From Spartobacteria bacterium (GTDB taxonomy: Bacteria > Verrucomicrobiota > Verrucomicrobiia > Chthoniobacterales > UBA10450): a stretch of DNA of 64,000 bases. The position numbers were made by a program, and so were the translations under genes. A model generated the notes under the pieces. The model saw only the letters and a list, made by a program, of their open reading frames with translations. It was not told where the DNA came from and ran no database searches. The number at the start of each line of letters is the position of its first letter. The first letter of the stretch is position 1. Below, piece by piece: positions 1-64,000 of the stretch. The DNA lies in contig PNAA01000054.1 in assembly GCA_003169975.1 (NCBI GenBank), forward strand, positions 1-64,000, in the 5' to 3' direction.

Positions 1-429
1 ACTTTTCGGACAGCCTCTAACACTGTCGATCGGACATGCCCCTCTCATGTTTGCCGCCATGCGGGCATACAAAGGATTCTCCCAAAACGATTTCCCCTTG
101 TACTGCGTTTTCGGTTCTACATTTGCCAGTATCTCCAGTTCGATAGTGACGGACGTCTCTTCCGGGTCCGCGTCTGGAGCGTAGATGACAGCGCTGTAAG
201 GCCCGTGATAGGTAGAGTCTGGCAAGATAATTTGCCAGCCCTTCAAATCTGCAACATGTACGATCACTCCGGTCTCCACGGAAGCTTCGCGCACAAGCCT
301 TCCCCCAACCAATGAAACTTTGTCGGAGGACTTTATGGGAACGAGAGTCAACGGCGTGGCCGCGCATACCGATGTCGCAGTTACCAGCACTAATCCGCAG
401 CACTGAAGCATACGCACGGTGCGGTTCAT
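1..429 (-). CDS. Secreted protein of unknown function (partial, cut by left edge)
   Basis: An open frame of 143 codons starts at the ATG at 429-427 and runs without a stop to base 1, so the 3' end lies outside the window. The N-terminus has a basic start (MNRTVRML), a hydrophobic core (GLVLVTATS) and a small-residue cleavage region ending VCAA, which is a typical Sec signal peptide. The mature part reads like a small soluble domain rich in beta-forming residues. I do not recognise the family. Another frame in the same place (17-403) is also open but has no signal peptide and an arginine/cysteine-rich composition, so I take it as a shadow. Function unknown; an exported location is likely. Confidence 0.6.
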   Translation of the reverse strand, partial: MNRTVRMLQCCGLVLVTATSVCAATPLTLVPIKSSDKVSLVGGRLVREASVETGVIVHVADLKGWQIILPDSTYHGPYSAVIYAPDADPEETSVTIELEILANVEPKTQYKGKSFWENPLYARMAANMRGACPIDSVRGCPKS

Positions 430-612
430 AGCTCTTTCTGATTCCAAGCTAATCTCTGCCGCCTTGGGCTTTCCTTCTTTTTGAGTCATCTTGATGAGAT
501 AGCGTAATGCCATTCGGGTCAGGCAACAAATCTTGACAGCGGAGAAGAAAGGAATTGGGCCTTAGCGGAACAGCTCGCAGTGTTCCGGCGCCTTCCTGCC
601 GGATTTGCCGGG

Positions 613-1111
613 ATGAGCGGCATCGCCACGCGGGAAGTCATCGAAGAGTTGATCAAGCTCGCCAAAGAGATGAGCGCCGCAAATCAGCGCGGCGTCGATC
701 TTGGCCTAAACGACAACGAAGTCGCGTTTCTACGATGCGCTCGCGGTAAACAACAGCGCCGTCGAAGCCATGGGCAACTCCGAAAGCCTTTGCGAGCAGG
801 AGACGAACTCAAAGTCATCGCCGCCGAGTTGGTCACCCAGGTTCGCAAGAGCGTAACTATCGACTGGACCGTCCGCGAGAGCGCCCGCGCCAAGATCAAA
901 GTCCGCGTGAAGCGCATCCTCCGGAAGCACGGTTATTGACTCCCCCGCGGCCCCGCTTGGTCGGGCTCCGCCCAGCGCTTCGCGCAGTCTATGTCAGTCG
1001 GCCCCCAGCTCCCTCCATTCACCCGATCTCGAAGAAGCGGCGACAGCGGCGACGAAAACGGTCCTCGCCCAAGCCGAACGCCTCTGCGCCGATTGGACGG
1101 AAACGGCATAG
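613..1111 (+). pseudogene. Decayed C-terminal fragment of a type I restriction enzyme R subunit (hsdR)
   Basis: Three frames together spell the C-terminal signature of EcoR124-type HsdR proteins. Bases 619-729 encode REVIEELIKLAKEM and NDNEVAF. After one extra base the next frame gives YDALAVNNSAVEAMG up to about 780. The first frame resumes with DELKVIAAELV, VTIDWTVRESARAK and VKRILRKHGY up to a TGA at 937-939. Roughly 80 bases later, 1022-1111 encode PDLEEAATAATKTV and LAQAERLCADWTE and then stop. In intact HsdR the GYPPD step is continuous, so this copy has at least two frameshifts and an insertion. Motor and nuclease domains are absent, and no hsdM or hsdS lies nearby. It is a relic of a lost restriction system and cannot make a functional protein. 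Confidence 0.75.
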
Positions 1112-1198
1112 CCTACCCGTTGCCGTCACGACGCGTCGGGCAGCTGACCCAGTATAACTTTCGCAGCGGCTGAACTCTCCTAAGCGCGGCCTAACCGG

Positions 1199-2107
1199 CT
1201 AGTGCGAGACCTGCGCTATAAACGAATGACGCAGCCCGGCACTGTCCGTGTAGCGACCGGAAATCAGGCCGTTCTTGTTGATCCCATTCAGTGAAGTCCC
1301 CGTCGCACCCGGATAATCGAAGCTGATGAAGGTGTGCGGCAGTTTGAGAAAAAAACCGTGATCGACATTGTCGGCGAAGGTGTATCGCCCAACCATCCAG
1401 CCACGGTCGTTTACACCATTTGGCGTCGTGACTGTTGCGCCGGGGAAGTCTATCGGGAAGGTCAGCGCGCCATTGGAATTTCGAAAGAATCCATGCACGA
1501 GAAGCCCGCTATTCGTACTATACGAGCCGGCCACCTGGTTGAGATTGTTGATCCCGCTCGCCCCGGCGTCGTACTGGCCCGGGATAATGATGACCGTTGT
1601 CGTCCCGGCGATGTTAACGAACGCCTGGTTCACCTGGGCGATGCTGCCATATGCGCCCACGAAACTTCCCGCATCATTAAGGCCGTAGAGATCGGTCGAG
1701 AGTCCCGGGCCGATGTCGAACTGGGTGAAGATGCCGCCACTCAGAATATAGCCGTGGAAGGCATTGTCGGCCACGTTGAAAAAGTCACCGTCGATCGTCC
1801 GCGCGCTGTTGATGCCTCGTCCGCGAGTAAAGCCTCCGGTGTCGTTAGGCTCGACGATCGGTACGCTGAAGCTGCGATTGTTGAGGCGCACAAAACCACG
1901 CCGCACATTACTGGCGTCGAGATAATCCCCGGCAATATCGCCGCGGATGTTAATCCCATACCCAGTCGTGGAATTCCCCGTGCCGGGATAATCAAAAGTG
2001 GTCACCACGGTGATCGTGGGCGGCGCCAACTGCGCGAACAAACTGAGAGGTAATACCCCGGCGAAACCTGCCAGAGTGTAAATAAGTAATCGTCTTCCTT
2101 GCATCAT
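1199..2107 (-). CDS. Secreted HAF-repeat protein
   Basis: Protein of about 302 residues starting at the ATG at 2107 (MMQGRRLL), preceded by AAGGAG at about 2118-2113 with good spacing; the longer open frame to 2233 lacks such a site. Residues 1-24 are a signal peptide ending SLFAQ. The rest is built from repeats of about 35-45 residues containing FDYPGATGTSLNGIN, GLISGRYTD and HGFFL-type segments. These are typical of HAF-repeat extracellular proteins, which are thought to form beta-propeller-like folds. The family has no established enzymatic role; it is common in soil Acidobacteria, Verrucomicrobia and Proteobacteria. The gene stands alone between the hsdR relic and the HTH-REC regulator. 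Confidence 0.75.
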   Translation of the reverse strand: MMQGRRLLIYTLAGFAGVLPLSLFAQLAPPTITVVTTFDYPGTGNSTTGYGINIRGDIAGDYLDASNVRRGFVRLNNRSFSVPIVEPNDTGGFTRGRGINSARTIDGDFFNVADNAFHGYILSGGIFTQFDIGPGLSTDLYGLNDAGSFVGAYGSIAQVNQAFVNIAGTTTVIIIPGQYDAGASGINNLNQVAGSYSTNSGLLVHGFFRNSNGALTFPIDFPGATVTTPNGVNDRGWMVGRYTFADNVDHGFFLKLPHTFISFDYPGATGTSLNGINKNGLISGRYTDSAGLRHSFIAQVSH

Positions 2108-2456
2108 AATATCTCCTTCGCGTTGCGAATGCTTCTGGTGAGGAGTGATTCCATCGACGCATCCGGTTATCGATACCCGCCTGCCCGCCACCTCATCAGA
2201 CGCGCCCGCGAACGTCAAGCACAAAAACTCCACATCGTGCGCAGGCTCTGCACGGTCGGAGTTCTTCTAACCTCGTGAGTGGAGTGGGGTGGTATGCAGT
2301 TGGGTGGCGAATGCGCACGGAGGGATGCGGATTTAGAATCGCTGAGGAAGCAGCTCAGCGGCAACGTTGATTAGGAAAATTTATCAGTCGTCGACAAACT
2401 GGGGCCGATCGTGCGGCCCTCGATTTTGCGCTAGCCCAACGCGGGCGAACGGCCGA
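2108..2456. other. Intergenic region upstream of the HAF-repeat gene
   Basis: This stretch of 349 bases separates the start of the HAF-repeat gene from the end of the HTH-REC gene, both on the minus strand. It must hold the HAF promoter and ribosome site (AAGGAG next to 2107). Short open frames here have no recognisable product. I see no strong terminator hairpin, tRNA or repeat. Confidence 0.4.
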
Positions 2457-3008
2457 TCAGGCTGCCAGTTTGGGGGCTTCTTTGTGCCCCAAAATCCGCA
2501 CCGTCTGATTGAGTTGGTCGACCTTGAGCGGCTTCTGCAACACCGTTACCGGTCCCTTCTCTAGAATGCGATCGAGCATTGCGCTGTCGGGATAGCCGGT
2601 AATGACCACGATCGGCAGATTCGGATCGATCTCTTTGGCCAGCTCGTAAACATCATCCGCCGGGCCATCCGGCAATTTCAAATCGAGAAAGAGCAGGTCG
2701 AAGCGCTGTTTGTAAAGGGCCGCCATCGCCTCCTTGACTGTGCCGACCACCACCCGGCTGAAGCCGATCTTTTTCAAAAAAACTTTAAAGAGATTCCGCA
2801 AACTTTCGTCATCGTCCACCACCAGCACGGTCGGTTGGCCGGAGCGGTCTCCCTTCAGCACGTCCTTGTCAAGCGCGTCTTTCTTGATCCGCCAACGGCC
2901 GCCAATTTGGATTGCGGGCAACTTCCCACGCTGCACCAGGTAATAAGCGGTCGGCACAGGAATCCGCAAATATATCGCGGTTTCCTTAACCGTCATTAAG
3001 TTATGCAT
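2457..3008 (-). CDS. Excisionase/MerR-type HTH domain fused to a response-regulator receiver domain
   Basis: With the start at ATG 3008 the protein has 183 residues; a TTG start at 3059 would add 17. Residues about 5-50 form a helix-turn-helix of the excisionase/HTH_17 type (LMTVKETAIYLRIPVPTAYYL, then GGRWRIKKDAL). Residues about 60-175 form a CheY-like receiver: VLVVDDDESLR acidic pocket, phospho-acceptor Asp in LLFLDLKLPDG, Thr in VVITGYPDS and Lys in VLQKPLK. The order, DNA-binding domain first and receiver last, is the reverse of ordinary OmpR or NarL regulators. No cognate kinase lies beside it; the hybrid kinase at 15.9 kb is the only one in the window. It is divergent from the GT39-like gene and a perfect palindrome lies between them, which suggests self-regulation. 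Confidence 0.8.
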   Translation of the reverse strand: MHNLMTVKETAIYLRIPVPTAYYLVQRGKLPAIQIGGRWRIKKDALDKDVLKGDRSGQPTVLVVDDDESLRNLFKVFLKKIGFSRVVVGTVKEAMAALYKQRFDLLFLDLKLPDGPADDVYELAKEIDPNLPIVVITGYPDSAMLDRILEKGPVTVLQKPLKVDQLNQTVRILGHKEAPKLAA

Positions 3009-3095
3009 GGGACAGTTCAGCAATTCGGCGGGCCAGGGCTCGGCATTCACTGCTTTCAAAAGGGCAGTATAGAAAATGTGGGAATCGTGTCAACT

Positions 3096-3109
3096 ACTGT
3101 AATTACAGT
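3096..3109. promoter_or_regulatory. 14-bp perfect palindrome, candidate operator
   Basis: ACTGTAATTACAGT is a perfect inverted repeat in the divergent intergenic region between the HTH-REC regulator and the GT39-like glycosyltransferase. It lies about 90 bases upstream of the preferred regulator start and 60-120 bases upstream of the possible glycosyltransferase starts. The surrounding bases are AT-richer than neighbouring DNA. It is a reasonable site for a dimeric DNA-binding protein; binding by the adjacent HTH-REC protein is inference. Confidence 0.45.
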
Positions 3110-3229
3110 CAAAGCGGTCTTGAGGAAAGGTTTAAGTTCGACCAGACGAAGAGGGCTTTTTCCGGCGTGCGCGCCGGCCGCATGGACCTGCGCCGGGAAG
3201 CGGTCGACATTGTGATTTCGTCGAGCGCG

Positions 3230-4804
3230 ATGGCGAAGAATCAGCTCAGCTCGGCCGCTGGCCGCGAGACAAGCAGGAAAGTCGGCCACTTTTTCTGGAG
3301 CGCTGGCCTGCTGGCCGCGCTTGGGTTTCTGATCGTTTTCTTTTCACTCGATCTGAACACGCCCTGGACCCAGGACGATTATTACAACGGCGCCGTTTGG
3401 TCGCAGGCAGCCCACAATCTTCTCCGTGCCGGACTGCTGCAGACAGCCGGAGTACCGGCTGCGTTTTACTATGGGCCGCTGCCGATACCGCCGGACGGGT
3501 TTTATGTTCATCATCCCTGCTTGCTACCGCTGGGCGTTGCGGCTTCTTTTTGGGTATTCGGCGAGAGCGAGTGGGCGGCCCGAATTGTCCCACTCTTGTG
3601 CTCCTCCATCAGCGTCATCCTGGTGTGGCTCTTAGCCCGGAGTTGCGCCGGAGTGCGTGCGGCGACCTTCAGCGTAGCGGTCTTTGTCACGCTACCGATG
3701 GAGCTGCACTACGGACAGATGGTTAACTTCGAACCGTGCACGCTGATGTGGATGCTGGCCGCGCTCCTGAGTGTGCGATACGTGAGGGTAACCGGTAACA
3801 CGCGCTGGTGGATTAGTATGATCGCCGCCTGTGTTCTGGCGATGTGGACCGCGTGGCTCGGGTATTTTTTCGTCATTATCCTGGCTCTTCACTTCGCTTT
3901 CTTCGCTCGCGAGAAAGAGCGGACCGTCGCTGCGTGGCTCTGGCTGCTCGCCCTTCTCTCCGCGCTGGCCTTCCTTTATCAAATTCGCGGGGTGCGCGAC
4001 GATGCATGGCCGGACTTAGCGACGGCCTTCCACCAACGGCTCAGCGCCAGCGCCGGGGGAGCACAGCGCTTCACCATGGCGGAATGGACGCGCACGGTCG
4101 GCGGATGGCTTCTCATACTCGTCTCGCCACTCGCATGGGCGCTCGCCTTCGGCGGAGGCTTGATCGTTTGGAAGAACAGGCAGGTTGCGCCGGAACTGCG
4201 TTGGCTGGGTTGGGCGGCCCTCTGCTTTGTCCTTCTGAACGGGTTCTACCTGGTGGCATTCCGCAACGCTTCCTACATCCACGACTACGCAGGCTTTTAC
4301 CTCGTTGCGCCTATCGCGCTGATGGCGGGTCTGGCGCTCGATCGTATCGCTGGTTGGAAGGCGCCGCGCCCGCTCGGGCTTACGATCGCATTGGTGGTGG
4401 TCTTAAACCTTGGCTATTTTGGTGCCGTCACCACCCAGGGTCTTTGGGCGCAATCCCATTTGCTCGAAGAAAGCATCGCGGAGTCGCCCCGTTTCATACC
4501 GTCGTTAGGCCAAATCCTGCGCGGATATTTCGACGAACGAACCGAGGTGCTCTGCAACTTCGAGCCGTGCGCCACAACCCTTCCCTATTACGCACAGCGC
4601 AGCCTCCTGGGCGAGCCCTGGAACGCACCCGGCTGGGCGGAGCGGCTCCAAGATAGAACAGGCCGCTTCGGCGCCATCGTTTGGATGGGCGGCGCGGACG
4701 CGGTGGAGTTGCTCTCGGTATTGCCGAAACAAGGCCGGACAGAGATTGAACTCGAGCACGTCCGCTTCTGTTTGTGGAAACCTTCTGTGGATAAGCTGCG
4801 GTGA
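3230..4804 (+). CDS. GT39/ArnT-like membrane glycosyltransferase
   Basis: Integral membrane protein of about 524 residues with around ten hydrophobic segments. The first is residues 20-40 (AGLLAALGFLIVFFSLDL). It is followed by a periplasmic loop with an acidic pair (WTQDDYYNG), as in PMT/ArnT-family transferases that use polyprenyl-phosphate sugars, and then by HHPCLLPLG and GESEWAARI, which match the dolichyl-phosphate-mannose transferase pattern. The C-terminal part is soluble. I chose ATG 3230 because the hydrophobic segment follows directly; GTG 3167 and ATG 3182 are in frame and would add a charged extension. No clear ribosome site separates them. The target (lipid, protein or glycan) cannot be told. 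The divergent regulator suggests controlled expression. Confidence 0.7.
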   Translation: MAKNQLSSAAGRETSRKVGHFFWSAGLLAALGFLIVFFSLDLNTPWTQDDYYNGAVWSQAAHNLLRAGLLQTAGVPAAFYYGPLPIPPDGFYVHHPCLLPLGVAASFWVFGESEWAARIVPLLCSSISVILVWLLARSCAGVRAATFSVAVFVTLPMELHYGQMVNFEPCTLMWMLAALLSVRYVRVTGNTRWWISMIAACVLAMWTAWLGYFFVIILALHFAFFAREKERTVAAWLWLLALLSALAFLYQIRGVRDDAWPDLATAFHQRLSASAGGAQRFTMAEWTRTVGGWLLILVSPLAWALAFGGGLIVWKNRQVAPELRWLGWAALCFVLLNGFYLVAFRNASYIHDYAGFYLVAPIALMAGLALDRIAGWKAPRPLGLTIALVVVLNLGYFGAVTTQGLWAQSHLLEESIAESPRFIPSLGQILRGYFDERTEVLCNFEPCATTLPYYAQRSLLGEPWNAPGWAERLQDRTGRFGAIVWMGGADAVELLSVLPKQGRTEIELEHVRFCLWKPSVDKLR

Positions 4805-5131
4805 CGCGATGAATGCATAAAAGCGACCCAGCGGCGTTGATCACATCGCCGCCGCCCGTCAGAGCGACGAGTTTGGAGCCTCGATGCAAATCGGCCCGCT
4901 GGCCGATCTGGATACCACCAAGCAGCCCAGAGCAGAACCGCGATGATGGCTACAGGAAAAAAATACTTTCAAGACCCTTCCTCGGATCGTAATTGCGCGC
5001 GCGATCGGAAAAACGTCCATGGCAAATACTCGTGCCGAAAGCCCGGCTCAACATTTGGGGTAACTTCTGCAAATTCCACACTTCGGCAGTGCCCCGCTCG
5101 GAAAGGTAGGGATGAGCCGTGGGGGCACCGG
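4805..5131. other. Intergenic region, no gene supported
   Basis: These 327 bases lie between the convergent ends of the GT39-like gene and the 23-residue-repeat protein gene. Short frames on both strands have no family signature. I see no clear transcription terminator. The minus strand contains a short glycine-rich stretch (LTGGGDVINAAG) that could be a scrap of an old gene, but it is too short to call. Confidence 0.3.
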
Positions 5132-5863
5132 TTACTGATCGAAGTCAGTGAATACGGTATCTCCGATTGTTATCGTTGTCCCGCGGGTGCCTTGGCCGTT
5201 CGAGTCCGTGAAATCGTGGAAAGTAAAATTTCCTATCTGCATGCTCGTTCCCTCGATCGAATTGCTGCTGGTTAGCGAGAGGTCGTGGAACTCGAACACT
5301 CCGATGCGGTCGCTCGTTCCGGTGGCGCTTGTCCCGTCGCTCGCGCTTAGATCGTGGAACTCGAACTGGCCAACGCCAGTTGAGGTGCCCTGCACAGTAT
5401 TGCCGTCGGAGTCACTTGCTTCGTGGAACTGAAGTTGGTCGACAGCTGTTGTGCTGCCCGAGAACGTCGCGCCGTCCGATGAGCTACCGTCGAAAAATGC
5501 TGTCGTTCCAGAGGGTAAACTGGACAAGGAATCCGAAACCGTAGCTGGAATAAGCAATTGGTCGGACGACTCCTCGTCGGCAGTCTTGGCGTCGTCCGCG
5601 GCGGGCGTATTGTCGAGATTCCTGCTTAAGGCCTCATCGGTCGCTTCAACAGCCGTGGTGTCGTCGTCCTCCTCAGCTCGCATCACCAGGTCACTTTGGT
5701 CCATCGCGTCAAGGGCGTCGCCAGCTGGATCGTCCTCTTGGCCATGAGCCGTCGGTAGAACCATTGGGAACGCAACGGCAAGAAAAATTAGAGCTGCGGC
5801 GATGACGATCCTTCTAAATCTTGAAGGCCTTGAGGTAGCGTTTATTTCGAATGTCTCGTTCAT
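5132..5863 (-). CDS. Secreted protein with five tandem 23-residue repeats
   Basis: Start taken at ATG 5863 (MNETFEINATS), giving 243 residues; an in-frame start at 5917 would add 18. Residues about 13-42 are a basic stretch plus a hydrophobic core ending in AHGQE, a signal peptide. An acidic low-complexity linker follows (EEDDDTTAVEA, DDAKTADEESS). From about residue 122 to the end the sequence repeats exactly every 23 residues, five times. Each unit begins with an aromatic pair or FH(D/E), continues with SxSDG, then GTS, and ends with a V/I-G-x-F step (for example FHDLSASDG and GTSDRIGVFEFHDLS). Such short aromatic-spaced repeats usually build a beta-solenoid or beta-sheet stack. I do not know a named family for it. 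Probably exported and possibly adhesive or surface-bound. Confidence 0.6.
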   Translation of the reverse strand: MNETFEINATSRPSRFRRIVIAAALIFLAVAFPMVLPTAHGQEDDPAGDALDAMDQSDLVMRAEEDDDTTAVEATDEALSRNLDNTPAADDAKTADEESSDQLLIPATVSDSLSSLPSGTTAFFDGSSSDGATFSGSTTAVDQLQFHEASDSDGNTVQGTSTGVGQFEFHDLSASDGTSATGTSDRIGVFEFHDLSLTSSNSIEGTSMQIGNFTFHDFTDSNGQGTRGTTITIGDTVFTDFDQ

Positions 5864-6749
5864 CGCCGATGTGGGTTCCACCAAAACTGGCCGATGTGAG
5901 GCGGGATTGTCGAGCACAATTCTGGCCAGGGGGGACCGGGATCCCTGACGCGGCTGGTCCGGCGCCCTCTTCTTTTCCCCCTCTGCCTCGCGCGCGAGCG
6001 ACCGCTACACTTCTCGCTTGGGTCCGCGGGACAGGAGTCGATGTCTCGCCGCAAGCGCCGCGCAAGTTCGTCGACCGCCCGGCGGGATCTTCCGCGACCT
6101 GAGCTCGTCCGGATGCGATTGGCGCGCACTCCCGCTGTTCGTCTACAGGCGCGTGATTTTCTTTGTCCGGCTGGGCCATCAAGCGCCCCACGCGCTGACA
6201 ATCATCATAATAAATTGTGCTGATCGAAATCGCGGGCCCCCGGCCGACAATATGAGTCGACGGCAGCCAGCGCAGCCGATTGGCATTTCGCCGGATTGTC
6301 GCTAACGCTTTGCGGCAGCTTCACGCAAGGGGCGGTATCGGAGGCCGAGTGTGGAAAATTCTGCTCGCATCGGTCAACATCGAAAACCCTTCGTTGCGAG
6401 CCCTATGGGATGCGGCCAGCGCGTGCCCACATATTGCAGAGGCGATGCATCGCGATTGCGGGAGTCAATTTTTCGCGACGTTAGGCAACCAGCTTTTAGA
6501 CAGCAATTTTCTTGGTTGACTGTTGATACCCCGACGTTCGCGACCTATTCGTCCAATTTCTCCGGCGTTCCCTCGTGGGAGGGGTATCAACTGATTTTGG
6601 ACAAATCACTTTTCGCCGGACAACTTGCTACCCCGGCGCGATTCGGATTCGCGATTCGCAAGTGCCGCGAAATCAAGCTCATTCGCACTAATTCGGGCTA
6701 ATTCGACCTTTTGGACAACTAGCCTGCGAACGCACAACAATCAGGCGTT
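5864..6749. other. 886-base stretch without a supportable gene
   Basis: Several overlapping open frames of 60-125 codons exist on both strands, but all are arginine/proline-rich and none shows a known motif, signal peptide or good ribosome site. The segment contains an 11-bp inverted repeat at 6522-6591 and one CGTTAGGC octamer at 6479. From about 6500 to 6720 it is AT-richer than its surroundings, with repeated AATTCG words. It also carries whatever terminates tRNA-His transcription, since that gene reads leftwards into it. Confidence 0.35.
6522..6591. repeat. 11-bp perfect inverted repeat with 48-base loop
   Basis: GTTGATACCCC at 6522-6532 is exactly complementary to GGGGTATCAAC at 6581-6591. 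The arms could form the stem of a hairpin RNA or mark an element's ends. It lies about 160 bases beyond the 3' end of tRNA-His in that gene's direction. No ORF spans it convincingly. Confidence 0.45.
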
Positions 6750-6825
6750 TGGGGTGGCCAACGGGACTCGAACCCGCAACAGCCAGAACCACAATCTGGG
6801 GCTCTACCATTGAGCTATGGCCACC
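6750..6825 (-). tRNA. tRNA-His (anticodon GTG)
   Basis: Read on the minus strand, the 76 bases fold into a standard cloverleaf. The acceptor arms are GTGGCCA and TGGCCAC, the D-arm is GCTCAATGGTAGAGC, and the anticodon arm is CCAGA with loop TTGTGGT (anticodon GTG) and TCTGG. The T-arm is GCGGG TTCGAGT CCCGT. A 3' CCA is encoded (6752-6750). The extra 5' G (6825) opposite a C discriminator (6753) is the G-1:C73 identity pair of tRNA-His, which confirms the assignment. The gene is divergent from the TPR/coiled-coil gene that follows. Confidence 0.95.
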
Positions 6826-6936
6826 GTCGCGCAGGACTCTAAATTTTCCGCGCCCAATTGCAAAGATAAAGCACCGGCGCCGCCAGTCCGAGGATTGCAA
6901 GGCCGAGGCGCGTCGCGTATTATCGGCCTCCTCAGA

Positions 6937-9105
6937 ATGAAAAAAATCGGGCTGCTTCTCCTTCCCGTCTTCGCCTTTGTCGCGCAGCCGCTCTCCTCCT
7001 TCGCCCAGGAGAGTGATCCGTCGGAAGTCTTCCTCAAAGCCTACATGACCGCGCAGCAGGGGGAAAAACTGGAACGCGAAAATCAACTTAAGCCGGCCCT
7101 TTCCAAATTCCGCTTTGCCGGTTCGATGCTCGAGGAGTTGAAAAAAAACAACGGCGACTGGCAGCCGGCGATCGTCGATTACCGTGGCCGCAAAATCAGC
7201 GAGGCCATCCTACGGGTGCAGAGCAAGATCGCCACGCAAAAAGATCTCGCCGAGACCGCCGAGCCAGCCGCCGCCGAGCCGGAAGCTCCCGCGCCGCCGC
7301 CTAACGGCACTCCGGCGGAACCGAGCGTGGAAATCGGTGCACAGCCGCGGCCCGCGCCCGCCGTCGACGTCCAGGGGGCGATCCAGGATGCGACCAAGGA
7401 GTTACGGGCGCGCGTTGATGCCCTGGAAGCGGAACTGAAGCAGTCGCAGAAGGAAATCTCGACCGCGCAGAGAGAGAAATCCGAAATCGCGGGCCGACTG
7501 CAAGAGACCAATCTCGAGCTCGAACAGGCCAAGGGCGAGCTGGCGAAAACGTCCCAGGCCGAAAAGGAAGTGCGCGATCAGTTGACCGCGGCTCAGGAAT
7601 CCCTGCAAGTCATCCAATCAAGCGGCGCGGGCGATCAGAAGGCGGCCCTCGCGCTGCAGGGTGAGATTGTGCAATTGAAAAAAGCGCTCGAAGCCGCAGA
7701 GACGAACCGCAGTGCGGCGGAGAAAGAAAGCGTCGCTGCGAAATCAAAACTGCTCGACGCCAACAAACAGGTCACGAGCGTGGCCCAGGAACGCGACACG
7801 ATGCAGCGCGAGCGGGATGATGCGTTGCGGGAGCTGAAGAACGCGGGCGAAGCGCAGGCGCGCGTGCAGGTGCTCGTGGCAGAGAACAGCAATCTCCAAA
7901 AAAAGCTGTCGGCGGCTGAGAACACGGTCCGGGAGATCAGTGCCGATCGCCCGAAAAAAGCGCAGGAGTTACAAGAGGTAAAACAACAACTCGAAAAATT
8001 GCGCGACCAACTCGTCGCCAGCCAGAGAGCAAACCAGGATTCGGACAAGTTGATCGCCGAATTGCGCCGGCAACTCGACGAAGCCAGTGGCGAACTCGCG
8101 ACCGCAAAATTGAGTGGCACGACACCCGAGGAGACCGCGCGGCTGGTGAAGGAGAACCAGATGCTGCGCGCGATCGTCGTGCGGGAACGCCAGGAAGAAG
8201 CGCGCCGCGAACAGGCAAAGAAGTTGATGCTCGCAGAGTTCGACAAACTGAAGATCAAATCCGACGTGCTCGACCAGCAGATCCATTTGCTGGCAGAACC
8301 GATCACCAAATTGAGCGCCGAGGAACTGGCGCTCTTAAAGACCCCGGTGGTGGCAATTTCCGATACCGTCCCCGGAACGATCGAGGCCAGCCTGACGATG
8401 GCCAAACCGCCCGCGCCCATCACGATCAGCAATGCGCCCGCGCCGCCGAGCGCGACCAAGCCTAACGAAAAATCCTCGCTCGATTCGGTCGCCCAAGGCG
8501 AGGGCAACACCATCGGACCACCGGTGAGCGCGACCTTCAAACCGGGGGTGCCGGCTGATCTCCTGCCTCTCGCCCGCGAAGCGAAGGCCAGCTTCGATCA
8601 GGGTAAATTCAAGCAGGCGGAAAAGCAGTATCAGGAACTGCTCACGAAAAGCCCCAACAACCTTTATTCCCTCTCCAACCTCGGAGTCGTTTTTTTCCGC
8701 AACGGAAAACTCAAAGCCGCCGAGCTGACGCTCAAGAAAGCGATCGCGATCGCCCCGGGGGATGAATTTGCCCACACCACGCTCGGGATTGTTTACTACC
8801 AGCAAAGCAAGTTTGACGACGCGCTTTCCGAGCTGACGAGATCGCTCGCGATCAATCCGAAAAGCGCAACCGCTCACAACTACCTCGGAATTACGGCGAG
8901 CCAGAAGGGATGGCAGGAGGCGGCCGAGAAAGAAATGCTCGAGGCCATCACGGACAACCCCGAGTATGCCGATGCCCATTTCAATCTCGCGGTCGTCTAT
9001 TCCACCTCTCAACCACCGGCGAAGGAATTGGCGCGGCGCCATTACGAAAAGGCACTCGCTCTCGGCGCTGCGCCCGACCCGATGCTCGATAAACTCCTGC
9101 GCTGA
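6937..9105 (+). CDS. Secreted coiled-coil and TPR-repeat protein
   Basis: Start set at ATG 6937 (MKKIGLLLLPVFAFVAQ), giving 722 residues with a clear signal peptide cut after SSFAQ. An upstream in-frame ATG overlaps tRNA-His and is rejected. Residues about 20-90 form an alpha-helical N-domain and 110-160 a Pro/Ala-rich linker. Residues 165-520 are a long heptad-rich coiled coil (KQSQKEISTAQREKSEI and similar), and 520-580 another Pro-rich linker. Residues about 585-720 are four TPR units: ASFDQGKFKQAEKQYQELL, NLGVVFFRNGKLKAAELTL, TLGIVYYQQSKFDDALSEL and a last unit near YADAHFNLAVVYS. It looks like a periplasmic or envelope scaffold; no catalytic motif is seen. The DUF2071 gene starts at or over its stop codon. 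Confidence 0.8.
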   Translation: MKKIGLLLLPVFAFVAQPLSSFAQESDPSEVFLKAYMTAQQGEKLERENQLKPALSKFRFAGSMLEELKKNNGDWQPAIVDYRGRKISEAILRVQSKIATQKDLAETAEPAAAEPEAPAPPPNGTPAEPSVEIGAQPRPAPAVDVQGAIQDATKELRARVDALEAELKQSQKEISTAQREKSEIAGRLQETNLELEQAKGELAKTSQAEKEVRDQLTAAQESLQVIQSSGAGDQKAALALQGEIVQLKKALEAAETNRSAAEKESVAAKSKLLDANKQVTSVAQERDTMQRERDDALRELKNAGEAQARVQVLVAENSNLQKKLSAAENTVREISADRPKKAQELQEVKQQLEKLRDQLVASQRANQDSDKLIAELRRQLDEASGELATAKLSGTTPEETARLVKENQMLRAIVVRERQEEARREQAKKLMLAEFDKLKIKSDVLDQQIHLLAEPITKLSAEELALLKTPVVAISDTVPGTIEASLTMAKPPAPITISNAPAPPSATKPNEKSSLDSVAQGEGNTIGPPVSATFKPGVPADLLPLAREAKASFDQGKFKQAEKQYQELLTKSPNNLYSLSNLGVVFFRNGKLKAAELTLKKAIAIAPGDEFAHTTLGIVYYQQSKFDDALSELTRSLAINPKSATAHNYLGITASQKGWQEAAEKEMLEAITDNPEYADAHFNLAVVYSTSQPPAKELARRHYEKALALGAAPDPMLDKLLR

Positions 9106-9812
9106 AGAAGACCTTCCTTAGCGCGGAATGGCGGCATCTCGTGATGCTCAATTACGCGGTCGAGCACAGGTTGCTCGACCCACTCGTTCCGCGCGGCCTT
9201 GAACTCGATCGGTTCCACTCTGTCGCCTACCTCAGTGTCGTTAGCTTTCTCTTCCTGAAGACGCGCGTTTTCGGAATTCCCTTCCCGTTTCACCGCAACT
9301 TTGAGGAAGTAAATCTGCGCTTTTACGTTCGCTACCGCGCCGCCGAGGGCTGGCGGCGCGGCGTTGTCTTTGTGAGGGAAATTGTCCCGCGTCGCGCCAT
9401 CGCCACCCTCGCGCGTCGCTTCTACGGCGAACCTTATTCCGCCTTCCCGATGACGCACACGATCGAGCGCGCTGCCGCACAGTTGCGCTGCCGCTATGAA
9501 TGGCGACGGAATGGGCGGCGCGAATTCGTTTCCGCCTCAGCCATGGGCGAGCCGGAACCAATCGCCTCCGGATCGCTCGAGGAATTCATCACCGAACATT
9601 ACTGGGGCTACACGGCGCGCGGCGAACACTGCACGCAGTACCAAGTCGAGCATCCGCGCTGGCGAGTTTGGCGCGCGACCGCGGCACGATTCGAGGCCGA
9701 TGTCGCCAGCCTCTACGGCGCTGAATTTAGCGGATCGCTCATGGCGCCGCCCGCTTCCGCCTTCATTGCCGAAGGTTCGCCCGTCATTGTGCGGCGCGGA
9801 AGTCCGCTCAAC

Positions 9813-9836
<24 letters not shown>
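9102..9836 (+). CDS. DUF2071 / YqjF-family protein
   Basis: The reading frame encodes [17 protein letters not shown], then [13 protein letters not shown] and [20 protein letters not shown], a good match to the N-terminus of the YqjF/COG3361 family (about 230-250 residues, function unknown). The first ATG (9144) would remove the conserved FLSAEW stretch. The only in-frame initiator-like codon before it, downstream of a TAA, is CTG at 9102-9104, which overlaps the TGA of the TPR gene. I therefore place the start there with low certainty; GTG 9141 is the alternative. The 3' end overlaps the aconitase 3' end by about 24 bases in convergent orientation. A soluble cytosolic protein is expected. Confidence 0.7.
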
Positions 9837-12686
<2,850 letters not shown>

Positions 12687-12766
12687 GATTATTTCTTATT
12701 CCGCAGCGGAAGCTTTTAGGTTGCCACGGGATCCCTCGACTTCACTCGGGATGACGTTGGCTGCCG

Positions 12767-13261
12767 TCACTTTAGCTCGGCTAGTTTGGCCTTGATCTTG
12801 TCGAAGTCCGGCAACTCGCGCGCATCCTCGTGCACTTCGGCGTACTGGATGACGCCGGCGCGATCGATGAGGAAGGCGGAGCGCTTCGCGACGCCCGCGA
12901 AGCCGAGATGCAACTGGGGGAGGAACGATTCGTATGCGACACCGTAGCTGTGCGCCGCTTGGTGTTCGTAGTCGCTCAGGAGCGTGACGTTGATCTTTTC
13001 CTTTTGCGCCCAGGCTTCTTGGGCAAAGGGGTTGTCGCCGCTGATTCCGTAGACTTCGCAATGGAGATCGCCATACTCGCGCAAGCCGTTGCCGACACCG
13101 CACATCTCGATCGTGCAGGTGCCGGTGAAGGCCATCGGAAAGAAGAGCAAGAGCGTGTTTCTGGCGCCGAAATTTTCGCTCAACCGAACCGGGCGCGGCC
13201 CGTCCGCGGTCTTGGTGGGGAGAGTGAAATCAGGTGCCTTGGTTCCAACTGCGAGTGCCAT
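12767..13261 (-). CDS. Peroxiredoxin (AhpC/TSA family, BCP/AhpE-like)
   Basis: 164-residue thioredoxin-fold peroxidase that reduces hydrogen peroxide and organic hydroperoxides in the cytosol. The start at 13261 is supported by GGAG 8-10 bases upstream. Visible features are GTKAPDFTLP at the N-terminus, the peroxidatic cysteine in FFPMAFTGTCTIEMC, the conserved Arg region near AKRSAFLIDRAGVI, and the C-terminal DKIKAKLAELK. The second cysteine of the CTIEMC block lies five residues after the peroxidatic one, as in several BCP/AhpE-type enzymes. There is no signal peptide. It lies upstream of aconitase on the same strand (80-base gap), so the two may be co-transcribed. Confidence 0.92.
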   Translation of the reverse strand: MALAVGTKAPDFTLPTKTADGPRPVRLSENFGARNTLLLFFPMAFTGTCTIEMCGVGNGLREYGDLHCEVYGISGDNPFAQEAWAQKEKINVTLLSDYEHQAAHSYGVAYESFLPQLHLGFAGVAKRSAFLIDRAGVIQYAEVHEDARELPDFDKIKAKLAELK

Positions 13262-13391
13262 AATGAATGCTCCAGTGAGGTTGCGTGGGAGACATCCAGT
13301 ATAGAAACGGTCGACGCGGGGTCAAAAGATTTGCGGGCGAGCCCCGCCGAATGGAAGCCGGACTCCGGTCGGGCCGAGGCTTTCCCCGTCG

Positions 13392-14102
13392 TTAGGCGTG
13401 GCGGTTGGAATGACGCGCGCTGGCTGCGGAAACGCGCTTGCGTTTGGAATCAGCTTTGCGAATCGCGCTCGACGTGGCCACCGGAGGAGTGGTCGGCGGC
13501 GGAGCAGCCGTGGTGAAAATTGCTTTGCCGGGGGGAGTCTTCGACTTCGGCAGCTTCGGGAGCGAATCGGGAATGATCCTGACGAGCGCGCCGATTCGGA
13601 CCTGAGCATAAACCTCGGCGACATCCTTGGAGGACATCCGGACGCAGCCGTAACTGGCGGGTTTGCCGATGATCTTCTCCTCGGGCGTGCCGTGGATGTA
13701 GATGCAGCGGTTAAAGGCGTTGGCGTTCGACGGTTCGAGGCCGCGCAGCCAGATGATGCGGGTGACGATCGGATCACGGCCGGGAGCGTTGGGCGGGAGA
13801 ATTTCCCCCGTGAAACGGCGTTTGTGGAAAACCGCTCCCGTGGGAGCGTGGTCGCCGATTTTTTCCGCCACTTGCAACCAGCCTAACGGCGTCGCCATGC
13901 TCCCCCAACGGTCGCCGAGGCCGAACTTTGAAGTGGAGACCGGATAAACCGCGACCCGCTCACCATTCTCGACCACCATCAATTTTTGATCGCGCACGCT
14001 GATAATGACGCGCGGCGGAATGGTGGTGTCGGTGCCGGCAAACAAATCAGCGACCGCCGAGGCGAGAAAAATACAGGCGAGAAAGCGGCGGCGGCAAAGC
14101 AT
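13392..14102 (-). CDS. L,D-transpeptidase (YkuD domain), secreted
   Basis: 236 residues. An N-terminal signal sequence (FLACIFLASAVADLFAG) is followed by a YkuD catalytic domain at about residues 30-165. The active-site signature is present: IYIHGTPEEKIIG with the histidine, then SYGCVRMSSKDV with the nucleophilic cysteine. These enzymes cross-link peptidoglycan or attach proteins to it in the periplasm. The C-terminus (about 175-236) is a Pro/Thr- then Lys/Arg-rich low-complexity tail, so the protein may bind the wall electrostatically. The stop codon TAA lies inside a CGTTAGGC octamer at 13390. It sits 33 bases downstream of the GT2 synthase on the same strand, suggesting an operon. Confidence 0.92.
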   Translation of the reverse strand: MLCRRRFLACIFLASAVADLFAGTDTTIPPRVIISVRDQKLMVVENGERVAVYPVSTSKFGLGDRWGSMATPLGWLQVAEKIGDHAPTGAVFHKRRFTGEILPPNAPGRDPIVTRIIWLRGLEPSNANAFNRCIYIHGTPEEKIIGKPASYGCVRMSSKDVAEVYAQVRIGALVRIIPDSLPKLPKSKTPPGKAIFTTAAPPPTTPPVATSSAIRKADSKRKRVSAASARHSNRHA

Positions 14103-14135
14103 CGGCGTCTTAATTAAGGAACAGAGCGCACCATG

Positions 14136-15638
14136 TCACGCCGGAAATGCAATTTCCCGCGCACTCGGGAAATTAAAACGAGGCCACCACTGGGCAAGCG
14201 AGGAGAGAGCGACGTAGAGAAACCCGCATTGAAACATAACGAGGAAAGGAAGGGTGAAATACTGCCCGTGGGTCACCGCATACCAGACGAAGTAACTAAA
14301 GTAAATCGCAAATCCGATTTCGACGACCGGGAGAAGTGATTTGAGCGGCATGTAACGGCACGACCGCCAAGTCTGTGATTTGGTTTCGATCCCGTATTTC
14401 GGGGTGCGCTTGAATTCCGACTGGTGATTGAAGACGGCTTCGAGCACGGCGCGGGCGTTGTTGATCGAAAGGCCGACGCCGAGAGCGATCAGCGCCGGGA
14501 GCAAAAGAATCTCCTTCATCCAGGTGCGCGGGTGGAGTTCGCGCTGCGCGCAAATGTAAAAGACCGCCACCGAGACCGACGCGGTGAGGAAAATCGGGAG
14601 GTCGATCAGCAACATGCGCAGCCAGCCCGACTGCGGTCCGCCGCTGGACGGGTGCAGGAGCACACAGAGACAGGCGAGGAGCAGGTAGGCAAAATTTGAG
14701 GTGAGGTGACCTGTCGCCTCGATCTTGATCGGCAGGGGCAGCCCGCTGCGCCAGATGCGGGGCAGCAATTTCTTGCAGGTCTGGATCGAGCCTTTCGTCC
14801 AGCGATGCTGTTGTGATTTAAAACCGTTCATGTCGACGGGCAATTCGGCCGGCGTCACGACATCGGTCAGGAAAACGAACTTCCAGCCTTCGAGCTGCGC
14901 GCGATAGCTGAGATCGAGATCCTCGGTCAGGGTGTCATGTTGCCAGCCGCCCGAATCCGCAATGCAAGATTTGCGCCAGAGACCGGCGGTCCCGTTGAAA
15001 TTAAAGAAACGCCCGCTCCGGCTGCGCGCGACCTGCTCGAGGAGCAGATGGCCATCGAGAAACATCGCCTGCACGCGGGTGAGGAGCGAATAGCCGCGGT
15101 TGATGTGCCCCCAACGCGTTTGAATCATCCCCACTTTCGGATCGGTGAAAAAATGGACGGTGGCTTTGAGCAACTCGGGTTGCGGAACAAAATCGGCGTC
15201 GAGGATGCAGACAAACTCGCCGCGCGCGGTGGCCAGCCCGGCCTCGAGCGCCCCGGCTTTGTAGCCGACGCGGTCGGTGCGGTGGATCAGCTCGACGTCG
15301 AAGCCGCGCGCGGCCAGTCGCCGGACGCATGAGGCCGTGAGCTCCCGGGTCTCATCGGTGGAATCATCGAGCACCTGGATCTGCAACAGTTCACGTGGAT
15401 AATCGAGTTCACTGACCGACCTGAGCAGACGCTCGACCACGTAGATTTCGTTGAAAAGCGGCAACTGGACGGTGATGACCGGGAGCTGCTGAAAATAAGC
15501 GAGCGGCTGCGGGGCCCGCTTCCGGTTTTTCAGAAAAAGATAAACGATGAAATACCGATGCAGGCCGTAGCCCGAGAGGCCGATCAGGACACTCAGGTAA
15601 CAGAACGCCCAGATTACATCCACAACGCTTCCTCCCAT
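14136..15638 (-). CDS. Family 2 glycosyltransferase, cellulose-synthase-like
   Basis: About 500 residues from ATG 15638 ([12 protein letters not shown]); an upstream start at 15674 is possible. One N-terminal membrane helix is followed by a GT2 catalytic domain with the processive-synthase motifs: [35 protein letters not shown] (DxD), [11 protein letters not shown] (TED) and [12 protein letters not shown] (QxxRW). Four or more membrane helices follow ([45 protein letters not shown] and the last near [17 protein letters not shown]). This is the architecture of inner-membrane synthases making beta-linked glycans or glycolipids. No BcsB/BcsC-like partner is nearby; the downstream L,D-transpeptidase is probably co-transcribed. 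Confidence 0.9.
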
Positions 15639-15952
15639 AACAATGCTAACGGTGCCGCGCTGGTCACGGCGCACAGAGGCGACATGATGCCGCTTCCGCG
15701 GGATGCGTCAAATCAAATCTCGGGTGGCGCGGCGGTGCAATCAGGCGCCCGGCGAAGCATCCGCGCGAGGCAATTCGCCTGCGGAGGCGAGCGCTTCACA
15801 CATCCCGTGCGAATTCAGTTCACAGACAAACGCCCGAAAATCGCGATTCCCGGCGAGCCGACCTACCTCCGGTTCGAAGTCGAAATGACATCACCGCCGG
15901 TTGCGTCGCAGACAAAGAAGCCGAAAACTGACCAGGCACCCCGACCGAAATC

Positions 15953-18427
15953 GTGCAAGAGCAAGCTAAACTACGCAGCCGGCCTCGCGGCCGTTTCGAG
16001 CGTCTCAACATCGTCATCATCATCCTGTTCGCCGGCTGGGTGCCGTCGATCCTGATGTTGGTGGTCTCATACACGATCCTCACCCGGACGCTCGAATCAA
16101 AAATCCAGCGCGACCGACAGACTTTCGTCCAACTGATTGCGCACCTCGTGGGGGACGACATTGGCCGCAGCGGCGCGATTGTCGATTACTATCAAACATA
16201 CCCTCCGCTCGTGAAAATTTTTACGGCCCGTTATCCGGACCTGGCGGCCGAGAGCTGGCTGCAGGAAACCTATTTCTCTCACCCCCGGATCGACGGGATG
16301 TTCATCACCACGGCGGATGGCCGCCTCATCGCCTCGTTACCCGATAATCCGGCGATGACTCTGAACAACCAGATTTCGCGATCCTGGTTGGCCGCCGCCC
16401 GTACGGCCAAAAGCTTCTACGTCTCGCCGGTGCACGCGCGGACGTCAGATAACCGCATCGCGACCGATCTCGTTAGTCCGATCCGGGCGCCCGACGGTTC
16501 GAGGATCGGCTTCATCGGCGTCTCGGTCCTGGTCGAGCGGATCGGACGGCGCTTGTCGGCGATCGACCTCGCCGACCAGGCGCGGTGTCGGATTGTCGAT
16601 CAGAATGGCTACGAGCTTTTCAGCAATGATTTCAAAGCAAATTCCGGCCCGGCTTCTCCCGCGACCAAGACTCTGATCAACGATATTCGCGCCCTCAAGA
16701 CCGGGCATATCGAGCGAGAGGGCAATCTCTATTCGTTCGCGCCGGTCGAGTCGACGGGTTGGACCACGGTGGTCGAACAGCCGCGCGCGGTCGCCTACAA
16801 GCCGGTGCGCGATCTGCTCGAGAGAATGACCGTCCTGGCGACCTGGCTGATCGTCGGGACCGGCATTATCGCCTGGCTGGCCGGAAAATTTTACCGGCGT
16901 CAACGGGAAGCGGCGGCACGGATCGAGCGGGAAGTCATTTTCAACGACAAGATCCTCGCCAACATGCCGAGCGGCATTGCGCTGGTCGATCCGACGACGC
17001 GGAAGTTCCTCCAGGCGAACGAAGCGTTCGGGCAAATGGCGCGACGGTTCGGAAATTTGCCACCGGAAAAGGAAATGAGCGAAACGACCTACCAGGAGGT
17101 AAATATCGCGCCGCCCGAGGCGATCGAGAAAGTCCTCTCGTTTGGGACGCCCTTCCAGCTCGTCGAGCAGCCGGTCGTCGATCGCGCCGGCATAACGAAC
17201 TTCGTCAATGTAAATCTGCTCCGCCTGCAGGATTCCAAGCAGACCGTGCAAGGCGTGCTTTTCCTGGTCGAAGACAAGACGCGCGATGTGCGGCTGCGCC
17301 AGGAGCTGATCTCCGCGAATGCGGCCAAGGACCAGTTCCTTGCCTTGCTCTCGCACGAGCTCCGCAACCCGCTCTCGCCCGTGATCGCGATGGTCGGCGA
17401 GCTGGAAGCGCGCACGCCCGACGAGCCCGAGCTGCGTCAACCGCTCGCCGTCATCCGTCGCAACGTGGAACTGGAAGCGCGCTTGATCGACGACCTGCTC
17501 GATGTGACCCGGATCGCGAAAGGCAAGCTCCAACTTAGTTTCGAGGTCACCTCCATTCACGAAACGCTGGAACGCGCCTACGAAATCTGTCGCGAGGACA
17601 TCCTGCAAAAAAAATTGCGCTTTGAATTCCGGCTCCGCGCCGAACACGAATACGTCAATGGCGATCCGGCCCGGTTGCAGCAGATTTTTTGGAACCTGAT
17701 CAAGAATGGCGTGAAGTTCACTCCGGGTGGCGGGCAAATCATCGTTGAAACCTCTAATCTCGACGACGACCGCATCGTGATCCGCACGATCGATAACGGG
17801 ATCGGGATCGACCGCGGAAAAATCGAGAAGATTTTCAATGCCTTCGAGCAGGGCCAAAGCTCCATCACGCGGAAATTCGGAGGACTCGGTCTCGGCCTCG
17901 CGATTTCAAAGGCAATGGTGCGAGCCCATGGCGGCACGATCACCGTCGAAAGCGCCGGCTTGGGCAAGGGATCGACCTTTAGCGTCGTGCTCACCACCGT
18001 TCCGGCGCCGGCGGAAACCGACGCGCCATCCGGTTCGCCTAACGGCGGCGAGGCAAAACCTCCGGCACGCAAAGGCCATCTCCTCGTGGTCGATGATCAT
18101 CACGACACCTGCGTCGGGATGAAGATGCTGCTGGAACGCCGCGGCTACCGAATTACCCTCGCCCACACGGCCGATCAGGCGATCGAAAAAGCGCAGCTCG
18201 AGAAGTTCGATTTGCTCATCAGCGACATCGGGTTGCCCGACCGCAGCGGCTACGAACTGATGCAGGAACTGCAGGCAAAAAATTCACTGCGCGGCATCGC
18301 CTTGAGCGGTTTTGGAATGGAACACGACATCAACAAAGCGCGCGCCGCCGGTTTCTCAGAGCACCTAACGAAACCGATTAATTTCGACCGGCTGGACGAA
18401 GTGATTCGCAGCTTGCTTGTCGAGTAG
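15953..18427 (+). CDS. Hybrid sensor histidine kinase (Cache, PAS, HisKA, HATPase, REC)
   Basis: 824 residues from a GTG start at 15953. TM1 is at about 22-45 (IVIIILFAGWVPSILMLVV). A double-Cache-like periplasmic sensor domain spans about 48-290 (PRIDGMFITTADGRLIASL, IGFIGVSVLVERI) and TM2 is at about 292-315. A PAS-like domain follows (about 330-445), then HisKA with the phospho-histidine in FLALLSHELRNPLSPVI (about 465). The HATPase has N-box FWNLIKNGVKFTPGG, G1 IDNGIGIDRGK and G2 GGLGLGLAISKAM. A C-terminal receiver (about 705-824) has DDHHDT, phospho-acceptor DIGLPDRSG and HLTKPIN. The signal is probably a small extracellular ligand. No response regulator is adjacent. It is divergent from the GT2/L,D-transpeptidase pair. 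Confidence 0.93.
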   Translation: MQEQAKLRSRPRGRFERLNIVIIILFAGWVPSILMLVVSYTILTRTLESKIQRDRQTFVQLIAHLVGDDIGRSGAIVDYYQTYPPLVKIFTARYPDLAAESWLQETYFSHPRIDGMFITTADGRLIASLPDNPAMTLNNQISRSWLAAARTAKSFYVSPVHARTSDNRIATDLVSPIRAPDGSRIGFIGVSVLVERIGRRLSAIDLADQARCRIVDQNGYELFSNDFKANSGPASPATKTLINDIRALKTGHIEREGNLYSFAPVESTGWTTVVEQPRAVAYKPVRDLLERMTVLATWLIVGTGIIAWLAGKFYRRQREAAARIEREVIFNDKILANMPSGIALVDPTTRKFLQANEAFGQMARRFGNLPPEKEMSETTYQEVNIAPPEAIEKVLSFGTPFQLVEQPVVDRAGITNFVNVNLLRLQDSKQTVQGVLFLVEDKTRDVRLRQELISANAAKDQFLALLSHELRNPLSPVIAMVGELEARTPDEPELRQPLAVIRRNVELEARLIDDLLDVTRIAKGKLQLSFEVTSIHETLERAYEICREDILQKKLRFEFRLRAEHEYVNGDPARLQQIFWNLIKNGVKFTPGGGQIIVETSNLDDDRIVIRTIDNGIGIDRGKIEKIFNAFEQGQSSITRKFGGLGLGLAISKAMVRAHGGTITVESAGLGKGSTFSVVLTTVPAPAETDAPSGSPNGGEAKPPARKGHLLVVDDHHDTCVGMKMLLERRGYRITLAHTADQAIEKAQLEKFDLLISDIGLPDRSGYELMQELQAKNSLRGIALSGFGMEHDINKARAAGFSEHLTKPINFDRLDEVIRSLLVE

Positions 18428-18444
18428 CGGGGGCGCTTCGATCG

Positions 18445-19023
18445 TCACGCCTTCGGCAGGCGTGCGTCCACGAGTCCACAAATCACGTGGAGCAGAAATT
18501 TGTGCGCTTCCTGGATGCGCGCCGTCGTCTCGCTGCGCACAAGAAGCTCGATTTCCGCCAGTCCCTTGGCCAGCCCGCCGTCCCGGCCGAGCAGCGCGAC
18601 GGTCGTGAGGCCGCGCGCTTTTCCCTCCTCCAGCGCGCGAAGAATATTTCTGGAATTACCACTGGTCGTTAGCACCACGAGGACGTCGCCCCGTTGCCCA
18701 AGCCCGGCCACCTGCCGCGCGAAGACTTCTTCGTAGCCATAATCATTGCCAATGGCGCTCATCAGGCTGCCGCCCTGCGCGAGATTAAGCGCTGGATAGG
18801 GCCGCCGGTCGGCCACAAACCGGCAGCCAAACTCCGCTGAGAAATCCGCCCCATCCGCCGCGCTCCCGCCGTTGCCGCAGACCAGTAACTTCCTCCCGCC
18901 GCAGAGACAATCGACCATCGCGTCAGCGACCCGTGCGATCGGGTGCGCGAGGTCTTGCAACGACTCGAAGGTACTGCACGCGGCGCGAATCGCCTCCCGC
19001 AAATGATTACTAATGTCGGCCAT
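18445..19023 (-). CDS. gmhA: Sedoheptulose-7-phosphate isomerase (SIS domain)
   Basis: 192 residues from ATG 19023 (MADISNHLREAIRAA); the longer frame to 19119 adds an implausible cysteine-rich extension. SIS-domain signatures are CGNGGSAADGADFSAEF and VLTTSGNSRNILRAL, and the C-terminal helix VRSETTARIQEAHKFLLHVI carries the Glu/His residues of the family. GmhA converts sedoheptulose 7-phosphate to D-glycero-D-manno-heptose 7-phosphate in the cytosol, the first step to activated heptose. HddA, the next kinase of the GDP-heptose branch, is encoded at 22226, which ties this gene to the polysaccharide locus. It is transcribed away from the rest of the locus. Confidence 0.92.
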   Translation of the reverse strand: MADISNHLREAIRAACSTFESLQDLAHPIARVADAMVDCLCGGRKLLVCGNGGSAADGADFSAEFGCRFVADRRPYPALNLAQGGSLMSAIGNDYGYEEVFARQVAGLGQRGDVLVVLTTSGNSRNILRALEEGKARGLTTVALLGRDGGLAKGLAEIELLVRSETTARIQEAHKFLLHVICGLVDARLPKA

Positions 19024-19425
19024 GTAATTTGTCGTCGGATCGCGAAGGGGCAGTTTGGCTGCCGATACAACCTGGGAGCGTGGGTTGCAACCAATATCGT
19101 GGCAGCTCGTCGAGCACAAAAGGCAAACCGTGAAAACCTGACTCGAATGTCAGTTTCGCTTGCGCTTTGCCGATTATCTGTCGAGATGAATGGCGCAATC
19201 CAGTCGGACGCTGTGGGGCGGTCGTTCGGCCGCAGAACGTCGTTCCGCTCAGGGGCAAGCGGGGTGAATACGCATTTTGAATCACGGAGTTTTGCTTTGA
19301 AAATCAGCCAAGGGCGTGTTTCGTGCTCAATGCACCAAATCCCGGGTATCGGAAGAATTTTGTATACAGAATTTCCAAAACTTCATAAGCTCTAGCAGAA
19401 ATCAGCAATCTGCTTTCCTAAAATC
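19024..19425. promoter_or_regulatory. 402-base divergent region between gmhA and the GT2 gene
   Basis: No gene is supported here. It lies between divergent genes, so it must hold promoters for gmhA and for the polysaccharide operon beginning at 19426. The right half (about 19260-19420) is AT-richer and includes the TTTGTATACAGAATTTCC stretch near 19360, a plausible promoter neighbourhood, though no consensus can be assigned with confidence. Confidence 0.35.
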
Positions 19426-20352
19426 ATGAGAGACTTTTCTATTGCCCATGAAACCCGACAGGGGCGCAACGGAACGGGGGCGGTCGCTCCCGTGACGCTT
19501 TCGGTGATCTTCCCGGCGTTCAACGAAGAAGCTAATATCAGACACACGGTGGACTCAGCGCGGCTGGTTCTACCCAAACTGGCGGAGACGTGGGAAATCA
19601 TTCTGGTTAACGATGGCAGTGAAGACGCGACTTCGTCGCTCTGTGATGAACTCGCCGAACAATACCCGGAGGTTCGGGCCATCCACCACACCGATAACCG
19701 CGGCTATGGAGCCGCTCTAAAAAGCGGCATTCTCGCCGCGCGCCACGACTACATTTTTTTCACCGATTCGGATGGACAATTCGACTTGCAGGAACTTGAA
19801 AACCTTATCGAGTGGGCCGGCCATTACGAGATCGTCACCGGCTACCGCGCCAAACGGCAGGACCCACCGCACCGCCTGATTAACGCCTGGGGTTGGAGGA
19901 CCCTGGTCCGAATGGTCCTGGGCGTGAAGGTCCGGGACATCGATTGCGCGTTTAAGATTTTCCAGCGCTCTGTTTTCGATCGGGTGCAGATCCGCTCGGT
20001 CGGCGCGATGGTGAATACCGAAATCCTGGCGCAGGCGAAAAGTTTTGGAATGCGCATCCACGAAGTAAAGGTCAGCCATTATCCACGGCGACACGGGAAG
20101 CCGTCAGGCGCCAATCTGCGCGTGATCGCGAAGGCGTTCCGGGAGCTTTTCCGTCTCTGGGGACAGTTACGCCACGTCACCCATGAGCAGCCCGGTCTGT
20201 TTCGCACGGAGGGAGGATTGCGGGACGCGAACTTGTCGCGGAATCGTGATGAGTGTGATGCGGTGCGCGGCGGGGCCACTGCTCTGGCCCGTCGGATGAG
20301 CGCTGAGTCGGCGGGGCGATCCCGAACCAGCGGCCGATGCTTTGCCGACTAG
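19426..20352 (+). CDS. Family 2 glycosyltransferase (DPM1/DPG synthase-like)
   Basis: 308 residues with no obvious C-terminal membrane helices. Catalytic signatures of the dolichyl-phosphate-sugar synthase type are LSVIFPAFNEEANIRHTV, EIILVNDGSEDATSSL, HHTDNRGYGAALKSGI and IFFTDSDGQFDLQELENLI (DSD metal motif). VRDIDCAFKIFQRSVFD and RIHEVKVSHYPRRHGKPSG also fit. It probably transfers a nucleotide-activated sugar to polyprenyl phosphate, making the donor used by GT39-type enzymes such as the one at 32750. The last 60 residues are Arg/Ser-rich and unlike the family, so the true C-terminus may have drifted. It is the first gene on the plus strand of the locus. Confidence 0.88.
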   Translation: MRDFSIAHETRQGRNGTGAVAPVTLSVIFPAFNEEANIRHTVDSARLVLPKLAETWEIILVNDGSEDATSSLCDELAEQYPEVRAIHHTDNRGYGAALKSGILAARHDYIFFTDSDGQFDLQELENLIEWAGHYEIVTGYRAKRQDPPHRLINAWGWRTLVRMVLGVKVRDIDCAFKIFQRSVFDRVQIRSVGAMVNTEILAQAKSFGMRIHEVKVSHYPRRHGKPSGANLRVIAKAFRELFRLWGQLRHVTHEQPGLFRTEGGLRDANLSRNRDECDAVRGGATALARRMSAESAGRSRTSGRCFAD

Positions 20353-20744
20353 GGAATTGAGGTCCCGCCATTCCTCGTCCGCCAGTCGTTAGGCGGGAGA
20401 TGAGGGAGCGGCGGCGGCACGGAACGCGGGCTGCCCAGAAAGGGCCAGGCCGATTTCACGAGCCCTTAAAAGGCCTCGACTCGATCTGAAATGGCGATGC
20501 CGGAGCAGACAAGCGCGGCGATTGGCAATACGATGATCCAAAGGAGCGAACTTGTCATCACCAAAAGAGGTTCAATGAAGAATGCTTTCATATTGTTATT
20601 TCCCCGCCAGTCAGGGGGCGTTGCGATAGATATTCTAGAGCAGGTCGTATGCCGCAGTCCCGAGCTGCGAACGGACTTTTTTCGCTTGCTCTCATGTGAG
20701 CGCAGTGGCGCAGCATCTGCTAATTTCAGGCTGCTTAATTCACC
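20353..20744. other. 392-base gap with a possible small leader ORF
   Basis: Nothing with a known motif lies here. An open frame of 58 codons starts at ATG 20575 behind AGAGG (about 20567) and ends at 20751, overlapping the start codon of the next gene (20745) in another frame. Its N-terminus is hydrophobic (MKNAFILLFPRQ), so a translated leader coupled to the phosphodiesterase gene is possible but unproven. A CGTTAGGC octamer lies at 20387. Confidence 0.25.
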
Positions 20745-22229
20745 ATGTTGAAAAGGCTATTTTCCCGCCAATCCGCCGACGAAGCCCCCGCTGAGACTTC
20801 GGCCATGTCTTCCAACCGGTCTCGGCGACGCGTAATGGTGATCGGGCTCGATTGTGCGGCGCCCGAGCTGGTCTTTGACCGTTGGCTCGACGATCTGCCG
20901 AATTTGAAGGCGCTTTATGAAGAGGGACTGCACGGAGCGCTTCGGTCGTGCGATCCGCCGATCACCGTGCCGGCGTGGTCGGTCATGATGGCCTCGAAGA
21001 GTCCCGGGCGGCTGGGAGTTTATGGGTTTCGAAATCGCGCGGATCACTCCTACGATCGGTATTCGATCGCCAATTCGCTCGCGATCAAGGAGGATCGGCT
21101 CTGGGAAATCCTCTCCCGCGCAGGCAAACGATCGATCGTCATTGGTGTGCCGGGCACTTACCCGCCCAAGCCGCTGAACGGCTCGATGGTCACTGATTTC
21201 CTCACGCCGGACACTTCGTGCGAGTACACCCATCCTCCGGAGCTCAAGCAAGAGATCGAGCGCGTCGTCGGGGAATACATTCTCGACGTGCGCGACTTCC
21301 GCTCCGGCAACAAAGAGAAAATTTTGGCGGACATCTACGAGATGACCCGGAAGCGTTTTCAGCTCGCGCGTCATCTCCTGGCGAAGGACGATTGGGATTA
21401 CTTCATCATGGTGGAGATGGGCACCGATCGCATCCATCACGCTCTGTGGGACAACATGGACCCGGCGCATCGCTTCTATGAGCCGGGGAACAAGTTTGAA
21501 AACGCGATTCACGACTATTACCAGGAGGTTGATCGCGAAATCGGCGAGCTCTTGAAGTTTGCCGATGAGGGGACCGATGTCATGGTGGTCTCCGATCACG
21601 GCGCGAAACGCATGGACGGCGGCATCTGTGTGAATGAATGGTTGATGGCCAACGGTTACCTCAACCTGAAAGAGCAGCTCGCCTGCGCGGTCCCTCTTTC
21701 CAAGGTGAAGATCGATTGGCCGCGGACGAAGGCATGGGGCGACGGCGGTTATTACGCCCGCGTTTTTCTGAATGTCGCGGGACGTGAGCCCGAAGGCACG
21801 ATCGCCCCGGAAGATTATGAGAAGGTGCGCGACGAGCTGATCGCTGGACTGAAGTCCATCCCGGATGAAAACGGGCGCGACATCGGAACGCAGGTCTACC
21901 GTCCGGAGGAACTTTACGAGGAAGTGCGGGGCGTAGCGCCGGATTTGATCGTGTATTTCGGCGATCTCTACTGGCGCTCCGTCGGGACGGTTGGCGGAGG
22001 CAAGTTGCACACTTTTGAAAACGACACCGGCCCCGACGGCGCAAACCACGCGCAGAACGGCCTGATCCTTTGGCGGCCGGCTGGCGGCGCGGCCGCCGGC
22101 TCCGAAATCGAGGGCGCGAAGATCACCGACGTGGCGCCGACGATCCTTGAGATCCTGGGCCTGCCGATTCCGCCGGACATGGAGGGCAAGTCGATCGCCC
22201 CAAGGGAGCAGACGTTCGCCGGAAAATGA
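20745..22229 (+). CDS. Alkaline-phosphatase-superfamily phosphodiesterase/phosphotransferase (copy 1)
   Basis: 494 residues. Alkaline-phosphatase-fold signatures of the type I phosphodiesterase/nucleotide pyrophosphatase group: first metal Asp in MVIGLDCAAPELV, the nucleophile region PPITVPAWSVMMASKSPGR (Ser rather than Thr), metal pair in VMVVSDHGAKRMDGG, and the late His in NHAQNGLILWRP. The C-terminus has the family ending IEGAKITDVAPTILEILGLP and DMEGKS. There is no signal peptide. It overlaps hddA by four bases (ATGA), so the two are translationally coupled. It could remove or transfer a phosphate-linked group on a heptose precursor or glycan; this role is inferred from context. A paralogue at 23340 lies just after hddA. 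Confidence 0.85.
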   Translation: MLKRLFSRQSADEAPAETSAMSSNRSRRRVMVIGLDCAAPELVFDRWLDDLPNLKALYEEGLHGALRSCDPPITVPAWSVMMASKSPGRLGVYGFRNRADHSYDRYSIANSLAIKEDRLWEILSRAGKRSIVIGVPGTYPPKPLNGSMVTDFLTPDTSCEYTHPPELKQEIERVVGEYILDVRDFRSGNKEKILADIYEMTRKRFQLARHLLAKDDWDYFIMVEMGTDRIHHALWDNMDPAHRFYEPGNKFENAIHDYYQEVDREIGELLKFADEGTDVMVVSDHGAKRMDGGICVNEWLMANGYLNLKEQLACAVPLSKVKIDWPRTKAWGDGGYYARVFLNVAGREPEGTIAPEDYEKVRDELIAGLKSIPDENGRDIGTQVYRPEELYEEVRGVAPDLIVYFGDLYWRSVGTVGGGKLHTFENDTGPDGANHAQNGLILWRPAGGAAAGSEIEGAKITDVAPTILEILGLPIPPDMEGKSIAPREQTFAGK

Positions 22230-23281
22230 GCGCGCAACCGAAAAATTTCCTCAGCCAAATCAAGATGGTGCGAGCGCGCACGCCGCTGCGTTTGAGCTTT
22301 GGCGGAGGCGGCACCGACGTCTCGCCCTACGCGGACACGCATGGCGGTTGCGTGCTCAACGCCACCATCTCGCGCTACGTCTACGGGACACTGGTGCCGA
22401 AGTCGGAGCGCTCGATCGGATTTCGCTCCTTCGATTACGGAACAGTCGTCTACTGGACCCAGGAAGAGCACTTCCAGTTCGACGGGCAGATGGACCTCGT
22501 CAAAGGGGTGCTGAAACGCTTCGAACTCGACAAATTCCGGACGGACGGCTTCGACCTCTTCGTTCATGCGGATGCGCCGCCCGGCTCCGGGCTGGGAAGT
22601 TCCTCGACCTTCACCGTCGCCTTGATCGGCCTGTTCCGTGAGTTGCTTGGCCTGCCAATCACTTCCGCCGGCATGGCGGGTCTGGCTTACGACATTGAGC
22701 GCAATGATGTGGGCATCAAAGGCGGTCGTCAGGACCAGTACGCGGCGGCCTTCGGCGGCTTTAACTTCATGGAATTCCATGGCGAGGAGGTCGTCGTCAC
22801 CCCGCTCCGGCTCAGCGAGTTCTTGATTAACGAACTCGAATACAACCTCATTCTCTGCTTCACCGGCAGCCGCGAATCGCAACCGATCATCGACAGCCAG
22901 ATGGAGAGCGCGAAAAACAATGAAGCGGAACCGCTCGCCGCAATGGATCAAGTGAAAGCGATCGCAATCGAGATGAAAAAGGCGTTGCTCGCGGAGAATC
23001 TCGACCGCTTTGGCGAAATGCTGCACGAGGGCTGGCTGCAGAAAAAGAAGATGGCCAAGGGCATCACCACGCCGCGGATCGACGAGCTCTACGAAGAGGC
23101 GCGCAAGGCCGGCGCGATCGGAGGCAAAATCACCGGTGCCGGCGGCGGCGGCCACCTCTTGCTTTACTGCCCGTTCAACAAACGACACATCGTCCGGGAG
23201 CGCCTCAGCGCGCTCGGTACTACGGTGACCGATTTCCGTTTTGATCCCGTCGGCATGCAGACCTGGCGGGTTTACAAATGA
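22226..23281 (+). CDS. hddA: D-glycero-alpha-D-manno-heptose 7-phosphate kinase (GHMP family)
   Basis: 351 residues. GHMP-kinase motifs: substrate-binding RARTPLRLSFGGGGTDVSPY near the N-terminus, the ATP loop PPGSGLGSSSTFTVALIG (about residue 115-132), and motif 3 GAIGGKITGAGGGGHLLLYC (about 294-313). The sequence GGGGTDVSPYAD with ATISRYVYGTL is characteristic of HddA-type heptose kinases. The enzyme phosphorylates D-glycero-D-manno-heptose 7-phosphate at C1 on the way to GDP-alpha-heptose, used in S-layer or capsule glycans. The start overlaps the preceding stop. gmhA is 3 kb away; gmhB and hddC are not in the window. Confidence 0.93.
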   Translation: MSAQPKNFLSQIKMVRARTPLRLSFGGGGTDVSPYADTHGGCVLNATISRYVYGTLVPKSERSIGFRSFDYGTVVYWTQEEHFQFDGQMDLVKGVLKRFELDKFRTDGFDLFVHADAPPGSGLGSSSTFTVALIGLFRELLGLPITSAGMAGLAYDIERNDVGIKGGRQDQYAAAFGGFNFMEFHGEEVVVTPLRLSEFLINELEYNLILCFTGSRESQPIIDSQMESAKNNEAEPLAAMDQVKAIAIEMKKALLAENLDRFGEMLHEGWLQKKKMAKGITTPRIDELYEEARKAGAIGGKITGAGGGGHLLLYCPFNKRHIVRERLSALGTTVTDFRFDPVGMQTWRVYK

Positions 23282-23339
23282 TTACCATTTCCCGTCAAAA
23301 CTTTACGCCCGCCCGCAGCGCGGCTAACCTCCTCGCCAC

Positions 23340-25055
23340 GTGAAGAAGGTTCCGAAGGTAGCGGTTATCGGCTTGGACTCTGCGACATGGACCGTCATTC
23401 GGCCGTGGATGGCGGAAGGCAGCATGCCGAATTTGGCGAAGCTCATGAAAGCCGGCGTATCGGGCACGCTCGAGTCAGTCTTGCCGCCGATCACTCCGCC
23501 GGCCTGGACGTCGTTCATGACCGGCAAGAATCCCGGGAAACACGGCATCTTCCATTTCGTCGAAACCGAGCATGGCGGCTACGCGATGAATTACGCGAAC
23601 GCGACCTCACGTCGTTCGCCCACCGTCTGGAAACTCTTGAACAACGCGGGGTATTCGGTTGGCACGATGAATATCCCGTTCACCTATCCGCCGGAGCCGT
23701 TGAACGGATTCCAGATTTCGGGGATGGACACGCCCTCGGAGAACAGTCCGTTCGTCCATCCGCCCTCGCTGCGGGAGGAGTTGACTAAACATTTGGGTGC
23801 AATCCAGCTCGATCTCCGCTTCCTCGGCGCAATGTCGACCGACGAACGGCGTAACCAGGTGCTCGCTGAGATGGAGCAACTGGACAAGCAATGGACGAAA
23901 ACCGCTCTCTACCTCCTGGAGAACCATCCGCAGGACGTGATGATGTTTGTTTTCATGTCGATCGACACCGTCCAGCACTATTTCTGGCAGTACATGGATA
24001 AGGATCATTTCCTTCACGATCCAAAGCTGGCGCCGAAATTTGGCCGCGCGATCCGCCAGGTCTACGAGCGACTAGATGCAGCGGCCGGCCAGATCATCGA
24101 TCGGCTACCGCCCGAGACCACAGTCTTTGTCGTCTCCGATCACGGTGGCGGGCCGGTGGTGGATCGCACCATTTTTCTCAACCGCTACCTCGCCCAGCTC
24201 GGTCTCCTGCATTACCACGAAAAAGCGAGCGCCGGCATTCGCAGCCTCGGCAAGAAGGTGCTGCGCTTCGGTTTCTCCATGGTCCGGAGCACGCTCTCCT
24301 CGCGCCAAAAGAGCCGCCTGGCTCTGCTTTTTCCGAAGCTCCTGCAGAAAACCGAAATGGCTTACTCGGCGTTTACGAGCATCGATTGGAGTCGGACCAA
24401 AGCCTACTGCAGTGAAGTGCTCGCCTCGCCTCCGAGCATCTGGATCAACCTCAAAGGGGTCAAACCACAGGGCACCGTCGAGCCGGCGGAATACGACGCG
24501 CTGGTCAACCTGATCATCGCGAAACTGGCCGAGCTAAAGGACCCGCGCACCGGTCGACCCGTCATCAATCACGTCTATCGTCGCGATGAGATCTTCCACG
24601 GACCCTTTGCCAATGAAGGCGCAGACCTTGTGCTCGATTGGTGGAGCGAGAACAGCCTTTTTTCAACTCAGCCAAGCTTCCCGGAAGATACCGATAAACC
24701 AGCTCTCATTATTCGGGAACACAAACCCTCTGAGACTTCCGAATGGGGAGGCACGCATCGCCTTAACGGCATTCTCGTGGCCCGCGCCCCGGCCTTTAAT
24801 AACGGGGCTGAAATCGAGACTCCTCACCTCATCGATATCGCTCCGACCATCCTTCACCTCCTGGGAGTTCCCGTGCCAGAAGATATGGACGGCAGCGTCC
24901 TCGTTGACGCTTTCCGCCCCGAGTTTCTCGCCGAGCGTCCTGTTACCGCCGGCGCTGCCTCTGGCACGTCAGGGGATGACCGCCCCAGCGGTTACACCGA
25001 CGAAGAGTCGGCCAAAGTCGAAGATCGGTTACAAGCCCTCGGCTATCTCGAATAA
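23340..25055 (+). CDS. Alkaline-phosphatase-superfamily phosphodiesterase/phosphotransferase (copy 2)
   Basis: 571 residues from a GTG start at 23340, just after the 57-base gap behind hddA. Motifs: VAVIGLDSATWTVIRPWM (metal Asp), nucleophile region PPITPPAWTSFMTGKNPGKHG with the usual Thr, VFVVSDHGGGPVVDR (metal pair), and a late His in WGGTHRLNGILVA. The C-terminal blocks PHLIDIAPTILHLLGVPVP and EDMDGSVL match copy 1. It is longer than copy 1 by an insert around residues 280-350. There is no signal peptide. Same-operon location with hddA and glycosyltransferases suggests action on phosphorylated glycan or lipid intermediates. The natural substrate cannot be deduced. Confidence 0.87.
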   Translation: MKKVPKVAVIGLDSATWTVIRPWMAEGSMPNLAKLMKAGVSGTLESVLPPITPPAWTSFMTGKNPGKHGIFHFVETEHGGYAMNYANATSRRSPTVWKLLNNAGYSVGTMNIPFTYPPEPLNGFQISGMDTPSENSPFVHPPSLREELTKHLGAIQLDLRFLGAMSTDERRNQVLAEMEQLDKQWTKTALYLLENHPQDVMMFVFMSIDTVQHYFWQYMDKDHFLHDPKLAPKFGRAIRQVYERLDAAAGQIIDRLPPETTVFVVSDHGGGPVVDRTIFLNRYLAQLGLLHYHEKASAGIRSLGKKVLRFGFSMVRSTLSSRQKSRLALLFPKLLQKTEMAYSAFTSIDWSRTKAYCSEVLASPPSIWINLKGVKPQGTVEPAEYDALVNLIIAKLAELKDPRTGRPVINHVYRRDEIFHGPFANEGADLVLDWWSENSLFSTQPSFPEDTDKPALIIREHKPSETSEWGGTHRLNGILVARAPAFNNGAEIETPHLIDIAPTILHLLGVPVPEDMDGSVLVDAFRPEFLAERPVTAGAASGTSGDDRPSGYTDEESAKVEDRLQALGYLE

Positions 25056-25083
25056 TTTACAAAATTAGTCTTACTCACTAACT

Positions 25084-25713
25084 ATGTTTGAAAACATTCG
25101 CGCCGATCTCCGTCGTAAGACAACTGGCTTTGGCGTCCGTCCGGAAGATCAGACTTTCTTCCGTAAACGAATCACGCCGTTCCTGGAATTCGGAACTCTT
25201 GCCGTCGTCGTTTATCGCTTTGGTTCCTGGGCTTACACGGTCAAGATTCCGGTCATCCGCCAGATCCTGATTACTCTCTATCTGTTTATTAACGTTTTCT
25301 GCATGGTGATCACCGGGATCCATATCGCGCGCGAAAACAAGATCGGACCGGGACTGGTGATTCATAACTTCTGCGGCATCCTTGTCCTGGCAAAACAGAT
25401 CGGTCATAGCTGCACCATGAATCAGGGAGTGAGTATCATGAACGTGCGCGGCGTCGGGCGCGCGACGATTGGCAACAATGTTTACTTCGGCGCAGGCTGC
25501 AAGGTAGTGGGCAACGTCACCATCGGCGATAACGTCGTCGTCAGCGCAAACTCTTTGGTCGTTAGTGATGTGCCAAGTGGTGCCACTGTCCTTGGTGTGC
25601 CAGCGCGGGTTATCTCGCGCGAAGCGACCAGCGCTTACCTGAAGAACCCCATAATGCCGGTTGCTCCGTCCGCGCCTGCCAAGTCTGCTCCGCCAGCTAC
25701 AACTGCTCCGTGA
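25084..25713 (+). CDS. Hexapeptide-repeat acyltransferase, serine-acetyltransferase-like
   Basis: 209 residues. An N-terminal helical domain (RKRITPFLEFGTLAVVVYRF) is followed by a left-handed beta-helix with the hexapeptide pattern (IGPGLVIHNFCGILVLAKQI, then IGNNVYFGAGCKVVGNVTI and IGDNVVVSANSLVV), ending with VLGVPARVI. The CysE-like His appears in LVIHNF. In polysaccharide loci such short enzymes O-acetylate a sugar, often as colanic-acid or Wca-type acetyltransferases; cysteine biosynthesis is less likely here. The Pro/Ala-rich tail (APSAPAKSAPPATTAP) is unusual. It overlaps the next gene by four bases (GTGA). Confidence 0.88.
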   Translation: MFENIRADLRRKTTGFGVRPEDQTFFRKRITPFLEFGTLAVVVYRFGSWAYTVKIPVIRQILITLYLFINVFCMVITGIHIARENKIGPGLVIHNFCGILVLAKQIGHSCTMNQGVSIMNVRGVGRATIGNNVYFGAGCKVVGNVTIGDNVVVSANSLVVSDVPSGATVLGVPARVISREATSAYLKNPIMPVAPSAPAKSAPPATTAP

Positions 25714-26990
25714 GAAACGTCGCCTCCAACGATAGGACTCAGAAAAGCGGCTACGCCGTCGCGATGGTCGCGGCCTGCCCTTTCCCGGCCAATCACGGAT
25801 CAGCGGCGAGCATCCGCGAGATGTCCGATACGCTTTCAGAGATGGGGCACAATGTTCATATCGTCACCTATCCTACTGGCCAGGACGATATCAAGGTTCG
25901 CTGCGCGACGGTCCATCGGACGGCGCCCTTCCGACCAGAAAGTAACGCGAAGGTCGGTCCGTCTTCCGAGAAATTTCTCCTCGATTTTCAGCTGCTTCGT
26001 CTGCTTTGCCGCGTTATCCGCCGCGAACGGATAGATGTCATTCATGCACATAACTACGAGGGAGCACTCGTGGGGATAATGGCAAAGTGGATAACCGGGC
26101 GGCCCCTGCTATACAATGCGGTTAATCTCATGGCCGATGAGCTGGCCGGTTACCGTTTCATTCGCCCGGCCTGGCTCGCCCACGCGATCGCGCGCGGCCT
26201 GGACTGGTTCACGCCTATCTTTCCGAATCACATTACGGCGGTTTCGCCCGAATTAAGAGATTGGTTTATCAAACATGGAGTCCCAGCCGGAAAAGTTGAC
26301 ATGGTTCCGGCCGGCATCGAACCGGAAATGTTTGACCACCCCGAGCCGGAAAAGCTTCGGCAACAGTGTCAGATCAACGGCCGGCCGGTCGTGATGTACA
26401 CCGGCGTGTTAAATGCTTTCCAGCGAGTCGACTATTTGCTTCGTGCTTTCGCCGTGGTTTTGCAGTCACAACCGGATGCCCTTCTGCTGATGGTTAGTCC
26501 CCTTGTCTCGGAATCGCACGAGAAAGAGCACAAGCAACTTGCAGCGGAGCTTGGCCTATCCCGCTCGATTATCTGGATCGCACCACATGCACTGGCGGAT
26601 TTGCCGAGTTACCTCGCACTCGCCGATGTCACGGTGGTCCCTCGGCCTGAATGTCCCGGCCATCCCGTGAAGTTGTTAAATTACATGCTCGCCGGCAAGC
26701 CCATCGTTTCCTTCGCCGGCGGGGCCAAGGGCGTCCGTCACATGCACGATGCGCTCATCGTGCCGAATCACGATTGCGAAGCGCTTGGTCGCGGCATTGT
26801 CACTCTCTTGAACGACCCGGCGCTGGCGGCCGAGTTGGGCGCCAATGCCCGGGCCACCGTCCTGGCGGAATTCGACTGGCGGCAGATCTGCTGCAAGATC
26901 GAACGCATCTACGACCAACTGCTTGGCGCTTCGCCGGCCCCTGTTCGGACACTAAATGAACCCGTTGCTCCCGCGGCGGCAGAGCGGTAA
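25710..26990 (+). CDS. Family 4 glycosyltransferase (GT-B fold)
   Basis: 426 residues from a GTG start overlapping the acyltransferase stop. N-domain features are the Gly/Ala loop AACPFPANHGSAASIREMSD and DVIHAHNYEGALVGIMA. C-domain features are KVDMVPAGIEPEMFD, VVMYTGVLNAFQRVDYLLRAF, VPRPECPGHPVKLLNYMLAGKPIV (the E-x7-E-like donor-site region, variant) and the C-terminal helix NARATVLAEFDWRQICCKI. A retaining transferase adding a sugar to a lipid-linked glycan at the cytoplasmic face is expected. Sugar specificity cannot be read from sequence. Confidence 0.9.
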   Translation: MRNVASNDRTQKSGYAVAMVAACPFPANHGSAASIREMSDTLSEMGHNVHIVTYPTGQDDIKVRCATVHRTAPFRPESNAKVGPSSEKFLLDFQLLRLLCRVIRRERIDVIHAHNYEGALVGIMAKWITGRPLLYNAVNLMADELAGYRFIRPAWLAHAIARGLDWFTPIFPNHITAVSPELRDWFIKHGVPAGKVDMVPAGIEPEMFDHPEPEKLRQQCQINGRPVVMYTGVLNAFQRVDYLLRAFAVVLQSQPDALLLMVSPLVSESHEKEHKQLAAELGLSRSIIWIAPHALADLPSYLALADVTVVPRPECPGHPVKLLNYMLAGKPIVSFAGGAKGVRHMHDALIVPNHDCEALGRGIVTLLNDPALAAELGANARATVLAEFDWRQICCKIERIYDQLLGASPAPVRTLNEPVAPAAAER

Positions 26991-27273
26991 TCATCTGGCA
27001 CCCGTGGCTTCGTCAATCATCCATAGTTGCACCCGTCGTCTGACAGCGACTTCTTCGGTCGCGTCGCCGAGATCCGGTTTCAGCTGCAAAATTGCGCCGG
27101 GATTTCGGCCGAGCGCATTGATCTATTTCGCGGCCTGCGTTTCGCATGCCTTGACCGATCTCGCTCTGCCCAGCCGCCACGGGAATCTTGTGGCGTTATT
27201 TTGTATCGACAATTGGCGGTCGGCCGCCTATGAACTCACTACCCGCGGTGCCATGACGGCATCTTACTGAACT

Positions 27274-28473
27274 ATGGAAACAAAAACTGAACTCGCGAAA
27301 GAATCGTCTCGCTCCGAAGGTGACAACTCCTTTTCTCGCGGAAATCTGATATTAGGGATGAAGCGTTCGCACTGGATCATCTTCTTGGCGATCTGCTTTG
27401 CTCTCGGATTTCTCGTCTTCATCACGATTATCCACATAATTAACACGACTCCTTCCAAGGCAAAGTTGCTGCACCTCGCCACGCCCGTAGAGACCGTGCC
27501 GGTGCGACGCCAGAACCTCGACGAAGTGATTGGCGGGAGTGGATCAATTGAACAAGCGCAGACCGTGCAGTTGACCAGTCAGGTGACTGCGCGAGTGCTG
27601 GAGGTACCGGTCAAGATCGGCGACGTCGTGAAGAAGGGCGCCCTCCTGGTCCGCTGGGACGACCGCCTGATTCAGGCCACTGTAAAGTCCAATCAAGACT
27701 ATGTCGACGCCAGCAACATCAAGATCACGAACGAGACCCACCAGGTGGAACGTTATACCGCGCTGGAAAAGAAAGACATGGGCACGCCGATGGAGCTGGA
27801 AAAAAGCGAAATGGCCCTGGCCGACGCCAAGGAGGAACTGGCCAAAGCGACGCTTGCACTCTGCCAGGCTCAGATCGAATTGGAGCATGTAAATATGACC
27901 GCTCCACTCGATGCCATCGTATTGGAGCGATTGGTGAATCCCGGTGAAAATACGCACCACGATCAGGTTGTCTTAAAGCTTGGTTCGCTGAACAACGTTC
28001 TCCTCGCCGCGAAGATCAGCGAAGAGAAAATGCACTCGGTCCAGCTCGGTCTGGGCGCGGAGGCCAGTTTCCCCGCTTACACGGGCGAACGTTTTAAAGG
28101 CAAAGTGGTCAAAATTGATCCCAACATCGATCCGGTGACCCGCACGTTTACCGCTTACGTGGAAATCAATAATACCGACTTTCGCTTGAAACCCGGTCTT
28201 TCCGGTTTCGCCCGCATTCGTCGCTCCGCCAAGGATGTCCTGGCGGTGCCTAGCATTGCGATCCTGAATCCCTCCGGAGAAGAGGCCACTGTCTTTGTCG
28301 TCGACAGTTCCAGTCACGCCGTCATGCGGAAGATTCACCCGGGGATTGTCGTGGACGCGATGACAGAAGTTCGCGATGGGGTGAAGGAGGGCGAAAAGAT
28401 CGTGACTGTTGGTCAGTTATATTTGAACAATAATGACAAGGTGAAAACAACGGAGAAATCACTTGAAAAATAG
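27274..28473 (+). CDS. HlyD/RND-type periplasmic adaptor (membrane fusion protein)
   Basis: 399 residues. A cytosolic tail of about 30 residues and a single membrane helix (HWIIFLAICFALGFLVFITI) precede the adaptor proper. The adaptor has an N-terminal barrel-sandwich half (VETVPVRRQNLDEVIGGSG), a short helical hairpin (about 120-190) and the lipoyl half with NMTAPLDAIVLERLVNPGE. A beta-barrel follows (GEEATVFVV and KVVKIDPNIDPVTRTFTAYV). Such proteins bridge an inner-membrane transporter and TolC. The next gene is a TolC-type channel whose TTG start lies within this gene's last codons, so the two are coupled. No RND or ABC inner-membrane partner gene accompanies them. Confidence 0.9.
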   Translation: METKTELAKESSRSEGDNSFSRGNLILGMKRSHWIIFLAICFALGFLVFITIIHIINTTPSKAKLLHLATPVETVPVRRQNLDEVIGGSGSIEQAQTVQLTSQVTARVLEVPVKIGDVVKKGALLVRWDDRLIQATVKSNQDYVDASNIKITNETHQVERYTALEKKDMGTPMELEKSEMALADAKEELAKATLALCQAQIELEHVNMTAPLDAIVLERLVNPGENTHHDQVVLKLGSLNNVLLAAKISEEKMHSVQLGLGAEASFPAYTGERFKGKVVKIDPNIDPVTRTFTAYVEINNTDFRLKPGLSGFARIRRSAKDVLAVPSIAILNPSGEEATVFVVDSSSHAVMRKIHPGIVVDAMTEVRDGVKEGEKIVTVGQLYLNNNDKVKTTEKSLEK

Positions 28474-29881
28474 CGTAGCTACCGGCCTCGCGGCCTTGTT
28501 CCTTATCACACCCTGGGTGTCAGGAGGGCAGGAGCAGGTGGAAGTTCCTTCTCATCCGCTCACCCTCAGCGACTGCATCGCTCTCGCGCTCGATGAGAGC
28601 CCGCTCCTCGAAGCGAGTCGCCTTGATGTCGCCTCCGAGACCGAGGCAGCGCGCGCCGCCCGCGGCGAGGCTCTTCCGAAAATCACGGCCTCAGGAGACG
28701 CTCAGCTTTTCTCAGGAAGCCCGATCGGCAGATTCGCGATCGTTAACGCGGACCAAACGATCGTCGCAGTTCCCACGCCTACCCCTAATCCGAACAGACC
28801 GCCCAATCCTAACGTTAAAGGCAATTCTAGCCGCTCGGTCAGCGGTGCGGGCGTAGAAGCCTATGCCGCGCATTTATCTTACCCCCTCTTCCGGGATGGC
28901 AGCATCCTGGGCCTGAACACCGGGCCGGCTGAGGCGAGCAAGCTGGCTCGGAGAAGAAATCTGGCCTGGACCAGCCGCTTGCGACGCGAGGAAGTTATCG
29001 CGCGTATCACCGACGCGTTCATCACGACCGTCTCGGCGGAGAATCGGGCCGGATATGCGGAGCGACGTGTCAAACTATTGAATCAGCAGGTCGACATTAC
29101 ACAGGAACAGCAAAAACAAGGTCTGATGCTGCCCATCGATCTTAAACTGGCGCGGAGCCAACTCAGTGGCGCTAAGACTCTGTCCACGATCCTCCGACAA
29201 CAGGCAGTGGCCGGGAAAATCGAGCTATCCCGGGCCGTGGGCTTTGAGTCTCCGGACGACCTCCACCTTTCAAACTCCCTGCCCGAGCCGCCCGAGCCGC
29301 CGAGCGCCGAGAAGATACTCGACCGCTCGTCTCTGGCTGAACACCCGTCACTGCAAGTCCAAAAGGCCATCATCGATCAAGCCATGCAGGATTATCGTCT
29401 GGAGCGATTTCGTTTGTATCCTTCCGTGACTCTCCAGGGATCGGCGATTCATATCGACGACTTCGGTAATTCTGGCGCGGAGGTCTACAGCGGCGCGGTC
29501 GCGGTCGACGTTCCGATTTTCGATTTCGGCGCTCAGATGTCGACCACGCGGGCGAAGTTGGCCAAGTATCAGGCGGAAAAGGCGCGTTTAGGTTCCGTCG
29601 CGGATGATCTCACCTACGAGATCGTGACGATCTACCAAAGCATCTATGTTCTGAGTCACAACATCCTTTCACTCCAGCAAGAAGTCGCAAAAGCCGATCG
29701 GGATGTGCAGGTCATTGGTTCGCAGCAGCAGGCGGGAATTTCCCCTCCGCTGCTCGCCATCGAGAAGGAATTGCACCTGATCGCGAAACGGGATGACCTC
29801 GATGGTCTCGAGGTTCGGCGGCTTATGCTCTACGCAGCCCTGCAGAAAGCGGCAGGTGGCTCGTGGAAGTGGATTCAATGA
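28463..29881 (+). CDS. TolC-family outer-membrane channel protein
   Basis: 472 residues from a TTG start at 28463 behind GGAG. The N-terminal signal peptide is VATGLAALFLITPWVSGG. The outer-membrane efflux protein fold is seen from LTLSDCIALALDESPLLEASR to the second repeat LAEHPSLQVQKAIIDQAMQD. Long coiled-coil helices contain YAERRVKLLNQQVDITQEQQ and ILSLQQEVAKADRDVQV, and GAVAVDVPIFDFG marks the strand-helix border. It forms a trimeric tunnel across the outer membrane. With the adaptor at 27274 it could export polysaccharide or a modifying factor. Its stop overlaps the flippase start (ATGA). Confidence 0.9.
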   Translation: MKNSVATGLAALFLITPWVSGGQEQVEVPSHPLTLSDCIALALDESPLLEASRLDVASETEAARAARGEALPKITASGDAQLFSGSPIGRFAIVNADQTIVAVPTPTPNPNRPPNPNVKGNSSRSVSGAGVEAYAAHLSYPLFRDGSILGLNTGPAEASKLARRRNLAWTSRLRREEVIARITDAFITTVSAENRAGYAERRVKLLNQQVDITQEQQKQGLMLPIDLKLARSQLSGAKTLSTILRQQAVAGKIELSRAVGFESPDDLHLSNSLPEPPEPPSAEKILDRSSLAEHPSLQVQKAIIDQAMQDYRLERFRLYPSVTLQGSAIHIDDFGNSGAEVYSGAVAVDVPIFDFGAQMSTTRAKLAKYQAEKARLGSVADDLTYEIVTIYQSIYVLSHNILSLQQEVAKADRDVQVIGSQQQAGISPPLLAIEKELHLIAKRDDLDGLEVRRLMLYAALQKAAGGSWKWIQ

Positions 29882-31365
29882 AGCAATCTCAGCGGATCGT
29901 CAAGAACGCTGTTGTTGGGGTCGCGGCTGGGGTCATCGGTGGACTGGTCTACCTCGCCACGACGATTGCCATTGCCCGCAACGGCCACGTTAGCCTGGCG
30001 GAATTCGGCGAATATCAGTGGGTCCTTGCCTTTGCGATGATTGCTCAACTCGTGGCGGACTCCGGTCTGCCGCGAATGATGATTCGAGAAATCGCCAAGG
30101 ATCCGGAGTGTGTAGGGAGCATCACCGGAGCCTCCGCGGGGTTAATCTGGGTGATCTCTCTCATCGTTTGTTTCCTGGTGGGAGTTATCGCGATCTTTTT
30201 GCCCTACCGCGTCGATGTGAAGATCGCGCTGGTGCTCATGACTTTTGCGACGCTGGCCACTTTTCACAGCGCTGGCTACAGTGCGGTGCTGCGTGCTTTC
30301 GAGGACAACGAACTAAACTATCTCGGTTTTATTCTGCAGAAGATTCTCCTGCTGGTTTTCATCCTGGTGATGCTTCACTTCAGGACCGGGTTGATCGGCT
30401 TTGTCGTTGCTCACCTCGTTTCCAATGTGCTGCTGTGGAACTTTTATCACCTCCTTGTCTCCCGCTTCTACACCAAGATTAAGCTGCGAGTCGACCTGCC
30501 GCTCTGGAAGGAACTTTTCTTTTCCGCCATTCCAATGGGCGGGGGTGTCATGCTCCGACAGCTGGCGATGCAGATCGACGTCTTCGTTCTCGGGTTAATG
30601 ACTAACATGAGCACGGTCGGTCTATTCAGCGGGCCTTACCGCCTCAGTTGGTCTTTGCGCACCATCCCGCAGACACTCTCCCTCCCGCTTTACCCGCTCT
30701 ATTCTCGCACCGCGCACTTTACACCTTCACGTTTTGGTGAGGTTTACCGTCAGAGCCTGAAATTTTTCACTCTCATCAGCGTTCCGTTTGCGACCTTCTT
30801 TGTTGCCTGGTCGAAACCGGTCCTGACCCTGGCTCTCGGCGCAAGGTTCCTGCCGGCGCTTCCTGCCATGCAGTTGCTTGGCCTCGGGCTGATCCCGTTC
30901 TTCATGTCGACCATTTTTCAATACCTGTTTGCCGCTCTCGACGCGCAGAAGGGGTTTTTCGTAAGCACGATGATAGGGTCGGCCGTTCGAGTCGTTCTCC
31001 TCGTAACTTTGATCCCACCATTCCACTTTGTCGGGCCGGCAATTGCCTTTGTCATTGCCGAGACGCTTACCGTAGGAATCTGGATCTTCCAGCTGCATAA
31101 GCTCGGATACCCGGCGCACATCATGAAACTGCTGTGGCGTCCGATTGCTGCCGGAATGGTCATGACAGTGATTCTTTATCTCCTGCTTGATTCGCCGTTG
31201 ATCTGGCAAATCGCCGGCGCGTTGCTCTCGCTCGTTAGTTATGGAGCCGTGCTTTTTGCTCTCCGCACTTTTTCCAGCGAAGAAATCCATCAGGCCCGGG
31301 AAGGAATATCTTTCGTTTCACCCTTCGTCGCATCCTGGGCGAAAAAACTGAGGCGCGATTCGTGA
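29878..31365 (+). CDS. Wzx-type polysaccharide flippase (MOP superfamily)
   Basis: 495 residues from ATG 29878, which overlaps the TolC-like stop. About 12-14 hydrophobic segments. The N-terminus has the family pattern NAVVGVAAGVIGGLVYLATT followed by GEFGEYQWVLAFAMIAQLV-like residues and GLPRMMIREIA. Charged residues within membrane segments (R/D/E) fit lipid-linked glycan translocation across the inner membrane. The C-terminal half includes FVGPAIAFVIAETLTVG. It supplies the export step for lipid-linked repeat units. A Wzy polymerase is not obvious, although the membrane TPR protein that follows could include such a function. Confidence 0.9.
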   Translation: MKQSQRIVKNAVVGVAAGVIGGLVYLATTIAIARNGHVSLAEFGEYQWVLAFAMIAQLVADSGLPRMMIREIAKDPECVGSITGASAGLIWVISLIVCFLVGVIAIFLPYRVDVKIALVLMTFATLATFHSAGYSAVLRAFEDNELNYLGFILQKILLLVFILVMLHFRTGLIGFVVAHLVSNVLLWNFYHLLVSRFYTKIKLRVDLPLWKELFFSAIPMGGGVMLRQLAMQIDVFVLGLMTNMSTVGLFSGPYRLSWSLRTIPQTLSLPLYPLYSRTAHFTPSRFGEVYRQSLKFFTLISVPFATFFVAWSKPVLTLALGARFLPALPAMQLLGLGLIPFFMSTIFQYLFAALDAQKGFFVSTMIGSAVRVVLLVTLIPPFHFVGPAIAFVIAETLTVGIWIFQLHKLGYPAHIMKLLWRPIAAGMVMTVILYLLLDSPLIWQIAGALLSLVSYGAVLFALRTFSSEEIHQAREGISFVSPFVASWAKKLRRDS

Positions 31366-32747
31366 ACGTCTCTAACGCTATCGGATCGCCACCATTATCG
31401 GCCCGCGCCCAAGCCGCCGTCGCTTGGATTGCCTTATATTTAAAATGGGAGAAGCGCCTGCTGTCTTGGGCGGAGACCCTGGCCGAGTTCTGGGCCGATT
31501 ATTGGTTGCTGATTTCGGGCAGTTTTTTGGTTGTCGTTTCGCTCGTTCTCAAGTGGGTCCAGGTTCCCTTTAGTAATAGTTTGACCGGCCTGAGACTGTC
31601 CATGCTCCATGATCCTGGTGTCATGGCCCACATCACACCCTTCTCCGCCGGAGCTCTTGGTCTCCTGCTCCTCGTCGTGGGCATAGTCACTTTGTCCAGA
31701 TTTCCCGTTGTGCTTAGCCTTGCCGCGGCCTTTCTCCTCACGCTTTGGGCGATTGTCCCTGCACAACTCGCTTTTCGGCAGCCCTCGGTGCTTCGACGTT
31801 TGACCGATGAATTGGCGGCCATGCCGGATCTGAATGTTTTTACCAGGGATAACCTCTCGCAAAACTATGGCACGCCGGAATTGACTCCGAAACGGCTCGT
31901 CGTCTACAGCGCGTGGGGCCGATTGAACGCCGCTTATTCCTTTCTCCGCCTGGGATGGTATTGTTTTGGGATCGGCTCCGTTTTGGTCGGCGTCTACGCG
32001 GTGCGCCGGTCGCCCGGCGACCGGTGGCCGCTGTGTGCGACGTTTTACTGTCTACCGATCGCGGCCGTTCTTATTATCTCCACCCCTGCGATGATTGGCC
32101 AGCATTACTACAGTCATGGCATTTTGGCCAAAACGCAAGGGCGCAATCAGGAAGCGATTGATGACTTTCGCACGGCGATGCGTTGGGATGGATGGCACGC
32201 CGAGGATATCTATCTTTACGCTACCGTGGGTCAACTCCAGAAAGACGCCGGAATCTCTTTCAATTCACCGGAACGCCACATCGCCCGCGCGGTGGAACTG
32301 AGCGACGCGAGCGAATACGAGCAAGCCATTTTTGAGTTCAGCCAGGCAGGCGAAGCACCTGGCATGGTCGGTGAGACCGCGCGGCAGGAGGCCGCCAGGA
32401 CCAGGATGACCCTCGGCCTCGCTCTCTACCATGGAGGTGGAATCGGGGCCGCCGTGACCAACTGGGAATTGGCCTTGGCGGAAGATCCGTCGCAGATTTA
32501 TCCGCTGTTTTTTCTTGCCCGCGGCTACTACGACCTGGGCCGTTATCCTGCTGGAATTGCTACCGCGGAGCGTTTGGCCAAGCTGATCAGCACCCATTCC
32601 TTCGTCCTCGCGAATGTTTATTCGATCGCGGGTGACTGTTATGCAAAATTAGGCGACAATGATTCTGCCCGTCGTTATTATAATCTCTCCCTGACGGCTG
32701 ATCCGATTTTGAATTATTGGGCCGAGACGGGCTTGGTAGGGTATTAG
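31362..32747 (+). CDS. Membrane protein with C-terminal TPR repeats (copy 1)
   Basis: 461 residues from a GTG start overlapping the flippase stop. Four to five membrane segments lie at about residues 42-62, 88-135 and 180-240 (LLISGSFLVVVSLVLKWV, LGLLLLVVGIVTL, YCFGIGSVLVGVYAV). A conserved loop contains FRQPSVLRRLTDE and QNYGTPE. From about residue 245 TPR-like helices follow: ILAKTQGRNQEAIDDFRTAM, EYEQAIFEFSQAG, LARGYYDLGRYPAGIATAE and AKLGDNDSARRYYNLSL. A clear paralogue of the protein at 54528-55772. It probably organises a glycan assembly complex; the family is not named to my knowledge. The next gene starts two bases after its stop. Confidence 0.75.
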   Translation: MNVSNAIGSPPLSARAQAAVAWIALYLKWEKRLLSWAETLAEFWADYWLLISGSFLVVVSLVLKWVQVPFSNSLTGLRLSMLHDPGVMAHITPFSAGALGLLLLVVGIVTLSRFPVVLSLAAAFLLTLWAIVPAQLAFRQPSVLRRLTDELAAMPDLNVFTRDNLSQNYGTPELTPKRLVVYSAWGRLNAAYSFLRLGWYCFGIGSVLVGVYAVRRSPGDRWPLCATFYCLPIAAVLIISTPAMIGQHYYSHGILAKTQGRNQEAIDDFRTAMRWDGWHAEDIYLYATVGQLQKDAGISFNSPERHIARAVELSDASEYEQAIFEFSQAGEAPGMVGETARQEAARTRMTLGLALYHGGGIGAAVTNWELALAEDPSQIYPLFFLARGYYDLGRYPAGIATAERLAKLISTHSFVLANVYSIAGDCYAKLGDNDSARRYYNLSLTADPILNYWAETGLVGY

Positions 32748-32749
32748 TT

Positions 32750-35700
32750 ATGGAGCAATCTTCGTCTCATTCTCTGCGCTGGCCATGGGTCCTGGTCGTC
32801 GCCTGCGGGCTTCTCCTCGGTTACTATGTCCTTCAGACTTACGACACGCCGCTCCATCGTCAGTATCAGCTCGACTTCGGCAAGGCGCAATGGATTGAAC
32901 CGGCGGAGTCTTTTGCGCCCATCGCCTATTTTCGGAAAGAGGTCTATCTCAACGCTCTCCCGAAACAGGCTTGGATACAGATTGCGGCCTCCGACAATTT
33001 CGGCCTCATCGTTAATGGACATACCGTGGGCAATCTCGGTTCCGAAAAGACGTATGAGACCGGCATCTATGATTTTAAGAGAGCCCTCAAGGTGGGAACC
33101 AATGTCATCGCCGTTTCCATCTCGCGCACTTCCTACCCAGGCACCGCGCAGTTGCTCTTGAGCGGACAAATTACGGAGTCCGGCGGCAACGTCAGCACGA
33201 TTCTATCGGACCAGAGTTGGAGAGTAAGCAACCGAAAGGGGATCGTGCCGGGCTCGGAAGAGTGGGACTCCGTTCACGTGGAGGACGAAGTGTGGCCAAG
33301 GGCACATCTCTCTGAGCTGAACCGGAAGGCTCCGCCTCTCCGCTGGGTGGACACCGATCCGCGCCTCCTGCGGCTCCCGGTTATCGGATATTGGATCATG
33401 GCGGAAAATGCCGCGCGGCAGGCGGTTTTCTCGACGACCATCAGAGCCGACCGTTCGAAACAGGAAACCTGGATCCAAGTCGCGAGCTCCGGCGACCTGG
33501 ATTTATCGGTTAACGGCCATATCATTACAGCCTCGACGGAAATCCCCGTGGGCGGAAAGAAACTCCCCCACCTCGCCACCGCAGAACCTACACCGAGGGA
33601 GGTCAATAAAGCTGGAGGTGTTATCAACCCGACGCAATCGTCGTCTCCCCAAAAGGGTAATCCGTTCCAAACGGAAACTCTGGCTGCCTACGATATCAGC
33701 TATTGGATTGAGAAGGGTCAAAATGTCATCGTTGCTGCCGTTCGAAGCGAACACATTCCCGCAAGCTTTCTTGCCAATGGCTATTTGGTCAACAAGGATA
33801 ACTCGATCTCGCGGTTCGCCAGCAATAGCGCGTGGCGAGTGGGCGACCGGCCCGGGGCCAATTCATCCGCGGTGCAGCGCACCGTTCAAACTGGTCCAGA
33901 TGGAGTCGCTCCCTGGGGCTACCTGCCACAGGAGCTGGCCCGGCCTCTCGACCGTTCGGGCTTTGCGACGTTTTTTAAGTCCTGTTTGGTCGTCGTCTTG
34001 ACGCTCGCCGCCGTCATCGGTCTTTGGCTGGTCGTCTCGGCGATCGTTTCCTCGGTCCGCCGTGAACCGCTCACCGCTTCGTTATCGCGCGACGCCTTGT
34101 TGCACGGGCCCATCGCGGTGGGACTTCTTCTCTTGCTCCTTCCAAATTACGATCCCCGCTTTCCCGATGGGTGGTCATTCCAGCCACAATTTGTCGTCGG
34201 CGCGTTCGCGGTTCTCCTTCTCGTTCGTCTGCTCTACTTGGCGGTTGATTCACGGACGCCCGCCGCCACACGATCCGCCCTGGCAAAGGCAAACGCCGGA
34301 GCGCGTTGGGAGAGTCTTAAGTCTGCATCGAGGAACGTCGTCACAACCAAGCTGCGCCTCCCTCAGCTATTTGAGATTCCTTTTCGGCAGTTGCTACCCT
34401 ACCTGCTTTTGATTCTGATCATGTTTCTGGGGCTCGGACTGCGCTATCATAACCTCGGCGACATGTCGTTCGATCACGACGAGATGGGCTTGGTTGCGAA
34501 GTCGAAGGGCATTTACAAGCTGGGCTTTCCCTATACGGCGTTCGCGAGCGAAGTCCGCTGGATAACAACCTACGAGGCAGTGCCCTACCCCCTCGCATTG
34601 TCCGGTCTGTTTTTTGGTTACTCAGAGTGGTCCATGCGATTGCCGGCCTGCATTATGGGCACTCTTAGCATTGGCGTCATCGCCCTCATGGGGCGCCGTC
34701 TCTTCGATTGGCGGACCGGGCTATTTACGGCCCTCATTTACGCCTGTATGCCCCTCAACATTCGTTGGGCGCAAAACGCCTTTTACCTCAGCCAGTGCCA
34801 GCTTATGACACTGGTAACATGCTGGTTCTTCTACGAAGCCATACGAATTCGCCCGTTTCACCGAAAATTCCTGACGGCCGCGGCGGTCGCCTTTTGCTGT
34901 TCCTATCTTTCATGGGAAGGCACCGGCTTTCTCCTCCCGGCCTTTGGCATGGGTCTTCTCGTCGTCCGCTGGGGACAATGGTGGTGGCTGAAGGAGTTTC
35001 ATCTTTATCGTTGCCTGTTTTTCATGGGGGCCGTGGTCGTCGCTCAATATTGCTCCCGCCTGCTTGCCGGCGTCCCTTATCTCAATGTGGGTTCCGGTAT
35101 ATCCAATCTGACTGGACCGTCGCTCTTCTTCCTCGCGCCCGGCTATCAGCCGATGTTCTACGTCGACAAGCTGCTCCTCTCCGAGAACCACGTCTTTTTT
35201 ACCCTGATGATTCTCGTCGGTTTGCCTTTTTGTTGGAAACATCTTGGCTTCCGCTACGTGATTGTGCTTTTGACGACCCTTTTTATTCTCCATACCAATT
35301 TTCTCGCGGCCTTGTCTCCTCGCTACTGCTACTACTATCAACCATTTGTCTTAATGGGTGGAATCGCCGCGGCGGTCATGCTTTACGACAAAGTCCTGGC
35401 GGTTGCGCTCCGGAGCGGAAACTCCCTCGTAGCGCGTTTTGCCGCCCACGCCACAGGCGTCGCACTTTTGGCCCTGCTATTTGTTCAAAGTAACGAGTCG
35501 GTTTTGCAGGAATACGAGTTGTCCAGCGTCCCTGACACTCCCGAGATGATGACGCGCATGAATACCTACCGCTATGACTACCGTGGCGTAGCCCATTACG
35601 TGACAAGCCACGCTCGACCAGGCGATGTCATTTTCCCCGGTATCCCTCACGTTTTCAAGTTTTATGCCGGATTCCCCGGCGACTATTTTTTGGACACTCT

Positions 35701-36001
35701 TTACAGCTCAAAGGTGCCGTACGACCCAACTCTCAGTGAACCGAAATTCGCTGACAAGTTTGGCGAATTGCCGGTGGTCCGCGATGTGACTGAGTTGAAG
35801 GAAGTCGTTCACCGCTCCGGGCGGGCCTGGATCGTTTTCGCCCCCTATGCGACGTTCGAAAAGTTCAACAGCCCCGCTGCGTTGGACTTTATTCACGAAT
35901 ATTCCAAGATTGAGTTTGAGAGCTACCGCGTGAAAGTCCTGCTGATTGAAGGCGCCCAACCCGGCTCGACCGTGGCCCGGACGATTCAAACCGCCGAGTA
36001 A
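32750..36001 (+). CDS. GT39-type membrane glycosyltransferase with two N-terminal beta-sandwich domains
   Basis: 1083 residues from ATG 32750. After one membrane anchor (WVLVVACGLLLGYYVL) come two similar extracytoplasmic domains of about 170-200 residues each. Both have the galactose-binding/rhamnosidase-N-type pattern: YFRKEVYL, WIQIAASDNFGLIVNGHTVG, GTNVIAVSI and LSDQSWRVSN in the first; WIQVASSGDLDLSVNGH, GQNVIVAAVRSE and ASNSAWRVGDR in the second. From about residue 410 a polytopic GT39/PMT-like domain follows, with the acidic catalytic loop MSFDHDEMGLVAKSKG and YSEWSMRLPACIMG. It probably transfers a polyprenyl-phosphate sugar in the periplasm, with the beta-sandwiches binding the acceptor glycan. 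Its 3' end overlaps the convergent sulfotransferase by 16 bases. Confidence 0.85.
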   Translation: MEQSSSHSLRWPWVLVVACGLLLGYYVLQTYDTPLHRQYQLDFGKAQWIEPAESFAPIAYFRKEVYLNALPKQAWIQIAASDNFGLIVNGHTVGNLGSEKTYETGIYDFKRALKVGTNVIAVSISRTSYPGTAQLLLSGQITESGGNVSTILSDQSWRVSNRKGIVPGSEEWDSVHVEDEVWPRAHLSELNRKAPPLRWVDTDPRLLRLPVIGYWIMAENAARQAVFSTTIRADRSKQETWIQVASSGDLDLSVNGHIITASTEIPVGGKKLPHLATAEPTPREVNKAGGVINPTQSSSPQKGNPFQTETLAAYDISYWIEKGQNVIVAAVRSEHIPASFLANGYLVNKDNSISRFASNSAWRVGDRPGANSSAVQRTVQTGPDGVAPWGYLPQELARPLDRSGFATFFKSCLVVVLTLAAVIGLWLVVSAIVSSVRREPLTASLSRDALLHGPIAVGLLLLLLPNYDPRFPDGWSFQPQFVVGAFAVLLLVRLLYLAVDSRTPAATRSALAKANAGARWESLKSASRNVVTTKLRLPQLFEIPFRQLLPYLLLILIMFLGLGLRYHNLGDMSFDHDEMGLVAKSKGIYKLGFPYTAFASEVRWITTYEAVPYPLALSGLFFGYSEWSMRLPACIMGTLSIGVIALMGRRLFDWRTGLFTALIYACMPLNIRWAQNAFYLSQCQLMTLVTCWFFYEAIRIRPFHRKFLTAAAVAFCCSYLSWEGTGFLLPAFGMGLLVVRWGQWWWLKEFHLYRCLFFMGAVVVAQYCSRLLAGVPYLNVGSGISNLTGPSLFFLAPGYQPMFYVDKLLLSENHVFFTLMILVGLPFCWKHLGFRYVIVLLTTLFILHTNFLAALSPRYCYYYQPFVLMGGIAAAVMLYDKVLAVALRSGNSLVARFAAHATGVALLALLFVQSNESVLQEYELSSVPDTPEMMTRMNTYRYDYRGVAHYVTSHARPGDVIFPGIPHVFKFYAGFPGDYFLDTLYSSKVPYDPTLSEPKFADKFGELPVVRDVTELKEVVHRSGRAWIVFAPYATFEKFNSPAALDFIHEYSKIEFESYRVKVLLIEGAQPGSTVARTIQTAE

Positions 36002-36897
36002 GCGCGGTTGATCGCTTTCCGCGCCGCGGCCCGGAGTGAGAAAATCGTTGCTCCGAGCGAACCCTGGGAACGCGCCCGCGCCGCTTTCAGGTCTTGGGCA
36101 ATTCGGTTCACTTCCGGACGCTGCTTATCCACAGCTTCCTCAAACAACTCTGCGGCGTGTTGATAAAGAGCAACGTCGAAGGAGTTGCTTCCTTTGATCA
36201 AATCCAGGGTGGACTGAGGAAGGTCTCCTTGCTTCGGGCGGGAACGCGTCACGTTGAAACTGGAGTAGGACTTTAGCTCCCAGCCGAAGCGCAGCTTCAT
36301 TAAGGCGAGGCTTTCCTCAAAACGTTCCGATAGGCCAACGACACTGAAATGGTGACTCAGGTTATGCTTGGCATTTTCGAAGATCTCGGGGGTGCAAGGA
36401 GCATTATAATCTGCTCCCGCCACAATCTTGCATTGAACATTGTCTCTTCGGGAACGTTCCACAAACTGTTCGATGGTCCATTTCTCCCGGCGAAGTTTCC
36501 AGTAGAACGGGTGCAGCTTGTAGCTGCGCATAAAGTAGAACGCCGAAAGCACCCGCTCGACGGGGTCGCGCAGGACGGTGATGTAGGTAGCGGGCTGGGG
36601 CAGAACTTCATGCAGCCCAAACAACATATGTCCTTTGAACATGCGTGTCTGCCGCAAGCGGCGCGGCGGGAGCTTGCGCAAATGCGCCGCCGACCACTCG
36701 AAAAGCACGGGGTCCACAGAATACATTTCTGAAAGTCGATATTCCCACTCAATCAAGCGATTGAGCGTGGTCCCGGCCGTCTTTGGCAAGTGGAGAAAGA
36801 TGACCGCCTCACCGGCCCTGGCTGCGGGGACGGCAGAACCAGCCGCTGACTGACCAAATTCCCTGGCTTGCACCGAATCTGTTGGATGAGCGCTCAT
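35986..36897 (-). CDS. Sulfotransferase family protein (copy 1)
   Basis: 303 residues. The 5'-phosphosulfate-binding loop is FLHLPKTAGTTLNRLIEWEY (about 34-53) and the 3'-phosphate site is YITVLRDPVERVLSAFYFMR (about 104-123). Both are classic PAPS-binding motifs of the heparan-sulfate-2-O-sulfotransferase-like group. The motif FSVVGLSERFEESLALM is also typical. It would transfer sulfate from PAPS to a sugar hydroxyl, probably on the glycan made by this locus. It overlaps the upstream glycoside-hydrolase-like gene by four bases (ATGA). A diverged paralogue starts the same minus-strand operon at 39786. Confidence 0.9.
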   Translation of the reverse strand: MSAHPTDSVQAREFGQSAAGSAVPAARAGEAVIFLHLPKTAGTTLNRLIEWEYRLSEMYSVDPVLFEWSAAHLRKLPPRRLRQTRMFKGHMLFGLHEVLPQPATYITVLRDPVERVLSAFYFMRSYKLHPFYWKLRREKWTIEQFVERSRRDNVQCKIVAGADYNAPCTPEIFENAKHNLSHHFSVVGLSERFEESLALMKLRFGWELKSYSSFNVTRSRPKQGDLPQSTLDLIKGSNSFDVALYQHAAELFEEAVDKQRPEVNRIAQDLKAARARSQGSLGATIFSLRAAARKAINRAYSAV

Positions 36898-38003
36898 CGT
36901 TGCTGGCGGTACTTCCCTTCTGAGATCAGTTTCTTTTTGTAAGCATCATAGCCCAGACTTTTCGCTTCCTGCCAAATCCTGGAGACAGCGCCGGTTGTCT
37001 CAACGCTAAAGCCATCGCCGTGCCAAAGCTCCCAGTATTCACCGCCCGCGTGGACCACGTTGAGCGCCGCCATCTCGATCGAGCCCATTCTTTCGTTCTC
37101 GGGGGATAGGCCGGCCAGGCTTTGAAATCCGTGATGCGCTCGATCGCGATACTTCTGCACGAGATCGTACGACAACATACCAGTGTCCTCTTTGCGGCCG
37201 GTCAGTTGACAATTTTGAATGCTAAAGCGTTCTGAATATCTGCTCAGTCCAGCGTCGATAACGCGCTCGCAGAAGCTTGACGGCAGATCCAGAACCTTGG
37301 ATACGTGCAGAGAGATCTCCTGTTTGGGAAAAGCCGTGCCCCAAACGTCGATAAACTTCTTATAGGTCTCGAGTAGCCTGGCGTCGTACTCCCCCAGCGC
37401 CTGCCATCGTAAACGGTCTTGAGGGGTTTTGGGCAAATGCATTTCCGCACTCAAGGCATTAGCGCAAGTGAGGACGACGCTAACACAAAGAGGGTCGCCG
37501 GCATAATGTTCGCCGAGCTGCTGAATGACGCGTGAGAAATCACGCTGATAAACAGGATCCCACGGGATCGGGAGCTTAACCGTTTCGCCAAAATTAGGAC
37601 GATGCGGATTATTCACCTTGGTCTCGAATGGCCGCGCGCCATCGGCATACACAAACGATGGCGTATAAACTCCAGGTTTTAGACAGAGCTGGTACTTCAT
37701 ACCAATGCTGTGAAACACCGCCACTGTCTTGTCAATCGCGCTAAAGTCGGGCTTTCCCGGCTGCTTCTCGATTTGATCCCAAGGTATATGGAGACAAACT
37801 CCCGACAGGTTAGGATTGGCTCGCACCTGGGCAGAAAATTCAGCAAACGTCGCGGCATCCTTAGGGAGCTTCTGCGTGACCCAGAGCCCGGTCCGGAGCG
37901 CTGGCCCGCTAGCGGCGAGTAGCGGCGAGCGAAGTGTGAATAACGTGATAGCCGCTACGGCAAGCGAAATCTGAGGGGCGAACAATCTGTAACGCGGATG
38001 CAT
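36894..38003 (-). CDS. Secreted glycoside-hydrolase-like TIM-barrel protein
   Basis: 369 residues with a signal peptide (ISLAVAAITLFTLRSPLLAA). The body reads like a (beta/alpha)8 hydrolase: GLWVTQKLPKDAATFAEF, SGVCLHIPWDQIEKQPGKPDF (compare the W..E/Q.. strand of GH5/GH42-like barrels), VAVFHSIGMKYQLCLKPG, VVLTCANALSAEMHLPKTP where a catalytic acid would be expected, and ALNVVHAGGEYWELWHGD near the end with another candidate Glu. I cannot assign a GH family. Location between two sulfotransferase genes suggests trimming or turnover of the glycan in the periplasm. Its stop overlaps the sulfotransferase start. Confidence 0.6.
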   Translation of the reverse strand: MHPRYRLFAPQISLAVAAITLFTLRSPLLAASGPALRTGLWVTQKLPKDAATFAEFSAQVRANPNLSGVCLHIPWDQIEKQPGKPDFSAIDKTVAVFHSIGMKYQLCLKPGVYTPSFVYADGARPFETKVNNPHRPNFGETVKLPIPWDPVYQRDFSRVIQQLGEHYAGDPLCVSVVLTCANALSAEMHLPKTPQDRLRWQALGEYDARLLETYKKFIDVWGTAFPKQEISLHVSKVLDLPSSFCERVIDAGLSRYSERFSIQNCQLTGRKEDTGMLSYDLVQKYRDRAHHGFQSLAGLSPENERMGSIEMAALNVVHAGGEYWELWHGDGFSVETTGAVSRIWQEAKSLGYDAYKKKLISEGKYRQQR

Positions 38004-38020
38004 CGGCGATGACGCTACCT

Positions 38021-38968
38021 CTAGCGCGAGCCACTCGGCTTAAGGTGCTTGTCGAAGAAGGCCGTAATCTCCGAGGCATACTGAGGAGCTCCAACTCCGT
38101 GGCCCCGTTTTGGGATCTCCAATGTCGCGTCCACTCCAGCGGCTTTCAGTTTGTTGTAGAACTCTTCGGCTTGGCTCACCGGAATCGAGCTATCATTTTC
38201 TCCATGGATAATGAGGAACGCCGCGTCATCCTTGGAAACGTAGGTGACCGGGCTGGCTGCGATCGCTTTCGCTTTATTTTGCTCAACTGGGCCTCCCAGA
38301 AACTGCTCGATCGATGACTTGGCTCTGCGGCCCGAACCATCGTTCGAACTCGATACAGTCTCGTAGAATTGCAGGAGATCCGAGGGGGCGGACATATCAC
38401 AGACCGCCTGCACCCGGCTCGAATAGGTAGAGTTATCACCGGCGCCCTCCAGCTCCGCAACGCCACCTGAGGTGCCGAGGAGCGCAGCCAGATGTCCCCC
38501 AGCGGAGTGACCCCATGCCCCGATGTGATCGGGATCGAAATGATAAGTAGCAGCATTGGCCCGCAGCCAGCGGACGGCTGCTTTGCAATCTTCGATGGCC
38601 GCTGGAAATGGCGCCTCTCCCGAGAGCCGATAGTCTATGCTGACAACGATATAACCATGCGCCATAAGATTGAAAGGCGGTCGCTGTTCTTTGCTGCCGC
38701 GGCTCCAACGGTGCCCGTGCATCCAGAGAACGACCGGCAAGGGATGAGTGATCGACTTGGGCGAATAAATGTCGAGTTGGAGATCGCGGCCGTTGACATG
38801 TTTGTAAGTCACGTCGCGCACAATATTGACATCTGGAAAATCCGCCCGTCGGCGTCGCCGCTCCGCTGACTCGGCCACCTGCGTCCCCCAGGTCGCGACA
38901 GCGATGACCAGGAGCAACGAGGCAAGCAGCCGGCGATGAGATACAATCTGAACCTTATGAGTTTTCAT
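38021..38968 (-). CDS. Secreted alpha/beta-hydrolase (esterase/lipase, HSL-like)
   Basis: 315 residues with an N-terminal signal segment (LLASLLLVIAVATWGTQVAESA). The oxyanion motif is a variant HGHRW in PVVLWMHGHRWSRGS, the nucleophile elbow is HIGAWGHSAGGHLAALL (Ser about 158), the acid is in FLIIHGENDSSIPVSQAE and the catalytic His is in PKRGHGVGAP. This resembles bacterial hormone-sensitive-lipase-type and acetyl-xylan-type esterases. In this operon it may deacylate the glycan, opposite to the acyltransferase at 25084. Its start overlaps the stop of the upstream sulfotransferase (ATGA), so it belongs to the same operon. Confidence 0.88.
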   Translation of the reverse strand: MKTHKVQIVSHRRLLASLLLVIAVATWGTQVAESAERRRRRADFPDVNIVRDVTYKHVNGRDLQLDIYSPKSITHPLPVVLWMHGHRWSRGSKEQRPPFNLMAHGYIVVSIDYRLSGEAPFPAAIEDCKAAVRWLRANAATYHFDPDHIGAWGHSAGGHLAALLGTSGGVAELEGAGDNSTYSSRVQAVCDMSAPSDLLQFYETVSSSNDGSGRRAKSSIEQFLGGPVEQNKAKAIAASPVTYVSKDDAAFLIIHGENDSSIPVSQAEEFYNKLKAAGVDATLEIPKRGHGVGAPQYASEITAFFDKHLKPSGSR

Positions 38969-39786
38969 ACTGCTGATGCGATCTTGTTTACCAAAAAGCG
39001 ACCGGCTCCCAAAGTCGAGTTACAAAAGCCCTCAACCGAGCCCGGCTTCGACAGCTTGCGCAAAGCAACCAATCCTTCTCGGACCGCTGCTTCGTTCTTT
39101 TGCAGGCTTTCTTCGAAGAGACCTTTCCCAAATTCGTAAAGCTCAAGGTCGAGCCGATTGTGGTCGCGAATCATTTTCACCGCGCCGGGATCAATCTGCG
39201 GTCTCGTTTTTGCAACCCTGCAATTCTCATAGAAAGGGATCTCCCAAGCAAAGGTCGTGGCCAGGAGCATAAGACTCTCCTCGAAGCGCTCCGAGATCCC
39301 AACGACGCTAAACGATTTAGTAAGATTTTCTTTCGCGATCGCTAGTAATCGCTCATCGTTAATCGCGGTATCTTCAACTCCGGCAATAAACCTGCACTGC
39401 AAGTTTTGGCGATCAGGGAACAGTCGGAGGCAATCTTCTACTCCCAGTCGCTCCCTTTTCAATTTCCAGTGCAGCGGATTAAGCGGCCGGCGCAGAACAA
39501 AATAGTAAGCGGAGAGAACCCTGGCCACCGGTTCGCGCAGTAACGTGATATAGGTAGCGCCTTGCGGCAGGAATTCATGAATACCATAGGGCAAATGTCC
39601 GCGCACCACCCGCAACCGGCGACGGCGCCCCTCCGGAAGTCGTTTGAGTCGTTCCGAGGTCGCCTTGACCAGATAGGGATTGATCGTGAAAATCGCAAAA
39701 GGACTGTATTGGCACTCGATAATCCGGTTCAGGGTCGTCCCCGCTGTTTTGGGAATGTGAAGAAAAATTAGCGCCTCGCGATCCAT
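38965..39786 (-). CDS. Sulfotransferase family protein (copy 2)
   Basis: 273 residues, first gene of the minus-strand operon. PAPS-binding motifs: IFLHIPKTAGTTLNRIIECQ (residues 7-26) and YITLLREPVARVLSAYYFVL (3'-phosphate site; Glu in place of the usual Asp). SFSVVGISERFEESLMLL aligns with copy 1. The C-termini of both also align (LYEFGKGLFEESLQKNEAAV against LYQHAAELFEEAVDKQRPEV). Two copies suggest sulfation at two positions or of two sugars. Neither has a signal peptide or membrane anchor, so sulfation would be cytosolic, before flipping. A kinase/sulfurylase pair to make PAPS is not in this window. Confidence 0.88.
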   Translation of the reverse strand: MDREALIFLHIPKTAGTTLNRIIECQYSPFAIFTINPYLVKATSERLKRLPEGRRRRLRVVRGHLPYGIHEFLPQGATYITLLREPVARVLSAYYFVLRRPLNPLHWKLKRERLGVEDCLRLFPDRQNLQCRFIAGVEDTAINDERLLAIAKENLTKSFSVVGISERFEESLMLLATTFAWEIPFYENCRVAKTRPQIDPGAVKMIRDHNRLDLELYEFGKGLFEESLQKNEAAVREGLVALRKLSKPGSVEGFCNSTLGAGRFLVNKIASAV

Positions 39787-39882
39787 CGTGGCAGAACGAT
39801 AGCGGCGTACGTTCGCTCGATCAACTGCTCTACCCCCATTCGCGACGGCAGCGCTCTCTCCTCCTGCTTTCAGTCGCTCTTC

Positions 39883-40093
39883 TTAAGCCATGATGGAAGT
39901 GAAAGTCGAAAAATGGATGTCTTCCATTTGGAGTGGTCGCAAGTATCGCTGCAATCTCTCCGCGGGAGTCTGGAGATGAGGCGCTTCAAGCATGTCGTAA
40001 TGCCCACCAGGCACTGTTTGACACTCGATCCCACGCCGCCGACGAGCCAGACGGCCCGCCGCCGATGATCGCTACGCCGTAATCCTGATTCAT
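39883..40093 (-). pseudogene. Chimeric remnant: flavoprotein N-terminus joined to thioesterase C-terminus
   Basis: Reading leftwards, ATG 40093 opens MNQDYGVAIIGGGPSGSSAA, the FAD-binding Rossmann start of halogenase/geranylgeranyl-reductase-type flavoproteins. It then loses homology near 40030. In another frame the bases down to the TAA at 39885-39883 encode TVPGGHYDMLEAPHLQTP and AERLQRYLRPLQMEDIHF, the C-terminal end of a type II or NRPS thioesterase with the catalytic-His GGHY motif. Neither half is complete, and a frameshift separates them. The simplest reading is a deletion that removed most of two adjacent genes. A flavoprotein of the same type is intact at least in part at the right end of the window. 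Confidence 0.7.
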
Positions 40094-40185
40094 TTTGGTC
40101 GTAGTTGAGCCAAATTAAACGGCAAATGCTCTTTTGGGAGACTTGGATGCAGCAAGCGCCCAGGGCTCCGGAGTTTCTTCGCGGC

Positions 40186-41007
40186 TCACTTTACAGTGGC
40201 ACCCGACGGGACGGTGTCAAAAATCTCGCGGAGCCGACCGCTCTCGTACATAGCGTGGATGACGTTGTGCGTAGTATCCGCCTGCGGGCAAAGCTCGACG
40301 CCAGGTAAGTGCTGGAGACGTTCGGCGTAGGTGCGGTCTCTGCCATGTCCGTCGCAATAGAATATCTTGTAACGGGTTCGGCCATTGTGCTTCGCCAGGA
40401 GACGCGCCAGATCGCGGTGCTGCTCCGTGATGCGCCAGACGTCCTTGCTGCCGCCGTACTTCTTCAGATCGTCCAGGTTGATCAACGTTATCGGTGCGAA
40501 TGCATACACGACGTCGACGTGCAGGTAGTGGCCGAACAGGATCGCCGCGTAACCGCCGGACGACGGCCCGCAACAGAATGTCTGCCGGACATGAGGTAGC
40601 TCTTCACGGCACCTGCGGAGGCGCGCGATGACGGCGTCAACGTCCGTGATCTCGCGGTTCAACCCCGCCTGGTAGAAAAAGCGGTAATAATCCTTGAGCA
40701 GAATCAGATTGTTATGGATCAATCCGGTCTCGCGGAGAACCGTCAAAGGCTGGATGCCCAGCCCTCCCGCCATCCCGTGGAAGACGTAATACAGCTGGCT
40801 CGAGTTCTCTCGCTCCCAAACGACTAGAGCGCCATCCGGACGCTCTTCGATCTCCCGACGCAGTTGCCGGTTGTACTTCTGCGCTCGATATGACGTCGGC
40901 ACGAGCTGGAACAGGAGGCTTTTCAAGCTAGCCACCCTGGGAGGGAAATAGACATCGATTCCGTTCATGTCGCCGCGACGGAACAGGAGGTTTTTGAGGC
41001 TAGTCAT
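40186..41007 (-). CDS. Alpha/beta-hydrolase-like protein
   Basis: 273 residues. The central region has a hydrolase pattern: YYVFHGMAGGLGIQPLTVLR (oxyanion strand), FCCGPSSGGYAAILFGHYL (GxSxG-type elbow with Ser about residue 145-147), then YKIFYCDGHGRDRTYAE and TTHNVIHAM, which could supply the acid and His. I cannot name a family; similar sequences occur next to polysaccharide or peptide-modification genes. There is no signal peptide. Its start overlaps the nucleotidyltransferase stop by four bases, so ACP, nucleotidyltransferase and hydrolase form one operon. An enzyme releasing or transferring the group carried on the ACP is plausible but unproven. Confidence 0.6.
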   Translation of the reverse strand: MTSLKNLLFRRGDMNGIDVYFPPRVASLKSLLFQLVPTSYRAQKYNRQLRREIEERPDGALVVWERENSSQLYYVFHGMAGGLGIQPLTVLRETGLIHNNLILLKDYYRFFYQAGLNREITDVDAVIARLRRCREELPHVRQTFCCGPSSGGYAAILFGHYLHVDVVYAFAPITLINLDDLKKYGGSKDVWRITEQHRDLARLLAKHNGRTRYKIFYCDGHGRDRTYAERLQHLPGVELCPQADTTHNVIHAMYESGRLREIFDTVPSGATVK

Positions 41008-42134
41008 CCTAGGAGCGCCGAATGCCCCGGCGCGACCGGCCGCGCCGAACCGCGGTCCTTGCTTTGCAGGCGCTCGCGCATCGATTGGCCCGAAGTGCGC
41101 ACATAACCGCTGGATTGCATCTGGGATCCCAGCAGCCTCTCGTCACCATGTTTTTCAAGCGCGAGCAGTTGCAACGTGTGCGTGTGGAAGGTCTCGTCCA
41201 GCTGACGGAGCACCCAGGCGACGGCGTGGGTGACACTGTGCGCCTCCGTGGTCCGCAGCAGACCACCGTCGGTCAATTCGTTGCGATTTCGATCGAGCAG
41301 GCGGATCACGTCCCCGAACTTCATCAGACTGACGTCACTACCGAAATCGACGAATTTCTGCAGCCACGCCTCGCGGAACAAGTGAAGCACGGTGAAGAGG
41401 AATTGATATATGGGGCGGAAACAGGGCACGCTCCCGCCGGGCGTGCCGGGAACGGGCTGCTCGACAGGCTCCTCGAGTGCTTCCTCGACCGGAACGTCGA
41501 AGGGACTCTTTGTCCAGGTTAGGCTGTTGGCGACATCGACGTTGATTATCCGAGTCCCAGGCTGATCAATTTCGCGCGCGAGCTTAGGCAAGTGGTCGCG
41601 GTTCAGACGGCTGCTGATTTCTTCGCGGCGGGCATCCTTCGCCCACTCGAAGAACGGGCGGAAGCCGAGCTCCTGCATCACACTCAGGACCGCTTCGCGG
41701 TCTTTCGGGGTGACCATGAAATCAATATCATTCATGTGTCTCGTCCCGAGGCTTTCGTAGAGCGTCGATTCGAAGGTCATGCCTTTGGTGACCACGAATT
41801 GAATACCGCGCTCGGCCAGCCCCTGTGCTACGCGGACAGTTTCGCGTCGAAATACCTCGATCTGGCAGCGATTCCACTCCAAGACTGATTCCAGATGCAT
41901 GTAGATGCTCATTGGGACATCGAATCGAAGGCCGGCCGAGATAATCTGGTGGGCCAGCATCGGAAGCATTTTATGCCGCAGCGCCTGTTCCAGCAGCTCA
42001 CCCCAATTCAAAGTGTCCGCTAAAAGAAGGTCGCGAACCATCTGGCGCTCCAGGTCATCGACGATACCCCGGGCCAGCAGCTCCAGTATCGTCCACTCGA
42101 CTCCCAATGATTGGTCGGGCAATGGTCTGGTCAT
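41004..42134 (-). CDS. Nucleotidyltransferase-fold protein (NTP_transf_5 type, copy 1)
   Basis: 376 residues, typical of the uncharacterised nucleotidyltransferase family PF14907. The family core is FVVTKGMTFESTLYESLGTR followed by the metal-binding pair in HMNDIDFMVTPKDRE (about residues 130-145). The C-terminal helical part includes FLFTVLHLFREAWLQKFVDF. The N-terminal start SLGVEWTILELLARG is also shared with the second copy (48479) and a broken third copy (49906-49978). Members of the family often sit beside carrier-protein or peptide-modification genes; their reaction is not known. It overlaps both neighbours (ACP upstream, hydrolase downstream) by four bases. Confidence 0.85.
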   Translation of the reverse strand: MTRPLPDQSLGVEWTILELLARGIVDDLERQMVRDLLLADTLNWGELLEQALRHKMLPMLAHQIISAGLRFDVPMSIYMHLESVLEWNRCQIEVFRRETVRVAQGLAERGIQFVVTKGMTFESTLYESLGTRHMNDIDFMVTPKDREAVLSVMQELGFRPFFEWAKDARREEISSRLNRDHLPKLAREIDQPGTRIINVDVANSLTWTKSPFDVPVEEALEEPVEQPVPGTPGGSVPCFRPIYQFLFTVLHLFREAWLQKFVDFGSDVSLMKFGDVIRLLDRNRNELTDGGLLRTTEAHSVTHAVAWVLRQLDETFHTHTLQLLALEKHGDERLLGSQMQSSGYVRTSGQSMRERLQSKDRGSARPVAPGHSALLG

Positions 42135-42385
42135 GACGCTTGTCGCTCTCGGAGCAGCTGGACCGCTCCTTTCAGCCTTCCGGCAGTACGGAAGGTACCT
42201 TCAACGAGCATGTCGCCGGGAAAACGAATGTCGAACGTTTTCTCCATGTCCAGGAGGATAGCGACCGCGGTCATCAAGTCCAGACCGAGTTGCACGAGCT
42301 CTACGGCATAGTCGACGGAGTCCGGCTTCACCAAGCGGAGGTGCCGGCGCAGGCACTGCTCGAATCGAGTGGTTATGTTGTCCAT
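42131..42385 (-). CDS. Acyl carrier protein homologue lacking the phosphopantetheine serine
   Basis: 84 residues from ATG 42385 (MDNITTRFEQ), the start matching its near-identical duplicate at 49975-50229. The ACP fold is complete: FEQCLRRHLR, the attachment loop VQLGLDLMTAVAILLDMEKT, and FRTAGRLKGAVQLLRE. The attachment residue, serine in LGLDSM of the duplicate, is leucine here (LGLDLM). Codon TCG became TTG at 42277-42275, a single C-to-T change. Without that serine the protein cannot be converted to a holo-ACP. It may be a recently inactivated duplicate, or a carrier-shaped adaptor. The stop overlaps the start of the nucleotidyltransferase. Confidence 0.85.
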   Translation of the reverse strand: MDNITTRFEQCLRRHLRLVKPDSVDYAVELVQLGLDLMTAVAILLDMEKTFDIRFPGDMLVEGTFRTAGRLKGAVQLLRERQAS

Positions 42386-43029
42386 ATATTCATCGCTGGG
42401 TCTCACCCTGGATGCACTTCACAGGTCAGGTCCAAAGTGTCAGACTAACCTTCGAGGCTACACCCGCCGATACGAAGGCTGAACCGCCGCAGACGGCGCG
42501 GAAGGCGCGGACAGCGCCGCCCTCTCCGCGTCCTTCAGAGAAACGGATATGGCAAATGGTAGGTCCTCAAACCAAGCTGATCGAGGTTGGTCAAAGTGAA
42601 TTCAGACTTAGTTTCCGGCCGGACGCATGGCAACGGAAAATCGATCAGCCGCAATTGCTGACCGATGGAAGCTTCGCTACGACACCCACTTCGCCTCGAA
42701 ACAAACCATATTGCGCTTGGCGTGTGGGTTCGCGAGCCGATGTTGCGCAATTGATCGGAACGTCTCGTGATGCTTCGGTTCTTCATTCGCTGGAATTCAG
42801 GAAGCAACTCAAGCTGGAATCTCCGCGATATTCGAGATGCAGAGCGAGACGGGATCCGTCTTGGGTGTGTTGGATTGTATGTTTGCGCAAAGCCAAAGAC
42901 CCGCCAATATCACGGTCAGTCAGTGGCTCTCCATCGTAGGGTCTAATATCGAACTCGAGACACCCACCCAGTAGACGCATCTCATTTCTTCTTGCAAACC
43001 ACCGGAGGGGCGGGCAATCTCCGGATTCA
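42386..43029. promoter_or_regulatory. 644-base divergent intergenic region
   Basis: It lies between the minus-strand ACP/nucleotidyltransferase/hydrolase operon and the plus-strand decarboxylase/ligase/ACP operon, so promoters for both are expected. A frame of 175 codons on the plus strand (42412-42939) has no motif, biased composition and no ribosome site, and I do not call it. No strong hairpin or tRNA was seen. Confidence 0.4.
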
Positions 43030-44322
43030 ATGGCGTTCCACCTGCGGAAGGATGCCCGAAATTCTCCATCAGTGCCGGGGTTGAGTGACGACATCGCTCG
43101 CTGCATTGCCGAGCACGGGCGCGAATTACCCACGCCATTTTATTTATACAGCCAGCGACTCGTTCGTGAAGCCACCGCGAGCTATCGTGGTCTGTTTCCA
43201 GCCCAGGCCAGACTCTTCTACTCCCTGAAAGCCAATCCGCAGGCCGCCCTTGTTCAGCAATTCTCTCGCCTCGGAGTCGGCGCGGAGATCGCCAGTGAGG
43301 GCGAATGGCAGACCTGTATGGCGGCCGGCGTGTCAGCGCCGCATGTCGTGGTCGGCGGTGTCTCTAAATCGGAGGAGTTTCTCTCGTCCGTTTGTCGCAG
43401 CGGACCGGCGGCCGTTGTTCTTGACTCGATAATCGAGTGGCGCCGGTTCCAGAAAGTGCTCTCTGTTGGGCGTTCGGCGCCCGTTCTCCTGCGCATCAAT
43501 CCAGGTATTTCTCTCGGCGGCCTGAACATGGCTGACGGTTCGCAGTTCGGTCTCGACATGGAGCAAGCGCTAGCCATAGCGCGCGAATGTTCAACGAACC
43601 CGCAAGCGCAATTCGTGGGACTTCATTTTTATTTCGGCTCGCAGAGGCTCATGCCTTCCGTGATTGTGGAGGCTCTTGAAGCGATCGAGCGGGCGGTGGC
43701 CGAGTTCCGCAAAGAGGGTCCGAGTTTCTCCGTGGTCGATTTGGGCCTCGGCATCGGCGTTCCATATCTTTCGACCGAGAAGGCTCTGGATTTTCATCAC
43801 TCACGGGAAGAACTGCAGCGGCATTGGCAGAAGCAGGTTTGGCAGGAAATCGACCTATGGGCTGAGGCTGGGCGCGCCCTGGTGGCGGCCGCTGGTTATT
43901 TCATCGCGCGGGTGACGGAAAGAAAGCGGCTAAATGGTAAGACCTTTCTGTTCCTCGACGGCGGCTTGGGCGTGCACAATCCGGGAATTGGACGAGGGAA
44001 CATTTTTCGCCGCAATCCTGAATTTCACTTCATTACCGACAGCGCTAACGGCGAGTTTGAAACAGTAACCCTCGTCGGCAATTTATGCACGCCAGCGGAC
44101 ACGCTGGGCTGGGAAGTTACGGCCCCGCGCCTCGAGGAAGGTGATCTGGTGATTGTTCCGAACTCCGGCGCCTATTGCGCGACAACTGGCGCCTTGGGGT
44201 TTAATAGTCAGCGTCTGTTTTCGGAGGGACTCCTGACCGAAACAGGATTGTTGACGCTCTGCCGGCCGCAATACGCACAGGCGCTCACCGAAACGCGTCC
44301 ACAATTCTCGTACCGCCCTTGA
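43030..44322 (+). CDS. PLP-dependent fold-type III decarboxylase (DAP/ornithine-decarboxylase-like, copy 1)
   Basis: 430 residues. Alanine-racemase-like barrel with the PLP lysine in ARLFYSLKANPQAAL (about residue 63), the substrate/PLP loop VGLHFYFGSQR, the glycine-rich phosphate loop VVDLGLGIGVPY, EAGRALVAAAGYF, and the active-site cysteine region LVGNLCTPADTLGW. The C-terminal barrel carries VIVPNSGAYCATTGALGFN. It matches the pyridoxal-dependent decarboxylases that accompany acyl-CoA ligases and ACPs in exosortase-A-associated clusters. It precedes the ligase by seven bases and is the first gene of a plus-strand operon. It probably decarboxylates an amino acid, free or ACP-bound; the substrate is unknown. 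Confidence 0.88.
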   Translation: MAFHLRKDARNSPSVPGLSDDIARCIAEHGRELPTPFYLYSQRLVREATASYRGLFPAQARLFYSLKANPQAALVQQFSRLGVGAEIASEGEWQTCMAAGVSAPHVVVGGVSKSEEFLSSVCRSGPAAVVLDSIIEWRRFQKVLSVGRSAPVLLRINPGISLGGLNMADGSQFGLDMEQALAIARECSTNPQAQFVGLHFYFGSQRLMPSVIVEALEAIERAVAEFRKEGPSFSVVDLGLGIGVPYLSTEKALDFHHSREELQRHWQKQVWQEIDLWAEAGRALVAAAGYFIARVTERKRLNGKTFLFLDGGLGVHNPGIGRGNIFRRNPEFHFITDSANGEFETVTLVGNLCTPADTLGWEVTAPRLEEGDLVIVPNSGAYCATTGALGFNSQRLFSEGLLTETGLLTLCRPQYAQALTETRPQFSYRP

Positions 44323-44329
44323 GAACGCC

Positions 44330-45877
44330 ATGAGGGAAAACAGCCTTTCTCAGTGGCTTCTACACGATCTCCTGGACCAAGCCGCCCGGCTTCACGGCGA
44401 TCGCCCGTTCTTGATCGGCCCGCCGGTGCTGAGTTTCAGAGAGACGGCTGCTGAGACCTGCCGATTGGCCGGCTGGTTGCGCTCGATCGCTGTCGAGCGC
44501 GGCTCACGCATTGCGATCATTACGCGTAATCGAGCAGAAGCGATCTTGGTGGCCTTCGCAGCCGCCCGCATCGGCGCAATCTTTACGATCCTTCACAACT
44601 CGATCAAACCTTACGGCCTGCGGCCAATCCTTGAAGAGTGTGCACCCATTCTCGTAGTACTGGACGAGACAACGCGTCATTTGGCCGATCACATTGGACC
44701 GGCGCGGCTCCTCTGGGCCGGTTGTGCGGATCCGCCTCGGGGGGCGATACCTTGGACAGAGGCCGCAAAGGCCGTCGACGGTGGACAATTTTCCGGCGGT
44801 CATAGACCGCCGCTACAGAGTAACGAATGTTCGGATCCAGTGTGCTTGGTCTATACCTCAGGATCTGCCGGCATCCCGCGCGGGGTGTTGCTCAGCCACG
44901 ACAATATTCGCTTCGCGGCCGCAGCGATTCAGGAGCGGCTGCGCTATCGTCCAGAGGACGTGATCGGGTTGTTCCTGCCACTCTCTTTCGATTACGGCTT
45001 ATATCAGATCTTTCTGGCGGCGCAGGCGGGCGCGGCTGTCTTCGTGGGATCACCCGAGAATGCCGGTCCGGAGCTGCTCATGCGGCTCGCGTCTCTACGC
45101 ATCACCATCTTACCCGGTGTTCCAACACTTTTCGCGATGCTGCTCAAGCTGCTCCATCGCCGGCCCTGTCCCTTGCCTGACCTCCGCTGTGTGACCAATA
45201 CCGGCGAACATCTACCAAAGGAATCGATCGCCGCGATCCACGAGTATCTGCCGGGCGTGGAAATCTTCGTGATGTACGGGCTGACGGAGTGCAAGCGGGT
45301 GTCCATACTGCTCCCCGATGAATGGCTGACCAAACCAGACTCCGTGGGCCGGCCGCTGACTGACACCGAAGTGTTTGCCGTCGACGAGGATGGCCGGCAA
45401 CTCGGTCCGCGCACGCCAGGGGAACTCGTCGTGCGTGGCCGGCATGTAGCTCTTGGCTATTGGCAAGCCGGCGCGGACACGGCATTGCGCTTCCGGCGCG
45501 CGTCCACGGGTGTTCGTGAACTTTACACGGGAGACTTGGGTTGGGTGGACGAGGAGGGCTTCGTCTACCTCGCGGGACGTAAAGATCACATGCTCAAGCA
45601 TCACGGCATTCGTGTCAGTCCTCTTGAAGTCGAACGCGCTGCCTGCAGCATTCCCGGAGTCGAGTTGGCGGCTGTGATCAAAATCGCAGTGACGGATCAG
45701 CTACACCTGTTTGTGACCACCGCCATGCAATCGTTGACCGCCGAGCACGTCATCGCCGGGATGCGTGAATTGCTCGAACTTCACAAGGTGCCGGACCAAG
45801 TTCACGTGGTGGCAGACCTGCCCCGCAACAGTAACGGAAAGATTGATCGCCGCCGGCTTCAAGGAGAGCCTTCATGA
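44330..45877 (+). CDS. AMP-forming acyl/aminoacyl ligase (copy 1)
   Basis: 515 residues, ANL superfamily. Motifs in order: P-loop VCLVYTSGSAGIPRGVLLSH (about 165-184), MYGLTECKRVSIL (A5), ELYTGDLGWVDEEGFVYLAG (A7), KDHMLKHHGIRVSPLEVE (A8 hinge) and the catalytic lysine in LPRNSNGKIDRRRL. The enzyme activates a carboxylate with ATP and loads it onto a carrier thiol. The ACP gene that follows overlaps its stop by four bases, so that ACP is the natural acceptor. It resembles exosortase-A-associated ligases and also the starter ligases of pyrrole-type pathways; specificity residues cannot be judged by eye. Confidence 0.92.
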   Translation: MRENSLSQWLLHDLLDQAARLHGDRPFLIGPPVLSFRETAAETCRLAGWLRSIAVERGSRIAIITRNRAEAILVAFAAARIGAIFTILHNSIKPYGLRPILEECAPILVVLDETTRHLADHIGPARLLWAGCADPPRGAIPWTEAAKAVDGGQFSGGHRPPLQSNECSDPVCLVYTSGSAGIPRGVLLSHDNIRFAAAAIQERLRYRPEDVIGLFLPLSFDYGLYQIFLAAQAGAAVFVGSPENAGPELLMRLASLRITILPGVPTLFAMLLKLLHRRPCPLPDLRCVTNTGEHLPKESIAAIHEYLPGVEIFVMYGLTECKRVSILLPDEWLTKPDSVGRPLTDTEVFAVDEDGRQLGPRTPGELVVRGRHVALGYWQAGADTALRFRRASTGVRELYTGDLGWVDEEGFVYLAGRKDHMLKHHGIRVSPLEVERAACSIPGVELAAVIKIAVTDQLHLFVTTAMQSLTAEHVIAGMRELLELHKVPDQVHVVADLPRNSNGKIDRRRLQGEPS

Positions 45878-46140
45878 CCAGCACTAGCGACGGCATTCGA
45901 GAGCAAATTTTTGCTTTGTTGCGCAACCGCCTTCGCCTGCGACAACGGCAACAGGATTTGACGATCAACTCGAGTCTCGAGGCACTCGGCCTCGATTCAA
46001 TGACTGCCATTGAACTGCTCCTCGACTTGGAGCGAACCTTTGGCATCCTACTGCCGGATGTCCTGCTGACGGCAGAGACGTTCCGGACGCCTGCAACTCT
46101 CGAAGTTGCAGTTCGTTCACTTCTTGAAGCGAAAGGTTAG
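45874..46140 (+). CDS. Acyl carrier protein (intact)
   Basis: 88 residues. The phosphopantetheine site is LEALGLDSMTAIELLLDLER with serine at about residue 43. The helix-2/3 region TFGILLPDVLLTAETFRT and the C-terminal helix VAVRSLLEAKG complete the ACP fold. It overlaps the ligase stop (ATGA) and is followed after nine bases by the acyl-CoA dehydrogenase, so it is the likely carrier for the substrate activated by the ligase and oxidised by the dehydrogenase. Confidence 0.95.
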   Translation: MTSTSDGIREQIFALLRNRLRLRQRQQDLTINSSLEALGLDSMTAIELLLDLERTFGILLPDVLLTAETFRTPATLEVAVRSLLEAKG

Positions 46141-46149
46141 GTCGCCACG

Positions 46150-47352
46150 ATGGGCGCGTTTAGCGAAATCGATCCCATTCAACTCGCTGTCACCGCGAGC
46201 CGGCAGACGCTCCGCGCCTGGGCCTCCGACGTCGATGCCCGAAATCGCTTTCCGCACGAAAGCATCGAGGCGCTTCGCCAGCTTGGTCTGTTGACTTACT
46301 TCATTCCGCGCGCGAGTGGCGGTCCAACCGATTTCGTGACGTACTGCAGCATCGCCGCCGTCTTGGCGGAAGAGTGTTTGTCCACCGCGTTGATTTGGGC
46401 CATGCACTGCCAGCAGGTCGCCATCCTGGTCGATCATGGAGGCCCTGAACACAAACACGTGCTGGACGAAGTAGAGCGCACCGGCGCTCTCGTAGCTTCC
46501 GTCACCACCGAAGCCGGCAAAGGCGGCGACCTGCTTACAGCCCGTGCGCCTCTGCTCCCCGAGGACGACCGGGTGCGAGTTCGCCGCGTGGCGCCCATCG
46601 TGAGCTATGCCGAACATGCGGCATTTTTCCTATTGACCATGCGCTCGGCCGAAGATCAGCATGAGCATGATGTCCGCTTGGTTTTGGTTGCGCGTGAGGA
46701 CGCAGGCATGACCGTAACGGGTGACTGGAACGCCATGGGGGCTCGCGGTACGCAGAGCGTGCCAGTGACTTTTGACCTGGTCGTTGACAACAACCGCGTG
46801 TTCAAGAAGCCGTTCCGCCAGATCGCGGTGCAGACCTTGATTCCGGCGGCGCACCTTGGCTGGTCGGCAGTCTGGTATGGGGCGGCCCGCGGAGCGTTCC
46901 GGCGCTTTGTGCGGCAGCTCCGGCAGCCGGAGAACAAGTCTAGAGCCCAGCTTCAGTCCGATCTTTTTCTCTCGCGGCTGGCAGACCTGCGAGTGTCGCT
47001 CGACTTGATGGACTCAATGATTACTCAAGCTGCTGCTCGAATTGATTCGTTGCGGCATTCAAATGCAGATGTCGCGTCTTACGAGAACATCACGCTTAAT
47101 ATTTCTCTGAACAATGTGAAGATCGCCGTGTCGCGGCTGGCTTTCGAAGTGGTGGACCGGTTGGTCGAGCTCTGCGGGTTGGCGCAAGGTTACATGAAAA
47201 ACACGGCACTCGACGTCGAACGAGTGTTTCGTGACTTGCGCTCCGCAACTCTGATGTACCACAACGACCGGCTGCTGGGCGTCAATGGCAAGCTGATTCT
47301 GGTCGAGAACTCGGGAGCCGAAGCGATCTGGCGGCGGCCTGATGGACTGTAG
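46150..47352 (+). CDS. Acyl-CoA-dehydrogenase-family flavoprotein
   Basis: 400 residues with the three-part ACAD fold. The N-terminal helical domain has LRQLGLLTYFIPRASGGPTD and IAAVLAEECLSTALIWAMHC. The middle beta-domain has GALVASVTTEAGKGGDL and GDWNAMGARGTQSVPVTFD, and the C-terminal helical domain VVDRLVELCGLAQGYMKNTA and VFRDLRSATLMYHNDRL. Such FAD enzymes dehydrogenate acyl-thioesters; ACP-bound aminoacyl substrates are used by PltE/PigA-type members. Its place directly after an ACP gene supports an ACP-thioester substrate. The catalytic base cannot be fixed by eye. Cytosolic. Confidence 0.88.
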   Translation: MGAFSEIDPIQLAVTASRQTLRAWASDVDARNRFPHESIEALRQLGLLTYFIPRASGGPTDFVTYCSIAAVLAEECLSTALIWAMHCQQVAILVDHGGPEHKHVLDEVERTGALVASVTTEAGKGGDLLTARAPLLPEDDRVRVRRVAPIVSYAEHAAFFLLTMRSAEDQHEHDVRLVLVAREDAGMTVTGDWNAMGARGTQSVPVTFDLVVDNNRVFKKPFRQIAVQTLIPAAHLGWSAVWYGAARGAFRRFVRQLRQPENKSRAQLQSDLFLSRLADLRVSLDLMDSMITQAAARIDSLRHSNADVASYENITLNISLNNVKIAVSRLAFEVVDRLVELCGLAQGYMKNTALDVERVFRDLRSATLMYHNDRLLGVNGKLILVENSGAEAIWRRPDGL

Positions 47353-47419
47353 CGACAGACATGAAAACACGGAGACACGGCTTCAATGCGACAAGAGTAG
47401 TTCAAGGCAAGGATCGTTC

Positions 47420-48421
47420 ATGAACACGGATCCCATTCAAGACTTCTACGATCATTTTCCGTATCCACTGACCGAGGCGAGGCCAAACAGTTCCGTGAAT
47501 GGCGCGAACATGTTTCGCATTTTGGATCGCGAGTCACGGACGAATGGTTTCGCCGGCTTGACGTTCCTGGACATCGGCTGCGGTTCGGGTCATCGAATTC
47601 TCGATATTGCCAAGACGTTCCCGAACGCGAGATTCGTGGGCTTCGACATTTCAGGCAAGAACATCGAACTGGCGAAAGATCAGGCCGAGCTTGATCAGGT
47701 CACGAATATTACTTTCACGCAGTGCGGAATCGACGACTACGAAGCGCCGGAGAAATTCGACGTCATCATCGCGAACGGTGTTTTGCATCATCTGGCCGAT
47801 CCCGTGCGAAGTCTTCAAAAGATCGTTCGGTTTCTCAAGAGTGACGGCCTGTTCGTCGCCTGGCTCTGTCACACGCACGGTGAGTACGATCGGATTCTCG
47901 GACGAAGTGTCTTGCTGACCCTGCTCGGCGACCAACGTCGTGACTTCGAGGCAGGCACTGTCTTGATGAGAGAGATGGGATTTTCGATCTCGCAGAATCG
48001 CTACGGCAAAAGCTTCCCCGAAAACATGACTCCGAACGACGAGCTATCTCGAGACGCCGATGCCTTCCTGAACCCGGCGATTTCATCCTTCACATTCCAT
48101 GAAGCCCTCGACCTCTTTCAGCAGGGAGGTCTGGCGTGGGCCGCGATCGACCAAGTCAACTTCACGGACAGCGGAGCGTTCCTCGTCCTCGAGGAAACAA
48201 GCCGCCGGCCGCCATGGGCCTTGGATCTGCGTCGCCTCCTGAGATCGGAGACGGCTCTCGGCTATTACTGGAAATTGGACCGCATGGACAAACTCCGCGT
48301 GATTGAGTGCCTTATTAAGCCGACTGGATTCACGATCGTTGGCGGCCACGCCGGGAACACACCTTTGTGTTCGAGCCGGATGGCGGAAAATCGGATCTCG
48401 TTTGTTCGGCCCGAGACGTAG
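47420..48421 (+). CDS. Class I SAM-dependent methyltransferase
   Basis: 333 residues from ATG 47420 (MNTDPIQDFYDHFPYPLTE); an upstream in-frame start at 47342 overlaps the dehydrogenase stop and adds a doubtful leader. Rossmann motifs: I in LTFLDIGCGSGHRILDIAK, acidic ribose-binding end in ARFVGFDISGKNI, motif II/III FDVIIANGVLHHLADPVRSL and RFLKSDGLFVAWL. The C-terminal 130 residues form an extra domain. The phrase QDFYDHFPYP is shared by many uncharacterised methyltransferases of secondary-metabolite clusters. It would methylate a small molecule or an ACP-bound intermediate of this operon. Confidence 0.9.
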   Translation: MNTDPIQDFYDHFPYPLTEARPNSSVNGANMFRILDRESRTNGFAGLTFLDIGCGSGHRILDIAKTFPNARFVGFDISGKNIELAKDQAELDQVTNITFTQCGIDDYEAPEKFDVIIANGVLHHLADPVRSLQKIVRFLKSDGLFVAWLCHTHGEYDRILGRSVLLTLLGDQRRDFEAGTVLMREMGFSISQNRYGKSFPENMTPNDELSRDADAFLNPAISSFTFHEALDLFQQGGLAWAAIDQVNFTDSGAFLVLEETSRRPPWALDLRRLLRSETALGYYWKLDRMDKLRVIECLIKPTGFTIVGGHAGNTPLCSSRMAENRISFVRPET

Positions 48422-48478
48422 ACGCTGAAGCGGACCCCCCTGGCAAAGAACGTGTGTGTTATTTTTGGTCAGGTTTTT

Positions 48479-49636
48479 ATGGCGCTACCTGATTTGGCTT
48501 TGGGTCCGGAATGGGCTCTTCTGGAATTGCTGGTCATTGGACTGGATGATCCAAACGCCGAAACGCTTTTCGTGAAACTGATTCAGTCGGACGAACTGCA
48601 TTGGGGTGAAACTCTTCATCAGGCCCTGCGCCATGGCATGCTCGCTCAACTGGCGTTTATTCTGACGTCGGACAAGTATCAGAAGACGATCCCGACCGAG
48701 ATACTCCACCACCTGCACCAGGTCTTGAGTTTGAACCGGCATCGCACTTCCATTTTGCGCGGCGAAGCTGCGCGGATTGCGCGAACACTGCGCGATAGAA
48801 ATATCCAGTTCGTCGGCACGAAGGGAATCACGCAGGAGTCCACTTTGTATGGCGGGAACGGCAGCCGGTACATGCTCGACGTCGACTTCATGATCATGCC
48901 GAAGGACCGCGAAGTGGTGACAGAGGTCATGGGCGGGCTTGGCTATGAAGCCGCGAGTTATGATCTGCGCACGGACCGCGTCAACGCACCTACCCGAAAG
49001 GAGATCATCCTCCATCAATTGAATCCCGATCATCTTTTCCTGTTTGCGACGCGCACGGATGATCCCATCGTGCACCACGTGATGGTAGATGTCGCCAACA
49101 GACTGACCTGGACGAACTGTCCCTTCGATGTGCCGCTGGAGTACGCATTCAAGGACATCGTCTATCAATCGATACCGGGCTACCCGGACGTTGAACTTCC
49201 AAGTTTTGGTCCGCTGATCCAGTTTCTCTTCACCATTCTTCACCTGTTTCGCGAAGCATGGCTGGAGAGATGGATGTCGGTTGGCAAGGACGTGAATCTC
49301 AGCAAGTTCGCGGACGTCATTCGCCTGTGGCGCGTCCACGGTGAAAGTATGCGTCGCGCCGGGCTCACGAATCGTCTAGAGGAATTGGGGCTGATCGAGC
49401 CGGTGGTGTGGGTTCTGGAGCACCTGGATCGAACATTCGGCACCAGCATCGTGCGCGAGATCAACCTCCAGGGCAGAGTAACCGAAGAATATTTGACCAG
49501 CGCGCGCGCGTCGGGAGGAAGGCTGCGCCAGTGGAAGGGCACGATGCGTGAGCGGCTGCAGTGCAAAGACCGGTACAAACTTTTTGCCGATGCGCCCGAC
49601 CAAGGTGGTGGTGATGAGTTGCACGCAGTACGTTGA
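48479..49636 (+). CDS. Nucleotidyltransferase-fold protein (NTP_transf_5 type, copy 2)
   Basis: 385 residues from ATG 48479 (MALPDLALGPEWALLELLV). It aligns along its length with copy 1: FVGTKGITQESTLYGGNGSR, metal pair YMLDVDFMIMPKDREVV, DVANRLTWTNCPFDVPLE and FLFTILHLFREAWLERW. The shared C-terminal motif GTMRERLQCKDR is near the end. Similarity is clear but moderate, so this is an old duplication. Its last 23 bases overlap the start of a truncated PEP-utilizing enzyme, indicating that nucleotidyltransferase and PEP enzyme once formed a coupled pair. Reaction unknown. Confidence 0.85.
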   Translation: MALPDLALGPEWALLELLVIGLDDPNAETLFVKLIQSDELHWGETLHQALRHGMLAQLAFILTSDKYQKTIPTEILHHLHQVLSLNRHRTSILRGEAARIARTLRDRNIQFVGTKGITQESTLYGGNGSRYMLDVDFMIMPKDREVVTEVMGGLGYEAASYDLRTDRVNAPTRKEIILHQLNPDHLFLFATRTDDPIVHHVMVDVANRLTWTNCPFDVPLEYAFKDIVYQSIPGYPDVELPSFGPLIQFLFTILHLFREAWLERWMSVGKDVNLSKFADVIRLWRVHGESMRRAGLTNRLEELGLIEPVVWVLEHLDRTFGTSIVREINLQGRVTEEYLTSARASGGRLRQWKGTMRERLQCKDRYKLFADAPDQGGGDELHAVR

Positions 49637-49905
49637 GGTGCTGGGCGCCGGTCCTGCCGATCTGGGACTGCTTGGTGGGAATGGAGCATCTCTCTGCCGC
49701 CTGGTAAGTCTGGCTCATCGTGTTCCGCCCGGTTTTGTCATCGCGCGCGAGGCTTTTCAATGTGCCATCCAAGACATGGGTCTCTCTTCGGCACTCGACA
49801 CGCTCGACTCACTGCTCGCCGGTACCCAAGACATGACCGCGTCTGCCGAACAAATTCGTCAGAGCAGTCTCTCGCGCCGGGTTCCCTCGCGAATCCTCGC
49901 GCTAC
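49614..49905 (+). pseudogene. Truncated N-terminus of an ATP-grasp/PEP-utilizing enzyme
   Basis: From ATG 49614 the frame encodes MSCTQYVEVLGAG, LGLLGGNGASLCRLVSLAHR, VPPGFVIAREAFQCAIQD and LDTLDSLLAGTQDMTASAEQ. It aligns almost residue for residue with the first 95 residues of the intact protein at 56263. Homology stops at SRRVPSRILA near 49905, where the sequence switches to an inverted fragment of a nucleotidyltransferase gene. The ATP-binding core and His domain are missing, so this copy is dead. The start overlaps nucleotidyltransferase copy 2, which suggests the original operon order. Confidence 0.85.
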
Positions 49906-49978
49906 GATGCCCCGGGCCAGCAGCTCCAGTATCGTCCACTCGGATCCCAATGATCGATCGGGGCAGTCCTCTGTTCAT
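49906..49978 (-). pseudogene. 5' fragment of a third nucleotidyltransferase gene
   Basis: Downstream of the ACP at 49975, on the minus strand, the ATG at 49978 overlaps the ACP stop exactly as in the intact pair at 42131/42134. The first 70 bases match copy 1, including the stretch encoding EWTILELLARGI. One extra base near 49955 shifts the frame, and homology ends near 49905 at the junction with the truncated PEP enzyme. Only about 24 codons remain. Confidence 0.75.
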
Positions 49979-50229
49979 GACGCTTGGCGCTCTCGGAGCA
50001 GCTGGACCGCTTCCTTCAGCTTCCCAGCGGTCCGAAAGGTACCTTCAACAAGCATGTCGTCGGGAAAACGAATGTTAAATGTTTTCTCCATGTCCAGGAG
50101 GACAGCGACCGCAGTCATCGAATCCAGACCGAGTTGCGCGAGCTCCACGTCGTAGTTGATGGAGGCTGACTTCGCCGAACGCAGGTGTCGGCGCAGGCAC
50201 TCCTCGAATTGAGTGGTTATGTCGTCCAT
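49975..50229 (-). CDS. Acyl carrier protein (intact duplicate of the 42131 ACP)
   Basis: 84 residues, about 80% identical to the ACP homologue at 42131-42385. The attachment site is intact: AQLGLDSMTAVAVLLDMEKT, serine codon TCG at 50121-50119. MDDITTQFEECLRRHLR and FRTAGKLKEAVQLLRERQAS frame the domain. It lies three bases downstream of the PLP decarboxylase on the minus strand, giving a ligase-decarboxylase-ACP operon. It is likely the carrier loaded by the ligase at 51453. Confidence 0.95.
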   Translation of the reverse strand: MDDITTQFEECLRRHLRSAKSASINYDVELAQLGLDSMTAVAVLLDMEKTFNIRFPDDMLVEGTFRTAGKLKEAVQLLRERQAS

Positions 50230-50232
50230 ATG

Positions 50233-51456
50233 TTAAATACGCTCGTGCCCCATACGCAGGCGATGCGCCGCAACGACCGAGGTCCCCCGGCAACACACCT
50301 CCGCAGGGGGTTGCAGGCCTGCAAAGGCGACCAGGCTGGCGGTAAGACCGTAGGCGCCGACGTTGGGTATGGCCACAGCGTCACCCGCTTTCAAAGATGG
50401 AACCGATGTGTCGCGCGCGACGTAGTCCAGCGCGTAATCCGTCGGACCCACCACGTCGGCGGATTGAAGTGTTCCGCCATCAGGCCCCGCTAGCGGCTCG
50501 ATGGAGGCAACAGCGCGATAAATCCGGCCCAAGCCCGCCATTCCACCCAGATGAACCATTCCGGTATCGAGGATGATGTGGGTCTTGCCGCCGAGCGCGA
50601 CTTTCACGTCGAGCACGGTCGAGAGCAGCGTCCCGCAAGAAGCTACGAGATACCGTCCGGACTCGAACCAAAGCTCCGCGTCAGCAGTCAACCTGCGCTG
50701 CGCATTCACGCGCTTTAGTTTTTCACCCAAAGCGGAGATATCCACGGGCGTATCCGAGGTCCCAAATGGCCATGGGAACCCGCCGCCAAGATCGAGGAGG
50801 CGCAGAGCTACCCCCGCCTCAGCGATTTCTTCGGCGACGCGGATTGCGTGTTCGAAAGTGCCTGCCAGCTTGTCGGCGCTCTGGATTTGACCCCCCGAAT
50901 AGATATGAATCCCCGCCAATTCGGCGCCCCGCAGTGCGCCGACCCGGGCGACCCCGCCATTGAGCAATTCCGCCGGATCCGCGCCGAAGTGGCTTTGCAT
51001 CGCGCCGACGCCGACGCTTCCGCTCGGTGCGCCTGAAACCTGAAGTCGCAATAGAGCGTTCGCAGGCTTCTTTGCTTCCAGAGCGACGGCGGACAGGCGT
51101 TCCAAGTCATACCACGAGTCGCATGAGAAATGAGTCACGCCAGCAAGTAACATCTCGCGAACAATCGAAGCAGTCTTGCCCGGCCCAGAGCAAAGGATTT
51201 GATCAGGCGCGAAACCAGCTTCGAGCACAACCCTCAGTTCCAACGGCGCTGCAATTTCGACGCGGCAGCCGGCTGTTTTCAAAGCGGCGCACAACTCTGG
51301 AATCGGGTTCGCCTTTACCGAGTACAACACCTGCGCGGACTTCGGTAGCAGTTCGAAAAGCGCCTTAGCTTGACGCTCGGCCTTGTCGAGGTCGTAGACA
51401 TAGAGGGGTGAGCCGTATCGCTCGAGTAGTTCCCGGCCGAAACTATGTGCGATCAT
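50233..51456 (-). CDS. PLP-dependent fold-type III decarboxylase-like protein (copy 2)
   Basis: 407 residues. The barrel has YGSPLYVYDLDKAERQAKAL, the PLP lysine in AQVLYSVKANPIPELC (about residue 48), LAGIHIYSGGQIQSADKL, the phosphate loop LRLLDLGGGFPWPFG and ESGRYLVASCGTLL. The C-terminal active-site segment is VVGPTDYALDYVARD. In DAP/ornithine decarboxylases and in copy 1 a cysteine is found in this loop; here an aspartate stands at that place. The enzyme may therefore have a changed reaction or substrate. It overlaps the upstream ligase by four bases (ATGA) and precedes the ACP by three. Confidence 0.87.
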   Translation of the reverse strand: MIAHSFGRELLERYGSPLYVYDLDKAERQAKALFELLPKSAQVLYSVKANPIPELCAALKTAGCRVEIAAPLELRVVLEAGFAPDQILCSGPGKTASIVREMLLAGVTHFSCDSWYDLERLSAVALEAKKPANALLRLQVSGAPSGSVGVGAMQSHFGADPAELLNGGVARVGALRGAELAGIHIYSGGQIQSADKLAGTFEHAIRVAEEIAEAGVALRLLDLGGGFPWPFGTSDTPVDISALGEKLKRVNAQRRLTADAELWFESGRYLVASCGTLLSTVLDVKVALGGKTHIILDTGMVHLGGMAGLGRIYRAVASIEPLAGPDGGTLQSADVVGPTDYALDYVARDTSVPSLKAGDAVAIPNVGAYGLTASLVAFAGLQPPAEVCCRGTSVVAAHRLRMGHERI

Positions 51457-53024
51457 GATGGTCCTTCCACTGAAGACAAGGCGGCGAGCTTTTCCATGGA
51501 TAACCGGCGGGCCAGGACGCGATCCACCTTTCCTCCGCTGCCGGTCGCGGGGAATGTCTGCAAGTGAATGAACCAGCGAGGCACCATGTGATGAGGCATC
51601 CCAACGCGAAAATATTCGGTCAGTTCATCGGATTCGAGCAGAGTTCGGTCCGTGGTGGTATAGGCCACCGCAATGTCCTGCCCGATTTCGGGATTATCGA
51701 TGCCGAAGGCCACGGCGTCGAACAGCCGCTCGAATCGACGCGCGTGTTCTTCAATCTCCGTCGGACTGACTCGGAAGCCGTGCGTCTTGATCATCGAGTC
51801 CATACGCCCGAGGAAGTAGAGGTAACCTTCCTCGTCGCGCCGCACGAGGTCGCCCGAAAAAACAACCGTTTCGCCAGGGAAGCGATCAATCTGCCGGAAC
51901 CGTTCCGCGGTGGCCTCGGGCGCGTTCCAATATCCCTTGGCTACGCAGCCACCGCGATGGACGAGCTGGCCAGGAACAGCCGGCGGGCAATCCCGTCCTT
52001 TTTCATCCAGGACGTAGAGCTCAACTTCGGGAATCGCCTTGCCGATTGAAGTCGGCCGGACGGTAACCTGGTCCGGCGGTAGCCACGATGACCGAAAGGC
52101 TTCGGTGAGTCCGTACATCAACACAATATTGCTTTCGGGGAAGGTGCGCCGGAGGTGGCCGAGCATCGTTGCCGTGACAGGCCCGCCCGTTGAGCACACG
52201 TAGCGCAGCGCGGAGAAATCCAGATCACCTTCGGGACCCGCAAGCTGCGGATCAAACATATGACTGATGATGACGGGCATTACGGGTAGAGCCGTGATTC
52301 GCTCGGTGGCGAGCAGGCGAAACAAGTCGCGGGGAAAAATCCACTCGTGTAAGTACAGCGACGATCCCACGAACAGGGTCTGCCAAAGCTGGTTAAGGCC
52401 ATAGTCGAAATTCAGCGAGAGCACACCTGCAATCCGATCGGTAGCTTTCGTCCCGAGATAGCTCGCCACGATCCGGGCGCCATCGGCCAGGTTCCGGTGC
52501 GCTATCACGATGCCCTTGGGCCTGCCGGTGGATCCTGACGAGTAGATGATTGCTGCCGTGTCGTCGCCCTTGCCCCGAAAGAAAGGCTGACTGCCCTGAC
52601 ATTCCCGCCGAAGCTCCTCGAGCGAGGCGATCCCTTGTTCGGCCGGACCACGCCCGAGCACAATGCGCCCACGCGCCGCGCCACGGAGTTCCGCAACGCG
52701 GGCAGATTCCGTGATCAGGAGCTTCATATCGCAGTCGTCGACCATGTGACCGATCTGATCGGCGCGGAGCACGGGATGGATAGGAACAAGGATCGCGTTG
52801 GCCCAAAGCACCCCCAGGATCGCAACGACCTGATCGAGTGTCTTCTGCATGCAGATGCCGACGCGGTCACCCGGTCGGACCCCCCGCTGGGCGAGGGCTT
52901 GGGCCGCCGCCACGGCCTCGGCGTGGAGTTGCCGGAACGTCAACGATTCGCCCCCGCTGAAAACAGCGGCCTTGCCGGGGACGGCCGACAGCGTTTGCTC
53001 GAATTGTGCGGGTATCGTCGTCAT
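51453..53024 (-). CDS. AMP-forming acyl/aminoacyl ligase (copy 2)
   Basis: 523 residues, ANL superfamily. Motifs: AAIIYSSGSTGRPKGIVIAH (P-loop, about 169-188), FDYGLNQLWQTLFVGSSLY, VLMYGLTEAFRSSWLP (A5), VVFSGDLVRRDEEGYLYFLG (A7), MDSMIKTHGFRVSPTEIE (A8) and a C-terminal ATGSGGKVDRVLARR with the catalytic lysine. GVRPGDRVGICMQKTLDQVV near the N-terminus and the overall pattern match the exosortase-A-associated acyl-CoA ligase group. It is the first gene of a three-gene minus-strand operon with decarboxylase and ACP, mirroring the plus-strand cassette at 43030-46140 in another gene order. Confidence 0.92.
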   Translation of the reverse strand: MTTIPAQFEQTLSAVPGKAAVFSGGESLTFRQLHAEAVAAAQALAQRGVRPGDRVGICMQKTLDQVVAILGVLWANAILVPIHPVLRADQIGHMVDDCDMKLLITESARVAELRGAARGRIVLGRGPAEQGIASLEELRRECQGSQPFFRGKGDDTAAIIYSSGSTGRPKGIVIAHRNLADGARIVASYLGTKATDRIAGVLSLNFDYGLNQLWQTLFVGSSLYLHEWIFPRDLFRLLATERITALPVMPVIISHMFDPQLAGPEGDLDFSALRYVCSTGGPVTATMLGHLRRTFPESNIVLMYGLTEAFRSSWLPPDQVTVRPTSIGKAIPEVELYVLDEKGRDCPPAVPGQLVHRGGCVAKGYWNAPEATAERFRQIDRFPGETVVFSGDLVRRDEEGYLYFLGRMDSMIKTHGFRVSPTEIEEHARRFERLFDAVAFGIDNPEIGQDIAVAYTTTDRTLLESDELTEYFRVGMPHHMVPRWFIHLQTFPATGSGGKVDRVLARRLSMEKLAALSSVEGPS

Positions 53025-53412
53025 CTGTCTGGTGGCAGCTATTTAGCATCCTCCGGGCCGGGGTATAAAAGGACCTACGAGTCCGCTGCAGTGGTACCCG
53101 TCCCGGTGGCGATAACAGGCCCGCTAAAATGCCTCGAAATTGCGTTCTGTCGCGGGCTCTTCATTGCAGAGCTTTTTCTCATAATACGGTGTACCGACTC
53201 AAGAAGAAAACCGTGATTTCGCTGTGTCTCCACCAGGCAGCCCGCTGTGATTCCACCTTGCGTCGAAGGTGTTGCACTCTTCCAGCCTGGGTCGCGCAGC
53301 GTGCGTTGGATTGGGGGTCGCCCGACATTCTGTCATCGAACCCCTGAAGCCTCGCTGCAAAGTTTCCGAAGGGGACATCGAGGCGGCGGCTCTTCAGTCA
53401 GACGTCGGCGAC
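53025..53412. other. 388-base intergenic region upstream of ligase copy 2
   Basis: It holds the promoter of the minus-strand ligase operon and the 3' flank of the broken methyltransferase, which reads in the same direction. Short plus-strand frames have no recognisable content. I see no repeat or strong hairpin. Confidence 0.3.
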
Positions 53413-54020
53413 TTAGGTTTGCGGACCATCCAGAAGGCCAGAGCGGGCATTGCCTCCTGGCCCTCGCTGACGTTGATTTAAAGCGGGTTCGGCTCGTGCG
53501 ATGATGAAGTGTTCGCCGAAAATCTCCCCGACGTGTTCTCGAAGTTGTCGCTCGGAGCGGAGGACGCTGTAGTTCACAACTCGCGCATTCTGGAATGTCC
53601 CGGCAAGGAGGAGGAAGTGGCCACCCTCAACGGTGGCCTGATCGATGTTCTGAGCAAAGACGCGGCGAAGGTTCCCCACGATGCGGTGGAAGCAACCGCG
53701 GTCCATCAGGCTGAAGGCCGGTTCCAATCGCAGATTCTTGCCGCAAAGGTCGGCGACTTCAAAAGTGGGTGCGTTGGGGTGTCCGGCGGAGAGGCGGCGG
53801 CATTTCTCAATGGCCACTGCGCTATAGTCGAGCCCCAGAACCGCAAAGCCCTGGCCAGACAGCCACCGGCTAACCTCACCGTTCCGCAGCCCACGTCGAT
53901 GATGCGTTGATTTTTCGGGAACCAGCCGGACTCAATCGCATCAACGAGTTCGTTTTGGGGCTGGTCGGTTTTCCAGATGAAGGTATCTTCGGTCGCGGCG
54001 GTCCATGGTTCGCTGGCGAT
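53413..54020 (-). pseudogene. Frameshifted class I methyltransferase
   Basis: Reading leftwards from about 54020, one frame gives EDTFIWKTDQPQNELVDAIE and SGWFPKNQRIIDVGCG (SAM motif I). At about 53885 one base is missing and the continuation is in the next frame: NGEVSRWLSGQGFAVLGLD and YSAVAIEKCRRLSA, then SLMDRGCFHRIV and GGHFLLLAGTF, ending at the TAA at 53413. This is a TPMT/SAM-methyltransferase of about 200 residues. Besides the frameshift, no start codon lies between the upstream in-frame stop (near 54021) and the conserved region. So the 5' end is damaged too, and a single sequencing error would not explain both defects. Confidence 0.75.
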
Positions 54021-54527
54021 TCGTTAGGTCCAGTGCTGCTCTTGGACGAAGGCGTAAATCCAGCCGGCGTTGTTTATGAAGCGCTCACTTGCGACGTGAG
54101 CGGTGCCGGTATTCCGGACTCCGATCTTTATAAACCCGGGTTCAATGCGACCAGGCAATCGCTCGATGCTGACGGCGTTCGCGTCGGCGGCGGGCAGACG
54201 GATCAAACCGATCTGCGCAGCTTTCTTGCATCTTCATTGAAACATTTCGACGGGTATCTCGTTAGGCGCGGCACGCAGATCTCCCATGGCAGATAGCCGG
54301 TCGGGAACATCGACACCAGCACGCTGCCGGTAATTGGGAGCGACGAGCTCTACAGCGAGGACCTGATCAAGTCTACTGGCCGCGACGATAATGTGACCGA
54401 GGTGATCGTCGCATTTAGGAATCGCGAGGATTGTTATATTGGGCACTGACTGCCGGTCGCGGCCGAACTTGAACTGCTTTGCGACAAAAAGCCCTAACAT
54501 TTTTAACCTAACGAGGCGACTTATTCG
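54021..54527. other. 507-base stretch without a supportable gene
   Basis: Two minus-strand frames (54024-54206 and 54234-54500) and one plus-strand frame (53907-54296) are open for 60-130 codons, but I recognise no motif and see no ribosome site. The stretch may contain further decayed coding sequence. One CGTTAGGC octamer lies at 54260. Confidence 0.3.
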
Positions 54528-55772
54528 TCACCTTCCAGCTCTCGTCCGAGACAGGCTATAGTAACGGCGGGCTTCGGCGTCACGACCCAGCTTTGCGCAG
54601 CAATCTGCGGCCAGCGAGTAAGCGTCGGCCTGGAGTGAGCCATGATCGGCCGTGATTTCAACCCATTTCGTAGCCGCCTCCAGTCCGGCTTCGTAGCGGC
54701 CGAGATCATAATTGCCACGAGCAAGGTAAGGGAGTACGTAAAGCAAAGCAGGCTGCGACTTGAGCAGCCGCCCTTTCAAGTCCTCGGCGAGAGCCTGCTG
54801 CCAGTTGGCGACCGCGGCGCCGATTGCGCCAGCTTGATAGCAGGCCAGACCCCAGTCGGCCCCCATTCGCGCGGCTTCATGGGGAACCGTTTTAGCGAGA
54901 GCAGGGCTTGTCTCGGCCGCGCGCTGCAGCTCCAAGATTGCCGGCTCATACTGGCTTTCGGCACGGAGATCTACGGCACGACTGATAGCGCGTTCGGCCG
55001 AGCCTTCGGCGAGGCCAGCCTGCCTCTGCAGTTGCCCGATCAAGTTATAGACTTCGATCCCGCTCCTGTACCAACGGTCCCACCTCATGGCCTTGCGATA
55101 GTTAGCGATCGCCTGCTCGTTATTGCCTGCGGCTCGAGCAAGAGAGCCGCGATTAAAATAGTATTGCCCGATAAGCGATGGCACGGCCAGGATGGTCAGC
55201 ACACCTACTGGCACAGCGATGAGTGCCAGGCTCGACGCCATCCGCTCGACCGGCAAGCGGCTAACTGCATAACAGGCCACCAGAAATGAGCCAAAGCCAA
55301 AACAATACCAACCCAGCCCGAGGAAAGAAAGCGACGCAGCAAATCGGCCTGAGGGAGTAAGCAGGTCGAGATGTTTTCGGATCGCCTCGGTCGAACCGTA
55401 ATTCTGGGGGAGAGACCTCCTGGTGAACGCTTCGATAACTGGGACAGCCTGATCTTCTTCGCTCAATCGGCGAAGCAAAGGGGGCTGTCTAAAGGTCATC
55501 CGAGTCGGCACGAGCATCCAGTCCGTCAACAGGATCGCGGCCCCGAGGAGAAGCGATCCAAAGTAAAAGGCGACAACGAGGACTGCAATGCCGATCAGGC
55601 CATAAGAAAAATGATGAATATGCGGCACCAACGCCTGCACCGGTAACTCGAAACCGGCAATATTGCGGCTGTAGGAAAACTTAACCCACGTCAGAACGAC
55701 AGAACTAACAACCAGAAAGCTACCGCAAATGAGCAGCCAGTGACTCGCCCAGATTCGGCTGGCAACTTCCAT
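54528..55772 (-). CDS. Membrane protein with C-terminal TPR repeats (copy 2)
   Basis: 414 residues, paralogue of the protein at 31362. Membrane segments lie at about 10-30, 50-85 and 155-205 (LLICGSFLVVSSVVLTWV, GLIGIAVLVVAFYFGSLLL, LTILAVPSLIGQYYF). The shared loop has MTFRQPPLLRRLSEED and LPQNYGSTEAIRK. The TPR part includes LARAAGNNEQAIANYRKAMR, ESQYEPAILELQRAAET, LARGNYDLGRYEAGLEAATK and AKLGRDAEARRYYSLSR. It lacks the N-terminal 40 residues of copy 1. Its presence in this locus links the carrier-protein locus to the polysaccharide locus; role unknown. Confidence 0.78.
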   Translation of the reverse strand: MEVASRIWASHWLLICGSFLVVSSVVLTWVKFSYSRNIAGFELPVQALVPHIHHFSYGLIGIAVLVVAFYFGSLLLGAAILLTDWMLVPTRMTFRQPPLLRRLSEEDQAVPVIEAFTRRSLPQNYGSTEAIRKHLDLLTPSGRFAASLSFLGLGWYCFGFGSFLVACYAVSRLPVERMASSLALIAVPVGVLTILAVPSLIGQYYFNRGSLARAAGNNEQAIANYRKAMRWDRWYRSGIEVYNLIGQLQRQAGLAEGSAERAISRAVDLRAESQYEPAILELQRAAETSPALAKTVPHEAARMGADWGLACYQAGAIGAAVANWQQALAEDLKGRLLKSQPALLYVLPYLARGNYDLGRYEAGLEAATKWVEITADHGSLQADAYSLAADCCAKLGRDAEARRYYSLSRTRAGR

Positions 55773-56262
55773 CTAGCGCTGTATCCAGCTTGCGCGTGAG
55801 AAGGCCGTGAGGGTTTGATTGATGTGTTGCGTCCTGGTCCAGTTCATAGCTCGCTTTTTACGCGACCTTTAATTTCTCTGTCAATCCTCAAATTTTCTTG
55901 CTGTCTAGTTTGGAAGTGTTGGCCAACTGTCAATTTGTTAAGCGCATTTGCCCTCACCTCAATCCTCTCCCTCGGGGCCGTAACGCAGGTCGCCGCGGCG
56001 ACCGAGGCCGGGCCTGCAAAGGAAAACGCGTAGCGCCAGGTGAGGGACTGAGTGACAGAGAACTAACACCACCGTCTAGTTTGGGGTGGACATCTTGTTG
56101 ATTCGTCTCCAATACAGACTTCGGTTTTCCAAGAAACACCCGGCCAGAAAATCAAATATAGTCATCGGAATGATCGCCTGAATCGCAAATGTTGTTTTGG
56201 ATCCGCACAAGGGCGTTGCGGTTCGCTCTGGGTTGCCGCATAATCGCGATCCGAAATCGGCC
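55773..56262. other. 490-base divergent intergenic region with a palindromic element
   Basis: It separates the minus-strand TPR gene and the plus-strand PEP-utilizing enzyme, so promoters for both should lie here. It contains the palindromic element at 55951-56046 and an 11-base direct repeat GTCTAGTTTGG at 55903-55913 and 56074-56084 that flanks the element. No protein-coding gene is supported. Confidence 0.45.
55951..56046. repeat. Palindromic intergenic element (REP/MITE-like)
   Basis: The outer arms CCCTCACCT (55951-55959) and AGGTGAGGG (56038-56046) are exact inverted repeats. The interior holds a perfect 16-bp palindrome, GGTCGCCGCGGCGACC, at 55988-56003. The element begins CCCTCACC, like many widespread bacterial hairpin repeats. 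The direct repeat GTCTAGTTTGG lies about 37 bases outside the left arm and 28 bases outside the right. No transposase is encoded, so if mobile it would be non-autonomous. Confidence 0.55.
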
Positions 56263-59200
56263 ATGGCAACATCTCTTAGTCAGACGCAGTACATTGAGGT
56301 GCTCGGCGCAGGCGCAACCGATCCGGGCTTGCTGGGCGGCAAAGGAGCTTCTCTCTGCCGCCTCGTGAATCTTGGACATCGCGTTCCACCCGGCTTTGTC
56401 ATCACGCGCGACGCTTTTCAAAGCGCCCTCGAAGACATCGGGCTTGCTTCCTCGCTCGACACGCTTGACTCGCTGCTCGCCGGTTCCAAAGACACGACTG
56501 CAACTGCCGAACAAATAAGTCAGAGCATCATTTCCCGCCGGATTCCCTCGCGAATACTCAAGCCGATCATGCAAACGGTCGACGCCTTAAGGCTCTGGGA
56601 GCAGCCTTGCGAAGGCGTGATCGTTCGGTCTTCTGCCACGATTGAGGATGGCAGCGCTCATTCCTTCGCCGGCATTTTTGAATCGATACCGATCAGCACT
56701 CCGGAGGAATTTGAACCGACGGTTCGGAAGATTTGGGCATCCGTTTTCTCGCCGCGCGCCCTCACGTACTTCCGGGAGATTGGGGTTCAGCAGGTACCGG
56801 CGATGGCGGTCGTCGTCCAACGTTTCCTGCGCGCCGAGCGCTCGGGAGTCATGTTCACGCGCTTTGCCGGGCCTGATGGAAGGCAGTGCATTCTCGTCGA
56901 GCACGTCGAGGGAGATTGCGAAAAGCTGGTGAAGGGTGAAGTGACGCCCGAGAGGCTTTGGCTGAACGAGGCAGAAGATGTCCCGGAATTGCTCGAAGGA
57001 CCACTTCGACCCGGACACGTCCGTACCTTGGCTCAGGTCGCCAAACGGCTGGAGGAAAGTTTCGGGGCGCCGCAAGACGTCGAGTGGGTCATCCACGACG
57101 ATGCGCTACACATCGTCCAATCCAGACCGATCACTGCTGCATTCTCCGGCGACGCGAGTGCCGGGCCGGCATCGTCCTTCACCACAACCGCCATCCTCAC
57201 CGGAGTGCCTGCCAGCTCCGGCACAGGATCGGGCGCCGTCCACCTCGTGTTCAACATTGAACAAGCGCTTCAGCTTCAGTCCGGATCGGTGCTCGTAACG
57301 CCGATGACAAATCCCGACATGGTGGTCGCGATGCGAAACTCGGCGGCCATCGTTACGGACGTCGGCGGGATTATTTGTCACGCCGCGATCGTGTCGCGCG
57401 AACTCGGTCTACCTTGCGTCGTCGGAACCGAAACGGCGACGACGACGCTTGTGAACGGAGAGCCCATCACCGTGAATGGATCAACTGGTTGCATCTATCG
57501 AGGCCGCATCGAAACGGAACGTGTGGCGAAGTCATTGGGGCAGGTACAGTGGTCGGACATCTGGTCCGCATGGACGGAGGCCACAAAGGAGAGACCCGAC
57601 CTCGTGCCTATCGTCTCTACAGCGGAGGCATTGAAAGAGATGCCTTCCGGTATCACGAGCGTTGTCCTCGTGCCCGACCTTGACCTGAGAACAAACATGC
57701 ACGGCCTGTGGAACGACCTCGAAGCGCGGCCAGCCGATGCTCGCAAGGCCGCACTCGACAACTACATCACGGTGGTTGCCGGGATCGTTTCGGAACGAGC
57801 GAACTCGAAGTTGTACGTATTGCCGTTAGGCAGCTTGCCTCGTCACGAACTCGGCGAGGCTATCGCGCGAATAGCGAACCCGGCCGTCGCACTTTACGAC
57901 AATGACCGCGCCACTTTTCCGTTGGTATTCAATCCGGGAGTAGCCTGGCCGGACGGATCCGCCGCTGTTCCGCTCGGCTACGCGAGCGACATACGCACCG
58001 GCGCAACAACAACGCGACAAAAAATCGGCGGAATGGACGAGGCGGAATCCGCGGCACTCGACACGATCAAATTCTTCGGCCACAAACCCGGAACCAAGAT
58101 CACGACCATGCCCGCACCCCAGTCCCGGGCGACGTGGTGGGCGGTGCTTCCCGAGTACGCGCGCTTCCACCAGGAATTTGCAACGGTGGCGACGACGGGG
58201 GACTTCGAGTGGCTGGAAGTGCGTCCCGAGCTTGTCCTCTCTGCTCTTTTGAAGTCTCTGGTTCAGCCCGGCTTCGAGATGGTCCCGCGTGTTCTCGGGT
58301 TTCGAAACGTTCCACCGCTCCACATCAAGTGGGTGAAATGCCGCTACCACTTTCGCTCCGACACTTTTGCTCTGGTGTGGCAGTCCATTGTCCGCGCGAC
58401 ATGGAACGAAGCGTTCATGGCTGATTTGATGCGACAGGTCCGTGCTTCCTACGATCGGCTGGCTGAAGTTCTCATCCTATTTCCCACAACTGACGCGGAG
58501 TTGAACGCCACCTCCGGAGATCAGATGGTCGCATTGATCACGTCCTGGTGGCCTCGCTGGGTAAAGTTTTTCGCGCTCTGCTGGTTTATTCAGGCCCAGG
58601 GAGATGACATTCTGTTCCCTTTCATCGACGAGACGGTGAATCACAATCTGAGTTATGTCGGCTCGCCTCCCGCCGATCGGGTGTGGCCCGGTCCCGCTGA
58701 TTTCATCGCGCCGACTACTCCCGTTCTGAGCGGCGCCTACATGGCCGACGTCGCGAGACTGCGCGAAGCGCTGCTCGCGACCGGGCTTCGCACGAGAGAA
58801 GAGGCCGAGTCCGCTCTGGATGCCGGACAACATCTCACCATTGCGCAGAACCTGGCCGAGCACCTCCGGAAATGGCACTGGATGCGCGACCGCGACCTGC
58901 TCTTCGAACCGTGGGATACACGCGGCCGTGTAATCGAGACGGCGCTCAAAACCGATCCGCATACGGTTATGCCTTACGAACTCAATCTGCAGCGCAATAT
59001 CCTCGCGCTGAGCTTCCATTTCGATTTAAGCCACAGCAGCGGCCGCGCGCTTGGGCTGAATCACGCAGCACGTTTCCTCCACGACCTGAATGTCGAAAGG
59101 GAGAATCACCACGTCCTCTGGCTTAAGTATTCGTATCCGCTGCGACAGCTTGCGGTCGAGATCGAGCGGCGCTTGATCGCATGCGGCAGCCTCGATAAGG

Positions 59201-59376
59201 GCGACGTCTTCTTCCTGCAAGCTCCGGAGCTCATTGAAGCGGCGAGGAACCTCCCGGCTCCGTTGACACCGGATCTCGTGTCGAAGGTGAAAAACCGGCG
59301 GAGAGGCTACCTCATCGAAGCCCGGCTTGTCGGCTTGGATGCAGAGCCGGCGCTACCTGAGGATGATTACTACTGA
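56263..59376 (+). CDS. ATP-grasp / PEP-utilizing enzyme (PEP-synthase or rifampin-phosphotransferase-like)
   Basis: 1037 residues from ATG 56263 (MATSLSQTQYIEVLGAG); the frame is open from 56197. Residues 1-300 are the ATP-grasp domain of PEP synthase type (LLGGKGASLCRLVNLGHRVP, VIVRSSATIEDGSAHSFAGI, VMFTRFAGPDGRQCILVE and EWVIHDDALHIVQSRPI). Residues about 315-415 are the swivelling phospho-His domain (LVTPMTNPDMVVAMRN, DVGGIICHAAIVSRELGLPC with His about 373). The long C-terminal part (about 430-1037) is mostly helical and ends with the PEP-utilizing linker pattern (RENHHVLWLKYSYPLR, LDKGDVFFLQAPELIEA). A PEP-binding barrel is not seen. The order ATP-His-helical differs from rifampin phosphotransferase (ATP-substrate-His). 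It likely transfers the ATP beta-phosphate to an unknown acceptor. Confidence 0.85.
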   Translation: MATSLSQTQYIEVLGAGATDPGLLGGKGASLCRLVNLGHRVPPGFVITRDAFQSALEDIGLASSLDTLDSLLAGSKDTTATAEQISQSIISRRIPSRILKPIMQTVDALRLWEQPCEGVIVRSSATIEDGSAHSFAGIFESIPISTPEEFEPTVRKIWASVFSPRALTYFREIGVQQVPAMAVVVQRFLRAERSGVMFTRFAGPDGRQCILVEHVEGDCEKLVKGEVTPERLWLNEAEDVPELLEGPLRPGHVRTLAQVAKRLEESFGAPQDVEWVIHDDALHIVQSRPITAAFSGDASAGPASSFTTTAILTGVPASSGTGSGAVHLVFNIEQALQLQSGSVLVTPMTNPDMVVAMRNSAAIVTDVGGIICHAAIVSRELGLPCVVGTETATTTLVNGEPITVNGSTGCIYRGRIETERVAKSLGQVQWSDIWSAWTEATKERPDLVPIVSTAEALKEMPSGITSVVLVPDLDLRTNMHGLWNDLEARPADARKAALDNYITVVAGIVSERANSKLYVLPLGSLPRHELGEAIARIANPAVALYDNDRATFPLVFNPGVAWPDGSAAVPLGYASDIRTGATTTRQKIGGMDEAESAALDTIKFFGHKPGTKITTMPAPQSRATWWAVLPEYARFHQEFATVATTGDFEWLEVRPELVLSALLKSLVQPGFEMVPRVLGFRNVPPLHIKWVKCRYHFRSDTFALVWQSIVRATWNEAFMADLMRQVRASYDRLAEVLILFPTTDAELNATSGDQMVALITSWWPRWVKFFALCWFIQAQGDDILFPFIDETVNHNLSYVGSPPADRVWPGPADFIAPTTPVLSGAYMADVARLREALLATGLRTREEAESALDAGQHLTIAQNLAEHLRKWHWMRDRDLLFEPWDTRGRVIETALKTDPHTVMPYELNLQRNILALSFHFDLSHSSGRALGLNHAARFLHDLNVERENHHVLWLKYSYPLRQLAVEIERRLIACGSLDKGDVFFLQAPELIEAARNLPAPLTPDLVSKVKNRRRGYLIEARLVGLDAEPALPEDDYY

Positions 59377-59990
59377 TGCCATCACAATCCAAGTTCCTGG
59401 TTATTGAAGGTTGTAACGGCGTCGGCAAAAGTACGATCGCGGAATACCTGTGCGCCCGCGCCGGCGCTTCAACGTTTCACTACCCGCCCGAGTTCGTGAG
59501 CTTTCGCCGCGACGTGCATCTGGATGAGCTGGCGCCGCTTCCCCGGCTTGTCTACTATCTGGCGGCAACATTGCATCTGTCGGACCTCGTGCGCGCTCAA
59601 CTCACACAGAGTCATGTCGTCTGCGATCGTTATCTGGCAAGTCCCCTTTCGCTGATGATCGGCGACTCGGCGATTGAAGAGACGGAGGCTCGCCAACTGA
59701 CGGAACCGTTTGGATCGTACCTGTGCATGCCCGATCTGATTCTCCTGCTGACTGCGGAGCACGCCGCGGCCAGTGCAAGGATTTGCAACCGTTCGCTCAA
59801 GTCAGGCACACTCACGCCGGTCGCGCGAAGAATGCTCGAATCGGAAGAGTTTTTTCAGAAGAGGGAAAATGCTTTTCGCCAGTTGGCGATGAGACTGGGC
59901 CCCGTCGTGGAACTGGATACGACGAACCTCTCGCCCGAAGAGATGTGCAACTCCGCGTGGTCGCTGTTAGCGCCCAAACTTAACTGGTAG
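59376..59990 (+). CDS. Thymidylate-kinase-like P-loop kinase
   Basis: 204 residues. Walker A is LVIEGCNGVGKSTIAEYL (residues 8-25), the DR motif is SHVVCDRYLASPLSLM (about 82-97) and a helical LID region surrounds SARICNRSLKSGTLTPVARR. This is the TMP-kinase branch of P-loop kinases, but the thymidine-binding details are not conserved enough for a tmk call, and tmk is usually not found in such a locus. Start ATG 59376 shares a base with the TGA of the PEP enzyme (TGATG), so translation is coupled. It probably phosphorylates a small molecule in the same pathway. Confidence 0.8.
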   Translation: MPSQSKFLVIEGCNGVGKSTIAEYLCARAGASTFHYPPEFVSFRRDVHLDELAPLPRLVYYLAATLHLSDLVRAQLTQSHVVCDRYLASPLSLMIGDSAIEETEARQLTEPFGSYLCMPDLILLLTAEHAAASARICNRSLKSGTLTPVARRMLESEEFFQKRENAFRQLAMRLGPVVELDTTNLSPEEMCNSAWSLLAPKLNW

Positions 59991-60027
59991 CGGCAGGCTG
60001 CCCAAAGCTGCGTAGGAGCGAAAGACG

Positions 60028-60885
60028 CTAGCGCGACCGGGAAAAGAACCAGGGCCGCGCAGAGGGATCACTTTCGAAAAACTCAAACAGCTTAGTTCCG
60101 ACTTTCAACGCGCCCTGCGCGGAGGGGTGGACGCCGTCCGACTCAAAGTCGCTGCATTCCCAGAGAAGGCCGTCGCTGCGAGGCCTCAAGCCATCGGCCC
60201 ATAGGTAAGGACCCCATGAAACCCAGGGTACCGACCTGTCGGGACTCGGATTGTTGATGCGCTCCTCGATCAACCACTTGACCGCGAATGCGGATTCGTA
60301 CGCGATGGGTTCCGGACTCAAGTCCGATTCCGAATACCCGCCATAGGTCCGGCTGGAGACGTATACAAGTTTCAGCTGCGGAAACTTCGTAATGAGAATT
60401 CCCACGATCGAGCGCAACGTCCGCTGCAGAAGTCGCGCATTTTCCGGAAAACGGCGAGGCTCACGGGCGAGGGCAGTCTTGAGCCATACGACCTGAACCT
60501 GTGCAGTGGATACCTCGCAGCGTTGAAGCTGGCGGTCCACGTTTATCCAATAGTCGCCGAATGGGACGGCAATCTGCGTTGCGGCCGCTCCATCCCGAGC
60601 AACATCGATCATCGATAGGCTGGGGTTTGTGCGCGCGTCAGCGTTAACCAACCGGATGAACTGCGAAAACTCGCGAGACGCGTTGGACATGCCGATGGAG
60701 ATCATGACGATTTTTCCAGAAATCGACGGTTTGCCTTCTCTGTCCACCGGTTGCACTGCCGCGCCCAGCGCCACTCCGGCCTCCTCGTAAGCGGAGGGGG
60801 ATGAGTTTTTTCCATTCGGATAGAGACCGCCCGCAAAGCCGAGATATTGGGCTGATCCAAGATCGGTGAGAGGAGTACCGATCAA
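60028..60885 (-). CDS. SGNH/GDSL-like hydrolase
   Basis: 285 residues. Block I is ISGKIVMISIGMSNASREFS (candidate nucleophile Ser in SIGMSN, about 67), and block V is ESDGVHPSAQGALKVGTKL (Asp-x-x-His, about residue 250). The N-terminal LGFAGGLYPNGKNSSP and the YWINVDRQLQRCEVSTAQVQ and SSRTYGGYSESDLSPEPIAY segments occur in a large group of usually secreted bacterial hydrolases. Here the gene starts at 60885 without a signal peptide and overlaps the upstream gene by four bases, so it would act in the cytosol unless the start is mis-set. Last gene of the minus-strand operon; it may remove an acyl group. Confidence 0.72.
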   Translation of the reverse strand: MIGTPLTDLGSAQYLGFAGGLYPNGKNSSPSAYEEAGVALGAAVQPVDREGKPSISGKIVMISIGMSNASREFSQFIRLVNADARTNPSLSMIDVARDGAAATQIAVPFGDYWINVDRQLQRCEVSTAQVQVVWLKTALAREPRRFPENARLLQRTLRSIVGILITKFPQLKLVYVSSRTYGGYSESDLSPEPIAYESAFAVKWLIEERINNPSPDRSVPWVSWGPYLWADGLRPRSDGLLWECSDFESDGVHPSAQGALKVGTKLFEFFESDPSARPWFFSRSR

Positions 60886-61229
60886 TCGATATGCCTCTCG
60901 ATCACCTTGCCGGTGTAACCGTCCACCTCCAACAAATCACCGTCTTGAAAGAGACTGCGGGCGTCTCGAATGCCCACCGCCGCAGGTATGCCGAACTCGC
61001 GAGCGAGCGTGGTTGCGTGCTGAAGAATCGCGCCTTCCTCGACGACGAGTCCGGCGACCCGCGGGAGCAACGGCGCAAGATGTGGATGGAGGATGCGGAC
61101 AACAAGAATAGAACCTGCCGGAACGGCCATAATGTCTTCGGCATTGCGTATAACGTACGCCTTCCCGCTGGCGCGTCCCGGCGAAGCGCCCAAGCCCGAG
61201 TAGACTGTCGTTGAGGTTTCCGCGCTCAT
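60882..61229 (-). CDS. Stand-alone PEP-utilizing swivelling phospho-histidine domain
   Basis: 115 residues from ATG 61229, which overlaps the stop of the upstream gene (ATGA). The whole protein is one PEP-utilizers 'mobile' domain: YSGLGASPGRASGKAYVI, AGSILVVRILHPHLAPLL, then GLVVEEGAILQHATTLARE with the phospho-carrier histidine (about residue 71), GIPAAVGIRDA and LLEVDGYTGKVIE. In known PEP synthases and rifampin phosphotransferases this domain is fused to ATP-grasp and substrate domains; here it is a separate protein. The separately encoded helical domain just upstream (61226-62356) is its likely partner. An ATP-grasp partner would have to be supplied in trans. Confidence 0.85.
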   Translation of the reverse strand: MSAETSTTVYSGLGASPGRASGKAYVIRNAEDIMAVPAGSILVVRILHPHLAPLLPRVAGLVVEEGAILQHATTLAREFGIPAAVGIRDARSLFQDGDLLEVDGYTGKVIERHID

Positions 61230-62356
61230 GAACTCCCCAGTATCGTCGCAAGCCGGCTCGAATCGACGCCGTGCACTGACAAGTACTCGGTGTTTTCCAT
61301 GTAACGATGACGGCGCGTGTGAATCACCGCTGGATCGGCGATTCCCGCAGCCAATTCGCGAATGTCGAGGAATAACAGATCCGCCAATTGGAACGCGGGG
61401 ATTTTCTGGCGATATCCCGCCGCCAGTTGCTGCAGGAGCGGGATCATGCCGAGATAAAACGCGCGGCGCACATACCAGGTCTCCCGTTCCATAAAATCCA
61501 GCCAAAACCCAAGGACACGCCTGAGGACAGCGATTTTCGCTGGCACATCGATAGTGGACCGAGCGACTGCGGGTCTTTTGGCGAAAGACAAACGCCGGCG
61601 CACTTGTTCTGCATCGACCTCACTGAAGGCCGAGTGGAGCAACCGGACGACATAATTCGGATCTTCATACCCGGGAGCGTCCCATGCCAGCGGACCGAAA
61701 CCTGTTTGACGATTGCAGAACTCGCTAACGAGCTGAAAGACTTCCGCCGGCACGCCGGGCCATTCGCGTTGCAGTCGTTGCGGGGTGTAGTTGAGAACGC
61801 AGCAAGCCTCATACAACGCGAACGTATTTCGCATGAGTTCGGCGCCGGCACTCGTCTCGGGAAAAGGCGGCGGCTCAACATCTCCCGCATCCGCGAGAGC
61901 TCGCAAGAGAACATCCGGAACAAATTTGCTCAAGATTCCATAGGCCAACACAAGGGCCATTCTATTCGCGAGATCTTCGGACAATTTCCTGGCCGCGCCG
62001 TCAAGCGAAGTGGCTGCACGCGCGGCATTCTCGCTCGCATCAACCAAGGCATCGCAGGCGGCGGCGTGCGTCGTGTGCATGAATTCGAGAGTTTCCGGCG
62101 TGAACCACGAGCGTAAGGCTTTAGTCAGCACGGCGACCTGCGATCGATCCAAAAAGAGGTCGCCGTTTTCATCCAGCCGCGCTGGAAAATCCGGCTCGGA
62201 CGTTAGACCGGGCAAACCAATCGTCGTCGCGGCCCGGGCTACCTGACGGAAGAGCGAGCGCTGCAACGGCAAGCCGACGATATGCCGGCGATATGGCTGC
62301 GCGGATCTTGCGGCCGCCTGCGCCATGTTGCCGACTTGCTTGACTTCATCAAGCAT
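61226..62356 (-). CDS. Helical PEP-utilizing-enzyme-like domain protein
   Basis: 376 residues, almost all helical. The last third matches the linker that precedes the swivelling domain in PEP-utilizing enzymes: GFWLDFMERETWYVRRAFYL, GMIPLLQQLAAGYRQK and ADLLFLDIRELAAGI, then ADPAVIHTRRHRYMENTEY. Compare RENHHVLWLKYSYPLR and GDVFFLQAPELIEA in the protein at 56263. No ATP-grasp core and no phospho-histidine are present. Gene order (this protein, then the His domain) reproduces the domain order of rifampin-phosphotransferase-like enzymes, so it reads as a fission of one such enzyme lacking the ATP domain. It overlaps both neighbours. Confidence 0.65.
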   Translation of the reverse strand: MLDEVKQVGNMAQAAARSAQPYRRHIVGLPLQRSLFRQVARAATTIGLPGLTSEPDFPARLDENGDLFLDRSQVAVLTKALRSWFTPETLEFMHTTHAAACDALVDASENAARAATSLDGAARKLSEDLANRMALVLAYGILSKFVPDVLLRALADAGDVEPPPFPETSAGAELMRNTFALYEACCVLNYTPQRLQREWPGVPAEVFQLVSEFCNRQTGFGPLAWDAPGYEDPNYVVRLLHSAFSEVDAEQVRRRLSFAKRPAVARSTIDVPAKIAVLRRVLGFWLDFMERETWYVRRAFYLGMIPLLQQLAAGYRQKIPAFQLADLLFLDIRELAAGIADPAVIHTRRHRYMENTEYLSVHGVDSSRLATILGSS

Positions 62357-62813
62357 CGCCGAGTTCTTTCGCGGTCAGCCGCGGGAAAGCGCCACGGAGG
62401 GCGGCGCGTCGCCCTTCCGGTCCCAGGGCTGACATTCCAAGGCGCTCCGCGTCCTGCGGGTCATAAGCAACGAGATGAATGGAAATCGGCTCAATGACCG
62501 CTCCGGGAAATTTCAAGATCAGCGTCACGGTCTCCGCGCCGGCGGCAAGCATCTCGTCGGGAACGCCAAACTGGTAAACGCCAGGCAACAATTTGTTGTC
62601 GATTTCAACAAAGCTTCCGGCTCGATGCTCGCCCAGCTTCCCTTCGACCAGAGGTATCCGCCGCACTTGAGCTTCTCCTTCGCGAATGTAGGCGGCGCTG
62701 GAGTCCGGAGTCCGCGAGCTCAAACCCGTCTTGCCTGAACGCATGTCAGTCGCGTCGAGGGCATAGACGAGCAGTATCTTCGATGTGGTTCCTTTCTTCA
62801 GTGCGTAGGACAT
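62349..62813 (-). CDS. Small beta-rich protein resembling phage structural proteins (copy A)
   Basis: 154 residues. Order of segments: KKGTTSKILLVYALDATDMR, SGKTGLSSRT, SAAYIREGEAQ, FVEIDNKLLPGVYQFGVPDE, MLAAGAETVTLILKFPGAV and IHLVAYDPQDAERLG. The phrase SGKTGL, then YxREG, then FVEID..PG.Y.F.VPD, then LVAYD is one I associate with uncharacterised structural proteins of tailed phages. A charged C-terminal tail of about 35 residues is added. Its neighbour at 62820 is a paralogue. No capsid, portal or tail gene is present, so the domain seems to have been recruited; role unknown. It overlaps the helical-domain gene by eight bases. Confidence 0.6.
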   Translation of the reverse strand: MSYALKKGTTSKILLVYALDATDMRSGKTGLSSRTPDSSAAYIREGEAQVRRIPLVEGKLGEHRAGSFVEIDNKLLPGVYQFGVPDEMLAAGAETVTLILKFPGAVIEPISIHLVAYDPQDAERLGMSALGPEGRRAALRGAFPRLTAKELGDA

Positions 62814-62819
62814 AAATTT

Positions 62820-63344
62820 TTACGATTCTTTCTTCACCTTCATCCTTGCGGCTAGCTCCTTCTCGGCTTGCTCGCCCAACGCCAGTTCCATTTCCGTAAA
62901 CCGAGGTAATGCCTGCCGCAGGAATTCATGCCGCTTGTGACCGGCCAAGCTCCACACACCGATACGCTCCGAGTCTTGGGGGTCGTATGCGACGAGATTA
63001 ATTTCGACCGGCTTGATCACCGTCTCGGGAAAACGAATCAACAGAACAGCGCGCGCAGAACCTTCGGCAACCATTTCATCCGGCGCGCCGAATTGATACA
63101 ACCCAGGCAGCAACTCGGGATCGACTTCAGCCAAGGCGCCCGATCCCCATTCGCCGACACGACCTTGTCCGATCGGGACTCGGCGGGCCGCGGAGTCCCC
63201 CTCTCGAATGTAGGCCGCACTGGCGGCGGAAAGATTCTTGGCGAGCCCCGTCTTGCCGGACGCGCTCTCTGCCGACGTGGCATAAACAAGGAGCAGCTTG
63301 GACTTTGTTCCAGCTTTCATCGTGTAAGTGTGCTGTACCGGCAT
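62820..63344 (-). CDS. Small beta-rich protein resembling phage structural proteins (copy B)
   Basis: 174 residues from ATG 63344, which is supported by a perfect AGGAGG at 63356-63351 six bases upstream; the longer frame to 63395 is rejected. Segments parallel copy A: MKAGTKSKLLLVYATSAESA, SGKTGLAKN, SAAYIREGDSA, LAEVDPELLPGLYQFGAPDE, MVAEGSARAVLLIRFPETVI and INLVAYDPQDSERIGVWSLA. The C-terminal 45 residues are a charged helix (MELALGEQAEKELAARMK). The two copies probably form a heteromer. The strong ribosome site suggests high expression relative to the coupled neighbours. Function unknown. Confidence 0.65.
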   Translation of the reverse strand: MPVQHTYTMKAGTKSKLLLVYATSAESASGKTGLAKNLSAASAAYIREGDSAARRVPIGQGRVGEWGSGALAEVDPELLPGLYQFGAPDEMVAEGSARAVLLIRFPETVIKPVEINLVAYDPQDSERIGVWSLAGHKRHEFLRQALPRFTEMELALGEQAEKELAARMKVKKES

Positions 63345-63354
63345 GACGCTCCTC

Positions 63355-63618
63355 CTAAGAATGTAACTCCGAATGTTTGGTCTCGATAAACTCAATCAAC
63401 GCTCGTAGCGTTTGAAAATTTTCCGGCATGAGGTCGGTATCCTCGATCTTGATACCGAAGTGTGATTCGACGAAAACGATTAACGGCCACATGTTCAGCG
63501 AGTCAATGGGTCCGCCTTCGGAGTCGAGCAGGGGTTGGTCAAGTGTCGGCAATGGCTCCCCATTCTTCGCAAGGATTTCTTTGCTGAGATAGTCAGTCAA
63601 TACTTCAGGCACATTCAT
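63355..63618 (-). CDS. Acyl carrier protein, diverged
   Basis: 87 residues. ACP helices are recognisable: VPEVLTDYLSKEIL, the attachment loop EGGPIDSLNMWPLIVFVESH with serine (about residue 39), FGIKIEDTDLMPENFQTLRA and LIEFIETKH. It differs strongly from the other three ACPs of the window (IDSLNM instead of LDSMTA). Its start overlaps the stop of the flavoprotein (ATGA), and the copy B gene follows. It probably carries the substrate of the flavoprotein. Confidence 0.88.
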   Translation of the reverse strand: MNVPEVLTDYLSKEILAKNGEPLPTLDQPLLDSEGGPIDSLNMWPLIVFVESHFGIKIEDTDLMPENFQTLRALIEFIETKHSELHS

Positions 63619-64000
63619 GAGCCACTTCTCTTCTTTCGACCCTGCTCATTAATGGACCGCATCGCCAGAAGACCGGGTAAAGGAGTTTCTTTGTACACCC
63701 TGCCGGCGAACATATGGATGATGTCTTCCGGATATCGATGGTGCGCGAGCATGGAAAATGCATAGGGATGTTCCCAAAATGCATCGATAAGTTCCTGAAC
63801 GTTGTCCTGACCACGATCACAAAGTCGCTGGTAGTCCGCAAATGGATTCGGCTGCTCTCTCTTTGAGTCAGCGAAAAATGATGCGATAGAAGAGGCGGCA
63901 TACTCGGCTTCTTTCATCGCGAAAAAGACTCCAAACGAAAAGACCGGATCAATGAAACGATGGGAATCGCCCACGCAGAGAAACCCCTTTCCGGTGAAAT
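63615..64000 (-). CDS. FAD-dependent oxidoreductase, halogenase/geranylgeranyl-reductase type (partial, cut by right edge)
   Basis: Only the C-terminal 128 codons are inside the window. Near the edge the sequence gives FTGKGFLCVGDSHRFIDPVF followed by SFGVFFAMKEAEYAASSIAS. This is the second FAD-binding motif (GDxxxxxDPxxSxGv) of tryptophan-halogenase-like and geranylgeranyl-reductase-like flavoproteins. A helical tail follows (YRLCDRGQ-like residues, PYAFSMLAHHRYPEDIIHMF). The N-terminus, which would show the GGGPAGS motif and the halogenase WxWxIP signature, is outside. The ACP start overlaps its stop, so the substrate is probably ACP-bound. Confidence 0.82.
   Translation of the reverse strand, partial: FTGKGFLCVGDSHRFIDPVFSFGVFFAMKEAEYAASSIASFFADSKREQPNPFADYQRLCDRGQDNVQELIDAFWEHPYAFSMLAHHRYPEDIIHMFAGRVYKETPLPGLLAMRSINEQGRKKRSGS

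Follow-up and report, generated by a model that had tools for sequence, protein, structure and literature searches.

The window, by which we mean the entire 64,000-nucleotide stretch of DNA analysed in this study, covers the initial 64 kb of contig C2, which is 122.5 kb long, and the related genomes that carry these genes are MAGs from soil, named Chthoniobacterales or Verrucomicrobia. On the minus strand at its right end lie, in order of transcription, genes for an FAD-dependent halogenase-like protein, an acyl carrier protein (ACP), two small proteins (A and B), a 376-amino acid protein that we call Hel, a 115-amino acid swivel protein, and a putative SGNH/GDSL hydrolase. Hel (61226..62356) is listed here as a helical acceptor-binding-domain-like protein on the basis of motif spacing, a low-confidence AF2 model and conservation, whereas the swivel protein (60882..61229; coding positions 60885-61229 plus the stop codon) is assigned by a PF00391 match and carries its histidine at position 71. 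Both open reading frames are intact and, as the sequence-only reading of this DNA had placed them, overlap by the four bases ATGA at positions 61226-61229. The hydrolase gene (60028..60885, minus strand) lies directly downstream of the swivel gene and overlaps it by TTGA. Its product exhibits a very weak match to PF00657 (E=0.27), and its position is conserved in all five genomes that carry Hel (see below).

The gene for small protein B (62349..62813) overlaps the start of Hel, and its product is approximately 52% identical to small protein A (62820..63344); both are conserved in 5/5 genomes. These tandem paralogues (62349-63344, minus strand) stand ahead of the dikinase pair, and protein A is distantly similar to a hypothetical protein of the Caudoviricetes phage MW202621 (32% identity, 8e-10). 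These are the two phage-like proteins of the earlier description. Farther upstream are the genes for the ACP (63355..63618, minus strand; PF00550, 1.9e-4) and the halogenase-like protein, of which the C-terminal part, encoded by the last third of the gene, falls within the window (63615..63998, minus strand). The full gene extends to C2:64859, and its complete product matches PF04820 (4.6e-25). Each of these two genes is found with the unit in three of the five genomes.

Two plus-strand genes converge on this unit. The larger (56263..59376) encodes a protein, hereafter called 56263, with an ATP-grasp domain, a swivel domain and a further region (PPDK_N, 1.7e-51; PEP-utilizers, PF00391, 3.5e-24). 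Its end is overlapped by a gene for a dTMP-kinase-like P-loop kinase (59376..59990; PF02223, 2.9e-14; TIGR00041, 5.3e-16, below cut-off), which is kept with 56263 in 5/5 genomes. A truncated copy of approximately the first 95 residues of 56263 (74% identity, with GGKGAS changed to GGNGAS) is located at 49614-49898 on the plus strand, and appears to be the decayed remains of a second dikinase gene within this cluster. The surrounding genes encode A domains, an ACP, halogenase-like, sulfotransferase-like and phosphodiesterase-like proteins, and nucleotidyltransferases, and the neighbourhood looks biosynthetic. Paralogues of the phosphodiesterase/alkaline-phosphatase superfamily and of Gal-3-O-sulfotransferase-like proteins are repeated within the window and past its right edge (window 20829-24944 and 35986-39786; L007:9982-13373).

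Among 213 genomes of the order Chthoniobacterales, Hel is present in five (G000, G002, G005, G173 or AV36, and G179 or AV42), which represent five species in three genera of one family. The gene order small protein A, small protein B, Hel, swivel, hydrolase is the same in all five, with the order in G002 and G005 pieced together because Hel is spread over two contigs there. The 4-base overlap between the Hel and swivel genes is likewise retained in 5/5 species. For the three species with full-length genes, Hel proteins are 75-79% identical with dN/dS values of 0.29-0.35. The five swivel proteins are 78-86% identical with dN/dS values of 0.11-0.28. This conservation answers the concern that the histidine domain is a degenerate remnant. 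It could be argued that Hel and the swivel represent a single-chain gene broken by a frameshift or an assembly error, given that swivel domains that appear to stand alone elsewhere, such as in G386, sit in genes broken into several frames. However, the same split and the same 4-base overlap recur in five species from separate assemblies, and purifying selection is measured on both sides of the junction. The split is therefore not a frameshift artefact, to the extent that we consider a broken gene exceedingly improbable. A programmed frameshift joining the two proteins was also considered and set aside, since no conserved slippery sequence was seen by eye at the junction.

The operon neighbours named in the sequence-only reading (an ACP, a flavoprotein, an SGNH hydrolase with a weak match, and two small proteins) are all present in the window, but the ACP and halogenase-like genes are absent beside the unit in G002 and G005, and so were rejected as core partners. 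In those two genomes, a phosphodiesterase-like gene instead lies upstream of the two small proteins. Only the unit itself, 56263 and the kinase are constant across the five genomes. A repeat-rich autotransporter-like gene and two Kelch-like repeat genes (L019:2168-8568, named by eye) lie between the hydrolase gene and the kinase and 56263 genes of G005.

The domain identity of the swivel protein is well defined. It matches PF00391 with 68.1 bits (E=4.9e-19; cut-off 23.1), bearing out the earlier call of a 115-residue stand-alone domain with its histidine near residue 71, and it aligns over nearly its whole length to the solved PEP synthase 8a8e (1.5e-17). His71 is the catalytic-type histidine and is invariant in the five species. 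The motif T/SxxGGxxxH around the swivel histidine of dikinases (PMC12167813) is replaced by VVEEGAILQH in the swivel protein. Single-chain relatives likewise depart from this motif, reading I/V-E-R-G-S-x-L-S-H, and thus the loss of the T/S and of the second glycine is common to the swivel protein and its relatives. A tree of 25 sequences, with long branches and modest support, groups the five window-type swivels in a clade of their own, placed weakly beside single-chain ATP-grasp/helical/swivel enzymes (87/84). The swivel domain of 56263 groups apart from this clade, with swivels of the PEP-synthase type (91/88). The single-chain neighbours, from Verrucomicrobiota and Roseinatronobacter (L098-L105 and L064), have a histidine motif similar to that of the window swivel (V-E-x-G-[SA]-x-L-x-H), but they are chains of approximately 820-1000 amino acids in another gene neighbourhood, which in the cases inspected contains UbiA and AMP-ligase genes. 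In L099 and L104 (other Verrucomicrobiota) and L064 (a Roseinatronobacter plasmid), the RPH-like dikinase gene adjoins a gene for a UbiA-family prenyltransferase, with DUF3419 and AMP-ligase genes in some, and these neighbours together suggest an uncharacterised pathway.

Swivels encoded alone are rare. A survey of 241 genomes of the phylum gave approximately 150 swivel matches, and those in open frames of less than 250 amino acids were limited to the swivel of the window and one within a gene that is broken. Apparent stand-alone or short swivels on plasmids of Variovorax and M. branderi and in G386 proved to be genes broken into several frames.

Hel is harder to place. No match to its sequence was found in Pfam, NCBIfam, PHROGs or the PDB, and it was not matched by the models of the PRK08296 family. 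Relatives were likewise absent from plasmids, viral contigs and a GTDB r220 pattern scan, and a search of 388 genomes of the phylum yielded, beyond the five Chthoniobacterales MAGs, marginal matches only (best E 0.002). When the profile of Hel was compared with those of single-chain, HpeH-like and RPH sequences, no score was significant. The helical PEP-enzyme label proposed for Hel by the sequence-only reading thus rests on motif spacing and a low-confidence fold match. Hel carries an Arg-Glu pair (R291-E292) and the sequence DLLFLDIREL at residues 326-335, which conforms to a D-h-h-F-L-x3-E-L element of the family. In the rifampin phosphotransferase RPH-Lm, the corresponding residues are R666-E667 and H825, with a RIF-binding domain spanning residues 327-754 (PMC4844700). 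If the Hel and swivel chains are joined, 156 residues separate R291-E292 from the swivel histidine, compared with 159 in both RPH-Lm and a Streptomyces Rph. From DLLFLDIREL to the swivel histidine the distance is 120 residues, compared with approximately 124 in this Streptomyces Rph and 131-137 in most single-chain relatives. The two-part motif arises in approximately 1 of 10,000 shuffles of Hel, a figure that is partly circular because the motif was defined after Hel had been seen; the RPH spacing is that of the published work. Among 179 open frames of at least 200 amino acids, the motif is found in two, Hel and 56263.

An AF2 model of Hel built from seven closely related sequences is poor (pLDDT 49.8, pTM 0.52). 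When this model was compared by VIA-align with 733 chains, RPH-Lm occupied ranks 1-5 and 12 over RPH residues 324-741, although the Z of 6.4 is, for a helical protein, within the chance range by the tool's own note. Foldseek alone returned no match for the model below E 0.001. The motif spacing and this model both point to the RPH acceptor domain, and a fold resembling the RIF-binding domain is taken as likely for Hel. An ATP-grasp domain was found in neither Hel nor the swivel protein, as had been proposed, and PF02896, the PEP-binding TIM barrel of PEP synthase and PPDK, had no match in Hel, the swivel protein or 56263. A stand-alone barrel of this kind (PF02896, 3.7e-11), together with a second dTMP-kinase-like gene, is present near the 56263 homologue of AV36 (L021:18780-19781), the only one of eight genomes checked that has it.

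The sequence-only reading had also suggested 56263 as an ATP-grasp unit for the pair. Of the 213 genomes, the five with its C-terminal region are precisely the five with Hel, and in 5/5 its gene lies close to the unit in convergent orientation, albeit approximately 7 kb away in G005 and on two contigs in G179. This shared occurrence makes 56263 the best candidate partner. The protein comprises an ATP-grasp domain (residues 23-312), a swivel domain with H373 (motif TDVGGIICH), and a remainder of approximately 620 residues, at the end of which is a helical-domain-like region (residues ~700-1037) carrying R946-E947 and DVFFLQAPEL at 981. It keeps K27, R122, E274, Q286 and R288, which we take from knowledge of RPH and PPDK to be residues of the ATP-grasp site, just as we take H373 to be the histidine of its own swivel. 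In a single comparison, its C-terminal end gave a profile match to an HpeH-like protein (probability 57%, E 1e-4), which indicates the order ATP-grasp, swivel, helical region, unlike that of RPH. The AF2 model of the C-terminal 618 residues is unusable (pLDDT 38). Because 56263 has a swivel and a helical region of its own, it is not the bare ATP-grasp unit that had been envisaged, and it may not serve the Hel/swivel pair. Other PPDK_N matches in the five genomes are housekeeping-size genes similar to those for PPDK and PEP synthase, plus two short open frames of 402 amino acids (G173:C127, at a contig end) and 303 amino acids (G002:C205). The G002 and G173 assemblies are fragmented, and these frames could be pieces of such housekeeping-size genes.

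Dikinases with the ATP-grasp domain on a separate chain are established. HpeHI, CreHI and PpsAB, all of them two-component enzymes, have been characterised by experiment (PMC12167813), a separate ATP-grasp chain is also described in PMC7500099, and gene pairs of the HpeHI kind occur on plasmids of Rhizobium, Thermomicrobium and Natribaculum. Thus, the initial premises that known family members are single chains and that an ATP-grasp domain acting in trans would be new do not hold. These systems share with the window an RPH-type acceptor domain and swivel whose ATP-grasp domain is on a different polypeptide. However, HpeH joins acceptor and swivel in one chain, whereas in the window these are two chains, and HpeI lacks a swivel, whereas the candidate ATP-grasp chain 56263 has both its own swivel and a helical region. 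The pair shares with RPH-Lm an Arg-Glu pair approximately 159 residues before the catalytic histidine, the swivel as the last domain and, probably, the acceptor-domain fold. RPH-Lm is one chain with an ATP-grasp domain, whereas the pair lacks such a domain, and its cut separates the acceptor domain from the swivel. In support of the partial RPH-like domain order noted earlier, the pair resembles the acceptor-binding and swivel portion of an RPH-like dikinase divided between two conserved genes. Members of the PRK08296 family (NCBIfam 'hypothetical protein', 568-633 amino acids) also carry a swivel at the C-terminal end, but as one polypeptide.

We hypothesize that Hel and the swivel protein are the acceptor and the carrier of a small-molecule dikinase of the RPH/HpeH type that is loaded in trans, most likely by 56263, and we give this reading about an even chance of being correct. 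It builds on the observed split, its conservation, the selection on both genes, the domain identity of the swivel, the motif spacing in Hel and the strict co-occurrence with 56263. From these we infer complex formation, the direction of transfer, the ATP-grasp donor and the acceptor. Hel and the swivel would each be translated as a polypeptide of its own, probably with coupled translation, and an ATP-grasp domain acting in trans, most likely the one in 56263, would use ATP to phosphorylate His71. The phospho-swivel would then dock on Hel and hand its phosphoryl group on to a small molecule bound by Hel, with Arg291-Glu292 of Hel used as RPH uses Arg666-Glu667. The acceptor may be made by the biosynthetic genes nearby. 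A link to a pyrrole (PigA/PltA) pathway was considered, but the PigA-like dehydrogenase gene of G000 is on another contig and such genes are also present in genomes without the pair, so there is no specific link. AV42 encodes a PigA/RedW-like prolyl-carrier dehydrogenase near halogenase-like genes (L033:16325-17299; NF053553, 3e-104, below cut-off on a truncated stretch).

Readings other than a simple three-part relay also arise, since the swivel of 56263 is intact and the protein has a helical region of its own. The free swivel might be a shared carrier, such that the ATP-grasp domain of 56263 loads both its own and the free swivel and so feeds its own helical region as well as Hel. We regard this branched relay, with a free carrier akin to HPr in the PTS, as rather unlikely. 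Much the same domain content, with the intact TDVGGIICH motif and the placement of the two swivels in different parts of the tree, would also suit a scheme in which 56263 is a self-contained dikinase for another step of the same pathway while Hel and the swivel move phosphoryl groups between organic molecules, with no ATP-grasp partner. HpeH alone can indeed transfer phosphate from 4-phosphoacetophenone to acetovanillone, although it does so slowly relative to the reaction with ATP (PMC12167813). Strict co-occurrence of the pair with 56263 also suggests a common function, and we judge partner-free transfer to be rather unlikely.

Departures of the histidine motif from T/SxxGGxxxH (Val for T/S, Ala for the second Gly, and a Gln preceding the His) might instead indicate that the pair is a non-catalytic, regulatory or scaffolding remnant of a dikinase whose swivel no longer carries phosphate. 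However, His71 is the same in five species, as are most of the residues around it (EEGAILQHATTLARE), the low dN/dS values of the swivel point the same way, and replacement of the T/S and second Gly in single-chain relatives makes these changes less telling; loss of catalysis therefore appears distinctly unlikely. It is more doubtful still that loading of the swivel falls to a housekeeping protein (the ATP-grasp domain of PEP synthase or PPDK, or PTS enzyme I with PEP) and that 56263 is unrelated. G000 does encode proteins of the PEP synthase/PPDK type and PTS enzyme I, but these loaders are unlinked to the pair, whereas 56263 is linked to it in 5/5 genomes.

Given the two-component enzymes already known, the novelty of an ATP-grasp domain in trans falls away, and the arrangement in the window is one more cut than in those split enzymes. 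Separation of the acceptor domain from the swivel appears to be new, as no description of a conserved cut at this position was found in a partial literature search, nor was such a cut encountered elsewhere among the genomes that were searched. A swinging phospho-histidine domain is the means by which RPH-like dikinases modify antibiotics, aromatics and pathway intermediates. A swivel that is naturally a free protein would allow this mechanism to be studied as that of a diffusible carrier, and the split pair would reveal how far an RPH-like enzyme can be cut. Together, Hel, the swivel protein and 56263 would provide a ready three-part kit for exchanging substrates between acceptor modules.
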